41,626 nt of DNA, from IMG/VR virus record IMGVR_UViG_3300032163_000037, positions 1 through 41,626 of that record; one strand, 5' to 3'. The DNA comes from a virus. The stretch's first letter is position 1, and every line of letters begins with the position of its first letter. This document shows positions 1 through 41,626 of the stretch, in pieces. The notes beneath the pieces are model-generated. The model made no database searches. It had not been told where the DNA came from and was given only the letters and a program-made list of their open reading frames with translations. Made by a program: the position numbers and the translations under genes.

Positions 1-154
1 CAGCTGCACCTGCTACCTGTGTAACTGGTTCACCTGGTTGGATTCTTGTCTTAGCACCGTCAGCTCCTGTTGAGTTGGCCGCTACATAATATTTAAGGGA
101 ACCACCAAATTTTGAATTTGATGTCTCAAATGGGGTAATATTTCCTATTGCCAT
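1..154 (-). CDS. Decoration-like head protein, 5' part (second copy of 41052-41558)
   Basis: This is the first 51 codons of the head protein whose complete copy lies at 41052-41558. It starts with ATG at 154 and runs off the window at base 1 only because the circle was opened here. The N-terminus MAIGNITPFETSNSKFGGSL is identical in both copies. It is not a separate gene. Confidence 0.9.
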   Translation of the reverse strand, partial: MAIGNITPFETSNSKFGGSLKYYVAANSTGADGAKTRIQPGEPVTQVAGAA

Positions 155-222
155 ATTTTTATTAAAATTAAACTATTAAATGTGGGATAGATTATTTCTT
201 TAATAGAAGATTTTGTCTTGCT
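1..222. repeat. Terminal redundancy, copy 1 (circle closure)
   Basis: These 222 bases are the same as the last 222 of the window (41405-41626) except for one base: A at 95 against G at 41499. The repeat cuts through a head gene and carries no packaging-site feature, so it is best read as assembly overlap of a circular or circularly permuted genome of about 41,404 bp. The mismatch is synonymous (Leu CTT or CTC on the minus strand), which suggests two co-existing variants rather than random error. Confidence 0.93.
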
Positions 223-716
223 TTCTCTATAAACTTTTCTGGGTCTGCATGAAGACGAGTTGCCTTCGCTTTTAGAGCCATAATCTGTTCAGGAGAGAAA
301 ACATTATCTTTCACTTCTACACTAGAACCACCTTCACCACCTATTGAACCTCCAGGGCGATTTTTGAGAGCTAACCTCAGTTCAGAGATAGTCTTTTGGG
401 CTTTTCGGAATTCATCCTCCTTGGCCTTTGTCTCAAGAGTAATTTCTCTTTCAATTAAAGCTGTCTTGACTTTATCCTCGATGAGAGCCTGAATGTCCCC
501 ACCGTTTTCCCCTAAGAATTCACTGTCTGCTGGTAACTTGCCTAATCTCTTGAGGGCGACATTTTTATAGTTGTCTCTCTCCTCTTCCAATTTAGCAATT
601 CTCGCATCTCGTTCTGCGATTATGTCAGTTTCGATAACTGGCTCAATCACAACCTTGGCTGCTTCGATTGCTGCTTTCGCTGCAACCTCTGCTGCAATCT
701 TTTCTGCTTCGTTCAT
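192..716 (-). CDS. Scaffold-like capsid assembly protein
   Basis: This 174-residue protein is mostly charged helix. An Ala/Glu/Lys-rich N-terminus (1-50) leads into long coiled-coil stretches (about 35-115), then a Gly-rich hinge (about 119-130) and a basic C-terminal helix ending in LLLKK. Helical body, flexible linker and basic tail is the usual plan of phage scaffolding proteins, whose tail binds the coat protein during procapsid assembly. The position fits too: on the circle it is transcribed just before the decoration-like protein (41558) and the major capsid protein (40959), the order usual in tailed phages. It is the first gene after a strong minus-strand promoter with a structured leader. 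No protease domain is visible. The role is inferred from composition and position, as scaffolds share little sequence. Confidence 0.6.
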   Translation of the reverse strand: MNEAEKIAAEVAAKAAIEAAKVVIEPVIETDIIAERDARIAKLEEERDNYKNVALKRLGKLPADSEFLGENGGDIQALIEDKVKTALIEREITLETKAKEDEFRKAQKTISELRLALKNRPGGSIGGEGGSSVEVKDNVFSPEQIMALKAKATRLHADPEKFIEKARQNLLLKK

Positions 717-896
717 GTTTTAATTCGCTTTGTTACTTAAAAAAGTTACAGGTTGCGAACCCCTTATTATTTTTAATTCCTTTCAGCTTTCGGCTGTGGT
801 TGGAACACCAATCCTTATTGGGGACTTGGTGTAGCCACCCTATCACTGGTCTCTGGGGGAAACAATTAACAGAGTAACTACACTAAATCACTAATC
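717..896 (-). promoter_or_regulatory. Structured 5' leader of the capsid operon
   Basis: About 180 nt separate the expected transcription start (near 896) from the scaffold ATG at 716, an exception in a phage where many leaders are almost absent. On the minus strand the leader can fold, for example ACCAA with TTGGT enclosing TCC with GGA around 805-835. It contains no convincing ORF. A translational control or mRNA-stabilising element for the most abundant virion proteins is the likely role; no known riboswitch class is recognised. Confidence 0.45.
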
Positions 897-902
897 TTTT
901 AG

Positions 903-931
903 ATTATAACACAAATTGTAATATTTGTCAA
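903..931 (-). promoter_or_regulatory. Sigma-70 promoter for the scaffold-capsid genes
   Basis: Read on the minus strand it is TTGACA (926-931), a 17-bp spacer, then TATAAT (903-908) preceded by TGT, an extended -10. Both hexamers match consensus. It starts transcription near 896 toward scaffold, decoration and capsid. Confidence 0.85.
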
Positions 932-935
932 ATGT

Positions 936-1229
936 CTACTTAGATAACTTGACTAGGAGATTGTCTAAAACAAACTGCCAGTGATAAAGCATTTTTGCTG
1001 ATAATACATGCTCATCAAGGGTTGACTGTTTTAGGGCCATATTAGCTGATTCATTTATTATCGTAGAACGAAGAATCTCATATAATTGAGATGTAGCAAA
1101 ATATTTAGCTTGCTCTTTAAGAAGAGCCTTCATTTCAGGAGAAACCTTTTCACCACCAATATAAAAATCTCCCTTGTATTCTAAGAAGACCTTCTTTTCA
1201 AGGCTATTGAAGTTCACCCGTTCTGCCAT
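936..1229 (-). CDS. Small helical protein of the head gene cluster
   Basis: This 97-residue protein has no family I recognise. It is helical with alternating charged and hydrophobic runs and no cysteines, signal peptide or membrane segment. Its ATG lies 26 bases inside the 3' end of the preceding gene (1204-1434), so it is probably translated by coupling. It is the last gene of the run 2411-936 between portal and scaffold, where phages often keep head-assembly or connector-associated genes. It ends a few bases before the scaffold-operon promoter, so it closes that transcription unit. A structural or assembly role is inferred from position only. Confidence 0.7.
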   Translation of the reverse strand: MAERVNFNSLEKKVFLEYKGDFYIGGEKVSPEMKALLKEQAKYFATSQLYEILRSTIINESANMALKQSTLDEHVLSAKMLYHWQFVLDNLLVKLSK

Positions 1230-1434
1230 TGTTGTATTTATTTAAAAATTCATCTTCAGGTTTGACTTCATCTGTTCGGGCGAGAGTATAGAGCGGTTCA
1301 GCTGTCATTATTGAGGCTTTAACTTGCCCACCACTCATTTCAATAAGAGTTTCTAACATTCCTTTCAAATAGGAAATATTTGGTGTTGGCGTATTTAATT
1401 CATCTAAACACTTTGTAAGAATTTTAATATTCAT
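1204..1434 (-). CDS. Small protein of the head gene cluster
   Basis: This 76-residue protein has no recognised family. The first half is a Leu/Lys-rich helix and the second half is polar and ends in NNGRTGELQ. The start ATG (1432-1434) shares a base with the stop of the upstream gene, and its own end overlaps the next gene by 26 bases, so the four small genes 2283-936 are translationally linked. Nothing indicates an enzyme. A small virion or assembly factor is plausible. Confidence 0.65.
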   Translation of the reverse strand: MNIKILTKCLDELNTPTPNISYLKGMLETLIEMSGGQVKASIMTAEPLYTLARTDEVKPEDEFLNKYNNGRTGELQ

Positions 1435-1859
1435 TAGTCAGTTACAAGTTCTGTTACTTTTAAATCAGACATAGGTCCCTTGAGGAATTTATGCATTCCA
1501 AATTGTCCAAATACTTGAGCAAGCCTATCGAGAGTTTCAGAAGCTTCTTCTGCTGATTCATCTTTAAGTAAACCAATAAGTTCATTCATTGCATCTGTAA
1601 TCTTTCCCTGTTCTTGACCTGATAAGTCAATAACAATATCAGCCATCTTAATTTGTTTAAGTTTCTTTTCAATTTCCAAATCAATAAATCCAGCCAAAGC
1701 ATTAATGGCTGTCTGGGCATCATAGATAGTATCAACTTTCTCTAGGGTTGGATAAATCATTCTTACAACTTCTTTAAGGTGAACAACCTTTTGTTTTTGT
1801 TCCATCTCTTTAACAATATCTTCTTTACTTAAATTTTTTCTTTGAGGTTTTTTATTCAT
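1434..1859 (-). CDS. Coiled-coil protein of the head gene cluster
   Basis: This 141-residue protein is strongly helical. A Lys/Glu-rich N-terminus (1-30) precedes long amphipathic helices, including a segment rich in Asp and Glu near residues 100-115. There is no known motif. It overlaps the neighbouring genes at both ends (start 1859 lies inside the gene ending at 1852). The layout between portal and scaffold suggests a virion-assembly protein such as a chaperone or connector component, but nothing in the sequence proves this. Confidence 0.68.
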   Translation of the reverse strand: MNKKPQRKNLSKEDIVKEMEQKQKVVHLKEVVRMIYPTLEKVDTIYDAQTAINALAGFIDLEIEKKLKQIKMADIVIDLSGQEQGKITDAMNELIGLLKDESAEEASETLDRLAQVFGQFGMHKFLKGPMSDLKVTELVTD

Positions 1860-2283
1860 TGATTATATTTTGATTAGATATTAATGTTGGACAAATCTTT
1901 TTATGTTTTACTCCCTTGCTATCACATTGACTACAAAATGGTTTTATTGCATTTGGGGAATCAATTATTCTTTCTGGAATTTGAATTGGAACTTCTGCTA
2001 TTGATACATTAGATTTAATTTCAAACAATGGAGGGTGAAGTTCAAACTTAGCTTTTGATATTGATACTTTCCATAGATGGTTAAAGTCTCCATCTGAACC
2101 AACATAATCAATCATCTTCTGTTGTGTGATTCCGCGAAGGTCATCATTTGTATATCCATCAGATACAACAGTGTTATCTCTGATTTCTGATATTCCCGTT
2201 CTCTGCAAATTAAAAACTTTTGCTAAATGCTCACGAATGTCTTTAGGATATTCAATCCAATGTTGCTGAAATATGCGTTCCAT
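1852..2283 (-). CDS. Protein with C-terminal cysteine cluster downstream of portal
   Basis: This 143-residue protein begins MERIFQQHWIEYPKDIREHL. Its C-terminal third contains CSQC followed about 10 residues later by HKKIC, a likely metal-binding knuckle. The middle is beta-rich and contains SKAKFELHPPLFEIKS, which resembles short phage structural proteins rather than an enzyme. It starts two bases after the stop of the small basic gene 2286-2411 and overlaps the next gene by eight bases. The function is unknown; a minor head or connector protein is inferred from its position after the portal. Confidence 0.65.
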   Translation of the reverse strand: MERIFQQHWIEYPKDIREHLAKVFNLQRTGISEIRDNTVVSDGYTNDDLRGITQQKMIDYVGSDGDFNHLWKVSISKAKFELHPPLFEIKSNVSIAEVPIQIPERIIDSPNAIKPFCSQCDSKGVKHKKICPTLISNQNIINE

Positions 2284-2285
2284 AA

Positions 2286-2411
2286 TTATTTTGCCTTCTT
2301 AACTTTGGCTGGCAACTTCTTAAAGTTCTTTGTATGCGAAGCAAACTCCTTAGCGAGTTTGGGCATCTTTGCGAACATGTAATGTTGTTGAGCCTTTGAT
2401 TTGAAGGGCAT
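2286..2411 (-). CDS. Small basic protein MPFKSKAQQ-type (41 aa)
   Basis: The 41 residues begin MPFKSKAQQHYMFAKMPKLA and end in a Lys-rich tail. Short basic proteins with the MPFKS-AQ-x-YMFAK start are common beside packaging and head genes of tailed phages and have no assigned function. It follows a clear promoter (2459-2487) whose leader is about 40 nt, and the portal gene lies just beyond that. The gene is below the usual length cut-off, but codon pattern, the recurring N-terminus and tight fit with the gene at 2283 support it. A nucleic-acid or head-interior protein is possible given its charge. Confidence 0.72.
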   Translation of the reverse strand: MPFKSKAQQHYMFAKMPKLAKEFASHTKNFKKLPAKVKKAK

Positions 2412-2458
2412 GTTATTTATAGGAGGTAATCCCCCAGATGATTATTATTAATACTTGT

Positions 2459-2487
2459 ATTGTAACACAGATTTTAATTAAAGTCAA
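2459..2487 (-). promoter_or_regulatory. Promoter for the small head-cluster genes
   Basis: On the minus strand it is TTGACT (2482-2487), a 17-bp spacer, then TACAAT (2459-2464) preceded by TGT. It overlaps the extreme 3' end of the portal gene and gives the genes at 2411-936 their own start. Confidence 0.75.
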
Positions 2488-2488
2488 G

Positions 2489-4528
2489 CTATTGAGGAAG
2501 CTTAGATGCTCTTCCAGCAGAAGGAGAAGAAGGTTTAGCAGCAGAAGGAGTTCCAGGTTGTCCATTGGCTGCTGTTTGTCCAGTGGCTTCGGGGCCAGCA
2601 CCACCAGCAGGAGCTGGGGCTTGTTTCTTTATGTAGTCTCCAGCATTTCTTTCTGTCTTTGGATTAGATGCCATGAGAAGGTCTTTAAAGATTTTCTCCT
2701 GGTCCGCAACAGGTGAGGCAACAGCACGGTCGTAGGTTTCCAAATCAAATGCTCTTGTCAATTCAGCTGAACGTGGATTCAACACATCTGCATCAACTGC
2801 GAACTTAAACTTGTGTTCTCTAAATAGTGTAGGATTAACTTTCCAAAGTGTTGTGTTAGATTTCAAACCTCCCTGAGCTTTCAATAACATCCAACTCATT
2901 TCCAATTTCTCATCATCTGTCATTGTATCTGGCATATTGGCATCAAATGAAATCTTATTCTGTTTTCCAGTCTTACCTGGTTCTTTTGCGTAAAATGTTT
3001 TATAGAGTAATCCTCCATCACCTGTAACCTTCTCAGCATCTGGCATGGTCATGTATTGGAGAATATCTGAAAGAAGGAGTTTACCATAGGGGATAACATG
3101 GGCATAGGTAAAAAATTTAATTGAGAGACCAAGAACAGTTGTAGCGTTTTGTTCGATTCTTGAAATCTCATAAGCTGTAGAAGCTGGACCAGCACCTGCT
3201 TGTCCTTGCTGTATAGCATCTTGGGAACTTTCATGGAGAGATTGTTCAATCTTCTCAAGAGTATTCATGGCTGTATTCAATGAGGCGGCATCAGCTGTTC
3301 TCAAAGCATTGATTTGAACATCTTTATCTGAGAAAGCTAAGTTCAAACCTGGAACAATAACATCTGTTCCCATTTTATCTGAACCAGTAGTAATTGTAGG
3401 TGGGAAAAGATTAAGCTTAGTACCATCGGCAATCATTTGATAGAATTCATTTGCTAGACGGGCATCAGACTGTAGAGAGAACACAAGAGATTTACCTGCA
3501 ATAGTTCTTTCATTGATTGGTAAGTAGTAGAAACAATCCCATGGGTATTGGTGGTCAGCTCTTGGATTCTGGGCATAAGGTTTAGAAATCATAATTCCAT
3601 TAACCATAACCTCTTTAGAATCTGTAGACTTTCTCCATCGGATGACCTCCTCAACTTCCTCACCCCTCATGTGTGGGTCATAGACTTGATAGAAACCTCT
3701 ATTGGCATCATCCATAGTAACAACAATTCCTGGCTTAACAAATTTCATGTTAGGGTATTCTGATTCTGGATATTTAGCTTTAGCTCTGTCGTGAGAGATT
3801 ATTCTGCGGAGAATTATAAAATCTTGTTTCTGACAATCTCTTTCGTAGAAGTTCGCAAAGTAAACTTGGTCGCAAGAAATAGGAGTATGTTTGAAGCCAC
3901 TTTCTTCTTCATCTAAAATTTTCTTATATTTAGGAGTACCCTCTGAATCTTCACCATCTCTAACATTTCTATAAGTTTCAACATATTCTGTTAAGCCCCA
4001 TGAGATTGGAGAATAGAGGGCTGATATATTTCTGAATAAAGCAACGTAGGGATAGTTAGCTTGTTCTCTGGCCCAGTCAACAAGATAGGACATAATCTTA
4101 GCTGAATCTTCTTGCTCATCATCTGATTGATTGTAAGCAAATATTTTAGGAACAAGTTGTCTTGCTGTTTGATGGGCTGCAATTGAGACAGCAGAATTTC
4201 TAATGATAGGTCTCATGGCTTGAGATTGCCATCCACCTAATCTATCTTCCATCATTGGATTACCATCATTCTCTTGATAGGTATTAAAAGCTAACATGTC
4301 AACAATAAATCTCTGATAAAGAGACATATCATTAAATTCAGGTCTTGGGAGATGCATAGTCTGCCAACCAAGCCTATAGTCTTTTAGAAATTCAGTTAAA
4401 CATTCACGTTCTAAATCAGATGGTACATAGGCAGATAAAGAATCCTTTTTTGGATTAGGTTTTCGGACAGCAGCACTGTCTGCGATATAGCGACCATTCT
4501 TATCTAATTTATCCTGAATTATTGACAT
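2489..4528 (-). CDS. Portal protein
   Basis: At 679 residues it is in the size range of the large portal proteins of podoviruses. It lies directly after the large terminase, with seven bases between. The N-terminal part contains a helical clip/wing region with long acidic and aromatic stretches, and mid-protein segments such as GQAGAGPASTAYEISRIEQN match the usual portal stem region. The C-terminus is a low-complexity Ala/Pro/Gly/Ser tail of about 50 residues (AGGAGPEATGQTAANGQ and following), probably disordered. The portal forms the dodecameric vertex for DNA entry and the adaptor docking site. The gene lacks a Shine-Dalgarno sequence; the ATG follows an AATAAATAAATC run. Confidence 0.85.
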   Translation of the reverse strand: MSIIQDKLDKNGRYIADSAAVRKPNPKKDSLSAYVPSDLERECLTEFLKDYRLGWQTMHLPRPEFNDMSLYQRFIVDMLAFNTYQENDGNPMMEDRLGGWQSQAMRPIIRNSAVSIAAHQTARQLVPKIFAYNQSDDEQEDSAKIMSYLVDWAREQANYPYVALFRNISALYSPISWGLTEYVETYRNVRDGEDSEGTPKYKKILDEEESGFKHTPISCDQVYFANFYERDCQKQDFIILRRIISHDRAKAKYPESEYPNMKFVKPGIVVTMDDANRGFYQVYDPHMRGEEVEEVIRWRKSTDSKEVMVNGIMISKPYAQNPRADHQYPWDCFYYLPINERTIAGKSLVFSLQSDARLANEFYQMIADGTKLNLFPPTITTGSDKMGTDVIVPGLNLAFSDKDVQINALRTADAASLNTAMNTLEKIEQSLHESSQDAIQQGQAGAGPASTAYEISRIEQNATTVLGLSIKFFTYAHVIPYGKLLLSDILQYMTMPDAEKVTGDGGLLYKTFYAKEPGKTGKQNKISFDANMPDTMTDDEKLEMSWMLLKAQGGLKSNTTLWKVNPTLFREHKFKFAVDADVLNPRSAELTRAFDLETYDRAVASPVADQEKIFKDLLMASNPKTERNAGDYIKKQAPAPAGGAGPEATGQTAANGQPGTPSAAKPSSPSAGRASKLPQ

Positions 4529-4535
4529 GATTTAT

Positions 4536-5816
4536 TTATTGAAACTTAGTATTAATTTTTGGTTTAAATCCCAGTTGTGAAGAGTAATGTATTTTGGGTT
4601 TATCAGATTCTTGATTATCCATATCGGTCATGATTACATAACGGATTGCATCCATTGCATCATCGTTTTCCTTTAGTGGATTTTCATCAGCAATCTTTCC
4701 CTTATCGTCAGGATAAGAATATGTTTCAAATTCCTGAATAACATTTATGCAATGACTTAAAACTTTCAATCTTCCTTGCTTTAACATTTCCTGAACTTTA
4801 GAAATTCCAGAAATGACGGAGCCTCTACCCTTATTAACTTCTCTGATATTGACACCTGCCTTACGCAAGCTTGCAATACCAGATGCATTTTCTGGGTCTG
4901 GATAAACCTTATTATAACACAGAGAGACTACTTTGTCAACTATCTCAGATTCTGTCTTTCCAGTCTGAAAGAACTCATCTGTAATCCAATAATTACCATC
5001 GTAATCCTTTTTGATTGTTATAACAGCACAGGGGTGAGTATGGCCCCAGTCCACACCTCCAAGTTTGTATAGGGTTTCGAAATCTGCTGGAAGCTCATCA
5101 ATGACATGTATGTCTCTGCTGAAATCCTTATAGACTAATCCTTCTCTCTTCTTAAACTCTCCCAATATTTCCTGAGCATACCTATCATCAGTCATTTCCT
5201 CCTTCATCTTTACAATTTCTTCGGGTGGAAGGTGGGGATTGTCATGAGATGTAAAATGGAAATATTTGTAGTCTGGGTCTGTTCCATCTTTTAATGTTAA
5301 ATCATAGAAATGATTAAAACCATTGGGAGTAGAGATAAATGTTGCCCCTCCCTTCAAGTCAATGAGGGTTGGTCGGAGAATTTCTTCCCATCCGAACATG
5401 AAATTCTTATACTTAGAGACCTCATCAAGAAAGATATGATTATTCTTAACACCGACCCCCTTTCCTCTTTCCTGCACAGCTTCCCAGCCATATAGAACAA
5501 TCAGAGATGTTCCGCCAAATCTATTACGGATATTTAATTCAAGGCGAGATTCATTTGGCTCACCTATAATTAAAGGCCCACAAATATCCTTCAATGCTTT
5601 CCACATAATGTCTCTGGCATCATCTCTTGTTGGAGCATAGTAAGGAACTCTAGCATTCTCATTTGATACCGCTATGGCAAACATTTCCCAAGCAACTAAT
5701 GTAGACTTCCCCCACCTACGGCCAGCGTTGATGACTCTAAACCTGTGTGTGTCTTTTGCCACGACCCTTTGGGTATCGTGTAGATTAAATGGTTTTTTTT
5801 CTTGTATAGTATCCAC
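4536..5816 (-). CDS. terL: Terminase large subunit
   Basis: This 426-residue protein is the packaging motor ATPase and headful or cos nuclease. Walker A is AGRRWGKST (31-39) and Walker B is HIFLDE (D131, E132). The RNase H-like nuclease domain starts at GGVDWGHTHP (D256) and ends with the acidic motif DDAMDAIRY (386-394). All key motifs are intact. The longest frame starts with GTG at 5816, six bases after the stop of the 28-residue gene upstream; no ATG lies at a better position, so GTG is accepted. It acts with TerS (6034-6525) and docks on the portal (2489-4528), the canonical order. Confidence 0.96.
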   Translation of the reverse strand: MDTIQEKKPFNLHDTQRVVAKDTHRFRVINAGRRWGKSTLVAWEMFAIAVSNENARVPYYAPTRDDARDIMWKALKDICGPLIIGEPNESRLELNIRNRFGGTSLIVLYGWEAVQERGKGVGVKNNHIFLDEVSKYKNFMFGWEEILRPTLIDLKGGATFISTPNGFNHFYDLTLKDGTDPDYKYFHFTSHDNPHLPPEEIVKMKEEMTDDRYAQEILGEFKKREGLVYKDFSRDIHVIDELPADFETLYKLGGVDWGHTHPCAVITIKKDYDGNYWITDEFFQTGKTESEIVDKVVSLCYNKVYPDPENASGIASLRKAGVNIREVNKGRGSVISGISKVQEMLKQGRLKVLSHCINVIQEFETYSYPDDKGKIADENPLKENDDAMDAIRYVIMTDMDNQESDKPKIHYSSQLGFKPKINTKFQ

Positions 5817-5821
5817 CCAGA

Positions 5822-5908
5822 TTATCTCTTACCGTATTTTTTAAGGTTTGAGTTAGTTACTTGTTTCTTACCTTTCTTTTTGGCCTTGACTAAAGTCTTG
5901 ACAGCCAT
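5822..5908 (-). CDS. Tiny Lys-rich protein between terminase genes (28 aa)
   Basis: The 28 codons read MAVKTLVKAKKKGKKQVTNS and a short basic end, with ten or more lysines. The ATG follows AAAATAAT, the start context used throughout this genome, and it fits between its neighbours without gaps. No homologue is recognised. A DNA-binding role would fit the charge, but at this length the call rests mainly on spacing and context. Confidence 0.5.
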   Translation of the reverse strand: MAVKTLVKAKKKGKKQVTNSNLKKYGKR

Positions 5909-5909
5909 A

Positions 5910-6032
5910 TTATTTTTCTGAAACTTCCTCAACAGATGATTGAGATTCTGTTCCTTCTTCACGCAACATTTCGTTAGTGATAGGTACGATTCCGTCTGTA
6001 TCTGCTTGAACTAAATTTTTTACTCCTGACAT
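5910..6032 (-). CDS. Small acidic protein between terminase genes (40 aa)
   Basis: The 40 residues begin MSGVKNLVQADTDGIVPITN and end in an acidic Ser/Glu-rich tail. The start (6032) is one base after the TerS stop and the stop is one base before the next ATG, so coupled translation is likely. No motif or membrane segment is seen and the function is unknown. Confidence 0.55.
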   Translation of the reverse strand: MSGVKNLVQADTDGIVPITNEMLREEGTESQSSVEEVSEK

Positions 6033-6033
6033 T

Positions 6034-6525
6034 TTATTTATCTTCTTCGTTAGTTTCTAATGGTTCGACTTTCTCTTCTTTGTTTAGATTGTATTTCTCC
6101 AATAACTCTGCTGGCATAAATACAATTGGTGCCCCATCCTTTCCAGTAACTTCGCTCCTCTCTGAATATCCTTCATCCTTACCCTGTGTCTTAGCAATAA
6201 ACTTAGCTGTATCATTCTGGACACGGACTAAGTCAGCCTTTGGCTTTCCAGCCTCATCAGTAACATCCATTTCTAATGTTTTCTTTAAAACCTTCTCAGC
6301 CTTATTCAACATCTGGATTCTCCTTACCTTAGCTTTCCACCATCCAACATTAGTAATAATATCTGATGTCTGGTCTGTATACCCAGCGGCCATAGCTGAC
6401 CTCTTGGCATTGTTCCATGTTGGAGACTTTGGGTCTACATAATTCTTCCAAGCTTTAGCTTGTCTTAAATCAAATTTGTGTTCCTCATCTGAGGGATTAA
6501 ATTCTTCAATAGTTTCTTCATTCAT
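6034..6525 (-). CDS. terS: Terminase small subunit
   Basis: This 163-residue protein recognises phage DNA for packaging. Residues about 20-75 contain the helix-turn-helix-like pattern of terminase small subunits: a KAWKNYVDPKSPTWNNAKRS stretch, then SAMAAGYTDQTSD and a VGWWK helix. A coiled-coil oligomerisation helix follows, then a C-terminal segment with APIVFMPAELLEKYNL. A tail of this kind commonly contacts TerL. It is the first gene after a consensus promoter whose -10 ends only seven bases before the ATG, so the mRNA is nearly leaderless. It leads the operon TerS-TerL-portal. Confidence 0.88.
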   Translation of the reverse strand: MNEETIEEFNPSDEEHKFDLRQAKAWKNYVDPKSPTWNNAKRSAMAAGYTDQTSDIITNVGWWKAKVRRIQMLNKAEKVLKKTLEMDVTDEAGKPKADLVRVQNDTAKFIAKTQGKDEGYSERSEVTGKDGAPIVFMPAELLEKYNLNKEEKVEPLETNEEDK

Positions 6526-6532
6526 ACAAAGG

Positions 6533-6561
6533 ATTATAGCATAGATTTAATATATTGTCAA
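6533..6561 (-). promoter_or_regulatory. Consensus promoter for the terminase operon
   Basis: Minus-strand TTGACA (6556-6561), a 17-bp spacer, then TATAAT (6533-6538) preceded by TGC. The -10 is seven bases from the terS ATG, implying a leader of about one or two nucleotides. It is divergent from the plus-strand promoter at 6608-6636. Confidence 0.85.
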
Positions 6562-6607
6562 CTACGTTGTGCTGATTCTGATTACAGAATAACAGTCAAC
6601 TAATTAC

Positions 6608-6636
6608 TTGACTTCCAACTACATGTGTGCTATAAT
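6608..6636 (+). promoter_or_regulatory. Plus-strand promoter of an intergenic transcript
   Basis: TTGACT (6608-6613), a 17-bp spacer, and TATAAT (6631-6636) preceded by TGC. No ordinary gene follows; transcription would run about 210 nt to the terminator at 6827-6854. Confidence 0.78.
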
Positions 6637-6642
6637 AGTTCT

Positions 6643-6854
6643 AATTGAATGGCTGGAATCCCAGTACCATTTTGAATATTCTTTTCTCTAGGGGACTTTT
6701 CTTTTATTCTTTACTTAACCGTTCTTCGCCGCTTGGTTAGTTTTCGGTTCTTCTTTTCTTTAAGGTATTTAAATAACAACATAATCAAGGAGAAGACGCC
6801 ATGCTCAAAATAACATATCAGATATTAAAAAACCCCTATTTCTAGGGGCCTTTT
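6643..6854 (+). ncRNA. Candidate small RNA between a promoter and a terminator
   Basis: A promoter and an intrinsic terminator bracket this roughly 210-nt stretch, which has no normal gene. Hairpins are visible: CTGG-aatc-CCAG near 6653 and AACC with GGTT around 6719-6740. A CTAGGGG copy at 6688-6694 could compete with the terminator's 3' arm for the CCCCTA at 6833-6838, an attenuator-like choice. Near the end, AAGGAGA stands before a 14-codon ORF (ATG 6801, MLKITYQILKNPYF) whose stop is inside the terminator. That is one of the few strong Shine-Dalgarno sites in the window. It may be a regulatory RNA, a leader peptide or both. Confidence 0.55.
6827..6854. terminator. Bidirectional intrinsic terminator
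   Basis: The stem is CCCCTA (6833-6838) with TAGGGG (6843-6848) and a 4-base loop. On the minus strand it is followed by six T (A-run 6827-6832), and on the plus strand by CCTTTT. It ends the minus-strand gene 6869-7015 and the plus-strand transcript from 6643. Confidence 0.85.
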
Positions 6855-6868
6855 AATTATACCTTCTA

Positions 6869-7015
6869 TTATAGCTGGGAGACTGCTTGTCTCAATCCAA
6901 TCATACCTAGAGAAGAAATGACAATACTCATGTTACCTACATACAAGCCATAGATAACTCCTGCAAATGCAATAATGAACGTCTTGTAACCATTCATAAA
7001 TGATAATATTTTCAT
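6869..7015 (-). CDS. Small holin-like membrane protein (48 aa)
   Basis: The 48 residues begin MKILSFMNGYKTFIIAFAGV and continue with a second hydrophobic stretch (about 24-40, GLYVGNMSIVISSLGMIGL). Short proteins starting MK-LSF-NGYKT with one or two membrane helices are common in phages and often annotated as holin-like. It is transcribed on its own, from a consensus promoter only seven bases before the ATG to a terminator 14 bases after its stop. This differs from its operon neighbours and suggests independent timing. A holin or inner-membrane modifier is the likely role; biochemical function cannot be read from the sequence. Confidence 0.75.
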   Translation of the reverse strand: MKILSFMNGYKTFIIAFAGVIYGLYVGNMSIVISSLGMIGLRQAVSQL

Positions 7016-7021
7016 ACCCTA

Positions 7022-7050
7022 ATTATAACATACTTTGGCCTGATTTGCAA
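7022..7050 (-). promoter_or_regulatory. Promoter of the holin-like gene
   Basis: Minus-strand TTGCAA (7045-7050), a 17-bp spacer and TATAAT (7022-7027) preceded by TGT, seven bases from the ATG at 7015. The transcript is essentially leaderless. Confidence 0.8.
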
Positions 7051-7295
7051 GCATACATATCTACAACTATAAGTCAAATATATCTTTGTATTACATTCTA
7101 TTACAATTATTGTCAACTCCTGTGTATCAGTCTGCTAGTACATAGATTATATGGCGTGTAATACATTCTATTAAAAGAAATTGTGCTTACGGGGTGTGGA
7201 GTCCATGTACATCACACGGGACAAAAAAGGGGCTAAGCACCCACCCCCCATATCTTATATATTAAGCCACAATACAATAGAAAAGCATTCTCTTA

Positions 7296-7329
7296 ACAGT
7301 GTCGCACAATATACATTTTGCGACACTGT
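7296..7329. repeat. 11-bp perfect inverted repeat
   Basis: ACAGTGTCGCA (7296-7306) and its exact complement TGCGACACTGT (7319-7329) are separated by 12 AT-rich bases. The long arms with an AT-rich centre fit a dimeric protein's operator or a cruciform. There is no T-run, so it is not an intrinsic terminator. Confidence 0.85.
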
Positions 7330-7425
7330 ATCATAATCATCAATAGGCATAGGCTTTCATGCATTGTGTACTATGTTTCATATGCTACATTTCACAAGTT
7401 TCACGATACTTTGTCAAATATAAGC

Positions 7426-7439
7426 GTTTCACGTGAAAC
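7426..7439. promoter_or_regulatory. parS: parS-like site (ParB binding site core)
   Basis: GTTTCACGTGAAAC is a perfect 14-bp palindrome equal to the core of the bacterial chromosomal parS consensus (TGTTTCACGTGAAACA). Only the outermost base on each side differs (C instead of T and A). ParB-CTP clamps load at such sites and work with ParA to segregate chromosomes and plasmids. Related partial sites surround it: GTTTCA at 7375, GTTTCACG at 7398, and TCACG-6-CGTGA about 20 bp downstream. No ParA or ParB gene is visible here, so host ParB would be the ligand. The match is seen directly; binding is inferred. Confidence 0.75.
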
Positions 7440-7593
7440 CTTTATAGGCTATTAGGGGAATCACGCTAAAACGTGAAAAAGGGACATTTTCTCATCCTTT
7501 TCACTCTTTTACCATCATATAGTATTGAATCTTAGTACCAGTGTATTGATACAATTGTAATACCTGTTCTAGCAATCAATATATGTATAAAAC

Positions 7594-7622
7594 TTGACAA
7601 CTAACGACATTCTGTGTTGTAT
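7594..7622 (+). promoter_or_regulatory. Probable early promoter
   Basis: TTGACA (7594-7599), then a 17-bp spacer to a weak -10 TTGTAT (7617-7622). It would read toward the small early genes from 7719 through a leader of about 90 nt that includes TTATCCATA. The -10 is poorer than in other promoters here, so activation or repression is possible. Confidence 0.5.
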
Positions 7623-7718
7623 TTAGTTATCCATAGGTAATTTCATTTTGCCATGCTATATTGGAAATGTAGGAAGTCTAGTCAACTAACTACATATTAC
7701 AATAAACATTAAAAATAT

Positions 7719-7826
7719 ATGATCGGAGAATATAGAAAGCAAAAAGAAGCGAGGGAAAGGAATAGTTTTATCATGGTAATCGGCATGATAATAATAACAT
7801 TTATCTATTTATCAATTAAATTATAA
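7719..7826 (+). CDS. Small early membrane protein (35 aa)
   Basis: The 35 residues begin MIGEYRKQKEAREYRN-like, with a charged N-terminus (MIGEYRKQKEARERNS). One hydrophobic helix follows (FIMVIGMIIITFIYLSI), then a Lys near the end. It is the first gene of the plus-strand early cluster, with AT-only bases before the ATG. A single-pass membrane peptide is clear from the sequence and its role is unknown. Confidence 0.6.
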   Translation: MIGEYRKQKEARERNSFIMVIGMIIITFIYLSIKL

Positions 7827-7830
7827 TCAT

Positions 7831-7950
7831 ATGACAAATCAACAAACACTTAAAATGCTATATGGACAGTTTAAAATGAAACTGGCTCTTTTAGAGCCTC
7901 AACAGCAAGCTGATATGTTAGAAAATTTATCAGTAATATTAAACCAATAA
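7831..7950 (+). CDS. Small early helical protein (39 aa)
   Basis: The 39 residues begin MTNQQTLKMLYGQFKMKLAL and continue as one amphipathic, Gln-rich helix. It starts four bases after the previous stop and ends five bases before the next ATG, a tight early operon pattern. No family is recognised; inhibitors of host enzymes in phages are often this size, but that is only an analogy. Confidence 0.55.
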   Translation: MTNQQTLKMLYGQFKMKLALLEPQQQADMLENLSVILNQ

Positions 7951-7955
7951 ACATC

Positions 7956-8099
7956 ATGAAAACATATATCATAAACAGTGAAAAATCGAATCAGTCTTAT
8001 TACAGAGAAAATACAACGGCAAATGAGTGTAGGCATTGGATTATAAACCATTTGGACTTGTCTATGAACTGGAGTATACATGAAGTACCATTAAAATAA
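7956..8099 (+). CDS. Small early protein (47 aa)
   Basis: The 47 residues begin MKTYIINSEKSNQSYYRENT and include a Trp-rich centre (CRHWIINHLDLSMNWSIHEV). It resembles short globular phage early proteins. Spacing of five bases to the previous gene supports it. No function is assigned. Confidence 0.58.
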   Translation: MKTYIINSEKSNQSYYRENTTANECRHWIINHLDLSMNWSIHEVPLK

Positions 8100-8117
8100 C
8101 ATTGTATTTCCTCGCTT

Positions 8118-8197
8118 GGCCCTATTAGGGCCTTGCAAGGGCATATAATCACCTTAATATAACGATTATAGCCTTACTGGTCGCTTGCTAGTGGCTA
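8118..8197 (+). promoter_or_regulatory. Two hairpins ahead of the gene at 8215
   Basis: GGCCCT-att-AGGGCC (8118-8132) forms a perfect 6-bp stem. A second fold pairs TAGCC (8169-8173) with GGCTA (8193-8197), with ACT/AGT inside. The first is not followed by a T-run, so they look like leader structure, processing sites or a weak terminator between the 47-residue gene and the next one. Confidence 0.5.
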
Positions 8198-8214
8198 GGC
8201 TGGTCATTGACAAC

Positions 8215-8475
8215 ATGAAATATCAAGCATTAAAGAAATTGAAGACTAAAACAAAGCTTTTAAAGCTTTGTGATACTTTAAAAGAAGCTCACGAAGTTAT
8301 AAAAGCAGAGGGAGCAAAGTTTCATAGTTTCAGTTATATTGGAGGCTTTCCAATTTATGAGCGAGAAAAGGAATTGGGCCGAAACTATTATAATATACAA
8401 GGATTACATGAGCAACTAGGAATAGTCCTTGGAATAAGCGAAGAAGAGTTATTAGCTTTTAATTTTAACCAATAA
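8215..8475 (+). CDS. Hypothetical early protein (86 aa)
   Basis: The product begins MKYQALKKLKTKTKLLKLCD and is a Lys/Leu-rich helix pair followed by a mixed region with aromatic residues (FHSFSYIGGFPIYEREKELG) and an acidic end. The frame is open further upstream to a TTG at 8185, but that part overlaps a hairpin and ATG 8215 gives a normal start, so ATG is chosen. It ends one base before the next gene. No known domain is recognised. Confidence 0.65.
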   Translation: MKYQALKKLKTKTKLLKLCDTLKEAHEVIKAEGAKFHSFSYIGGFPIYEREKELGRNYYNIQGLHEQLGIVLGISEEELLAFNFNQ

Positions 8476-8476
8476 C

Positions 8477-8758
8477 ATGAAACTATATGCAACTACAACG
8501 AGCGAGAGGGCAAGCAAGGGGCAAGGGGGTAATGATTATCTTGAAATCAATATAACAGATGATGTTAAAAACATATTAGCAAGTATTGGAACTAAGCCAA
8601 AAGAAAAATGGTTATCCAATCCAATAATACAGATATGTTATAACAGCCATATTGTAGATATAAAAATTCATGATATGGCAAAGGAATCTAGTAATTTTTG
8701 GGGCATATCAGAAAAAACAAAAGAAGTTAAAAATAAAATGGATAATTGGAAATATTAA
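8477..8758 (+). CDS. Hypothetical early protein (93 aa)
   Basis: The 93 residues begin MKLYATTTSERASKGQGGND and contain beta-strand-like stretches (DYLEINITDDV, PIIQICYNSHIVDIKIHD). The C-terminus is Lys-rich. It is separated from the previous stop by one base. The SERASKGQGG start resembles proteins described only as hypothetical in phages; no function can be read. It ends the first early block, just before a terminator. Confidence 0.65.
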   Translation: MKLYATTTSERASKGQGGNDYLEINITDDVKNILASIGTKPKEKWLSNPIIQICYNSHIVDIKIHDMAKESSNFWGISEKTKEVKNKMDNWKY

Positions 8759-8761
8759 AAG

Positions 8762-8815
8762 GTGAAAAGTAAAAAGCCGAAGCAAAGGCAAAAAACAAAA
8801 GACCGCAAATACTAG
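8762..8815 (+). CDS. Possible tiny Lys/Arg-rich peptide (17 aa)
   Basis: A GTG-started frame codes for MKSKKPKQRQKTKDRKY, almost all basic or polar. It begins just after the previous stop and ends inside the terminator stem. It could be a real basic peptide, or merely the A-rich run-in to the terminator. Low confidence. Confidence 0.25.
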   Translation: MKSKKPKQRQKTKDRKY

Positions 8816-8831
8816 CTATTGCGGTTTTTTT
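8803..8831 (+). terminator. Intrinsic terminator of the first early block
   Basis: CCGCAAATA (8803-8811) pairs with TATTGCGG (8817-8824), with one bulged A and a 5-base loop, followed by seven T. A typical rho-independent terminator. Confidence 0.88.
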
Positions 8832-9234
8832 GTGTTTACTTTACTCCCTTTGTGAAGCCGTATAATGCAATATGAGAGGATTTATATTAAAGCTTAACTT
8901 TAATCCATATATTGAATTTTAATTGACTGGTAAGCAGTATACAGCATTGTGTTAGTATTCTAGGGCTTATGCAATATATAACCATTGTCAGATTTTCAGG
9001 GGTTACATATTGAGACTACATGAGCATTAGAACACAAACACAAATCAACATTTCAATATTTAGTTTTGGATTTATATATATTAAAATCTAATTTTTGGTT
9101 CACGATGTTTAAGGGAAAATCCATATTTTAATTTTTTGAAATCTTTGAAATTACAATAAAAAGCATGCTTTTCCTATATGGTAGTTATCCCCATATTAGC
9201 TTGCATTATAATCCTTAATAAGTATCATAAAGAT
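8832..9234. other. Gene-poor spacer with palindromes
   Basis: About 400 bases without a secure gene. A TATAAT with weak -35 context stands near 8866. ATTAAAG-5-CTTTAAT forms a perfect 7-bp inverted repeat around 8887-8905, and AAAAGCATGCTTTT (9159-9172) is a perfect 14-bp palindrome. TATAAT at 9207-9212 may serve the next gene. An early-gene operator or a short RNA could be here; nothing decisive is visible. Confidence 0.45.
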
Positions 9235-9456
9235 ATGACAATATACACATATGTGCTTCCAGAGCATTACAAACTGAATACACTTAATAGATTACGCAAA
9301 TTAGAATCCACAATAGGACTTCATAAATATGATTATATTCAAATAAGAGAGAATCAATTTAGAGACTTCATAGAGCTTAGGGGACTTAACTGGAGGCGAG
9401 ACCAAGACTTAATTGAGAAGGTTACATTCTGCGGAGCGAATTTCTTTATCATTTAA
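9235..9456 (+). CDS. Hypothetical early protein (73 aa)
   Basis: From ATG 9235 the product begins MTIYTYVLPEHYKLNTLNRL and is a mixed alpha/beta protein with many Arg and aromatic residues, ending in CGANFFII. The frame is open to ATG 9178, which would add a hydrophobic 19-residue leader (VVIPILACIIIL). The internal start is preferred because a TATAAT at 9207-9212 lies inside that extension. If the long form is real, it would be a membrane-anchored version. Function unknown. Confidence 0.55.
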   Translation: MTIYTYVLPEHYKLNTLNRLRKLESTIGLHKYDYIQIRENQFRDFIELRGLNWRRDQDLIEKVTFCGANFFII

Positions 9457-9465
9457 TTAAATAAC

Positions 9466-9672
9466 ATGACAATAAATACATACAAAGAGGGTAAATTAGA
9501 GATTGAATACAATAGTGATTACATTAGCGATACATGTGTAGACTGTAAGGGAGAGATTATAGGTAATTTAAAGAAGAATTATGAAGCGAGAGGTAATTAC
9601 TGTGGAACATGTAACGCTAAATATGCCACCGCTATTAAAAATAAAAATTTAGAAAAAAAAGAGGCAATATAG
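9466..9672 (+). CDS. Zinc-ribbon protein (68 aa)
   Basis: This small protein holds two CxxC knuckles, CVDC (near residue 24) and CGTC (near 46), spaced as in a zinc ribbon, with a Lys/Arg-rich linker and C-terminus. Such stand-alone ribbons in phages usually bind DNA, RNA or a host polymerase. It ends 60 bases before a terminator that separates it from the ncRNA-like region. Confidence 0.72.
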   Translation: MTINTYKEGKLEIEYNSDYISDTCVDCKGEIIGNLKKNYEARGNYCGTCNAKYATAIKNKNLEKKEAI

Positions 9673-9732
9673 CTGTCAAGTATTGACAAGATTTCTGTCT
9701 AGTGTTGACAAAAATCACTTACAAAAAGTTAT

Positions 9733-9761
9733 CCACAACAAAAAGTTGTGGGTATTTTTTT
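9733..9761 (+). terminator. Intrinsic terminator whose 3' arm holds the next -35
   Basis: CCACAAC (9733-9739), five A, GTTGTGG (9745-9751), then GTATTTTTTTA. The stem is perfect. A DnaA box, TTATCCACA (9729-9737), overlaps the left arm, and TTGTGG of the right arm doubles as the -35 of the following promoter. Confidence 0.85.
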
Positions 9762-9775
9762 ATGCGTGATATAAT
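9746..9775 (+). promoter_or_regulatory. Promoter fused to a terminator
   Basis: -35 TTGTGG (9746-9751), 18-bp spacer, -10 TATAAT (9770-9775) preceded by TGA. Transcription would begin near 9782 and read through the structured region into the gene at 10041. Confidence 0.7.
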
Positions 9776-9781
9776 TTAGTA

Positions 9782-9941
9782 GGAGAAAATGTTTTTTGGT
9801 TTCTGCACAAGAATTAATTAAAAATAATGTTCCAGCTCCCATGCTCTAAACGTAGTTGTAATCAACAAGTGTTTACACTAAACATAATTATTAATTTGGT
9901 CTCTTGTGTAGAAATCAGCAAATGTCTTGCCGTGTCGGCAA
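9782..9941 (+). ncRNA. Structured RNA or long leader, rod-like
   Basis: After the promoter, TTTCTGCACAAGA (9800-9812) pairs with TCTTGTGTAGAAA (9902-9914), 13 bp with one G-U. An AT-rich extension (AATTAAT both sides) follows, and a large central open region holds two small hairpins. The overall shape, a long rod with a central bubble, recalls 6S RNA, but the length and sequence are not enough to assign that family. A further hairpin TTGCCG-tgt-CGGCAA lies at 9927-9941. No T-run follows, so it may also act as the 5' leader of the operon at 10041. Confidence 0.5.
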
Positions 9942-10040
9942 TGTTCGTTGAGAGATGGTGTTAATGAATACAGTCAAAACAAACAAGCTTTATGCAAACA
10001 AACAATGGATTTATCGTATTACTATTGACACTATCACCTA

Positions 10041-10391
10041 ATGAATATCACAACAAAGAAGAATAATCTAGTGATTGAGATTCCTCTACAGGAAGAAAAT
10101 TACAATCCCTGGACAGGCAAGTCAGAAGGTAAGGTTGACAACATAATAGGTATTATAGACGGAAAAGAAATGGGATTCTGTTATCTCATTAATATGGACT
10201 ATAAAGGCAAGGCAGACCAACATAGTGATTTCTTTTTTAAATTTATGGGACTTAGGGAACAGTTTGAGAATCTATGTGGAGAACTCGGAATAAATTGCAT
10301 AACACAAGATTATATCAGATGTGTTGGTTGTCGAACCATCATGCTAAGTGATTTAAGTGATTATTGTTTAGATTGCTCACAAGATTTATGA
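10041..10391 (+). CDS. Protein with C-terminal zinc knuckles, upstream of initiator (116 aa)
   Basis: The first 90 residues form a mixed domain with NIIGIIDGKEMGFCYLIN. The last 30 hold CVGC and CLDC, a compact zinc ribbon. It overlaps the next gene by four bases (ATGA), so the two are translated together. A partner or accessory factor for the replication initiator-like protein is a reasonable inference; no family is recognised. Confidence 0.65.
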   Translation: MNITTKKNNLVIEIPLQEENYNPWTGKSEGKVDNIIGIIDGKEMGFCYLINMDYKGKADQHSDFFFKFMGLREQFENLCGELGINCITQDYIRCVGCRTIMLSDLSDYCLDCSQDL

Positions 10392-11194
10392 AATATAAAC
10401 CTGGAACATTTTCGATAACTCCAAATAAAGAATTATTGCGTGGTAAACCATCTGAAATGATTGCTGTTTATTTTTGGATATGTGATTATTCAGACAATGA
10501 TGGTGTTTGCTATCCAAGTAGAAAAAGATTAGCTGAAGATTCTGGTTGTAATATAAAAACTGTTGATAAGTATATTAAAAAACTTGAAGAATTAGGATTG
10601 CTTGTCAAAACTTGCCGCCAAAAACCTAATTCTAAAGAAAAATCAAGTAATATATATCAATTGATGGTAGGGGCAGAAACGGTGCTACCTAGTGGTCAAA
10701 ACGGTGCTACCCCTAGCACCGAAAACGGTGCTGTAACTATACCCACTATTAACTATACCCACTTAACAATAGAAAGTCCTTCACCTGATAAGCTAACTTT
10801 GCCCACGAATCGTGGTAATACTCCTGTTAAGAGGTTGATTACTATTTATAGAGATTTGTATATTAATAAATATGGTAAGACTGATTCTTTAAGTTCGTTA
10901 CATGGTCAGCTTAATATAATATTCGGCTCAATAATCAAAGACCTAAGCGAAATTCAAATTGCCGCACTTTTAATTATATTCTTTAATTGGAATGGAATTA
11001 CTGGGAATGATGAATATGCAAAACAGAAATTAGCAAAAGCGATGTACCCTATTGGATATTTTAAGACTGGTTTGCCCAATTATGAAACATACGCCCGAAA
11101 TGTATTAAATATGCCATTTGATGATGACAAAGCATTATTATTAGAAGTGGCAAGGGAAATGGTTAGAATTAAAAATGAACAATCCGCAGGATAA
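10388..11194 (+). CDS. Winged-helix replication initiator-like protein
   Basis: From ATG 10388 the product is 268 residues and begins MKYKPGTFSITPNKELLRGK. Residues about 15-90 are a winged helix of the type found in phage replication proteins (IAVYFWICDYSDNDGVCYPS, then RKRLAEDSGCNIKTVDKYIK, then KLEELGLLVK). A Ser/Thr-rich linker follows, then a helical C-terminal domain (about 135-260). The arrangement matches initiator or DnaD-like replisome organisers that bind origin DNA and recruit the helicase. A longer frame reaches a TTG at 10364 but overlaps the previous gene, so the coupled ATG is chosen. The gene's end lies in a stem-loop that carries a DnaA box. Confidence 0.7.
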   Translation: MKYKPGTFSITPNKELLRGKPSEMIAVYFWICDYSDNDGVCYPSRKRLAEDSGCNIKTVDKYIKKLEELGLLVKTCRQKPNSKEKSSNIYQLMVGAETVLPSGQNGATPSTENGAVTIPTINYTHLTIESPSPDKLTLPTNRGNTPVKRLITIYRDLYINKYGKTDSLSSLHGQLNIIFGSIIKDLSEIQIAALLIIFFNWNGITGNDEYAKQKLAKAMYPIGYFKTGLPNYETYARNVLNMPFDDDKALLLEVAREMVRIKNEQSAG

Positions 11195-11218
11195 CGAGCG
11201 AAGCGAAGTTATCCACAG
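11180..11218 (+). promoter_or_regulatory. Stem-loop module with DnaA box, copy 1
   Basis: CAATCCGCAGGAT (11180-11192) is followed after 16 bases by GTTATCCACAG (11208-11218). GGATAAC (11189-11195) pairs perfectly with GTTATCC (11208-11214). TTATCCACA (11209-11217) is a consensus DnaA box. The same layout recurs at 17184-17223. The left end is also the last codons of the initiator-like gene. Confidence 0.75.
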
Positions 11219-11225
11219 TTTAGAT

Positions 11226-11254
11226 TTGCATTAATAATTGATAAGAGAGATAAT
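11226..11254 (+). promoter_or_regulatory. Promoter for the gene at 11261
   Basis: TTGCAT (11226-11231), 17-bp spacer, GATAAT (11249-11254), six bases before the ATG. A nearly leaderless transcript is implied. Confidence 0.6.
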
Positions 11255-11260
11255 ATATTT

Positions 11261-11431
11261 ATGGAAGAACAAATAGATATTTTAATAAGAGAAGATGAGA
11301 GGAGATATGCAGAAGAAAACGAGGTCGATAAAATCCTAACCCTCTTCACTGACTGGCTAAGCAAACGAGGAATATCAATGCCACTATCAGATTATGAAGA
11401 TTTAAAAGATAAGATAAGTAAAATATTATGA
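11261..11431 (+). CDS. Small acidic protein ahead of repeat proteins (56 aa)
   Basis: The 56 residues begin MEEQIDILIREDERRYAEEN and are rich in Glu, Asp and Ile/Leu, forming amphipathic helices. The stop overlaps the next start by four bases (ATGA). It leads the operon 11261-12576 with the two repeat proteins. No family is recognised. Confidence 0.62.
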   Translation: MEEQIDILIREDERRYAEENEVDKILTLFTDWLSKRGISMPLSDYEDLKDKISKIL

Positions 11432-12009
11432 GAATAACATTAAAATTTTTAAAAAATAAAGAAGCCTGTCAAGACGGTATTGATTGGGTTGTAGAAAACA
11501 AGCTTATAGGCTTAAAAGATTCTGAAATGATAAAAGACTTAATGAAAGCAGACAAACTTGATTGGGCAAATTGGCTTATTGTCAGGTGTATGAATTATAA
11601 GCAATATGTTAGTTATGCAGTATATGCAGCGGAGAGTGTTTTGGATATTTATGAAAAGAAATATCCTAATGACAAAAGACCAAGAGAGGCTATTGAAGCA
11701 GCTAAATTATGTATCAAAAATCCATCAAAGAAAAATAAAGTCGCCGCCTCCGCCGCCTATTCCGCCTCCGCCTACTCCGCCTACTCCGCCGCCTACTCCG
11801 CCTCCTCCGCCTCCTCCGCCGCCTTCTCCGCCTCCTCCTCCGCCTCCTCCGCCGCCTTCTCCGCCTCCTCCGCCGCCTACTCCGCCGCCTACTCCGCCGC
11901 CTTCTCCGCCGCCTACTCCGCCTCCTCTACCGCTGCCTCCGCCGCTAAAAAAGACTTACAAATTAAGATATTAAAAAATGGTCTTACATTATTAACTAAG
12001 TTTAAATAA
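11428..12009 (+). CDS. Imm-5-like protein with Ala/Ser/Tyr repeat tract
   Basis: Residues 1-100 match the pattern of Imm-5-like putative immunity proteins: ACQDGIDWV, a paired Trp motif (DWANWLI), then YAAESVLDIYEKKYPNDKRP followed by REAIEAAK. Residues 106-173 are a tract of Ala, Ser, Tyr and Phe (AAYSASSAAYSA-like), then a short Lys-rich end. Family members carry Ala-rich helical tracts here, but this one is extreme. It is built from GCC, TCC, TAC and TTC codons, so the DNA is locally GC-rich and nearly G-only-at-codon-start, unlike its AT-rich neighbours. The family name comes from its place beside toxin loci; a protective role for this phage protein is unproven. It is directly followed by a second repeat protein. 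Confidence 0.7.
   Translation: MRITLKFLKNKEACQDGIDWVVENKLIGLKDSEMIKDLMKADKLDWANWLIVRCMNYKQYVSYAVYAAESVLDIYEKKYPNDKRPREAIEAAKLCIKNPSKKNKVAASAAYSASAYSAYSAAYSASSASSAAFSASSSASSAAFSASSAAYSAAYSAAFSAAYSASSTAASAAKKDLQIKILKNGLTLLTKFK
11743..11946 (+). repeat. Low-complexity trinucleotide-like tract (GCC/TCC/TAC)
   Basis: About 200 bases of GCC, TCC, TAC and TTC codons coding for Ala, Ser, Tyr and Phe. The units are irregular (GCCGCCTACTCC, GCCTCCTCC and others), as produced by slippage or unequal exchange. The other plus frame reads as proline-rich, which is a by-product. Confidence 0.9.
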
Positions 12010-12576
12010 ATGAAAACATTCACAATAAAAAAAGAACACTTAGATAAGGATAACTATTACATAGAAGAAGAAGATTTTTCAGATTATTCAAAAAAATATG
12101 ATGGAAATATAGAAATTGAATCAGGATTGGGAACAGTTAAATTTAAGAAAGGATTATATTGCTCTTATTCAATAATTGCAAAAACTGGTTCTGGTATCTC
12201 CGCTGGTTATGGTATCTCCGCTGGTTGGGGTATCTCCGCTGGTTATGGTATCTCCGCTGGTTGGGGTATCTCCGCTGGTGATGGTATCTCCGCTGGTTAT
12301 GGTATCTCCGCTGGTTATGGTATCTCCGCTGGTTGGGGTATCTCCGCTAAATTAGAATTATCAGCATCATATAATATTTTTGCTGGAACTTCTAAATGGA
12401 AAAAAGCAGAAGGTGATGAAAAAAAGATAACCTGTGGAAAATTAGTTAAAGGAACTATCGCTTATGGTGACCTTTGTGAAACAGGACTGCCTAAAGAAGA
12501 AATAGCTGTTATGCCGATTGCAAACATAGATGAAATTATAAACATCAATGGTAAGAATTATAAGAGAATAGATTAA
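12010..12576 (+). CDS. GISAG hexapeptide-repeat protein (188 aa)
   Basis: Nine near-identical hexapeptides of form GISAG(Y/W/D) occupy residues 62-113, framed by a folded N-terminal part (1-60) and a C-terminal part with YNIFAGTSKWKKAEGDEKKI and PIANIDEIININGKNYKRID. Short G-I-x-A-G-aromatic repeats suggest a narrow beta-solenoid with an aromatic ladder. Proteins with such repeats occur in phages and gut or environmental bacteria without assigned function. The ATG follows the previous stop directly (taaATG), so it is co-translated with the Imm-5-like protein. Nucleotide copies differ mostly in the last codon, so the array expanded recently. Confidence 0.68.
   Translation: MKTFTIKKEHLDKDNYYIEEEDFSDYSKKYDGNIEIESGLGTVKFKKGLYCSYSIIAKTGSGISAGYGISAGWGISAGYGISAGWGISAGDGISAGYGISAGYGISAGWGISAKLELSASYNIFAGTSKWKKAEGDEKKITCGKLVKGTIAYGDLCETGLPKEEIAVMPIANIDEIININGKNYKRID
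12193..12348 (+). repeat. 18-bp tandem repeat, nine units
   Basis: The unit is GGTATCTCCGCTGGTTAT, with the last codon TAT, TGG or GAT; the ninth unit is cut to 12 bases. The units are otherwise identical. Aromatic codons alternate Y-W-Y-W-D-Y-Y-W. Copy number is expected to vary between relatives. The array is coding and has no spacers, so it is not CRISPR. Confidence 0.95.
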
Positions 12577-12601
12577 TTAACTCGCCAATAGGCATAAATA
12601 T

Positions 12602-12753
12602 ATGGAAAACATTTGTCTCATTAAAGGATGTAAAAACATTATGGTCGTATCTGCTTTGAAAGTGGACTTGGAAAGAAAGGAAAATCTCCAGCGTTCGGCA
12701 GTGTCGTAATGAAACTCCAAGATACATTTGAAATAGAACTTATTAAAAAGTAA
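12602..12753 (+). pseudogene. Small cysteine-containing gene broken by a frameshift
   Basis: The frame from ATG 12602 reads MENICLIKGCKN and then turns into poor sequence. The -1 frame from 12634 reads HYGRICFESGLGKKGKSPAF, GSVVMKLQDT and FEIELIKK to a stop at 12753. Joined at the five-A run at 12632-12636, they give one sensible product of about 50 residues with spaced cysteines. A one-base change in the A-run, in the genome or the assembly, is the simplest explanation. A programmed shift is less likely because the site is not a classic slippery heptamer. Confidence 0.45.
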
Positions 12754-12755
12754 CC

Positions 12756-12791
12756 CCTACCCAGTAGGTCTCAAACCCAAGAGTATTTGGG
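12756..12791 (+). promoter_or_regulatory. Two small hairpins before the gene at 12800
   Basis: CCTAC-cca-GTAGG (12756-12768) and CCCAA-6-TTGGG (12776-12791) sit side by side eight bases before the start codon. There is no T-run. They may separate the broken gene from the next one or modulate its start. Confidence 0.45.
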
Positions 12792-12799
12792 AACGAATT

Positions 12800-13084
12800 A
12801 TGAAAATAACAGCAATTATAATAAATGGTAGACACGGTGGAACTTTCTATAATGATTTTGAGTATTCACCTACTATTAAACTACCTATAACACACAAAAA
12901 TCAAATATCTATGGGAGAAAAATATGATAATTCTGTTAGATTAAATGATGATATAACTTATCAAGAATGTTTTAGGTCTGTTGATAAAAGATGTGTTATG
13001 TATTCCGAAAGAGGAAGATGGGAAGAAATAAAAGATAATATTGCACCTAAATTAAAACCAACTTACCCAATTAGTTTATGGTAA
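12800..13084 (+). CDS. Hypothetical protein (94 aa)
   Basis: The product begins MKITAIIINGRHGGTFYNDF and appears beta-rich, with two cysteines (YQECFRSVDKRCVMYSERGR) and a C-terminal Pro-rich end. No known family is recognised. It stands alone between a two-hairpin leader and a 55-base gap. Codon usage matches the surrounding genes. Confidence 0.62.
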   Translation: MKITAIIINGRHGGTFYNDFEYSPTIKLPITHKNQISMGEKYDNSVRLNDDITYQECFRSVDKRCVMYSERGRWEEIKDNIAPKLKPTYPISLW

Positions 13085-13138
13085 TCCAACCACATAATCA
13101 CAAACAGTAGTCGAAAGATTATTAGATAATAAATTAAC

Positions 13139-13282
13139 ATGAAACAACCAATCAATTTAAAACAATATAAGAAATGGTTAGAGAAGGAATATGGAAAACC
13201 TTGCAAGCGTTACGGGTTTGGCTGTTATCTTTGCATAGTGTGGAGGAATTATGAGGACCTTAAACAGATTATAAATTTATGA
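13139..13282 (+). CDS. Small Cys-containing protein ahead of methyltransferase (47 aa)
   Basis: The 47 residues begin MKQPINLKQYKKWLEKEYGK and include PCKRYGFGCYLCIVW, three cysteines that may bind zinc. The stop overlaps the methyltransferase start by four bases (ATGA), so it is translationally coupled. No family is recognised. Confidence 0.62.
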   Translation: MKQPINLKQYKKWLEKEYGKPCKRYGFGCYLCIVWRNYEDLKQIINL

Positions 13283-13851
13283 CCAATAAGAAGTATCAGA
13301 TTATACTGGCTGATCCGCCGTGGAGTTATTATAATGATTCTACTGCTAAGAAAGATTGCACTACTATAAAGGGAATGAGGCGACCTCCATATTCTGTAAT
13401 GAGTTCACAAACAATAATGGATTTACCTATTGAAAAAATATCAACCGAAAATTCTATTTTATTTATTTGGACTACTGATTATCATTTAGAAAAGTGTTTA
13501 AAAGTAATTAAAAGTTGGGGATTTGAATATAAAACAATAGGCTTTGCTTGGGCGAAAAAAGACAAGAAAGGAAAGCCAGTTTGTTTTATGGGTGCTTACA
13601 CAATGAAAAGTGGGATTGAATTATGTCTTTTGGCTACAAAAGGGAAAGATGCTCACAAATTAGTAAAGAAACATAACATAAGAAGTTTGGTTGAAGTTGA
13701 AAGGAAAAAACATAGCGAGAAACCCACAGAAATAAAAAATAGAATTGTTCAATTATTAGGAAATTTACCCCGAATAGAACTTTTCGCCCGACAAAAAACT
13801 GAAGGTTGGGATGTATGGGGAAATGAAGTAATTAGTGATATAAATTTATGA
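13279..13851 (+). CDS. MT-A70-type adenine N6-methyltransferase
   Basis: This 190-residue enzyme carries the catalytic DPPW (12-15, in YQIILADPPWSYYND) that defines the MT-A70 family, which methylates adenine N6 in DNA (bacterial and phage members) or RNA (eukaryotic members). Further family motifs are the MSSQTIMDLPIEKI stretch, FIWTT (about 61-65), LEKCLKVIKSWGFEYKTIGF, and a C-terminal FARQKTEGWDVWGNE. It is compact and complete for a phage enzyme, and no restriction endonuclease lies beside it. A role in shielding phage DNA from host restriction, or in regulating replication, is inferred. A second methyltransferase is 650 bases downstream. Confidence 0.92.
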   Translation: MTNKKYQIILADPPWSYYNDSTAKKDCTTIKGMRRPPYSVMSSQTIMDLPIEKISTENSILFIWTTDYHLEKCLKVIKSWGFEYKTIGFAWAKKDKKGKPVCFMGAYTMKSGIELCLLATKGKDAHKLVKKHNIRSLVEVERKKHSEKPTEIKNRIVQLLGNLPRIELFARQKTEGWDVWGNEVISDINL

Positions 13852-14117
13852 CAACTAACAATGAAGAAAATAAAATCTGGACAACAAAAGATGGAGATGA
13901 TATTCCACTAAATAAACTAGGGAATAGTCATTTGTTGAATATTAAAAAATGGATAGAAAAGAGAGCTAAATATGGAGTAGATCAAGGTTATTTTAGTCAT
14001 TGTGATGACGATGATTTTATGACTGGAGATACTTGGACTATTTACGGAGAGGAAGTCAAAAGTTACTATAATTATAGAGATATTTTAAAAGAAATTAAAA
14101 GACGAAAATTAAACTAA
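13848..14117 (+). CDS. Hypothetical protein between methyltransferases (89 aa)
   Basis: It begins MTTNNEENKIWTTKDGDDIP, followed by helical and aromatic segments (HLLNIKKWIEKRAKYG, SHCDDDDFMTGD, YYNYRDILKEIKRRK). The start overlaps the methyltransferase stop by four bases. Its first seven residues equal those of the next gene, which suggests a duplicated start region. No function is recognised. Confidence 0.66.
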   Translation: MTTNNEENKIWTTKDGDDIPLNKLGNSHLLNIKKWIEKRAKYGVDQGYFSHCDDDDFMTGDTWTIYGEEVKSYYNYRDILKEIKRRKLN

Positions 14118-14120
14118 CCC

Positions 14121-14516
14121 ATGACAACTAACAACGAAGAAAAATCAAAATGTTGCGGAGTAAAAGTTCAAGTCTCAATGACTGACGAAGGAACGTGCTG
14201 TTACATTTGCTCAAAATGTAATTATCCATGTGATGTCGTTTTTAATGAAGAAAAGATAATAAAAGAGATAATGGAAAGCGAGCCAATGAAAAGAGTCTCT
14301 AGTATTGAGCAGACTGCCATAGTTACAGGACGAGTAGACCAATATTACGGAAAAACAATCCCTGAAGTTTTAAAAGAAGCCCTCTATTCCCAGCGTCTCC
14401 AGCTAATCGAGGAGGTGGAGGAGAGATTTTCAATGGAAATGATGGATTATAATTTTGACATCTCTCAAGTCAAAGCCCTTTTATCAACTATGAAAAATGG
14501 AGATGGAATTAAATAA
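14121..14516 (+). CDS. Zinc-binding protein (131 aa)
   Basis: Residues 10-35 contain CCGV, CCYIC, SKC and YPC, a cysteine-rich zinc ribbon like those attached to many phage proteins. The rest is helical and acidic (EKIIKEIMESEPMKRVSSIE and LQLIEEVEERFSMEMM). The MTTNNEE start repeats that of the preceding gene. It overlaps the following methyltransferase by 20 bases, so the pair is probably co-expressed. Function unknown. Confidence 0.66.
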   Translation: MTTNNEEKSKCCGVKVQVSMTDEGTCCYICSKCNYPCDVVFNEEKIIKEIMESEPMKRVSSIEQTAIVTGRVDQYYGKTIPEVLKEALYSQRLQLIEEVEERFSMEMMDYNFDISQVKALLSTMKNGDGIK

Positions 14517-15231
14517 AGTTTATTTAGGTGATTGCCTTGAGCTAATGAAAGATATACCTGATAAAAGTATTGACATGATACTTTGTGACCTTCCTTATGG
14601 AACTACCGCCTGCAAATGGGACACCATAATACCCTTTGAGCCACTTTGGGAGCAATACAAGAGAATTATAAAAGACAATGGGGCGATAGTTTTAACTGCC
14701 TCACAACCTTTTACAAGTGCTTTAGTGATGAGTAATGTTGATTGGTATAGAAGTTCTTTGGTGTGGTTAAAAAACAAACCAATGAATTTTATGAACGCTA
14801 ATAAGATGTTTATGAAGTGGCACGAAGACATTGTTATCTTTTACAATAAACTCCCAACATATAATCCTCAAAAAATAAAAGGAAAGCTACATAAAAACGG
14901 GAACACACAAAATACTGGAAATATAACACAATATACAGTAGGAACCCAAAGGATAATAACAGAATCCGACACGTATCATCCTAAGAGTATTTTAGAGTTT
15001 AAAATAGACCACCTTACTAAACACCCAACAGAAAAACCCGTAGCCCTCTTTGAATATCTCATCAAGACCTACACCAACGAAGGAGATTTAGTGTTAGATA
15101 ACTGTGCTGGTAGTGGAACAACAGGAGTGGCTTGTAAAAATCTCGGCAGAAATTATATCCTCATAGAAAAAGAACCAGAATATGTTAAAATTATAAATGA
15201 AAGATTATCAGACCTAAAGAAAACAAGATGA
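14497..15231 (+). CDS. Site-specific DNA methyltransferase (beta class)
   Basis: This is a 244-residue amino-methyltransferase for N6-adenine or N4-cytosine. The catalytic motif IV is DLPY (31-34, within ILCDLPYGTTACKWD) and the SAM-binding motif I is DNCAGSGTTG (201-210). Catalytic motif first and SAM motif last is the beta-class order. THHP-like HPTEKP precedes motif I. The target-recognition region lies between (about 80-160). No restriction enzyme is adjacent, so it is an orphan phage enzyme, likely to protect against restriction. Two ATGs (14497, 14503) are possible. Confidence 0.93.
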   Translation: MEMELNKVYLGDCLELMKDIPDKSIDMILCDLPYGTTACKWDTIIPFEPLWEQYKRIIKDNGAIVLTASQPFTSALVMSNVDWYRSSLVWLKNKPMNFMNANKMFMKWHEDIVIFYNKLPTYNPQKIKGKLHKNGNTQNTGNITQYTVGTQRIITESDTYHPKSILEFKIDHLTKHPTEKPVALFEYLIKTYTNEGDLVLDNCAGSGTTGVACKNLGRNYILIEKEPEYVKIINERLSDLKKTR

Positions 15232-15359
15232 ATAATAAAGATTATAAAACAAAAGAATACTGGATAGAGTTAGGGATAAGAATTTTGGCAATTTTATTTG
15301 TTTTGATGTTATCAACGGTAATTTTGTTTTTTACTTCGTGGTTAGGGTGTCATAAATAA
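15228..15359 (+). CDS. Small single-pass membrane protein (43 aa)
   Basis: The 43 residues begin MNNKDYKTKEYWIELGIRIL and continue through one strong membrane helix (about 18-38) to a short GCHK end. The start overlaps the methyltransferase stop (ATGA). Topology is probably N-in. The function is unknown. Confidence 0.65.
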   Translation: MNNKDYKTKEYWIELGIRILAILFVLMLSTVILFFTSWLGCHK

Positions 15360-15410
15360 CCTAAAACAAGATGAACTAGCTTTCTTTACAAGATAATATA
15401 AAATAAAGAT

Positions 15411-16910
15411 ATGGATAAAGTATCAGCAACAATACAATCAATAAGAGATACAATAGGAGGAACATTTGTTAAACCTAATCCCGAAAGGATTGTTGTTCTC
15501 CGTCAGGCTCTTTGTGATTCTCAAATTGCATTAGACTATTTGCAAATCAAGAGAGGGTTGTCGCTTGATACTATCACTAATTTTAAATTAGGATATGATA
15601 CAGAAAAGAATGCCATAGCAATACCTGTTTATAAGAGAGGAGAACTTATCAATATCCGCTATCGTTATCTTGATGATAATAAGAAACCTAAGTATACCCA
15701 AGAGAAAGGTTGCGAAGTTTGGATTTATAATGAAGATGGCATATCAAAAGGTCAAGAGAAGGGAGGTGTGATGATTGTTGAAGGTGAATTTGATTTGATG
15801 TCAGTATGGCAGTCTGGAATAAAGAATGTTATTTCCCCCGCATCGGGCAAAGATTCTTATGGAATGTGGATTGAATTGATAGATACAATTCCTAAAGTAT
15901 ATGTTGCTTATGATAATGATAAGCCAGGTAAAGATGCGGCCAAGAAGTTGGCTGAAAGACTTGGAACAGAGAAATCATTTGAGGTTTGTTATCCAGTTGG
16001 AATAAAAGATGCTAATGAATTTTTCCAAAAGCATGACATTAATAAGTTTAGAATTCTTATCGCCACAGCTAAAGCATTTATCTCATATAAGTTTCAAGGT
16101 GTAGGTGATGTTATTAATATGTTGAGAGAGAAGAAGGAGGATATTCTTAAATTTAAGTGTATACCATTCATTGAATTTGAACAGGATTGGTTGGTAATGT
16201 TATCTGGTGTGAGCAACGTGGGCAAAAGTTCTGTTGCTATGAATATCGCAGATGAATGTGTAAAGAAAGATATTCCTTGTCTTATACTTCCATTTGAAAG
16301 AGGGATTAAAACAGTTGGTAAAAGATATTTGCAAGTCAGATATAATAAAACACAAAATGATTTTGATTGCATGGAAGATAAACAATGGGAAGAATTAGCA
16401 ACAGATGCGGTTAATTGTCCGATTTATTTCTCTCTCCCTGGACGAGAAGATATTAAAGATACAATTGCTAAAGCTGTTAGGATATTTGGAGTGAAAGTTT
16501 GTATCATTGACCACTTAGATTATCTTGTCCGTAAGTCTAGTGATAATCACAATATTGAAACATCTAATACTCTCCAAGAGTTTAAATCTTTGGCACAGGA
16601 ACATAATTGTATATTTATAGTTGTTCATCATATTAGAAAACAAGGTGGTTTTGGAGAGCAAGTTAAAAAACCTAAGATGGAAGATTTAAAAGGGTCATCA
16701 TCTGTCTATCAAGACCCTGAAGCGGTCATCATGCTTAGTTCACCTGATAAGGGGCATTTAGAGGTAGATATTGTAAAGAATAAAGGAACGATGGGAAGTA
16801 GGGTGTACGATTTCAATTTAGCCACAGGTGTTATTGGAGATGATGTTACGGGGATAGTGGTCGATACCCAGTCAGAAAATGAGAAGTTTATGAATCAATT
16901 TAATGCTTAA
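15411..16910 (+). CDS. TOPRIM primase-helicase without its zinc finger
   Basis: This 499-residue protein combines a primase-type TOPRIM domain with a DnaB/T7 gp4-type helicase. Residues 40-110 resemble the region before TOPRIM in phage primases. TOPRIM has VEGEFD (E124) and YDNDKPGKDAA (D168, D170). The helicase has Walker A SGVSNVGKSS (265-274), Walker B CIIDHLDYL (D367) and VVHHIRKQGG (about 405-414). The CHC2 zinc finger normally at the N-terminus is missing and is encoded by the next gene, which starts inside this gene's last codons. It would unwind DNA and prime the lagging strand, using host polymerase since none is encoded here. Confidence 0.9.
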   Translation: MDKVSATIQSIRDTIGGTFVKPNPERIVVLRQALCDSQIALDYLQIKRGLSLDTITNFKLGYDTEKNAIAIPVYKRGELINIRYRYLDDNKKPKYTQEKGCEVWIYNEDGISKGQEKGGVMIVEGEFDLMSVWQSGIKNVISPASGKDSYGMWIELIDTIPKVYVAYDNDKPGKDAAKKLAERLGTEKSFEVCYPVGIKDANEFFQKHDINKFRILIATAKAFISYKFQGVGDVINMLREKKEDILKFKCIPFIEFEQDWLVMLSGVSNVGKSSVAMNIADECVKKDIPCLILPFERGIKTVGKRYLQVRYNKTQNDFDCMEDKQWEELATDAVNCPIYFSLPGREDIKDTIAKAVRIFGVKVCIIDHLDYLVRKSSDNHNIETSNTLQEFKSLAQEHNCIFIVVHHIRKQGGFGEQVKKPKMEDLKGSSSVYQDPEAVIMLSSPDKGHLEVDIVKNKGTMGSRVYDFNLATGVIGDDVTGIVVDTQSENEKFMNQFNA

Positions 16911-17157
16911 TGAACAAGAATTGCGAATATTGCGGACAATTGGAGTGCAGAGAATATTGGGCCTACCAGAAAGGGGACGATTGGTTCATATCAGATGTCC
17001 CTTCCATGCAGACAATGGGCCATCTTGTGCCATCTATCCGAATGGGGGTTACTTTTGTTTCGGATGTGAAAAATCAGGTCAAGGAGCTTTAGATTTCTTA
17101 ATAGATACAGGAATGAGTTTCAGGGATGCTTGTAAGGAGGTGGTACAGTTTATTTAA
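16903..17157 (+). CDS. Stand-alone CHC2 primase zinc finger (84 aa)
   Basis: The product is a DnaG-type zinc-binding domain by itself: RCPFH (C32, H35) and FCFGC (C52, C55), with PSCAIYPNGGYFCFGCEKSG and GQGALDFLIDTGMSF, the standard spacing after the ribbon. In DnaG and T7 gp4 this domain recognises the template for primer synthesis and is fused N-terminally to the primase. Here it overlaps the end of the TOPRIM-helicase gene by eight bases and would act in trans. It is followed by the DnaA-box region. Confidence 0.88.
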   Translation: MLNEQELRILRTIGVQRILGLPERGRLVHIRCPFHADNGPSCAIYPNGGYFCFGCEKSGQGALDFLIDTGMSFRDACKEVVQFI

Positions 17158-17320
17158 TTGAGTTATCCACGGAATTGATTAATCAATCCGCAGGATGCTC
17201 AACAGTAGTTGAGTTATCCACAGGTAAAAGTTGCAACAATTTAATTTGTAAATGGTATAATTAGAGTATTAATAATTAGTAATGAGTCGGGTAAATAAAT
17301 AGCCCTCCTCAAAAATTGCA
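17158..17320 (+). promoter_or_regulatory. Origin-like intergenic region with DnaA boxes and palindromes
   Basis: The region holds TTATCCACG (17163-17171, one mismatch to the box) and TTATCCACA (17214-17222). Between them are a perfect 14-bp palindrome, ATTGATTAATCAAT (centre about 17181), set in a wider imperfect palindrome, and module copy 2: CAATCCGCAGGAT (17184-17196), the stem CTCAAC-agta-GTTGAG, then GTTATCCACAG. It sits beside primase-helicase and zinc finger genes. A replication origin or a DnaA-responsive promoter are the two readings. Confidence 0.6.
17231..17261 (+). promoter_or_regulatory. Promoter of the recombination/replication block
   Basis: TTGCAA (17231-17236) and TATAAT (17256-17261) preceded by TGG; the spacer is 19 bp, longer than elsewhere. 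It starts transcription near 17268 toward the genes at 17321-18866, just downstream of a DnaA box. Confidence 0.55.
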
Positions 17321-17617
17321 ATGTTGAAGAAAGTTACAATCAGCTGGACAAAATCAGCTACCACGAATAAGGATAATGTTCCTTATGTTTATAAGAATGG
17401 TAAATATGCTGGTAAGCCATTCACAAGAGTTTCCATTAAGACAGAGGAAACAGGTGAAGAATTTTATGCCACAAACGCTTTAGTGGGAAGCAAGCCAACA
17501 GAGATTAAGGTTGGAGATAAGCTTTTGTTGAGTTTGACAGAGGATAATGGATTTAAGAATTGGAATTATCCTACAAAAGAACAGATGGCGGAATATATTA
17601 AACAATTAGAAGGATAA
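17321..17617 (+). CDS. Small OB-like protein, possible ssDNA-binding protein (98 aa)
   Basis: This beta-rich protein begins MLKKVTISWTKSATTNKDNV, with alternating strands (RVSIKTEETGEEFYATNALV, KVGDKLLLSLTEDN) and a C-terminal helix. Length and strand pattern would suit a small OB-fold protein. It stands between primase-helicase and a PD-(D/E)XK nuclease, where phages commonly keep their single-strand binding protein. No acidic C-terminal tail of the bacterial SSB type is present, so the role is only suggested. Confidence 0.5.
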   Translation: MLKKVTISWTKSATTNKDNVPYVYKNGKYAGKPFTRVSIKTEETGEEFYATNALVGSKPTEIKVGDKLLLSLTEDNGFKNWNYPTKEQMAEYIKQLEG

Positions 17618-17622
17618 ATAAA

Positions 17623-18531
17623 ATGAAAGTAGAAAAAATAAGTATTGGGGCAACTATTCCATGTATGCAATATGGGAATTTAACCCCAACAATAGAATTA
17701 GAAGATGTTAGTGTTGAAGATGGATTAGAGTTTGCCATGACACATATTAAAAAAATGTTTTCTAAATATTCAGAGAAAGGAGAACTTAAAGAGAATGTAG
17801 TTATTGAAGCCACGGGAACCAAGAAATCATTTAATGAGAATATAGAGATTGCATTTGAACCAATCAATCACACCTATCATTATGGAGATAAGAAACTAAT
17901 CTCCGCCACAGAATACATTAAGAAGTTCTATAAACCATTTGATGCTGAGACAATATCAGCTGTAAGTGCTAAAGCATGGGGAGTTAAACAACAAGATGTA
18001 AAAGATTTATGGGATGAGAATGGTAAGTTGACAAGTCAATTGGGTAATGTGATTCATAAAGCTCTTGAGACCTATGATAGGTTCAGAGAGCTTGGTCAGA
18101 CAATAAATTCTAATCGAGAACTTGATGGGAATTATGCTCTACCAAAGCATCCAATAATTAAATCTGCTATTGAGGGATTTATTGCAATTAATAAGACAAC
18201 AGGAGAGGTCATTCCAGAGGCTCTCATTACAGATATTAAGAATGGATTCTGCGGACATGCTGATAGAATCTTGATTACTGACAAGAAGAAGAAAATCTGC
18301 AAAATCCAAGATTATAAAATTAATATTGATGCTGAAGAGATTAAGAGTTCTGACAAGCCATTGGCTCCATTCAATACCCTCCCAGCAAACAAAATTACAA
18401 AATATCAATTACAATTATCCTTTTATGCAAATATGTTAGAACAGTCAGGTTGGAAAGTTACAGGATTGGATGTATTTGTGTTAGAGGATAAATGGAAACA
18501 TTTCGCATTACCAGTTTTAAAAGTTATATAA
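17623..18531 (+). CDS. PD-(D/E)XK (RecB/Cas4-like) nuclease
   Basis: This 302-residue protein ends in a RecB-type nuclease domain. Motifs are LGNVIHKALE (140-149), GHADRI (D214), the IQDYKI core (D230, K232) and YQLQLSFYANMLEQSG (about 261-276), the QxxxY-like helix typical of the family. Residues 1-70 form a separate small domain with acidic helices seen attached to other phage proteins. Such enzymes resect DNA ends for recombination or degrade host DNA. The ATG follows AAATAAA after the previous stop. Confidence 0.85.
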   Translation: MKVEKISIGATIPCMQYGNLTPTIELEDVSVEDGLEFAMTHIKKMFSKYSEKGELKENVVIEATGTKKSFNENIEIAFEPINHTYHYGDKKLISATEYIKKFYKPFDAETISAVSAKAWGVKQQDVKDLWDENGKLTSQLGNVIHKALETYDRFRELGQTINSNRELDGNYALPKHPIIKSAIEGFIAINKTTGEVIPEALITDIKNGFCGHADRILITDKKKKICKIQDYKINIDAEEIKSSDKPLAPFNTLPANKITKYQLQLSFYANMLEQSGWKVTGLDVFVLEDKWKHFALPVLKVI

Positions 18532-18533
18532 AT

Positions 18534-18866
18534 ATGATTATATTATCAGGAATATTGTGGGCAGTAATTTGGGTAGCATTAGTCATAGGAGGCGTTTTTG
18601 CGGCTGAAGCAATTATTGAGGAAATTAGAGAATGGAGATTTGAAAGGAAAATAAAGAAGGGTGATATAATGTGGGATTATAGACTTCCAGAACTTCCCTC
18701 AGATGAAGATATGGAGGATGATTTCATTTGTGATGATTGTTTAGAGGAGGAAGGACTAGAAAATATTGAGTTCTTTCCAGGTAGAGCATATCCCGATAAG
18801 ACCAAAAAGAAAGCCAAGAAAACTGTAAAGAAATCAGTTAAAAAGGCTAAAAAGTCTCACAAATAG
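18534..18866 (+). CDS. Membrane-anchored acidic/Lys-rich protein (110 aa)
   Basis: From ATG 18534 the protein has one N-terminal membrane helix (about 2-25, IILSGILWAVIWVALVIGGV) and a charged linker. A strongly acidic segment with CDDC (near 61-66) follows, then a long Lys-rich tail of KKAKK-like repeats. The frame is open further upstream but that part overlaps the nuclease gene. The tail could bind nucleic acid at the membrane. No family is recognised. Confidence 0.6.
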   Translation: MIILSGILWAVIWVALVIGGVFAAEAIIEEIREWRFERKIKKGDIMWDYRLPELPSDEDMEDDFICDDCLEEEGLENIEFFPGRAYPDKTKKKAKKTVKKSVKKAKKSHK

Positions 18867-18867
18867 C

Positions 18868-18896
18868 TTGCATTTAGGGTAAAATTGTGCTAAACT
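18868..18896 (+). promoter_or_regulatory. Promoter of the exported transglycosylase
   Basis: TTGCAT (18868-18873), 17-bp spacer, TAAACT (18891-18896) preceded by TGC. It starts near 18903 and is followed by a structured leader. Confidence 0.6.
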
Positions 18897-18901
18897 TATG
18901 A

Positions 18902-18969
18902 GGTTCGCTGTCTGGGGCCCTAGACAATAAAAGTAGGGCCGTCCCGTCCTGTACGACAACAGGATGAGA
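18902..18969 (+). promoter_or_regulatory. Structured leader that buries a ribosome binding site
   Basis: GGCCCT (18916-18921) pairs with AGGGCC (18935-18940). TCCTGT (18947-18952) pairs with ACAGGA (18959-18964). The second hairpin hides the AGGA that would serve ATG 18970 and also the A of ATG 18964. This is one of the few clear Shine-Dalgarno sites in the genome, and its placement suggests translation is held until the hairpin opens. Confidence 0.5.
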
Positions 18970-19353
18970 ATGAAACGGATAATTAAAAACTTAATATTAT
19001 CTGCGGCTATTGGAATAGTTTTTGTGTCAAGACCTCTTGTTTTGGCTGAAAACATTCCAGTTCCGCAAGATGTTCCAGGGATGATTGCTTATTACTCTCA
19101 AGTATATGGTGCTAACTCGGCCGAGTTACTCAATGTGGCTAAGTGTGAAAGTGGTCTTAGGACAAATGTTTATGGTGATGGGGGATATGCATTCGGTGTA
19201 ATGCAGTTCCACGAGCAAACGTTCGATTTATGGTCAAAGCAGTTTGGTGAAGAGTTGGATTACCATTCAGCCAATGACCAAATTAAATTAGCAACGTGGG
19301 CTTTTGCACAAGGCAATTCATATAAACTACATTGGACTTGTTTTAAACGCTAA
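18970..19353 (+). CDS. Secreted lytic transglycosylase (SLT fold)
   Basis: From ATG 18970 (two codons inside the longest frame, and five bases after AGGA) the product starts MKRIIKNLILSAAIGIVFVS, a clear signal peptide cleaved after VLA. The mature domain of about 100 residues carries the catalytic Glu in AKCESGLRTN, then GGYAFGVMQFHEQTFDLW (the Gly-x-x-Q motif) and a C-terminal HWTCFKR. Such small exported transglycosylases with a W-C end are common in Patescibacteria and their mobile elements. It cleaves peptidoglycan outside the membrane. It lies in the early half, away from the lysis pair at 24 kb, so a role in cell-wall remodelling or host take-over is as likely as lysis. Confidence 0.85.
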   Translation: MKRIIKNLILSAAIGIVFVSRPLVLAENIPVPQDVPGMIAYYSQVYGANSAELLNVAKCESGLRTNVYGDGGYAFGVMQFHEQTFDLWSKQFGEELDYHSANDQIKLATWAFAQGNSYKLHWTCFKR

Positions 19354-19380
19354 ATAAAAAACAATTGGAATAATAAAAAG

Positions 19381-19404
19381 AGGGACCCGAAAGGGTCTCT
19401 TTTT
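19381..19404 (+). terminator. Intrinsic terminator after the transglycosylase
   Basis: AGGGACCC-gaaa-GGGTCTCT followed by TTTT; 8 bp with one G-T pair and a GNRA-type loop. A DnaA box begins six bases further on. Confidence 0.88.
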
Positions 19405-19409
19405 GTATG

Positions 19410-19418
19410 TTATCCACA
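19410..19418 (+). promoter_or_regulatory. DnaA box
   Basis: TTATCCACA, a perfect consensus DnaA box between the terminator (19381-19404) and the promoter at 19428. Same orientation as the boxes at 9729, 11209 and 17214. Confidence 0.6.
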
Positions 19419-19427
19419 GTTTTTAGG

Positions 19428-19456
19428 TTGCAAAATCACACTTTTTGTGATATAAT
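19428..19456 (+). promoter_or_regulatory. Promoter with a built-in operator
   Basis: TTGCAA (19428-19433), 17 bp, TATAAT (19451-19456) preceded by TGA. An inverted repeat ATCACA-ctttt-TGTGAT (19435-19451) fills the spacer and touches the -10, where a bound dimer would block polymerase. The ATG is at 19464, so the mRNA is almost leaderless. Confidence 0.75.
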
Positions 19457-19463
19457 GTATAAC

Positions 19464-19637
19464 ATGGCAAATAAGAATATAGAAAAACTTGAAGAATTTT
19501 CCTCCTATTGTAAGTTTCATCCTGAGATGAGATTCTGGCAAGCCTTAAGGAATTGGGCAGGAGTAGATTTTATATTTACCCACAATGGAAGTTTAAGAAT
19601 AGAAAACATATTACACGATACCTTCTATGATGAATAA
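19464..19637 (+). CDS. Small protein MANKNIEKLEEFSSYCKFHP (57 aa)
   Basis: The product is a 57-residue globular protein with Trp, Cys and aromatic residues (RFWQALRNWAGVDFIFTH). The start is set by the promoter: only ATG 19464 lies downstream of the -10. No family is named, though short proteins with the pattern EMRFWQALRNW are recurrent in phages and bacteria. It is the first gene of the block 19464-20359, which includes nucleotide-metabolism genes. Confidence 0.7.
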   Translation: MANKNIEKLEEFSSYCKFHPEMRFWQALRNWAGVDFIFTHNGSLRIENILHDTFYDE

Positions 19638-19785
19638 TGAAAGAGTAGAACTTGATATTGCAAAGATAATTAATAACAATGTTAAGTTAATTATTTTAGA
19701 TGGTGTTGAGCAACATATCTTAATAAGCAAAGACTATTTAAGAAGAGATTTATTAGATTATTTATTTAAGACAAAACATGGATAG
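19630..19785 (+). CDS. Small protein in the nucleotide-metabolism block (51 aa)
   Basis: The 51 residues begin MNNERVELDIAKIINNNVKL and contain two strand-like stretches and a basic C-terminal helix (YLRRDLLDYLFKTKHG). It overlaps its neighbours by eight bases on each side, consistent with coupled translation. No function is recognised. Confidence 0.6.
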   Translation: MNNERVELDIAKIINNNVKLIILDGVEQHILISKDYLRRDLLDYLFKTKHG

Positions 19786-20053
19786 AAAAAATATGCCAGT
19801 TTTTAGTGGAGTATTAAAATACTTCCCCCTTGCATTATTAGAAATTTCTAAAGTATCTAAAGCTGGAAATGACCAACATAATGCTGGTCAGTCACTACAT
19901 TGGGATAGGAGCAAATCAGGTGATGAATTAGATGCATTGACGAGACATTTATTAGATGCAGGAACTATTGATACAGATGGTATGAGGCACAGTGCCAAAT
20001 TAGCTTGGAGAGCTTTATCAAATTTACAAAAAGAATTAGAAGAAAACAAATAA
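19778..20053 (+). CDS. dATP/dGTP diphosphohydrolase-like protein (DUF5664)
   Basis: The 91 residues fit the small phage domain known as DUF5664 or the N-terminal domain of dATP/dGTP diphosphohydrolase. Marks are the YFPLALLEISKVSKAGNDQH helix, GQSLHWDRSKSGDELDALTR and a His-rich end, MRHSAKLAWRALSNL. Conserved His, Asp and Glu residues of this all-helical fold coordinate metal and act on nucleotides. In phages it is thought to trim the dNTP pool or support modified-base synthesis. The next gene is another nucleotide-processing family, which agrees. Confidence 0.72.
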   Translation: MDRKNMPVFSGVLKYFPLALLEISKVSKAGNDQHNAGQSLHWDRSKSGDELDALTRHLLDAGTIDTDGMRHSAKLAWRALSNLQKELEENK

Positions 20054-20359
20054 ATGAAACTTTGTTATATAGCGGGAAAATATACATCTCCTACAATTCG
20101 GGGCACAGTTCTAAATATTAGGAAAGCAGAAGAAACAGCAATCATGTATTGGCATCTTGGTTATGCAGTTATCTGTCCCCATTTAAATACGGCTCTTCTC
20201 GATGGAGAAGATTCTACAGAAATGTTTATGCAAGGAGATTTTGAAATGATTAGACGATGCGACACAGTTATATTTCTAAAAGGCTGGGAAGATTCTAAGG
20301 GTTCAGTTCGTGAACATGCACTAGCTAAAGAATTAAATAAAGAAATCATCTACGATTAA
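20054..20359 (+). CDS. DUF4406 / nucleoside deoxyribosyltransferase-like
   Basis: The 101-residue protein begins MKLCYIAGKYTSPTIRGTVL and has the Rossmann-like pattern of DUF4406 and nucleoside 2-deoxyribosyltransferases. Visible are YIAGKYTS, VICPHLNTALLD, a central DFEMIRRCDTVIFLKGWEDS, and a final GSVREHALAKELNKEIIY. It probably handles nucleosides or nucleotides in the phage-infected cell. The start codon directly follows the previous stop. Confidence 0.8.
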   Translation: MKLCYIAGKYTSPTIRGTVLNIRKAEETAIMYWHLGYAVICPHLNTALLDGEDSTEMFMQGDFEMIRRCDTVIFLKGWEDSKGSVREHALAKELNKEIIYD

Positions 20360-20380
20360 TAGTAACACATTTAGTCAATA

Positions 20381-20409
20381 TAGACATAATACAAAAAAAG
20401 TTGTATAAT
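20381..20409 (+). promoter_or_regulatory. Promoter of the exonuclease gene
   Basis: TAGACA (20381-20386), 17-bp spacer, TATAAT (20404-20409). Transcription starts near 20416, which excludes the ATG at 20411 and supports the start at 20444. Confidence 0.7.
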
Positions 20410-20443
20410 AATGAGAGAAATAAATCTTTTAAAACAAAATAAA

Positions 20444-21199
20444 ATGAAAACAGGAAAACAACCAAGGGTCTTGATATACGATATCGAGAACTCACCCACG
20501 GTTGTAACGACCTGGGGCCTATGGGAGCAAAACGCCATAGAAACGCTTGAGGAATGGTATTTACTATCATTTGCTTACAAATGGTTAGGAGAATCTAAGG
20601 TGCATGTAGTTGCTTTATCTGACTTTTCTGGTTATAAAAAGGACAAGAAGAATGATAAAAGGCTATGTGAGGAGCTTCATAAGTTATTTAATGAAGCTGA
20701 TGTATTAATCGCCCATAATGGAGACCAGCATGACCAAAAGAAGTCTAATGCTAGATTTATCTTCAATGGTTTAAAACCACCATCTCCTTACAAAACCATA
20801 GATACTAAGAAGGTTGCTAAGAGATATTTTAAGTTTAATTCAAATAGCTTAAACAATCTTGGAACTTATTTTAATCTTGGGAATAAGATTGAGAATGGTG
20901 GAATGAAACTCTGGAGAGGTTGCATGAATGGTGATATGAAATCATGGAAGTTGATGAAGAAATATAACAAGCAAGATGTTGTATTGCTTGAGAAAGTTTA
21001 CTTCAAATTACTTCCATGGATGGTTGACCATCCAAATATTTCTCTTTTACAGGGAAAGAATGGATGTCCAAATTGTGGTTCGTTCAATCTCGAGAGACGA
21101 GGATTCAACTACACCAGAGCAAGCAAGTCTCAACGTTGGCTCTGTAGGGACTGTGGAAGCTGGCATTCTGCTCCAATAAAGGGCGGCCAAATTAGATAA
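20444..21199 (+). CDS. DnaQ-like 3'-5' exonuclease with zinc ribbon
   Basis: From ATG 20444 the product is 251 residues. It has an RNase H-like exonuclease fold: IYDIENSP (D13, E15, motif I), LIAHNGDQHDQKKSNARF (motif II), and MKKYNKQDVVLLEKVY (motif III). The C-terminus carries a zinc ribbon with CPNC and CRDC. Similar proteins accompany phage replication genes. No DNA polymerase is encoded, so it may proofread or trim in trans, or degrade host nucleic acid. A terminator follows directly. Confidence 0.82.
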   Translation: MKTGKQPRVLIYDIENSPTVVTTWGLWEQNAIETLEEWYLLSFAYKWLGESKVHVVALSDFSGYKKDKKNDKRLCEELHKLFNEADVLIAHNGDQHDQKKSNARFIFNGLKPPSPYKTIDTKKVAKRYFKFNSNSLNNLGTYFNLGNKIENGGMKLWRGCMNGDMKSWKLMKKYNKQDVVLLEKVYFKLLPWMVDHPNISLLQGKNGCPNCGSFNLERRGFNYTRASKSQRWLCRDCGSWHSAPIKGGQIR

Positions 21200-21230
21200 C
21201 AACCAGATTAGTTTACTGGTTGTTTTTTTT
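21198..21230 (+). terminator. Intrinsic terminator overlapping a promoter
   Basis: AACAACCAG (21198-21206) pairs perfectly with CTGGTTGTT (21216-21224) and eight T are complete by 21230. The TTGTTT at 21220-21225 is the -35 of the next promoter. Confidence 0.92.
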
Positions 21231-21248
21231 ACCTAATTGTGGTATAAT
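21220..21248 (+). promoter_or_regulatory. Promoter fused to a terminator
   Basis: TTGTTT (21220-21225), 17-bp spacer, TATAAT (21243-21248) preceded by TGG. The start is near 21255, about 95 bases before the next gene. Confidence 0.7.
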
Positions 21249-21254
21249 AAGGGT

Positions 21255-21350
21255 AGTTAAACTAACTGGGTGGAGTAGTCCAACGGACACACAAAACAGC
21301 CAAGGGAGAGGTAATAGCCTCCCTTTGCTGGCCCTTTAATCTTTGTACAA
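21255..21350 (+). promoter_or_regulatory. Structured leader before the zinc protein gene
   Basis: CAGC-c-AAGGGAG (21297-21308) pairs with CTCCCTT-t-GCTG (21319-21330), an 11-bp stem with one mismatch. A small GTCC-aac-GGAC hairpin lies upstream. The stem is not followed by a clear T-run. The leader looks like a riboswitch-sized control element, but no known class is matched. Confidence 0.5.
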
Positions 21351-21641
21351 ATGAAAACATTAGAAAATGTTCATTTCAAACATTTTCATTGTCCTAATTG
21401 CGAGAAAAGAAATATTCCAACCAAGAAACAAGCAGGAATTACTCTCCATGCCCTTATCCTCCTTAAAACAGACGATGTAAGTGCATACTTTAATGCTTGT
21501 TGTATGGTCTGCGAAGCAGAACCAAATAAGAATAATCCTAAACTTATGAACATTAATAAGTCTAGGTCTAAAATTATTCCTATCAAGGAATGGAATGCTC
21601 TTATGGGTTTAAAAGTTGGGGACGATGGATTTGTTGATTAG
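21351..21641 (+). CDS. Zinc-finger-like protein (96 aa)
   Basis: This small protein has CPNC (residues 14-17) and CCMVC (about 50-54), matching a zinc ribbon with a long insertion, then Lys- and Asn-rich linkers. It is monocistronic: own promoter, leader and terminator. It may bind nucleic acid or host RNA polymerase, but the sequence does not show which. Confidence 0.65.
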   Translation: MKTLENVHFKHFHCPNCEKRNIPTKKQAGITLHALILLKTDDVSAYFNACCMVCEAEPNKNNPKLMNINKSRSKIIPIKEWNALMGLKVGDDGFVD

Positions 21642-21671
21642 ATTCCGTAAGCAAAAGCTTGCGGAATTTTC
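21642..21671 (+). terminator. Intrinsic terminator overlapping a promoter
   Basis: ATTCCGTAAGC (21642-21652), four A, GCTTGCGGAAT (21657-21667), then TTT. An 11-bp stem with one G-T pair. TTGCGG (21659-21664) is also the -35 of the following promoter. Confidence 0.9.
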
Positions 21672-21687
21672 TATTTTGTGATATAAT
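21659..21687 (+). promoter_or_regulatory. Promoter fused to a terminator
   Basis: TTGCGG (21659-21664), 17 bp, TATAAT (21682-21687) preceded by TGA. The start is near 21694, with about 70 nt of leader. Confidence 0.7.
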
Positions 21688-21693
21688 ATAAGA

Positions 21694-21762
21694 AGTTTTA
21701 GATTTCGCTAAACGGCCGCATAGGCTCGTTTTGCGTTTAACGTACTTTAAACCAAAAAACTT
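21694..21762 (+). promoter_or_regulatory. Structured leader of the membrane protein gene
   Basis: TAAACG (21709-21714) pairs with CGTTTA (21734-21739), with a GGCC/GGCT-rich inner part. The rest of the leader is AT-rich to the ATG at 21763. It resembles the other promoter-leader-gene units nearby. Confidence 0.45.
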
Positions 21763-21954
21763 ATGAGAAAATTTTTCAAAACATTTGGAGATATATTCTA
21801 CATACTTTATGTATGTTTTGTATTTATCTTGTGGTGTATAAAGGAATTATTTTTCCTAATCTTGAGATGTATAGTATGGATTATTTCATTCATCTATGAA
21901 TCATTAACATTAGGTTCAAAGCTTCCCCCAGGTTCAGATAAATGGTTTCACTAA
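21763..21954 (+). CDS. Small two-helix membrane protein (63 aa)
   Basis: Residues 8-24 (FGDIFYILYVCFVFILW) and about 30-45 (FFLILRCIVWIISFIY) are membrane helices, and the start is basic (MRKFFK). A Pro/Gly-rich C-terminus (GSKLPPGSDKWFH) follows. Monocistronic with its own promoter and terminator. Holin-type or membrane-defence roles are possible; nothing decides between them. Confidence 0.68.
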   Translation: MRKFFKTFGDIFYILYVCFVFILWCIKELFFLILRCIVWIISFIYESLTLGSKLPPGSDKWFH

Positions 21955-21991
21955 AGAAGCCATTGGGGGAGGACTAACTGTCCTCAAAACT

Positions 21992-22018
21992 AGCCCTCAC
22001 TTATTGTGGGGGCTTTTA
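21992..22018 (+). terminator. Intrinsic terminator at a strand switch
   Basis: AGCCCTCAC (21992-22000) pairs with GTGGGGGCT (22006-22014), with one mismatch/G-T, followed by TTTAT. It ends the 21763 transcript and overlaps the end of the opposite-strand RusA gene. Confidence 0.8.
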
Positions 22019-22366
22019 TATTTCGTAGGAGATTTCTGCTCTTGGATTTTCTCTATCAACACCCCCAAATATCATGTGAATATCTGGTAAGAAGAACCAG
22101 TTATCATCTTCAATTATTCCACAATCAGTAAAAGTATCTTCTATGGATTGCCATTTATTTGACAAATCTCCAGACCGAAGACTATCAGAGTAATATGTAA
22201 ATTTTAAAGGAGTTCCTTTTGGAATAGATTTAACACCAACTAATTGTTGGACAGCATCTTTGTGCCAAGCAGTATATTTGGCACTTGGAAAAGACCTACC
22301 TGAACGGGTATTGATACGAGAATTTTTTTTACTTGGGACAAGGCCAAGTAAAACTATTACTGACAT
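22016..22366 (-). CDS. rusA: RusA-like Holliday junction resolvase
   Basis: This 116-residue protein has the RusA pattern: a beta-strand start with SKKNSRI (about 12-18), then SPWHKDAV-like AKYTAWHKDAVQQLV. The signature region follows, with paired acidic residues in SIEDTFTDCGIIEDDNWFFL (about 74-93), where Asp residues bind metal. Such enzymes resolve four-way junctions in phage recombination. It is encoded on the minus strand in an otherwise plus-strand region, as second gene of a short operon with the RHH regulator, which overlaps its start by 10 bases. Confidence 0.85.
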   Translation of the reverse strand: MSVIVLLGLVPSKKNSRINTRSGRSFPSAKYTAWHKDAVQQLVGVKSIPKGTPLKFTYYSDSLRSGDLSNKWQSIEDTFTDCGIIEDDNWFFLPDIHMIFGGVDRENPRAEISYEI

Positions 22367-22479
22367 CCCAGTTTCTGTCTAATAAACTTAGAGAATACTT
22401 TAAATCCTGCTTCCTTCTCAAGTCTTTTTTTATCTTCTGGATAAAGCCTGAGTATTATAAACGATGAACGTTTTTTCAT
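22357..22479 (-). CDS. Ribbon-helix-helix regulator-like protein (40 aa)
   Basis: The product begins MKKRSSFIILRLYPEDKKRL and continues EKEAGFKVFSKFIRQKLGCQ. A strand of alternating residues (SFIILRL) followed by two helices is the ribbon-helix-helix (Arc/CopG) plan, which binds DNA as a dimer. It leads the operon with RusA and faces the plus-strand promoter at 22546, so autoregulation and control of both directions is a reasonable inference. The ATG is six bases from its -10, almost leaderless. Confidence 0.72.
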   Translation of the reverse strand: MKKRSSFIILRLYPEDKKRLEKEAGFKVFSKFIRQKLGCQ

Positions 22480-22485
22480 GGTATA

Positions 22486-22514
22486 ATTATAGCATAAAGT
22501 ATGACATTTGTCAA
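22486..22514 (-). promoter_or_regulatory. Consensus promoter of the RHH-RusA operon
   Basis: Minus-strand TTGACA (22509-22514), 17 bp, TATAAT (22486-22491) preceded by TGC. Divergent from the plus-strand promoter 32 bases away. Confidence 0.85.
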
Positions 22515-22545
22515 TTGATTATTCCCAGTTATTATGGTAAACTTC

Positions 22546-22574
22546 TTGACTTTTGTGCTACTTTTTGCTATAAT
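22546..22574 (+). promoter_or_regulatory. Consensus promoter of the last early operon
   Basis: TTGACT (22546-22551), 17 bp, TATAAT (22569-22574) preceded by TGC. The ATG at 22583 is only eight bases on. The 31 bases between the two divergent -35 elements are the likely site for a regulator. Confidence 0.85.
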
Positions 22575-22582
22575 GGGTGCAT

Positions 22583-22939
22583 ATGATTACATTAAAGTTA
22601 GGACAAATAGTCCAAAGTACCAATGCACTGAAAGAATTAATAGCTACTAAGTTGCCTATCAAGATTTCATATCAATTAAATAGGCTAAGTCGAGAGATAG
22701 ATGCAGAGTTAAAGATTTTTGAGGAAAAGAGAATTGAACTTATTAAAGAGTTCGGGGTGAAGGATGAAGAATCTGGAGAAACAAAAGTCTCTCCTGAGAA
22801 TATTGCTGAGTTTATGAAGAAGTTTGATGAATTAAGTGCAATAGAAGTTAATTTGAATTATGCAGATAAGATTAAGGTTGAAGATTTAGGAGACATTAAA
22901 ATGGAAGCCTCAAACATCATTGACTGGCTCTTTGAATAA
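22583..22939 (+). CDS. DUF1617-like protein (118 aa)
   Basis: From ATG 22583 the product begins MITLKLGQIVQSTNALKELI and matches the pattern of short phage proteins of DUF1617 type: a start on -LG-I--STNALK-LI, then LPIKISYQLNRLSREIDAEL, and a coiled coil with EEKRIELIKEFG. A GTG two codons upstream is open in frame but lies right at the expected transcription start. Function is unknown. It is followed after one base by a second small helical gene. Confidence 0.66.
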   Translation: MITLKLGQIVQSTNALKELIATKLPIKISYQLNRLSREIDAELKIFEEKRIELIKEFGVKDEESGETKVSPENIAEFMKKFDELSAIEVNLNYADKIKVEDLGDIKMEASNIIDWLFE

Positions 22940-22940
22940 T

Positions 22941-23159
22941 ATGGAAAAAACCTTCAAACAGTTCTTTGCAGAAAGTAAAGCTAAGCAACCTGAATGGGGA
23001 ACTTACATTCATCTTTGTCGAGTATTGCAGGAATCTGGGGCCGATAGAGAGGAAATTACTAAACTGTTTGAGGAATACATGAAGCCCGAAGAATACGCTA
23101 GAAGTGAGAAAACAGAACTCATAAACTACCTTGAAGAGATAGCAAACGAAATCAACTAA
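22941..23159 (+). CDS. Hypothetical helical protein (72 aa)
   Basis: The product begins MEKTFKQFFAESKAKQPEWG and has three predicted helices with acidic and aromatic residues (LCRVLQESGADREEITKLFE). It starts one base after the previous stop and ends 12 bases before a strong two-way terminator, so it closes the early half. No function is recognised. Confidence 0.65.
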   Translation: MEKTFKQFFAESKAKQPEWGTYIHLCRVLQESGADREEITKLFEEYMKPEEYARSEKTELINYLEEIANEIN

Positions 23160-23170
23160 AAAAGACACTT

Positions 23171-23199
23171 AAAAACCCCTTTAAAAGAGGGGTTTTTTT
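23171..23199. terminator. Bidirectional terminator between early and late halves
   Basis: AAAAACCCCT (23171-23180) with AGGGG (23188-23192) and seven T on the plus strand; on the minus strand five T follow. It sits between the converging early (plus) and late (minus) units. Confidence 0.92.
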
Positions 23200-23250
23200 G
23201 ATGATACTTTTTCTAAAATGCCCCAGGATGAATGAAATTAAAGAGTATGC

Positions 23251-24096
23251 CTAATTCTTACTAGAGAACCATTTGAATATCATATCAACGATATTCTGTA
23301 TGAATGTCGGGGTTGAGGTTGGAGGGAGTTGTTTTTTTATAACCGAATAACTTAAAATTATCCATGCTTCGGTAGGCTTATATGTAGTCCAGTTTACATC
23401 AGCACAACCATTATTTGCCCAAGAAGGGGACCAAGTATTTGCTAAAGTTTGCATGAAAGAATTAGTGTAATCATATTTACACATGATAATTGCATGACCA
23501 GAAACAATAGTCTGGGGTGGCCTCAATGGATTGATTGGCACCGTCCACCATTCCTTGCCTAAGTCATATCGGCATAAGATACCTGCATCTGATTGGTCTA
23601 TTGCATGGGCAATCTTTTGCGGGTCAGAAACATCCACTTGAGAATATCCTGCAATTTTATCTATACATAAAGTTAGAAGTCTATTTATCTCATCATCAGG
23701 GATTGCTTGGAGTTTAGCGACATAATTTGCATAACCTAAGTTCCTATCAACTTCTGTTGTATATTTCCATTGTTCTAATGGAAGAAAACCAAACTTATTT
23801 CCTACTTTCAATGAAGATAAAATTGATGAACCCTCAATCCAATTTTTATCAATGAATTTCTTTTGGAGAAGGTAGTGAAAGTCAGCAGAATATTTCTTCC
23901 CATTAGCTTTTCTTCTTTGTTGTTCTTCAGATATACCCGTACAAATTCCAGCAGAATATTGCATCTCAATATCAGAAGGAAGATAATCATATCCACCCTT
24001 AACTAGCGGAGCCCCAGCTTGTGTTAAATCACTGTGCTGAACAGTTCTTGGGTCTTGTATTGATTCATGGCAGCCTGTTCCAAATGGTGTTTCCAT
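23251..24096 (-). CDS. Papain-like cysteine peptidase in the lysis cassette
   Basis: From ATG 24096 (METPFGTGCH) the product is 281 residues. The papain-like (C1) triad is visible: Cys in QYSAGICTGIS (C52), His in VSGHAIIMCKYDY (H201) and Asn in LANTWSPSWANNG (N220), in the order and spacing of C1 peptidases. A C-terminal Pro/Thr linker and an amphipathic end (FIQNIVDMIFKWFSSKN) follow. No signal peptide is seen. The start at 24096 is one base after the stop of the coiled-coil membrane gene. The frame opens at 24111, but that overlaps it. Phage C1-type peptidases are unusual in this position, where an endolysin is expected; it may cleave wall peptides or a surface protein. Confidence 0.8.
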   Translation of the reverse strand: METPFGTGCHESIQDPRTVQHSDLTQAGAPLVKGGYDYLPSDIEMQYSAGICTGISEEQQRRKANGKKYSADFHYLLQKKFIDKNWIEGSSILSSLKVGNKFGFLPLEQWKYTTEVDRNLGYANYVAKLQAIPDDEINRLLTLCIDKIAGYSQVDVSDPQKIAHAIDQSDAGILCRYDLGKEWWTVPINPLRPPQTIVSGHAIIMCKYDYTNSFMQTLANTWSPSWANNGCADVNWTTYKPTEAWIILSYSVIKKQLPPTSTPTFIQNIVDMIFKWFSSKN

Positions 24097-24097
24097 A

Positions 24098-24334
24098 TTA
24101 TTTATGAGCATATGTTAATATTAATGGGATTAAAAACCCAATGAATGCAATTACCGCCACAATTCCACTTCTCCAATTTTCTAACTTATTTACCCTACCA
24201 TTAGTTTTCGTGGTTTGAGCTTCAATCTTTACAAGTCTATCTATAGTTTCAATATGATAAGAATCAAATTTATCTGTTAAGCTGTTTATCAGTATTGCTA
24301 ATTCGCGATTTGTAAATTCTTGAGGGGATTCCAT
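24098..24334 (-). CDS. Holin-like coiled-coil membrane protein (78 aa)
   Basis: Residues 5-50 are a coiled coil (LAILINSLTDKFDSYHIETI, then DRLVKIEAQTTKTNGRVNKL), followed by one C-terminal membrane helix (about 56-74, GIVAVIAFIGFLIPLILTY). Helix then anchor is the plan of XhlA/haemolysin-type phage proteins, often partners of a holin. Immediately downstream is the cysteine peptidase, so the two form a lysis-type cassette with their own promoter. Confidence 0.7.
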   Translation of the reverse strand: MESPQEFTNRELAILINSLTDKFDSYHIETIDRLVKIEAQTTKTNGRVNKLENWRSGIVAVIAFIGFLIPLILTYAHK

Positions 24335-24342
24335 ATAACTAT

Positions 24343-24372
24343 TTTATACCACATTCTGTGGTTTTATCGCAA
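24343..24372 (-). promoter_or_regulatory. Promoter of the lysis-type pair, with operator-like repeat
   Basis: Minus-strand TTGCGA (24367-24372), 18 bp, TATAAA (24343-24348) preceded by TGG. ACCACA-ttc-TGTGGT (24348-24362) fills the spacer. The ATG at 24334 is eight bases downstream. Confidence 0.6.
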
Positions 24373-24376
24373 GACT

Positions 24377-27300
24377 TTACGCACTAGATGTCGGATAAAC
24401 TAGGAAGTAGTAAGGCGTACCTGCGATATCTATTTCCACAGTCTTAGCTGTGCCTGATACTGTGGTGTTGGTTGAATTTTTTAGATTTTTAATCTTTAGA
24501 CCATTAGCTCCTGTTCCTGTTGCTGACAATGTTGTTGCGTTCGGTGCGATTGTTATCAATGTTCCACCATCACCGATAGTAAATACCGCTGTTCCATTAT
24601 CTCTAGCTACGAATATATCAGCTGCTACTGCCCCGTTATCACACATCAAAGCCGCTGTAGTGAATGTCGGTGTAGCTGCTTGAAGTCCGAAATATCCTCC
24701 GACTGCGATACCAGATGCTCCTGTGTTAGTTGCAAAACCAGCGACACCAATACGCTTAGAAGAAGCTACTGCATCATCATAACCATAACCAAGTACTCCG
24801 AAAGCATTAGTAGAAGAACCATAACCCATACCAATCGCACCGATATTCATACCGACAGTTGTAGCTGAACAAGTACCCAGGAAGCCAGTATTCATATCCC
24901 CTGTAGTCCAAGGGTCTACTCCAGTTCCTGCAACAGCGTTATCAAATCTTGCAGCTCTAGTTCCCTTTGCTCCAGTATAACCAGCAATCAAAGAAACCTG
25001 TGAACCTATTTGTTGGAAGGCTGCAGAGCCTGCTGTTGTGATATTAAATACTACACCTTGAGCGTGAGCTGTTTGTTCAAGTGTTGCTGTTACCTTGAAA
25101 GCTGGGACAGAAGCCGCAGTTGTTCCGTTACTTATATCTACAGCTCCAGCTGCTGCGATAGACATTCTCTTTGTATTATTCGTCCAGAAAGAGAGTTGTG
25201 TTGCACCATATGTTCCAATATTCATACCCGCTACTGCATCTGTGGTAAAGACACTCGTGCTTGCTGTCCATATTCCTGAAGGAGTATAAAGTGCAGATGT
25301 GCAATCAATATATGTTGCTGCTATCCCGCCAATTACTACTAAAGAACCTCTTCCAGCAGTTCCAGAGGTTGTGTTTGATATTCTTAATGTTGTTGGTGCG
25401 TTTTGATTTCTACTTAGCAACATCAGTTCTGTTGAGATTGCAGTTGCAGAACCTACAAGAAATTCTCCTGTACTCAAGAATCTTGCTCTCTCGGTATTAT
25501 TAGTCCAGAAACTAAGCTGGGTCGCAGTGTTTGTTCCAATATTAAAACCTGCTGCTTTATTGGCGACAAGTACTGCCGCATCTTGTACGAACATTCCAGC
25601 AGTTGTGTATGCAGCTGATAGAGAATAAAGCCCCATATAATCCGAAAGCGAAGTCTTTGATGTTATGAATAAAGCAGCTTGTGAACCTGTTCCTGATGTG
25701 GTGTTAGAAATAACTGCATAAGTTGAAGCATTTTGATTTTTTCGTATACCAAATAATTCACCTGAATATAAAGCAGTTGAACCTACAATCAATTCCCCAG
25801 TACTCAAGAATCGTGCTCGTTCGGTATTATTCGTCCAGAAAGAGAGTTGTGTTGCAGAAGTTGTACCTATATTCATTCCTGCTAATTGGTTAGAAGCAAT
25901 ATAAGAAGTAGATTGTACATAGATACCAGATGTGGTGTAGAGAGCAGATAAAGCTCCCATTTCTACAGTGTGACCCCCAGCGTTTTTAGCGACATAAGAA
26001 GCCAATGCTGCTGTACCAGATGTAGCGTTATAAACCATTGTAAATGTTCCAGCGTTCTGGTCTTTCTGTACCAAGAACATTTCATTTCCTATACGAGTAG
26101 TATTACCAATCAAAAATTCCCCAGTACTTAAAACTCTAATTCTCTCGGCGTTGTTTGTCCCAAAGACCAAAGGTTTAGCAGCATAAGTAAATATATTTAG
26201 TTGCTGGTCATCAGCCATTAAAGCAGTTGCTCCTGCTACTAACATTCCGCTTGTAGTATAGCTTGGTGATAACTGAATTAAATGAAATAGATTTGTTGCA
26301 TTGTTTGCTGTGAGAGTACCGATATAACCTGCATAAGCTCCAGTACCTGCTGTAATATTTATTACTCTATTTATAGTTTCAGAGTTTTGGTCTTTTCTTA
26401 AATCAAAGTTTCCACTTCCGTTGTATTGTAAATCAGCCGAGCTTCCTAAGACATTTGTACCCGTAGCATAAGGAATATATCCTGAGGTTATCGTATCAGG
26501 ATAGGTCATTGTGGAGGCTACATAGTTTGTTCCATTAGCTCTTAATATCGTTCCTGTTGCTGCTACACCTCCGATAGTTAGACCTGTTGTGATGTTAGGT
26601 GTTGCGATTGTTGGGGTTGAAGTTCTGACAAATATACCCGTTCCTGTTCCTGTGTATTCAGTAGATGTGAGGTGGTAGTATTCGTTTAATGTTCCACCTT
26701 GTAGACCTGCGAGAAGATTGTGGTTTGTAGCGGCGGAAGGAATAAAGACTTGTTGGAAAGCAGAATCAACAGCTGTGAAAGCAGCGGCAGATTTCTGTAT
26801 GATTATTCTACCTATCAATGCACCCACACCTGAAACTATGTTAGGGGCTGTTGGTACTGTGGCTGCTTGAGCTTGAGCTTCGTTTGGGTAACCAGCTTGA
26901 CCATATTGAACTAGAAGAGATGAAGGGTTGTTGTTCATCATGTATACCCAATGAACGGCATAGTTATTTCCTGAAAGGGTAGCCAATGCTCCAGAACCAT
27001 CATCATATTGAGTGTTATTTATCTGTGTTTGAGATGTTACATAGTTCCAGACACCAGGGGTTGCATTGCGGTACACATAAGTGAAAGTATCAGAACCTGA
27101 TGTATCAAAAGCGTTGTGGGCTATTCTTTGATAAGCATAATAAAAAGCTCCAGCTGTTACGCCGATATTTCTTGTACCTGATGCGGATAGTATAGACCCT
27201 CCAGTTACGTGTTGGAAACCTTGTGTTTCAAAGAGACGTCTGCGGTCTTTACGATTGCCGTCTACGTTCATTCCTGTGGCGGTTACGATATATAGAAGAG

Positions 27301-28594
27301 TACCCTCTCTAGCGATAGTATAGACAAGACATTTATCCAGACAGTTGAAGTCTGATATTGTGGCCCCTACGGAGTAGAGAGGCGAACCTCCGTTATAGTC
27401 CACATGGATATAGTTTGTAGAGTGGTCTGTGAGAGCTATGTTAGCTTGTGCTGCTACCTGACAGTAAAAGAGTTCAGAGTGTTCGTCTACAGTTAGAATT
27501 GTCCCTGTGGCAGGCGTAGCAGGGGCTCCTGTTACTTGATATGTAAATGTTGTGAGTCCTGTTACAGTTACCTGATAATTTCCATTGTATTGAGTTTGTA
27601 CGGCACCTAAAATCCAGACTGTGTCGCCTGTTTGGTATCCGTGATTTGATGCTGTTGTAGCCGTGGCAGTAGAACCTGAACGAGTTATAGTTGCGGAAAG
27701 AGATCGACGGAGTACAGCAAGACCTGCGGCTACGTTGACTGTGCCGTTTCCATTATCGGTTATCATGGCACCGTCTGTCATACCTGCGGACCACATATGG
27801 TCTAGTTGCTGGTCGAGGTTAAGAAGTGTTGTTGGGGAGCCGATTTGGTCTGCGAGGGGGGTTAAGACAATGGTTTCATCTAATGTTTGCCATTTAAGTC
27901 CAGTTATTTGTGTGCTATCTGCAACTAATATTTTTGCATCAGTTCCAACTGGAAGTCTTGCATTAACATTTGAAAATGTATATATGTCTCCTTTTGTTGT
28001 GAGTGGAGATAATGCACTAGCTATAACACCAAGGGGACTTGAGGGAGTTCCATCTCCAGATAATGTTGTATCATGGGTAACAATATTTAATCCTCCACCG
28101 TGCATCAACATTCTAAATCCAGGAGATTTCAATATCTTTCCAATCTCTTCCTTATAATTTACTTGAGGAATACCATCAGAAACTTTCTTTATTATATCAT
28201 TAACATCAAGAGGTTTTTCTTTTGTTGGTTTAGGAATTTGAGCTAATACATCCTTGAGAATCTTTTCTCTATCTTCTTTCGTCCAATAATCTATTTCTCT
28301 TATTGGTGTCTTACCATCATTTCCATCTACACCATTTGTTCCATTAGTACCATTCTCACCATCCTTAACTTTAGATTGAACATAATTAATTATGTTAGTT
28401 ATCTCAATATCTGTAAAATAATCTTTACCTTTAACTGGAGTATAACCAGGTTCTCCTTGGTCCCCCTTAATTGACCTCTGGAAGCTAGATAGCTTTTCAA
28501 TAGCATCTGCAACTTGTTTCTCGGCAGATTTTGCTGCCATAAAAGCTGGATTAGATTCTTCTTTAAGTTTTTTGAGTAGTTCTAATTTATTCAT
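24377..28594 (-). CDS. Long tail fibre / receptor-binding protein
   Basis: With 1405 residues this is the largest product. The N-terminus (1-45) is a coiled coil, followed by short collagen-like Gly-x-y runs (GDQGEPGYTPVKGKD; NGENGTNGTNGVDGNDGKTP). A typical fibre segment, HGGGLNIVTHDTTLSGDGTP, then precedes a long beta-rich shaft. Between about residues 720 and 1140 four to five units of about 105 residues repeat, each ending NNTERARFLSTGE-like. The C-terminus is beta-rich and ends LKIKNLKNSTNTTVSGTAK and following residues. It is probably trimeric and contacts the host surface. No peptidase/chaperone domain is evident. Confidence 0.85.
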   Translation of the reverse strand: MNKLELLKKLKEESNPAFMAAKSAEKQVADAIEKLSSFQRSIKGDQGEPGYTPVKGKDYFTDIEITNIINYVQSKVKDGENGTNGTNGVDGNDGKTPIREIDYWTKEDREKILKDVLAQIPKPTKEKPLDVNDIIKKVSDGIPQVNYKEEIGKILKSPGFRMLMHGGGLNIVTHDTTLSGDGTPSSPLGVIASALSPLTTKGDIYTFSNVNARLPVGTDAKILVADSTQITGLKWQTLDETIVLTPLADQIGSPTTLLNLDQQLDHMWSAGMTDGAMITDNGNGTVNVAAGLAVLRRSLSATITRSGSTATATTASNHGYQTGDTVWILGAVQTQYNGNYQVTVTGLTTFTYQVTGAPATPATGTILTVDEHSELFYCQVAAQANIALTDHSTNYIHVDYNGGSPLYSVGATISDFNCLDKCLVYTIAREGTLLYIVTATGMNVDGNRKDRRRLFETQGFQHVTGGSILSASGTRNIGVTAGAFYYAYQRIAHNAFDTSGSDTFTYVYRNATPGVWNYVTSQTQINNTQYDDGSGALATLSGNNYAVHWVYMMNNNPSSLLVQYGQAGYPNEAQAQAATVPTAPNIVSGVGALIGRIIIQKSAAAFTAVDSAFQQVFIPSAATNHNLLAGLQGGTLNEYYHLTSTEYTGTGTGIFVRTSTPTIATPNITTGLTIGGVAATGTILRANGTNYVASTMTYPDTITSGYIPYATGTNVLGSSADLQYNGSGNFDLRKDQNSETINRVINITAGTGAYAGYIGTLTANNATNLFHLIQLSPSYTTSGMLVAGATALMADDQQLNIFTYAAKPLVFGTNNAERIRVLSTGEFLIGNTTRIGNEMFLVQKDQNAGTFTMVYNATSGTAALASYVAKNAGGHTVEMGALSALYTTSGIYVQSTSYIASNQLAGMNIGTTSATQLSFWTNNTERARFLSTGELIVGSTALYSGELFGIRKNQNASTYAVISNTTSGTGSQAALFITSKTSLSDYMGLYSLSAAYTTAGMFVQDAAVLVANKAAGFNIGTNTATQLSFWTNNTERARFLSTGEFLVGSATAISTELMLLSRNQNAPTTLRISNTTSGTAGRGSLVVIGGIAATYIDCTSALYTPSGIWTASTSVFTTDAVAGMNIGTYGATQLSFWTNNTKRMSIAAAGAVDISNGTTAASVPAFKVTATLEQTAHAQGVVFNITTAGSAAFQQIGSQVSLIAGYTGAKGTRAARFDNAVAGTGVDPWTTGDMNTGFLGTCSATTVGMNIGAIGMGYGSSTNAFGVLGYGYDDAVASSKRIGVAGFATNTGASGIAVGGYFGLQAATPTFTTAALMCDNGAVAADIFVARDNGTAVFTIGDGGTLITIAPNATTLSATGTGANGLKIKNLKNSTNTTVSGTAKTVEIDIAGTPYYFLVYPTSSA
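25160..26440 (-). repeat. Coding repeats in the fibre shaft (about 320 bp each)
   Basis: Four to five units with conserved ends (TNNTERARFLSTGE and a following VGS/IGN) recur near 25190, 25490, 25830 and 26150. They share 'NQNA' and 'NTTSGT' segments. Divergence between units is moderate, so the array is older than the GISAG array. Confidence 0.85.
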
Positions 28595-28596
28595 AA

Positions 28597-28782
28597 TTAT
28601 TGTTCTCTATGTTTGCGAATGGCAATCTTTTTAGCTTGGATAAAGCGAGCATCTTGGCGTGGAATATTTCTTTTATGAGCAAGGGTTAGAATACCCTTTT
28701 GTCTTGTCTTACCAACTCTTCCCGTCATAAGACCTTGAACTGTTGATTTAATTGTTGGCTTTAATATAGACTGTGGAGGCAT
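28597..28782 (-). CDS. Small basic protein before the fibre (61 aa)
   Basis: The 61 residues start MPPQSILKPTIKSTVQGLMT and are rich in Lys, Arg and Gln (KKIAIRKHREQ end). It has its own promoter, whose -10 ends nine bases before the ATG, and the fibre gene starts two bases after its stop. It could be a small virion or DNA-binding protein; no family is recognised. Confidence 0.65.
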   Translation of the reverse strand: MPPQSILKPTIKSTVQGLMTGRVGKTRQKGILTLAHKRNIPRQDARFIQAKKIAIRKHREQ

Positions 28783-28791
28783 AATGATTAC

Positions 28792-28820
28792 ATTGTAACA
28801 TAAAATATCGTTTTAGTCAA
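28792..28820 (-). promoter_or_regulatory. Promoter of the small basic gene and the fibre
   Basis: Minus-strand TTGACT (28815-28820), 17 bp, TACAAT (28792-28797) preceded by TGT. Divergent from the plus-strand promoter at 28847. Confidence 0.75.
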
Positions 28821-28846
28821 TATAAGGGGGTTATCCCCAGTTTGAC

Positions 28847-28874
28847 TTGACATATCTATATGTGGTGATATACT
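28847..28874 (+). promoter_or_regulatory. Promoter of the isolated plus-strand gene
   Basis: TTGACA (28847-28852), 16 bp, TATACT (28869-28874) preceded by TGA, six bases from the ATG at 28881. Confidence 0.75.
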
Positions 28875-28880
28875 TAACTC

Positions 28881-29084
28881 ATGACTACACAAATAACAAT
28901 AGGAATATTACAAGCAGTAGGAATCTTAATATTAGCTTATGGATTAATAAAACTTTTTGCCTTCCTTATGACAGAGGCTGTTTTAAGCGTGAAAGAAGAA
29001 ATTGATACACTTGGCTTTTGGGGAGCTATGTGGGCAGAGAAGAAGGTTGACGAAAGTAAATGGTGGAATAGAAAGGTTTTCTAG
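28881..29084 (+). CDS. Lone plus-strand membrane protein in the late region (67 aa)
   Basis: The 67 residues have one membrane helix (about 5-30, ITIGILQAVGILILAYGLIK and onward) and an aromatic, basic C-terminal part (GFWGAMWAEKKVDESKWWNR). It is inserted against the direction of about 18 kb of late genes, with a complete promoter of its own and an almost leaderless start. Its stop abuts the end of the ejection-protein gene with no spare base. A moron-type gene such as superinfection exclusion is a fitting inference; no family is recognised. Confidence 0.7.
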   Translation: MTTQITIGILQAVGILILAYGLIKLFAFLMTEAVLSVKEEIDTLGFWGAMWAEKKVDESKWWNRKVF

Positions 29085-31334
29085 TTACTTAGTAGAAGCC
29101 TTCATTAATCCATAAGCTCCTGCCCCTATAACACCTGTAATTCCTGCTATCTCTAATACTTTAAATATTGCATTTCTTATTCTCTCTTTCTTTAAGGCTT
29201 GGGATTCTGCATCAAACTTTTTCAAACTAATCGTTTTAAGAGCTTCAACTTTATCTTGTTTCAATTGTTTCTGTATTTGAGTACCAAGTTCTTCAATGCT
29301 TATTTTTTGCTGAACAGCAGCCTCCCTACCTTTTATAAGTTTAGTAACTTCCGCACCAATAGTCCCTGGTTCTACCTTCATAGCTTTTTCAATTTCAGTT
29401 AGAGTAGCTTGTGCTTTTATTTTAGCTTCAAATTGGGCAGGTGTCTTAGCTTCTGTACCAGCAACACGCAATGTTTTAGCAAATGGTGTCTGGATAGCCA
29501 TCTCATCAAATGGTTTAATTTGTTGTGTTATAACTTTTCGAACTGGAGCCCATGATTTCCAGAAAGCATTAGCTTCCTTTAAATCCATTCCATTCTTTCC
29601 CAACACATCCATAATAAAAGAATAGTGTTTCATGGCTTCATATTCTCTAGCATTGTATGATGCATTACCAGACCTAGCAGCTGGACTTATTGTTTGCATT
29701 TCAGCCTTAGCTTTATTCCATAAATCATTTAAGGAAACCTCTGGTTGCTTAACAGTTTCTCCTGGGGTAGCACTTGTTGTTGGTTCTTTAAAGCCAAGCC
29801 AATCTTTTAATTTCTGTGCATCTTCAGGGGAATTAACACTTTCATGTGAGGATGCCTCATTTAATACTTCACTAACTGGAATCTTCGTTTCAAGTGATTT
29901 TCCACTCTCAGCTAGACTTGCTTCAACTAAATCCCTATATTGATTAGATGCTTCTGTATATAATTTAGCAGCTGGTTCTTTTTGAGCCACAGCAACATCC
30001 TTGCTGGTGGATGCTATCTTTTGACTAAAATCTTGTATATCATTTTGTACTGTTTGTAGATGTTGTTCCGTGGCAACTTTTGCTTTATCAGCAAGTGCAG
30101 TTGATTGCTCTTTAGCTAAATCAGATTGTGCTTTATACCACACCTTTTGGTCTCTAGCTGGAAGTTTCTGTACTTCTGCTTCAGACATACTAAGAATCTT
30201 AGATGCTTCTGTTGTGCCAAAGTGTGAAACCAATCCTTGATATGCTCTACTTGCGCCCTCAAGTAATCCACCAGTGGCGAGACCTAAAGTGGCTCCAATA
30301 GCACCTTGTGTACCTATTTTACCTAAATCAGTTTCTCCCCCCTGAACAGCACCCAAAGCACCCATACCACCTCCAAGAACTGCACCACCAACAACCCTTT
30401 CCATAGCTGTGCCACCTGGAATAACTGCACCACCAGCAATACCTAAACCAGATTGTCCTATGTCAGCTAATATTTGAGCAGTAGTTTTATTCTGTACGCC
30501 TGATAAGAAATCATCTTTCTTCGGGGCATCAGTTTGTATTTCTCCTAATACTTTTTCTAATCTTGATGTATCTTTTCCAGATTGTTTCTGTGTTGCTATG
30601 GTAGCCTGTAATTTCTGAACCATAGTATTGTGTTGAGCAAGAGCTTCTTTATATTGTTTATTACTTGTTACATCTGAAATAGCTCCACCAATATCTTCAC
30701 CCAATCCTGTTTGACCCGTAATGTCTCCAGCGAATTTCAAAGCCTTACCACCAAATGTTGTGGGTTTATAAACGCTTGTATCTGCCCTAGAAGAATCACC
30801 TTCAAATGTTTTATGAATACCTGCGATTAATGAATTCCCTACAGGAGCTGGGGGGACTGGAGGAGTTGGGGAAGAGACACTAGATGGGTTCGTTGGGTCA
30901 ATGCCAACCTGTCCACCACCTTTTATTGTGTGATAAGCTGTGGCAACACTTTTAGCATAACTAGGAACGTCAAATTGAACCCCAAACTTATTCTTCCCAA
31001 TTGAAGCCTGGCCATTCGAGAATTTGCCTGTATAAGCACCTGATTCATCTTCTCCTGCATTCCACATAGAAGCTATCTGACCAACGTTCTTACCCGAATC
31101 TTTCCATTCTTTTATTCTACTATAAGCAACTTTATTCTGTTGCTCTTTCGTTGCTTGTTCCAAGGGAACATTCACTCCGTATTTAGAAGCTGTGGCATTC
31201 CATGTATCAGGGGTAAATTGATATGCTCCATATTCATTAGATTTCCCTCTTACACTAAAATTGCCCCCACTCTCCGATTGACGAATGGCTTTAGTTAGGG
31301 CTACTACGTCTTGGTCTAAAGGTTGATTATCCAT
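29085..31334 (-). CDS. Ejection/internal virion protein with lytic transglycosylase
   Basis: Residues 1-145 of 749 form a lytic transglycosylase domain: catalytic Glu in RQSESGGNFSVRG (E21), then NEYGAYQFTPDTW (Gly-x-x-Q), and SMWNAGEDESGAYTG. A Pro-rich linker (SSVSSPTPPVPPAP) and a long region with Gly-rich hydrophobic stretches (GLGIAGGAVIPGGT, GAVLGGGMGALGAV) and coiled coils follow. A C-terminal hydrophobic helix (about 727-745) may enter the membrane. This is the plan of podovirus internal core or ejection proteins (like T7 gp16) that open the wall during DNA entry. Confidence 0.85.
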   Translation of the reverse strand: MDNQPLDQDVVALTKAIRQSESGGNFSVRGKSNEYGAYQFTPDTWNATASKYGVNVPLEQATKEQQNKVAYSRIKEWKDSGKNVGQIASMWNAGEDESGAYTGKFSNGQASIGKNKFGVQFDVPSYAKSVATAYHTIKGGGQVGIDPTNPSSVSSPTPPVPPAPVGNSLIAGIHKTFEGDSSRADTSVYKPTTFGGKALKFAGDITGQTGLGEDIGGAISDVTSNKQYKEALAQHNTMVQKLQATIATQKQSGKDTSRLEKVLGEIQTDAPKKDDFLSGVQNKTTAQILADIGQSGLGIAGGAVIPGGTAMERVVGGAVLGGGMGALGAVQGGETDLGKIGTQGAIGATLGLATGGLLEGASRAYQGLVSHFGTTEASKILSMSEAEVQKLPARDQKVWYKAQSDLAKEQSTALADKAKVATEQHLQTVQNDIQDFSQKIASTSKDVAVAQKEPAAKLYTEASNQYRDLVEASLAESGKSLETKIPVSEVLNEASSHESVNSPEDAQKLKDWLGFKEPTTSATPGETVKQPEVSLNDLWNKAKAEMQTISPAARSGNASYNAREYEAMKHYSFIMDVLGKNGMDLKEANAFWKSWAPVRKVITQQIKPFDEMAIQTPFAKTLRVAGTEAKTPAQFEAKIKAQATLTEIEKAMKVEPGTIGAEVTKLIKGREAAVQQKISIEELGTQIQKQLKQDKVEALKTISLKKFDAESQALKKERIRNAIFKVLEIAGITGVIGAGAYGLMKASTK

Positions 31335-31340
31335 ATTTAT

Positions 31341-33383
31341 TTAAAAGTTATATAAAGCATCTCCCGTTGGAACTGTTCCGCCGCCAGTAGTTGATGTTGT
31401 AGGTAATGCACCCCCCTGTGCCGTTGGATGAGAAGCATATTCCTGTAAGAATGGATTTTCTCCAATAAGAGAAGATTTACGATTTTCAAGAAGAGTTTTG
31501 AGTTCAGTGGCAACTGCTTTAACTTGGTCTTTATTAAATGTCTTATTAAACATTTCATTTGCTTGAGCAAGTTTAGCATCAGATGTTCCACCAGAACCAC
31601 CACCTTGAAGAATCTTTGCAACCTGGTCAGCAACTTCTGTTGTAACCATTGCATATTCAGCAACAGCTGGGTCGCCAGCTGCTTCTAAGGCCTTGAATTC
31701 AGCAGAGTTTACTGGAGGGAATTGTGTCCTTCCAATTGAATCAGAAACTCTTACAAGTTCATCAAGGTTTCCAGGTCTTCCATTTTGTCCAGTCAATGAA
31801 CCTAAATATTTGAGAGTATTTTGTGTTGCCACATTAGAAGCAAATTTCATATCAACGGACGAAAATCCAAGAGGTCTTGCTTTACCTGAACCAATATCAT
31901 CCATAACTTTCTTCATAATAGCTTGTCTATTGGGGGAATCACCTCTTCCATAACCAGCCAATGTTGTTGATGGATTACCTGAAAGTTCTATTTGTTCAGC
32001 AGCAGTTGCAATTTCATCAGTTGTTAAATTCATAGATGTCGAACTTGCTTTATTGACAGCACTTGTTGTCAATGCCGCCTGTTTAGATTGTGTATTTTGC
32101 CAGATAGTTGATGTTTTTAATTTATCATTAATTTGTTGTTGTGTGTCTCCTGCTGTAATTATATTATCTCCAGTTAAATCAGAATATTTATTATTTAAAG
32201 TCATAACATTTTGTTCTATTCTCAAATCAGCTTTATCAGCAGCAGCCTGAACTTTACTATTCATAGAATCAATTGTTTTCTGAATAGTTTGTTGTCCATC
32301 AGAGAATATGGCATAAGCACTCTTAACCATATCCATGTCATTTTTCTGAAATCCATCTTGCATGTTAGCAATAGCACTTGCCATTTTAGTATTCAAATCC
32401 GCTATCTTAGCAGCACCATCATTTATGACTTGTGTTATCTCACCTTTTCCAGAGATAGATGTTCCCATTCCATACATGTTTTGGGCAATAGTTGCTCCTC
32501 CAGTAGCATTTGCATTCATAACATTTTGCTTATCAATGAGAGCCTGAAATTGTTGTTTAAGACCATCTAATTGAGATTGTTGAGAAGCAGAATATATTCC
32601 ACTTTGTGCATTTGTTAATGCAGTTCTTCCATTCTCAACTAACTTAGCTTGGTCAAAATCTCCCTTGGAAGCTCCTCCAGCATAACTTTGAGTTTGAGTA
32701 TTCCATCTCTGATAAGTACCATCTGTCATTTGTCTTATTGAAATTCCACCACCAGCATCTGCTTCAGCTGAAACAGGCTGTGTGGCTGGATTGTTTGTCG
32801 AATAACCAGCAGCTCCTGGCATTGCTAATTCTTGAACTCCAGTAGAAGTATTATATTGCATAATCTTACCACCATTTATTATTTGATTAGCAGTATGGTC
32901 ATCGACAGTAGTTGGATTATTTACTGTACTTGTTTGAGTTGTTACTGGTGCTACTGGGGTAACTGTAGCTGTTGTGGATTTAATCTGATTGGCACCAGTT
33001 TGTGGAAATACAGCAATAGCAACCTTAGCGGCTGTGGCGGCATCCATAGGAGCTTGACCACCAGCACCTGTTGTTAGATTTTTATAGTATTCATTATAAC
33101 TTGTCGGAGCTTTAACCCCAGCTGGTGGAGTATTTGCTGTTTGCTGAATTTGATTAGCTTGATTAGTTGCAGATTGTGTTCCAACAACTGCCACAGGTTT
33201 AGCAAGAGGGCCAATTTGTCCATTACCAATTATACTGGTTGGGGTAATTGGAGCTGGGGGGGTTGTTGGTTGAGGGCCCAATACGGCATTCTGAATCATA
33301 CTTCCATTAGAAGTTTGACCTGCAAATGGTGCATTGGCAGCACTTGTTATTGCATTATTAACTGATGTAGGTGTTATTGCCAT
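31341..33383 (-). CDS. Internal virion / structural coiled-coil protein
   Basis: This 680-residue protein starts with a Pro/Thr/Ala-rich, probably disordered, region (1-200; PTTPPAPITPTSIIGN and others). Alternating coiled coils and polar helices follow (DAAKIADLNTKMASAI, IQKTIDSMNSKVQAAADKAD, residues about 250-430), then a globular C-terminal part (about 470-640) and a Gly/Thr-rich end. It is adjacent to the transglycosylase-bearing ejection protein, seven bases away, so a second internal or ejection protein is inferred. No tape measure features (long uninterrupted coil) are present. Confidence 0.65.
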   Translation of the reverse strand: MAITPTSVNNAITSAANAPFAGQTSNGSMIQNAVLGPQPTTPPAPITPTSIIGNGQIGPLAKPVAVVGTQSATNQANQIQQTANTPPAGVKAPTSYNEYYKNLTTGAGGQAPMDAATAAKVAIAVFPQTGANQIKSTTATVTPVAPVTTQTSTVNNPTTVDDHTANQIINGGKIMQYNTSTGVQELAMPGAAGYSTNNPATQPVSAEADAGGGISIRQMTDGTYQRWNTQTQSYAGGASKGDFDQAKLVENGRTALTNAQSGIYSASQQSQLDGLKQQFQALIDKQNVMNANATGGATIAQNMYGMGTSISGKGEITQVINDGAAKIADLNTKMASAIANMQDGFQKNDMDMVKSAYAIFSDGQQTIQKTIDSMNSKVQAAADKADLRIEQNVMTLNNKYSDLTGDNIITAGDTQQQINDKLKTSTIWQNTQSKQAALTTSAVNKASSTSMNLTTDEIATAAEQIELSGNPSTTLAGYGRGDSPNRQAIMKKVMDDIGSGKARPLGFSSVDMKFASNVATQNTLKYLGSLTGQNGRPGNLDELVRVSDSIGRTQFPPVNSAEFKALEAAGDPAVAEYAMVTTEVADQVAKILQGGGSGGTSDAKLAQANEMFNKTFNKDQVKAVATELKTLLENRKSSLIGENPFLQEYASHPTAQGGALPTTSTTGGGTVPTGDALYNF

Positions 33384-33389
33384 AATTTA

Positions 33390-35081
33390 TTATGCGAACC
33401 AATAATTAGGAGTTACTAATCCTCCGTTTGAAGTACCTGCCGCACCACCTGCTAGATTTGAACCACTGTTTGCCCCAGCACCACCACCGCCACTAAGTAA
33501 TCCAGAAGCGGCTACACCACCATTAGAGGTATTTCCTCCAGCACCCCCAGCTCCAATAGAACCTGCTCCACCTCCACCAGCTTTGGTTGGTGCACCATGA
33601 TTTCCACCCGCACCTCCAACACCTCCAGCATTTGTTATTGTTCCAGAATTAGCAGTTAAAGTATTATACATAACTAAAACCATTCCACCTGCACCAGCTC
33701 CACCACCACCAGAATCATCAGAAGTTCCAGCATTTCCACCATTAGTTCCAGAAGCATTTATTGTTCCAGTAAAATTTAAAGCTCCATTACATTCAATAAT
33801 TAGAGCTCCACCTCCTCTTCCGCCAGTTCCAGATGGATTGGCAGCAGAACCACCTGAAGCTCCACCTGAACCAGCAGTTATTTTTGTACCCCTATTAGTG
33901 AAGGACGTTGCTGATTGTGTATATAAATTTGTTAAAGCTGCACCAGCTAATCCTCCTGTTGTAGTTACGTTTGGTCTTCCATAATTTATTGTTCCAACTT
34001 CGATTATTCCAGTTGCCTCTGTTCCCACAGCTCCGTCTGCCCCAGATACGGCAGCACCACCAGCAGCACCCATGAGCCTAGTATCAATAAGGGGGACAGT
34101 AGCAGATGTTAAAACAACATCTCCCTGAGAACGTAAAATAATAATTGTTCCAGCTGTATTGGGATTTGTAAATGCAATACTAGCAGTTCCAGTAAGAGAG
34201 ATAGAAGTATAATTTTTTATTACAACAGCAGCATTTCCTAAATCAATAGTTGTAACTCCAGAAGCAGATGTCAGAGCACCATCTGCTCCAGTTCCACCAA
34301 ATTTGATCTTGATACCAGTTGGTAAGGCATCTGGAAGTTTCCCACTTCCATCATATCTAACAACTTTTCCAGCAGATGAAGTTGCACTTGTATCTGCATT
34401 ATCAACAAGTTTATTTGAGGCAGAAACAGCAGTTCCTGATGTTCCCACCAATGCATCATTCTCATTCTGTGTAGGTACTCTTCCATCATTATCACCAACT
34501 GCAATAGGAGTAGCTGCAACAGCTGGGTCAATAGAAAGTTTAGTTATTCCGTAGGTGGCTGAATCAGCTTTAGCTGCACCTGCTATAGCAACTCCGTCAA
34601 CATATCTCTTTGTTGCTAGATATTCTTGTTCTCCAGCTCCATAAGTATGGGCCGTATTCATGCGGGGAACATTAGGGTCTGTGAAAGTCCAGATACCTCC
34701 AACCGTTTCATCATTATTCTTATCAGCAGGGGTAGCCCAGAAAGCAGCGGTATCAGTAACAATAACTTTTGTACCACCTGAATGTTGTCTAACTAATCCA
34801 GAAGTTTCTGTATAAGGGTCTTTGGCGAGAGATGTCTTGATTCCAGTCAAGGTATAAGTTCCATTAGCATTAGCAACAACACCTGTAAATGTAGCCTGTT
34901 CAGCGTTAGTTGTTTCAGGTTCTAGGGTAATATATCCTTTAGTTCCAAAATCTGTCATTGTCAAAACATTCCCATAAATGTCAGAGAAGGTTGTTAGAAC
35001 TATTGATGTTGCTCCTATTGATACACCTGCCCCAGCTAGATATAATGTTCCTGCACTACAAAATTTTACTGTATCTGCCAT
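33390..35081 (-). CDS. Fibre or adhesin with glycine-rich C-terminus
   Basis: The N-terminus of this 563-residue protein (1-120) is a beta-rich attachment domain, and the middle carries NNDETVGGIWTFTDPNVPRM and later Ser/Thr-rich sheets. The last 160 residues are glycine-rich (GGAGGNHGAPTKAGGGGAGS and similar). Gly-rich tips of this kind pack as polyglycine-II sheets in receptor-binding tips of phages such as T-even gp38-type adhesins. A promoter lies just upstream (35114-35142), so its supply is controlled separately. Receptor binding is the inferred role. Confidence 0.72.
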   Translation of the reverse strand: MADTVKFCSAGTLYLAGAGVSIGATSIVLTTFSDIYGNVLTMTDFGTKGYITLEPETTNAEQATFTGVVANANGTYTLTGIKTSLAKDPYTETSGLVRQHSGGTKVIVTDTAAFWATPADKNNDETVGGIWTFTDPNVPRMNTAHTYGAGEQEYLATKRYVDGVAIAGAAKADSATYGITKLSIDPAVAATPIAVGDNDGRVPTQNENDALVGTSGTAVSASNKLVDNADTSATSSAGKVVRYDGSGKLPDALPTGIKIKFGGTGADGALTSASGVTTIDLGNAAVVIKNYTSISLTGTASIAFTNPNTAGTIIILRSQGDVVLTSATVPLIDTRLMGAAGGAAVSGADGAVGTEATGIIEVGTINYGRPNVTTTGGLAGAALTNLYTQSATSFTNRGTKITAGSGGASGGSAANPSGTGGRGGGALIIECNGALNFTGTINASGTNGGNAGTSDDSGGGGAGAGGMVLVMYNTLTANSGTITNAGGVGGAGGNHGAPTKAGGGGAGSIGAGGAGGNTSNGGVAASGLLSGGGGAGANSGSNLAGGAAGTSNGGLVTPNYWFA

Positions 35082-35113
35082 TTTGTTATTTTATTTAAAG
35101 ATTAATTATAATG

Positions 35114-35142
35114 ATTATACCACAGATATTGACAAAAGTCAA
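35114..35142 (-). promoter_or_regulatory. Promoter of the Gly-rich fibre, with inverted repeat
   Basis: Minus-strand TTGACT (35137-35142), 17 bp, TATAAT (35114-35119) preceded by TGG. ATTGAC-aaaa-GTCAAT (35128-35143) overlaps the -35 and could be an operator. Confidence 0.75.
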
Positions 35143-37098
35143 TTAGTCCGTAATAGCATTGTTTCCTTCTACTGTAGGTGTTGCATTTGTTCCAAAACAC
35201 AAAATTTCCCAATTCAAATCTACTCCCTTTGTTGTAAATGAAATCTGTTCAAGGTATGAGGGAACTTGAAGATATGTTTTAGCTACATGGAAGTATGCTG
35301 GGAGGGTAGTGGAGATTGTCATTCCAAGACCTAATGGCATAGTACCCAATGGAGAATCTCCCAAAGCACCCCCTTCTCCTCCAAAACAAACATATTGAGA
35401 ATTAGAACCATCTACAATTACTGTTTGGGTTGTTTGGCAAGCATCTAAGTCTCCAGCAACAGTAGCGTTGAGTTTAGTATTCTGTCCTATATATCCTTCT
35501 ACCCACAATTCATTAGAACCCTTAGATTGTGTTCTGTCTCCCTTGTCATCGAAAGCAAATGTTGCATTGACATCAATATCTTGTCCATTGAATGAACCCC
35601 CCGTAAACAGTTTATAACTTTCAGATGTTGTATATGAATGACCACAAAGTTGACCATCTGACGTTACATAAAATCCAGAAAGAGGATAACCTATGGGAGC
35701 TTCCCAGAACCACGGCATCTGAGTAACATCTTCTACCGCTTTATATGCTGAAAATTGGTCTTTAGTCTGGTCAGTCATATTATAAACACGAATGATTCCA
35801 GATTTAGGAACTGCTACATATGCATAGTTCTTGTGGAAAAATATTGACCCATCTGTGAAGTCATAAGAATTCATATCGTTAATAATTGGATATGAGAAAT
35901 CAACAATTGTAGGAATGTATTGATAAGAAACATAACCCATAAATGATGCAACATTATCATTGCCAACAAACATAATATGGTTCTTCATTTTAGCAACCAA
36001 TCTATGAGATATTGCTCCTTGCAGTGGGGAAGTTTTCAAACGAATGTGTTCAAGTTTTTCTTTCGTATTTGTAGAATCAAGAGTTGCTCTTATAACTGAC
36101 CAAGTATTCAAACCTTCAGAAATCCACATATCGTAAGCTGATGTTCCTCCCTCAGCAGCTGTAACTTCTTGGGCGAGAAACTTTCTTGGTGGAGCATCAA
36201 GGGGAATAAGACAACCTTCCCCAATAACACGAGTGGGAGCAGTAAAAGAATAATTTAAATAATCGTTTACTTTAGAAATATATAAACTATTTGATGTTGA
36301 TGAACCGACATAAACTTGATTTGTTCTTCCACACCCAATAACTGTTGGAGCTAATGTTGCAAGAATAGCTGTCATTCCTGATAAGGCTGTAGTAACTGGT
36401 GTCTGATGAATTTCTGAAGCCACGGGATATGTTCCAACATTTGAAAAGTCTACGCTAACCCCAGTAAGGGTTGTTGTTCCATAACCACCTGAATATGTAG
36501 CAGTAACACCACCTATTGTTATAGAACCAGTTGCTGTATATCCCTCTTGTTGCCAAGTATTAGTACCCTGCTTTGTTACCGTATTAACTGTGGCGGAAGC
36601 AAGGGTTGTTACAGCACCATTCCATGAATAAATATTGTTAGAACCATCAACCCAAAGAACCCACTTTATCAAATTTGTTACGTCCCAATAATCACAAAAA
36701 CACATATGAATAGATGTAAGTCCCGTCATTAGATTAATCCAACTCACAACCCCATTAGAATCTTTGTATCTATATTGTAATTTTCCATCATTGGCTGCAA
36801 CTGTCATAAACCCAGCTCTCATATTTCTTCTATCACTTTTGAAGTTATCGAAGTCATAGTTAGCTAAGATACCTGAATCTATCACAGCTGAAGAGCCACC
36901 ATCAATGGTATAACCCTTGACAGCAGCTATTCTTCCAGATGTTCCAATCAATACATTCTTAGATGGAGAAACTAAGGTGTTAGTAGGAAGAAGTGTTGGG
37001 TCTTTTCTGGCATTGTACCCTGCAAAATCTTTAACGAGAGAATACTCGCCAATTTTATTATTTGCATTTTTACTTGGCATTCTTGCTGGTAAGGCCAT
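35143..37098 (-). CDS. Large tail hub / stabilisation protein, beta-propeller-like
   Basis: This 651-residue protein begins MALPARMPSKNANNKIGEYS and has the repeated beta-sheet pattern of tail hub or DNA-stabilisation proteins at the neck of podoviruses. WINLMTGLTSIHMCFCDYWD, TTLTGVSVDFSNVGTYPVAS, YVGSSTSNSLYISKVNDYLN and others suggest a propeller. It follows the adaptor gene after three bases. A hub or P22 gp10-like plug is inferred from position and the repeated strands; no direct family match is claimed. Confidence 0.65.
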   Translation of the reverse strand: MALPARMPSKNANNKIGEYSLVKDFAGYNARKDPTLLPTNTLVSPSKNVLIGTSGRIAAVKGYTIDGGSSAVIDSGILANYDFDNFKSDRRNMRAGFMTVAANDGKLQYRYKDSNGVVSWINLMTGLTSIHMCFCDYWDVTNLIKWVLWVDGSNNIYSWNGAVTTLASATVNTVTKQGTNTWQQEGYTATGSITIGGVTATYSGGYGTTTLTGVSVDFSNVGTYPVASEIHQTPVTTALSGMTAILATLAPTVIGCGRTNQVYVGSSTSNSLYISKVNDYLNYSFTAPTRVIGEGCLIPLDAPPRKFLAQEVTAAEGGTSAYDMWISEGLNTWSVIRATLDSTNTKEKLEHIRLKTSPLQGAISHRLVAKMKNHIMFVGNDNVASFMGYVSYQYIPTIVDFSYPIINDMNSYDFTDGSIFFHKNYAYVAVPKSGIIRVYNMTDQTKDQFSAYKAVEDVTQMPWFWEAPIGYPLSGFYVTSDGQLCGHSYTTSESYKLFTGGSFNGQDIDVNATFAFDDKGDRTQSKGSNELWVEGYIGQNTKLNATVAGDLDACQTTQTVIVDGSNSQYVCFGGEGGALGDSPLGTMPLGLGMTISTTLPAYFHVAKTYLQVPSYLEQISFTTKGVDLNWEILCFGTNATPTVEGNNAITD

Positions 37099-37101
37099 AA
37101 T

Positions 37102-38304
37102 TTATTTTCTGAATATGCCTGGGCTAAAACGATTGTAGCCTTTTCGTGGCATGTTATAGTAAGATTCACGTTTCAATTTTCTTTCTGATGGGTTTTGAGC
37201 CTGGTATCGTTTGAGAGATTTTTGATATTCTGAATCCCAGTAAGTCGCATCATAACTTGCATCAGCCCCTTGTAGAGATTGAGCAATGAAGAAAGCAGTC
37301 TTATTAAAGAGAAGATTATAGCTATCGGTGTCAAGATTGATTAGATAATTATTAAATGTAGCATCAGTAACTTTCTCAACAAAAGCATTTGTGGCAGGAT
37401 TTCTGAACATATACTTTGAATAGTATTGAATATCAAAGAAATATCCATTAGTAAAGACAAGATTACAAATTTTAAATCCTGTTTGGAGAGTAGAATTATA
37501 AGTAGGAGTAACTCTTACATATTTGTAAGAAGTATTTGTAGGTGTACCAACTTTTGTAGCAGATACCCATGGAAGGGCAATTAAATTCCATCCATTAACA
37601 AAAGCTGTACCTTGCTGAGTTACGGTTGCCGTGTAGTTATAATAGTTAGAAGAATCTGTTCCCCACCTAACATCAATATTAGTTATAGAAGCACCTGTTG
37701 GCATATATACCCACAAGAAACCAGTTGCTATATTTACATAGTTTGTTAAGTCTACTGGAGTGAGTGTAGAAGTTTCAATATAACCTGAACCTGAACCTGC
37801 AAGTAGGTTAAAGACAATTGCTCCACCACCAGCAACGTTATTTGTCTGGTCAAGAGTTATGCTCGAAGCACCGACTGTAGCAGCCCAACCTGTGATTGAA
37901 CCTGTATCTGTAAGTTGAACACCTGATGGAAGAAATGGAGCCTCAACACGAATTGTCTTTATTCCAGTATTCCATTGTGTATAAATCTTATTTGCAAAAG
38001 AGATAAGTTTATTAGCATCAAAAGTCTCAGCATAAGTTTGTGAGAATATTTGATAAGGAGTTCGCCCAGCAGGCAATCTTAGGTCTATGATACCATCACC
38101 CTTTAAGTCTACTGGAATAGCATAATCGTATACCTCATTAAAGATTTGAGGCATCTGAACAATACGTTGTGTCTCTTTTGGGTCAACATCAAGGAGTACT
38201 GTCCTAGCTGCACGATTTATCATCCCATAGATATTAGGAATCTTATTCACAGTTGTGCCGTGAACTACGCTGGCTAAATCAGAGAGAAGAGTTGTTATGT
38301 CCAT
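37102..38304 (-). CDS. Head-tail adaptor-like protein
   Basis: Residues 1-75 resemble the helical N-terminus of adaptor proteins seen in many environmental podoviruses: IPNIYGMINRAARTVLLDVD, PKETQRIVQ, then VPVDLKGDGI-like AIPVDLKGDGIIDLRL. The central part (about 115-270) is a beta-sandwich, possibly carbohydrate-binding-like (GSITGWAATVGASSITLDQT, SGYIETSTLTPVDLTNYVNI). A helical C-terminus with many Tyr and basic residues follows. It lies between the capsid block and the hub protein, where the connector adaptor (as in P22 gp4) is expected. Confidence 0.68.
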   Translation of the reverse strand: MDITTLLSDLASVVHGTTVNKIPNIYGMINRAARTVLLDVDPKETQRIVQMPQIFNEVYDYAIPVDLKGDGIIDLRLPAGRTPYQIFSQTYAETFDANKLISFANKIYTQWNTGIKTIRVEAPFLPSGVQLTDTGSITGWAATVGASSITLDQTNNVAGGGAIVFNLLAGSGSGYIETSTLTPVDLTNYVNIATGFLWVYMPTGASITNIDVRWGTDSSNYYNYTATVTQQGTAFVNGWNLIALPWVSATKVGTPTNTSYKYVRVTPTYNSTLQTGFKICNLVFTNGYFFDIQYYSKYMFRNPATNAFVEKVTDATFNNYLINLDTDSYNLLFNKTAFFIAQSLQGADASYDATYWDSEYQKSLKRYQAQNPSERKLKRESYYNMPRKGYNRFSPGIFRK

Positions 38305-38323
38305 ATTATTGAAAACTAATTAA

Positions 38324-38602
38324 TTATATGTTGTTGTAGAAAACAGTAACATCTTCAGCTGAACTATTGACAATTGTCAAAGCTTCGATTTCAATACCCA
38401 TAGTTGACAACCAATAAACACCAATAGGTGTTGAAGCGGCTAGAACACCAATAGTAGTAGAACCAGCTTTGATAGTTAAAGTACCAGTTAATATTTTATT
38501 AACCTGTATTCCATGAAGAAGAACACGAGCTGTTTCTGTTGCTGCAAATGTTGTTGTTGCTGCACCTGTTATGTATTTATATCCTGAAACTGATGAATTC
38601 AT
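38324..38602 (-). CDS. Small beta-rich virion protein (92 aa)
   Basis: This 92-residue protein begins MNSSVSGYKYITGAATTTFA and consists of beta strands with Ala/Thr/Gly (RVLLHGIQVNKILTGTLTIK, TIGVLAASTPIGVYW). Such small beta proteins next to capsid genes are often head or tail decoration. It is followed after 19 bases by the adaptor gene. The role is inferred. Confidence 0.62.
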   Translation of the reverse strand: MNSSVSGYKYITGAATTTFAATETARVLLHGIQVNKILTGTLTIKAGSTTIGVLAASTPIGVYWLSTMGIEIEALTIVNSSAEDVTVFYNNI

Positions 38603-38642
38603 TTTATTTTATAATTAGTTATTAATAATTATTTACCAATCC

Positions 38643-38662
38643 CAGTTCCCATAAAGGAACTG
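38643..38662 (-). promoter_or_regulatory. Intergenic hairpin before the small beta-rich protein
   Basis: CAGTTCC and GGAACTG form a perfect 7-bp stem with a 6-base loop. No T-run on the minus strand, so it is more likely an mRNA processing or stabilising hairpin than a terminator. Confidence 0.55.
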
Positions 38663-38679
38663 AGTTAGTAAACAATTTA

Positions 38680-39912
38680 CTATGCGTTTGAAGCTGTCCA
38701 GTTTGTTGTACCTGTACAGTAGAACATTCTGCTTGAAGGGCCATTGAGACAAATATCTCCTGCTGTACCTGAAAGAGTACCGTTTGGAGTAGTTGCATCA
38801 GTTGACAACCAAATGGTTGTAGTCTTTGAGCCATCTGTCAAAACAATATGTTTTGTAAACTTTGTGTTTACAACTGCTACGTTTGAAGACTTGAATGGAA
38901 CTGCAAGAACTGCGGCTACGTTTGATATGCTTGAAAGAATACCAATACGAGCTGCTGTGTCAGCTGAGGAATCCAAGAGTTGAATCTGGGTTGAACCTAC
39001 GGCTGCTGTAGTTGAAAGGTCTAACAAGACACCAGTAGTTGTACCTGTGTCTACACCAGTAGAAGAAATTCTAACCAATGATGAACCTGCACCTAAGACT
39101 GAAGTTGTGTGAGAAACATTCAATGCTGTTGCTGAACCCAATGTGATTGCATTGCTTGTAATTCTAACTGCATCACCAGCTGTTGTGTTGACTGCTGAGA
39201 AGCGAGCCAAGATACCTGCTGTTGAAGCTGTAGAAGAAACATCCAAGAAACCAACTGTTGAGCTAGTAAAGTTACCAGTTGCAGCGAAGGCAATTGCACC
39301 GTTTGTTGCAATAGCACCTGCTGTTGAAGAAGTTGCACGAATCAATGAACCAGAAGTTAATCCAGTTGTAGAAACGATAGAAAGAGCAATACCAGTTGTC
39401 ATTGCACCTGCTGTAAGAGTTGCAAGACCAGTACCTGTGTAAGCACCAGTAGTAACGATAACGAGACCATTACCTGCTGTTGCAGCAACCATATCTCCCT
39501 TAAACAAAGCACCACCTGTTGTGAAGTTTGCTGTTGAAGCTGTTGCAAGAACACCATTTCCTGAAGTCAATCCACCCAAAACCAAGTTGATAGCCTTACC
39601 AGAGGTAATGTTATTGGCTGTGATTTGGAAAGAAGCACCAGTTGTTGTGGCTGCATCTGTGAAAGCAGAAGGCAATGTCAATGCTGAAGCTGAGTTGACT
39701 GCTGTGAAAGTACACGATGCTGCTGTTCCTGTGTTTGAATACAAGATACCAGTATCAGTAGCCATAGCAATACAACCAATTGCAAATCCCGCAATCGCTG
39801 AAGGAAGATTTGCTGCTGTACACTTTATAAGTGTAGCATTCGACTGATAGTCTCCGAGTGCAATTTGCACTGAAGCACCATCAGGCGTATAAAAATTTGT
39901 GTATAATGACAT
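38680..39912 (-). CDS. Ala/Thr-rich repetitive virion surface protein
   Basis: This 410-residue protein follows the major capsid gene. The start (MSLYTNFYTPDGASVQIALG) leads into a long beta-repeat region (about 90-310) with recurring short strands such as SGKAINLVLGGLTSGNGVLA and AIALSIVSTTGLTSGSLIRA-like segments. The C-terminus is a small domain with GTLSGTAGDICLNGPSSRMF and YCTGTTNWTASNA, typical of phage fibre and head-fibre ends. A head fibre or decoration trimer is a good inference. A long hairpin lies between it and the capsid gene. Confidence 0.65.
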   Translation of the reverse strand: MSLYTNFYTPDGASVQIALGDYQSNATLIKCTAANLPSAIAGFAIGCIAMATDTGILYSNTGTAASCTFTAVNSASALTLPSAFTDAATTTGASFQITANNITSGKAINLVLGGLTSGNGVLATASTANFTTGGALFKGDMVAATAGNGLVIVTTGAYTGTGLATLTAGAMTTGIALSIVSTTGLTSGSLIRATSSTAGAIATNGAIAFAATGNFTSSTVGFLDVSSTASTAGILARFSAVNTTAGDAVRITSNAITLGSATALNVSHTTSVLGAGSSLVRISSTGVDTGTTTGVLLDLSTTAAVGSTQIQLLDSSADTAARIGILSSISNVAAVLAVPFKSSNVAVVNTKFTKHIVLTDGSKTTTIWLSTDATTPNGTLSGTAGDICLNGPSSRMFYCTGTTNWTASNA

Positions 39913-39929
39913 ATTTTAATTAAGATAGG

Positions 39930-39985
39930 CTCTGGGCTGATATGGGGGAATTGCCTTGCGGCTCCGCCCCCGTATCAACCCAGAG
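39930..39985 (-). promoter_or_regulatory. Long stem-loop after the capsid gene
   Basis: CTCTGGG (39930-39936) pairs with CCCAGAG (39979-39985), TGATA with TATCA, and GGGGG with CCCCC. About 17 bp in three blocks are separated by single mismatches. No T-run follows on the minus strand. It probably protects the 3' end of the capsid mRNA or partly terminates transcription, raising the capsid:downstream ratio. Confidence 0.7.
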
Positions 39986-39999
39986 GGTTGATAATAGAA

Positions 40000-40959
40000 C
40001 TAAGCGGCTGTTCCCAATGCACCTACTAGACCAATGTAATCAGGGGCAAACACTTCTTCTCTGAAGTTAGCTTGGTAGTAATAAGTACGATTGTTTGACA
40101 TACCCCAGTCTCGTAGATTGGTAACGATACCTTGTCTAACGAAACGTCTAACTGCATGTCTCTTGGAATCCATAACGAACCAAGCTGTATCAGAACCATC
40201 AGAAGCACCAGCGGCACCTAAGAATACGGACTGGTAAACCTTGACTTGGTAATCCATTGAGAAAACGTTAACTGCATTGTTTGCATTGTCTGGGTAAAGA
40301 GCTGAGACGGCAATTTGTCTAGCTGTTTGATATAATGCTGGTGGAACCAACAAAACATCGGCTACGCATTGCAATGGAACACCTGCTTGAGATTTAACTT
40401 CAGCAAGTCTCTTTGTTGCAATGTTGAAAGCGGAAGTAGAAAGAACTGATGTAGGAGCACCAATATCAGCAGAAAGGATTTGGTTGTTGGTTGTACCACC
40501 ACCAATAAGGGTGTGAGCACCAATCAAAGCAGCACCGTCAGCTGATAGAGTTGTTGTGAAAGCACCACGGAAAATCTTGAAGGCATTGAAGTCTTGTGTT
40601 CTGCGAGCCATGATAGCCAATTCAGAAACTTGAGACTGCCATTCACCATGCATGTCGTCATCAAACAGGTCTTTTGAAATTTCGATTCCTTGTGCAAAGT
40701 CAGAAATGGTAACTGTCCATTTGTTAGCAACCTTTGCTGTGTAGCTAGGTACTGATTGAACTTCACCAATCTTTGCGAACAATCCTGGACCCTTGTGGAT
40801 TGTGCCAATGTATGCTGCATGTGTGGTTTCGGTAACTTTGAAGATTTCTCCAGTCATTGCTGTTGCATACTGAGGAGGGAGAGTAGCTTCATAGTTCTGT
40901 CGAAACACTTCATCTAATTCAGTCTGAACTAGACTAAAATTTTGGGCTTCTGTAAACAT
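40000..40959 (-). CDS. Major capsid protein (HK97 fold, Mu gpT-like)
   Basis: This 319-residue protein has the layout of Mu gpT-like HK97-fold coat proteins. An N-arm (FTEAQNFSLVQTELDEVFRQ) is followed by VQSVPSYTAKVANKWTVTI, ISKDLFDDDMHGEWQSQVSE (spine-helix region), TNNQILSADIGAPTSVLSTS, and QCVADVLLVPPALYQTARQI (core A-domain). It ends in QGIVTNLRDWGMSNNRTYYY and YQANFREEVFAPDYIGLV, matching the family's C-terminal end. No delta-domain protease target is obvious. The gene order scaffold, decoration-like, capsid supports it. Confidence 0.88.
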   Translation of the reverse strand: MFTEAQNFSLVQTELDEVFRQNYEATLPPQYATAMTGEIFKVTETTHAAYIGTIHKGPGLFAKIGEVQSVPSYTAKVANKWTVTISDFAQGIEISKDLFDDDMHGEWQSQVSELAIMARRTQDFNAFKIFRGAFTTTLSADGAALIGAHTLIGGGTTNNQILSADIGAPTSVLSTSAFNIATKRLAEVKSQAGVPLQCVADVLLVPPALYQTARQIAVSALYPDNANNAVNVFSMDYQVKVYQSVFLGAAGASDGSDTAWFVMDSKRHAVRRFVRQGIVTNLRDWGMSNNRTYYYQANFREEVFAPDYIGLVGALGTAA

Positions 40960-41017
40960 ATAATTATTTTTAAGATTAAGTTATTAACCCCAGATTCCCA
41001 GATTGCAAATATTAGAC

Positions 41018-41055
41018 GGAATTTACGGAGTAAATCCGCAATAAGCGAAGCTTAT
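41018..41055 (-). promoter_or_regulatory. Two hairpins between decoration and capsid genes
   Basis: ATTTAC-gga-GTAAAT (41021-41035, with flanking GG/CC pairs) and ATAAGC-gaa-GCTTAT (41041-41055) form compact stems just upstream of the capsid ATG (40959) on the minus strand. The second overlaps the end of the decoration-like gene. They may protect or process the mRNA ahead of the capsid gene. Confidence 0.6.
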
Positions 41056-41558
41056 ACGTTTCTGTAATCAACCAATGGGCTGAATGAGAAGACAATAAAG
41101 CCAGGAAGTTTTGCAATATCATTGTACTCAATGACACATCCATTAGATGAACCATCAGCTGATAACATTGAGTAAACACCTGCTGTATTGTCAATCAAAA
41201 CACGAGCACCACAAAGGGCGTTGTATTTAGCTTGAGTGTCAATATCTCCTGCAACTTTAACTGCACATTTCCAAAGCAAACCATTGCTTGAAGGAATAAC
41301 GTCAACTGTACCAGCAAGTGATGCTGTTTCTGTTGAAACTGAAGCTGCAACACCTACAATCCTAAGAGTTGTAGTTGGAGCATTAGTTGCTGCTGCGAGA
41401 ACTCCAGCTGCACCTGCTACCTGTGTAACTGGTTCACCTGGTTGGATTCTTGTCTTAGCACCGTCAGCTCCTGTTGAGTTGGCCGCTACATAATATTTGA
41501 GGGAACCACCAAATTTTGAATTTGATGTCTCAAATGGGGTAATATTTCCTATTGCCAT
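41052..41558 (-). CDS. Head decoration-like protein (168 aa)
   Basis: The gene lies between scaffold (after circle closure) and major capsid, where decoration proteins are normally found. Residues 20-120 are rich in Ala, Thr, Val and Gly with strand-like segments (VTQVAGAAGVLAAATNAPTT, GDIDTQAKYNALCGARVLID), as in small beta-rich head proteins of the DUF2190 or trimeric decoration type. The C-terminus is YNDIAKLPGFIVFSFSPLVD and a short basic tail. It would stabilise the capsid after expansion. A partial second copy at 1-154 is due only to the circular opening. Confidence 0.7.
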   Translation of the reverse strand: MAIGNITPFETSNSKFGGSLKYYVAANSTGADGAKTRIQPGEPVTQVAGAAGVLAAATNAPTTTLRIVGVAASVSTETASLAGTVDVIPSSNGLLWKCAVKVAGDIDTQAKYNALCGARVLIDNTAGVYSMLSADGSSNGCVIEYNDIAKLPGFIVFSFSPLVDYRNV

Positions 41559-41626
41559 ATTTTTATTAAAATTAAACTATTAAATGTGGGATAGATTATT
41601 TCTTTAATAGAAGATTTTGTCTTGCT
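41405..41626. repeat. Terminal redundancy, copy 2
   Basis: Equal to bases 1-222 except for G at 41499 (A at 95). It covers the 5' end of the decoration-like gene and the 3' end of the scaffold-like gene (its last codons, which lie at 192-222). See copy 1. Confidence 0.93.

Follow-up and report, generated by a model that had tools for sequence, protein, structure and literature searches.

A probable short non-coding or antisense transcript from a strong promoter in a phage with predicted leaderless genes

Introduction

What is transcribed from the roughly 210 bases between the packaging genes and a small convergent ORF of this virus, and could the RNA be a switch? An initial annotation of the locus had reported a consensus promoter, a terminator with a competing pairing partner, and a 14-codon ORF behind a strong Shine-Dalgarno (SD) site, and had suggested a switchable attenuator or a trans-acting RNA. 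Here we analysed the locus in its phage context; the window analysed was the whole virus record (41,626 bases).

Results

By ORF layout, the minus strand carries the structural and packaging genes, from 6525 to 192 and from 41558 to 23251, and the plus strand carries genes of replication type between 7719 and 23159. PHROGs and Pfam identified terminase, capsid, primase-helicase and exonuclease in the window. Five terminase hits were found in the genome collection: one relative at 45% on a contig (L049) binned as Candidatus Nomurabacteria, relatives at 48% on two bacterial contigs (L050 and L051), and two weaker hits (28% and 34%) in Terriglobia and Chloroflexi bins. Because terminase relatives occur on the Nomurabacteria-binned and the other bacterial contigs, a Patescibacteria host appears likely, to the extent that the binning is right. 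Counting against such a host, the portal protein had no match in 379 Patescibacteria genomes, in a search run without a positive control. A 16S search for the host anti-SD sequence gave nothing in the single genome searched.

The promoter was confirmed as annotated. On the plus strand at 6608-6636, the promoter scan found TTGACT, a 17-nt spacer carrying TG, and TATAAT; sites with this spacer, the TG and at least 11 of 12 matches numbered seven in the window, whereas 30 shuffles averaged 0.03. Of the extended -10 sites in the window, 12 are strong, this one among them; it is a real, strong promoter of host type. As the promoter is real, a short RNA from near 6643, the start expected from the promoter position, is plausible. 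The surroundings were also as annotated. Back to back with the 6608 promoter, the scan placed the packaging promoter on the minus strand (6561-6533), with a predicted leaderless start of the 163-codon ORF 6034-6525, and a 48-codon ORF converges from the other side (6869-7015, minus strand).

Most of the strong promoters lie directly on a start codon. In seven of the 12 (6561, 7050, 22514 and 28820 on the minus strand; 19428, 22546 and 28847 on the plus strand) an ORF of 38 codons or more begins with an ATG 6-9 nt past the -10 element, as compared to 31 of 1011 control hexamers; given this spacing, the predicted mRNAs are leaderless. The other five comprise 4939, inside the terminase gene, three promoters with leaders of about 32, 47 and 187 nt, and 6608. 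A TATAAT-type element was also seen 6-7 nt before an ORF in four of eight loci of the Nomurabacteria family, a set picked by similarity and biased to that extent. One paper (PMC12641178) mentions leaderless translation with regard to YchF, a mention that does not extend to a gene survey. SD-like motifs preceded none of the 44 gene starts examined and 30 of 1505 other ATGs, and no start in a separate list of 56 had AGGAG or longer.

This bears directly on the 14-codon ORF (plus strand, 6787-6845), which consists of AAGGAG at 6787, ATG at 6801 and TAG at 6843-6845, with the stop falling inside the downstream hairpin. All the elements described by the initial annotation are present. However, the SD site carries little weight, since the gene starts of the phage lack such sites; SD-plus-start combinations occur 22 times in the window (17.75 in shuffles), and ATG 6801 scored -5.30 with a weight matrix of the real starts, which is the median of random ATGs. 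The ORF is probably untranslated.

The predicted transcript as a whole (6643-6857, plus strand, about 210 nt from promoter to hairpin) likewise appears untranslated. Over 6649-6813 the three plus frames had codon-usage z values of 0.31, 1.94 and 1.79, whereas the central 90% of genuine coding stretches span 2.2-6.3; the minus frames were also below that range. The test can miss very short genes, as the early 36-codon ORF at 7719 fails it too; one gene start was entered as 8218 for 8215, one codon late and in frame. A recoded frame from 6649, with TGA as a sense codon, was dropped: TGA is the stop codon of three of the 53 genes used, and codon usage gives no signal in this frame. The fold of the 214-nt RNA was no better than chance (z -0.40, 59 of 200 shuffles equally stable), and mild stability was confined to a 57-nt piece at 6704-6760 (z -1.79).

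Rfam (4227 families, gathering score) gave no match in the whole window. With E values up to 5, nothing credible was found in 6540-7100, the best being rimP on the minus strand (31.8 of 47 bits), and His_leader and Phe_leader reached 18-20 bits against cut-offs of 49-55. In the phage collection no DNA relative was found for 6400-7300 (distant mode) or for 1-20000 (near mode). The protein relatives there were at best about 31% for the terminase and 49% for the exonuclease, with three weak records for the capsid and none for the portal. Searches of the virus contigs with the 163-codon ORF, the terminase alone or the 48-codon ORF returned no relative; the portal had one (L033), and 13 terminase loci were obtained, ten at 47-63% identity and three at 24-26%. 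When 6526-7100 was compared with those ten (L033 and L037-L045), no convincing match was detected, the best having an E value of 0.039 over 24 nt. L036 and L033 belong to one contig; L046-L048 were excluded as too distant. L041 and L042 are apparently the same phage, upstream DNA is short in several loci (74 bases in L044, 836 in L038) and several contigs break off close to the terminase. The initial annotation had made conservation of the region a test of its proposal; no homologue was found, but the sole relatives, at this terminase identity, are too distant for comparing an intergenic RNA.

The exact pattern of the SD region was found in 30 virus loci, 29 of them readable, with ORFs unlike the 14-codon ORF, and an 18-mer of the RNA recurred in three loci as chance matches in GC-richer DNA. 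Weak matches (E ≤ 1) to 6550-7050 were present in 140 of 147 Patescibacteria genomes; the better ones were short, and many fell on the promoter or terminator of the 48-codon ORF, which reflects similar signals rather than homology.

The hairpin at 6824-6857 had been annotated as the terminator of the RNA. A hairpin is present, but it is built for the opposite strand: its energy was -19.0 kcal/mol (z -4.27) on the minus strand and -12.3 kcal/mol (z -2.42) on the plus strand, where A-C mismatches replace the two G-U pairs that extend the minus-strand stem. The U-tract score was -4.53 on the minus strand and -1.3 on the plus strand; the other convergent terminator of the genome, near 23169, is good both ways (-4.9 and -3.95). 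As energy and U-tract both favour the minus strand, the hairpin most likely terminates the 48-codon ORF of the minus strand.

Concerning the alternative pairing, CTAGGGG at 6688-6694 does copy part of the 3' arm of the hairpin, and the plus strand of the window has exactly two copies (6688 and 6842). The two folds are not of similar stability, as the 6688 pairing reached -33.3 against -39.8 kcal/mol, a deficit of 6.5 kcal/mol, with a probability of 0.0001 in the finished RNA. Such a copy is also chance-like: 6.6% of shuffled upstream sequences contained TAGGGG, and 23% reached the same duplex energy with the 5' arm. While the 3' arm is still missing, the 6688 alternative is the predicted fold, so it may have a transient role at that stage.

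The convergent 48-codon ORF was identified from the ORF list and the scan, with a predicted leaderless promoter at 7050-7022 (minus strand). The ORF, annotated as holin-like, is present, but it has no family match, and its coding score is low (z 2.62). In the scan, the plus strand lacked any terminator from 6857 to 7719. An RNA stopping at 6857 would overlap the 3' end of the ORF mRNA by about 33 nt, and a read-through RNA would cover the full ORF.

Several other sites were noted in the window. The 700-base non-coding region that separates late from early genes contains GTTTCACGTGAAAC (7426-7439), an exact match to the 14-base core of the bacterial centromere site parS; the core was absent from 100 shuffles, and among 61 loci occurred in L031 only, which is this window. 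An inverted repeat, ACAGTGTCGCACAAT / ATTTTGCGACACTGT, is located at 7296-7329 and shares a GTCGCA...TGCGAC core with 4629-4652 of the distant relative L033, upstream of its packaging genes; judged from sequence, it is a candidate operator, origin or recombination site. The box TTATCCACAGTT, which we take to resemble a DnaA box, occurs on the plus strand at 9729, 11209, 17214, 19410, 22519 and 28831, with a variant at 7627, at most places 38-50 bases upstream of plus-strand -10 elements. TTATnC(A/C)CAGTT was found five times, all on the plus strand, against 0.07 expected. The box is possibly a control site of early promoters, and the 6608 promoter lacks it. The repeat GTCAACTA near several promoters was too weak to be regarded as an operator. 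The most extreme pyrimidine tract of the window, 100 bases with 85% pyrimidines on the plus strand, lies inside an ORF at 11772-11871. On the minus strand, a leader of about 187 nt (716-903) runs from a promoter at 931 to a 174-codon ORF. Its hairpin has 17 uninterrupted pairs (z -4.46) and was more stable than every shuffle, and the leader has no Rfam match; as a functional RNA it is a stronger candidate than the 6608 RNA.

Discussion

The 210 bases probably give rise to a short RNA of an ordinary kind, non-coding or antisense, rather than to a switch. The reading we prefer, though only tentatively, is a leaky, convergent, antisense-type untranslated transcript that would mildly damp the 48-codon ORF in cis, the antisense action being suggested by the layout. 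The host-type promoter would drive rightward transcription from about 6643. The RNA would stay untranslated: no frame has the codon usage of the phage and neither of the two ATGs has a convincing start, in what is a very short sequence. Polymerase would then meet a hairpin shaped for the opposite ORF, and because of this strand asymmetry termination in the plus direction may be partial. RNA that stops there would overlap the 3' end of the small mRNA, and RNA that reads through would be antisense to 6869-7015 including its leaderless start. Damping through convergent transcription and antisense pairing would be analogous to other short antisense phage RNAs, such as lambda OOP and P22 sar (PMC12197685). 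The 6608 RNA would resemble these in being a short transcript with its own promoter opposite a phage gene. It differs in that its complementarity to the convergent mRNA is a 3' overlap only, unless the terminator leaks, and in having no known homologue.

Nearly as likely as this antisense-type transcript is that the promoter is vestigial, the plus half of a divergent pair that has lost its leaderless small gene and now makes a functionless RNA. The other two divergent pairs (22514/22546 and 28820/28847) do drive leaderless genes both ways, the first ATG, 12 nt past the -10 element of the 6608 promoter, opens just eight codons in a frame with no codon signal, and the chance-level fold fits such a loss. 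Drift, however, would not long keep a promoter this intact and strong, and the lost gene is seen in no relative. A small-protein gene is unlikely, whether the 14-codon ORF, the eight-codon ORF at 6649 or a 31-codon ORF starting with TTG at 6645. The context of ATG 6649, which lies near the expected transcript start, is fair (matched by 11% of random ATGs), and TTG 6645 has the spacing typical of leaderless genes in this phage, although leaderless TTG starts are as a rule weak. The missing codon signal in every frame argues against all three, not finally given the real 36-codon ORF that fails the same test, and the random context of ATG 6801 against the first. We also doubt the proposed trans-acting RNA pairing with phage or host mRNAs. 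It would have its own promoter and, as a potential partner for purine-rich mRNA, a stretch rich in pyrimidines (0.72; 0.4% of 100-base windows reach this value), but the best duplex energy with 53 phage gene starts was -25.5, the same as the mean best of shuffled RNA (-25.5). The target 5910-6032 alone beat 98% of 60 shuffles, as expected among 53 targets, and neither the fold nor Rfam favours such an RNA.

The switchable attenuator, with its terminator opened either by translation of the 14-codon ORF or by pairing at 6688, is very improbable. Leader-peptide attenuators of the trp, his and phe type share with this locus a short ORF ending in a terminator-like hairpin and a possible competing pairing, here the predicted fold until the 3' arm is made. 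Unlike them, the locus has no co-directional operon, as no plus-strand gene follows the hairpin until the early block and the ORFs from 7719. It also has no start signal of the phage type, judging from the absence of SD use and the context and codon usage of the leader ORF, its competing pairing is weak and chance-like, and its hairpin faces the other strand. Least probable of all is that the SD-led ORF, which runs into the one-sided terminator, has an exceptional start site through which ribosomes determine whether the RNA ends short or continues as antisense over the adjacent small ORF. If true, translation of the 14-codon ORF would tie the timing of the small ORF to the state of the host ribosomes.

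A short non-coding phage transcript would be one of many, and the phage context matters more. The leaderless, SD-free gene expression of a probable Patescibacteria phage is more surprising than the 6608 RNA, in a phage group that is sparsely sampled and whose relatives sit on contigs binned as Nomurabacteria. Since the genes lack SD sites and most strong promoters lie directly on the start codon, gene-finding rules from E. coli, such as taking a strong SD site to mark a gene, mislead in this phage.

Follow-up and report, generated by a model that had tools for sequence, protein, structure and literature searches.

Phage lysis enzymes belong to a short list of catalytic families. Should papain-type peptidases be included among them? 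The question is raised by one gene in a virus record of 41,626 bases, which was analyzed as a whole and will be called the window. The first-pass annotation of this sequence placed a C1-type peptidase in the position where an endolysin is expected, and suggested a new lysin class. We have studied the gene, its relatives and its neighbours, in order to see how much of this description can be maintained.

The Peptidase Gene in the Window

The features discussed in this work are shown in Table 1. The longest form of the peptidase reading frame (23251-24111, minus strand) has 286 aa, counted from the first ATG at 24111. Since Met6 (24096) corresponds to the start of the genes of the relatives, the shorter gene in the Table, as first annotated, is the likelier one; its start lies directly past the stop of the preceding gene. 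Residues are numbered here in the 286 aa form, an offset of +5 from the original numbering: Cys52, His201 and Asn220 of the 281 aa protein become Cys57, His206 and Asn225.

The peptidase is the final gene of the late block on the minus strand, which is closed by a terminator. It has no signal peptide. Other genes in the window code for a terminase, a primase-helicase, an MT-A70 methylase and exonucleases. Two divergent, near-perfect sigma-70 promoters (12/12 on the minus strand, 11/12 on the plus strand, both with TG before the -10) are found between a RusA-like reading frame and the plus-strand genes, which start at 22577.

Table 1. Position of the features found in the window and in related contigs.
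Sequence	Feature	Position	Strand	Remarks
Window	SLT lysozyme-like protein, 129 aa	18964..19353	+	N-terminal signal/TM segment 10-28; Pfam SLT E 8.1e-5, above its cut-off
Window	RusA-like ORF	22016-22366	-	
Window	Divergent sigma-70 promoter pair	22486-22574		
Window	GTG ORF	22917-23168	-	Rejected as a downstream membrane protein
Window	Terminator-like palindromic stem-loop	23171..23197	none	Right after the peptidase gene, between convergent transcription units
Window	Papain-family (C1A, xylellain-like) cysteine peptidase	23251..24096	-	281 aa from Met6
Window	Coiled-coil-like protein, 78 aa	24098..24334	-	Single TM helix at the C-terminus; precedes the peptidase gene directly
Window	Collagen-like/tail-fibre-like protein, 1405 aa	24377..28594	-	Sequence features only, no Pfam match; upstream of both lysis-region genes
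Window	Protein with N-terminal transglycosylase (SLT) domain, 749 aa	29085-31334		Pfam E 3e-8
L047	Protein with similar N-terminus	1147-3987		Compare window 29085-31334
L052	Region outside a lysis setting	2640-6658		
L015	Region outside a lysis setting	3250-4463		
L013	Glycosyltransferase/methyltransferase-like	3-2408		Directly upstream of the peptidase
L017	Glycosyltransferase/methyltransferase-like	2216-3379		Directly upstream of the peptidase
L024	Glycosyltransferase/methyltransferase-like	1-207		Directly upstream of the peptidase

Relatives of the Peptidase

A stepwise search of IMG/VR found 15 relatives, each on a contig of its own (L001, L008, L009, L011-L017, L024, L027, L046, L047 and L052) and an outgroup, L018. 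Searches of cultured phages gave no match to the family, nor did a pattern scan of a collection of 84,980 prokaryote genomes. Matches of L001 in cultured Agrobacterium, Rhizobium and Geobacillus phages were discarded: They are due to the PG_binding domain, which L001 shares with muramidase or M15 lysins of these phages. A host guess based on Patescibacteria-like repeats and an SLT motif was not supported by a pattern scan, whose one match is in a Saprospiraceae MAG. A tree built on the papain domain unites the 13 members known at that stage in a single clade (100/100) with a long branch, and places L018 next to it (95/93).

A Papain-Type Active Site and Fold

When the window protein is searched on its own, there are no significant matches in Pfam, PHROG or PDB sequences. 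Nothing in it exceeds the Pfam or PHROG cut-offs, in agreement with the earlier statement that it has no glycosidase, amidase or muramidase domain. The Pfam Peptidase_C1 family does not match it; L001 reaches a sub-threshold 16.7 of 20.7 bits and the outgroup passes with 25 bits. The profile of the whole family finds xylellain (3ois) in the PDB with E 8e-17, followed by cathepsins F, K and B and papain.

The active site is formed by Gln51, Cys57, His206 and Asn225. The oxyanion-hole glutamine of papain is thus present six residues before the cysteine, and the asparagine is found within an NTW/NSW motif. The equivalents of these four residues are invariant in an alignment of 12 sequences and again in one of 15; the same residues were read by eye in L046, L047 and L052. 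The C1-type triad of the first-pass annotation is therefore correct, and does not vary among the relatives aligned.

The annotation also proposed a structure prediction, to be compared with C1A, CHAP and C39 peptidases. The AlphaFold2 model obtained with the 15-sequence alignment (pLDDT 87, pTM 0.84) has a C1A fold: Foldseek places xylellain first among PDB structures (E 2.6e-12, TM about 0.65), and the best 50 matches are all papain-type, with no CHAP, NlpC or C39 structures among them. As judged from the model, this match is far beyond chance. Among predicted viral structures the best matches are phage Peptidase_C1 proteins, one of them named "Peptidoglycan binding-like" and another "N acetylmuramidase". 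No member of the 12-sequence set matches CHAP, NLPC_P60 or C39. Neither of the outcomes named in the annotation as speaking against it, a CHAP/NlpC-like fold or a triad that varies among relatives, was thus observed.

By fold and active site, the window gene encodes a true papain-family (MEROPS C1A) protein, a predicted peptidase. A Cys-His-Asn thiol peptidase chemistry is well supported, as predicted from the fold and the residues. It is extremely improbable that a CHAP, NlpC/P60 or C39 domain, that is, an ordinary phage cysteine endolysin, has been misread as papain-type: These families share a papain-like superfold and C39_2 Pfam matches appear in two related phage C1 proteins, but profile and fold searches lead to C1A, and both the glutamine at Cys-6 and the NTW/NSW asparagine argue for a papain-type enzyme.

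Wall-Binding Domain and C-Terminal Helix

Phage endolysins often, though not always, have a domain that binds the cell wall. A PG_binding_1 domain is present in five of the 12 proteins scanned (L001, with E 8e-9, L008, L009, L011 and the outgroup L018), where it forms the C-terminal domain. The Pfam scan does not find it in the window peptidase, and the sequence between the peptidase stop and the terminator has no room for a lost copy. Where its nearest relatives have the domain, the window protein has an amphipathic helix (residues 270-285, approximately). Such a helix ends all tested members which lack PG_binding_1. Since the tree groups the window with four members containing the domain (100/100), the simple reading is that the window copy would have lost it. 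Alternatively, the domain may have been gained by the others after the split, as the branching order inside this group is settled in part only.

Neighbouring Membrane Proteins

The gene directly upstream of the window peptidase does code for a coiled-coil-like membrane protein, as first described. In size, build and topology it resembles XhlA-type membrane proteins of lysis cassettes. It does not match any lysis family; its PHROG matches only reach E about 0.1, one of them being "hemolysin". It is the only membrane protein adjoining the window peptidase, beside which we have found neither a downstream holin nor a recognised one. The GTG reading frame in Table 1 was rejected as a downstream membrane protein, because it is located past the terminator, and a credible reading frame of the plus strand runs antisense to it.

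Membrane proteins are found beside the peptidase in most of the family. Counting by hand, an upstream coiled-coil/TM protein adjoins it in 10 of the 16 members (window, L001, L008, L009, L011, L012, L014, L016, L027 and L046, the last one with a borderline TM score). A short downstream TM protein appears in 13/16, the exceptions being the window, L015 and L052, and a short membrane protein is adjacent on one or both sides in 14/16. A scripted count found an upstream short TM protein in nine of the 13 members then known, versus 3 of 109 other genes; these comparison genes have 150 aa or more and belong to the same loci, and the gene picker lost some small genes to antisense reading frames. In L009, the downstream gene (4955-5191) matches PHROG holins (E 8.5e-8) and the PF16079 holin family (E 5e-5, below its cut-off). 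The outgroup L018, which has PG_binding_1, presents no adjacent membrane gene.

The surroundings are different in a few contigs. In two of them, L052 and L015, the peptidase has no lysis setting: One is flanked by terminase and portal-like genes, and one is beside a nuclease-like gene. In three related contigs, L013, L017 and L024, the genes directly upstream of the peptidase resemble glycosyltransferases or methyltransferases, and are possibly involved in surface modification.

The original placement of a papain-type peptidase in the lysis region can be maintained. The lysis reading comes mainly from the PG-binding domains and adjacent holin-like genes of the relatives. For the window copy, which lacks both the PG-binding domain and a holin after it, the reading is one of homology and position.

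Companion Wall Enzymes

Separate wall enzymes of canonical type are found in nine of the 16 phages, most of them with an N-terminal signal or TM segment. They are of the SLT type and near the peptidase in L008, L011, L027, L046 and L047; in the window, the SLT enzyme is encoded elsewhere. CHAP-like enzymes are near the peptidase in L012 and L014, and a 3D-like enzyme, recognised by eye with no Pfam match, in L016. The Pfam matches of L008, L011, L012, L014 and L027 are below the curated cut-offs, and the L046 and L047 enzymes were read by eye. The 129 aa SLT protein of the window, whose gene runs opposite to the late genes about 4 kb from the peptidase, is a candidate companion wall enzyme. 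The presence of these enzymes in nine phages suggests that the papain-type peptidase is probably a second lysin, not the sole wall enzyme. The 749 aa protein with an N-terminal SLT domain probably serves at entry as a virion-associated wall enzyme.

Proposed Role and Alternatives

We consider it likely that the window gene is a papain-family (C1A, xylellain-like) peptidase working as a holin-dependent lysis enzyme. The proposal starts from the papain fold of the model, the active site and its conservation, the PG-binding fusions, the holin-type neighbours of the relatives and the companion enzymes. The peptidase would be made late, with no signal peptide, and would cross the membrane once this is opened by the membrane lysis proteins of the phage. 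It would then use the Cys-His-Asn thiol mechanism common to such enzymes to cut peptide bonds of the cell envelope, which may be those of a stem peptide or cross-bridge, or of a wall, S-layer or tether protein. In the relatives, PG_binding_1 would keep it at the wall; the window copy would have lost this domain, and its amphipathic helix may bind the membrane instead. A separately exported enzyme would cleave the glycan, the peptidase probably being the second lysin. We infer the export route, the order of events and the lytic activity; holin-dependent export is suggested by the missing signal peptide together with the holin-like neighbours.

C1A enzymes classically cut L-L bonds, and many peptidoglycans do not contain such bonds. 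This specificity and the second wall enzyme speak for a target in protein or in a cross-bridge, and the PG-binding fusions favour proximity to murein. Within a lysis role, the substrate may be protein and not murein: A peptidase at the wall would digest an S-layer or the proteins that tether the outer layer to the wall, spanin-like in effect, and an SLT or CHAP-type partner would open the murein. Cutting of L-L protein bonds is what C1A peptidases normally do, and murein cutting is already covered in the nine phages with a separate wall enzyme. Nevertheless, PG_binding fusions would fit murein substrates equally well, and we regard a protein substrate as possible, though rather unlikely. Somewhat more tentatively, the whole clade of uncultivated phages might devote a wall-docked papain-type peptidase to a lysis step of its own, in which it would remove a protein surface layer or a tether of the outer layer and not cut murein. 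The protease would replace spanins, and would be paired with an exported glycan-cutting enzyme.

The enzyme could also be part of the virion, on the tail or a fibre, digesting a surface layer during infection. In several relatives, as in the window, its gene directly follows one for a tail-fibre-like protein, and a block of structural-type genes adjoins it in L009, L013, L017 and L024. On the other hand, it is not fused to any structural protein, a holin-like gene follows directly in most relatives, and a large virion-type protein of the window already contains an SLT domain, so we find such a role improbable. A general intracellular protease, involved in host takeover or protein processing and close to lysis genes by accident, seems improbable as well, by a slightly wider measure. 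Several cases count against a lysis role and agree with this reading: L015 and L052 have no lysis genes around the peptidase, and in phages such as FLC9 and Shaeky the C1A genes are at a distance from those for lysis. Against it, five proteins have PG_binding_1 fusions, and flanking membrane genes recur across a diverse clade. Canonical xylellain-like C1A genes are also found in six viral contigs (L030-L035) and in the jumbo Burkholderia phage FLC9 (L040), with no recognised lysis genes beside them in the loci read.

Comparison with Known Systems

To call the holin-dependent lysis enzyme proposed here a new lysin class is too strong. The acquisition of xylellain-type C1A genes by Myoviridae and Siphoviridae was already reported in a 2023 study (PMC10380794), and phages GMA2, MMB025 and THSA-485A have C1 peptidases annotated among their lysis genes or next to them. 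The window peptidase is a real, distinct variant of this annotated kind, and a putative lysin. Our literature search, of partial coverage, found no experimental study of these C1-type phage proteins as lysins.

The closest structure, xylellain from Xylella fastidiosa, has the same Gln-Cys-His-Asn order, and its catalytic domain is also preceded by an N-terminal D-x-R stretch. Identity is only about 20%, and xylellain is a cellular enzyme, with neither a peptidoglycan-binding partner domain nor lysis genes. For Orf38 of Gordonia phage GMA2, the name of putative lysin was given in 2015, on the grounds of a cd02619 peptidase motif (PMC4524720). We find a Peptidase_C1 match in it; it belongs to a lysis cluster, immediately before a putative holin, and is accompanied by other lysins (C39, Amidase_2). 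Unlike the window protein, it is outside the clade; it has 222 aa and no PG-binding domain, and its lysin role comes from annotation. The "endolysin" of Alicyclobacillus phage MMB025 (XXN61434.1) combines Peptidase_C1 and PG_binding_1 in one protein, but it has 753 aa, with an extra glycoside-hydrolase-like domain, and is also outside the clade. In Thermoanaerobacterium phage THSA-485A, the C1A peptidase Tsac_2838 comes directly after a lysozyme with GH25 and PG_binding domains; its sequence is distant and does not include a PG-binding domain.

Other systems are similar in some respects. Mycobacteriophage LysA N5 (C39-like) and the CHAP endolysins LysK and PlyC are lysis cysteine peptidases with a papain-like superfold (PMC3314691, PMC10318531), but they belong to the C39 and CHAP families, absent among the profile and fold matches listed for the window family. 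Cwp84 of Clostridioides difficile is a C1A enzyme at a bacterial surface, acting on S-layer protein; it differs in being a host-encoded cell-surface protein with a propeptide, and is not a lysis enzyme.

If the proposal is true, a papain-type member would add a catalytic class to phage lysis enzymes, so far found as annotations. It would also raise the question of whether a C1A enzyme is able to cut peptidoglycan, or whether a protein envelope obliges some phages to use a protease. As inhibitors and assays of C1A enzymes are well known, a test would be simple.
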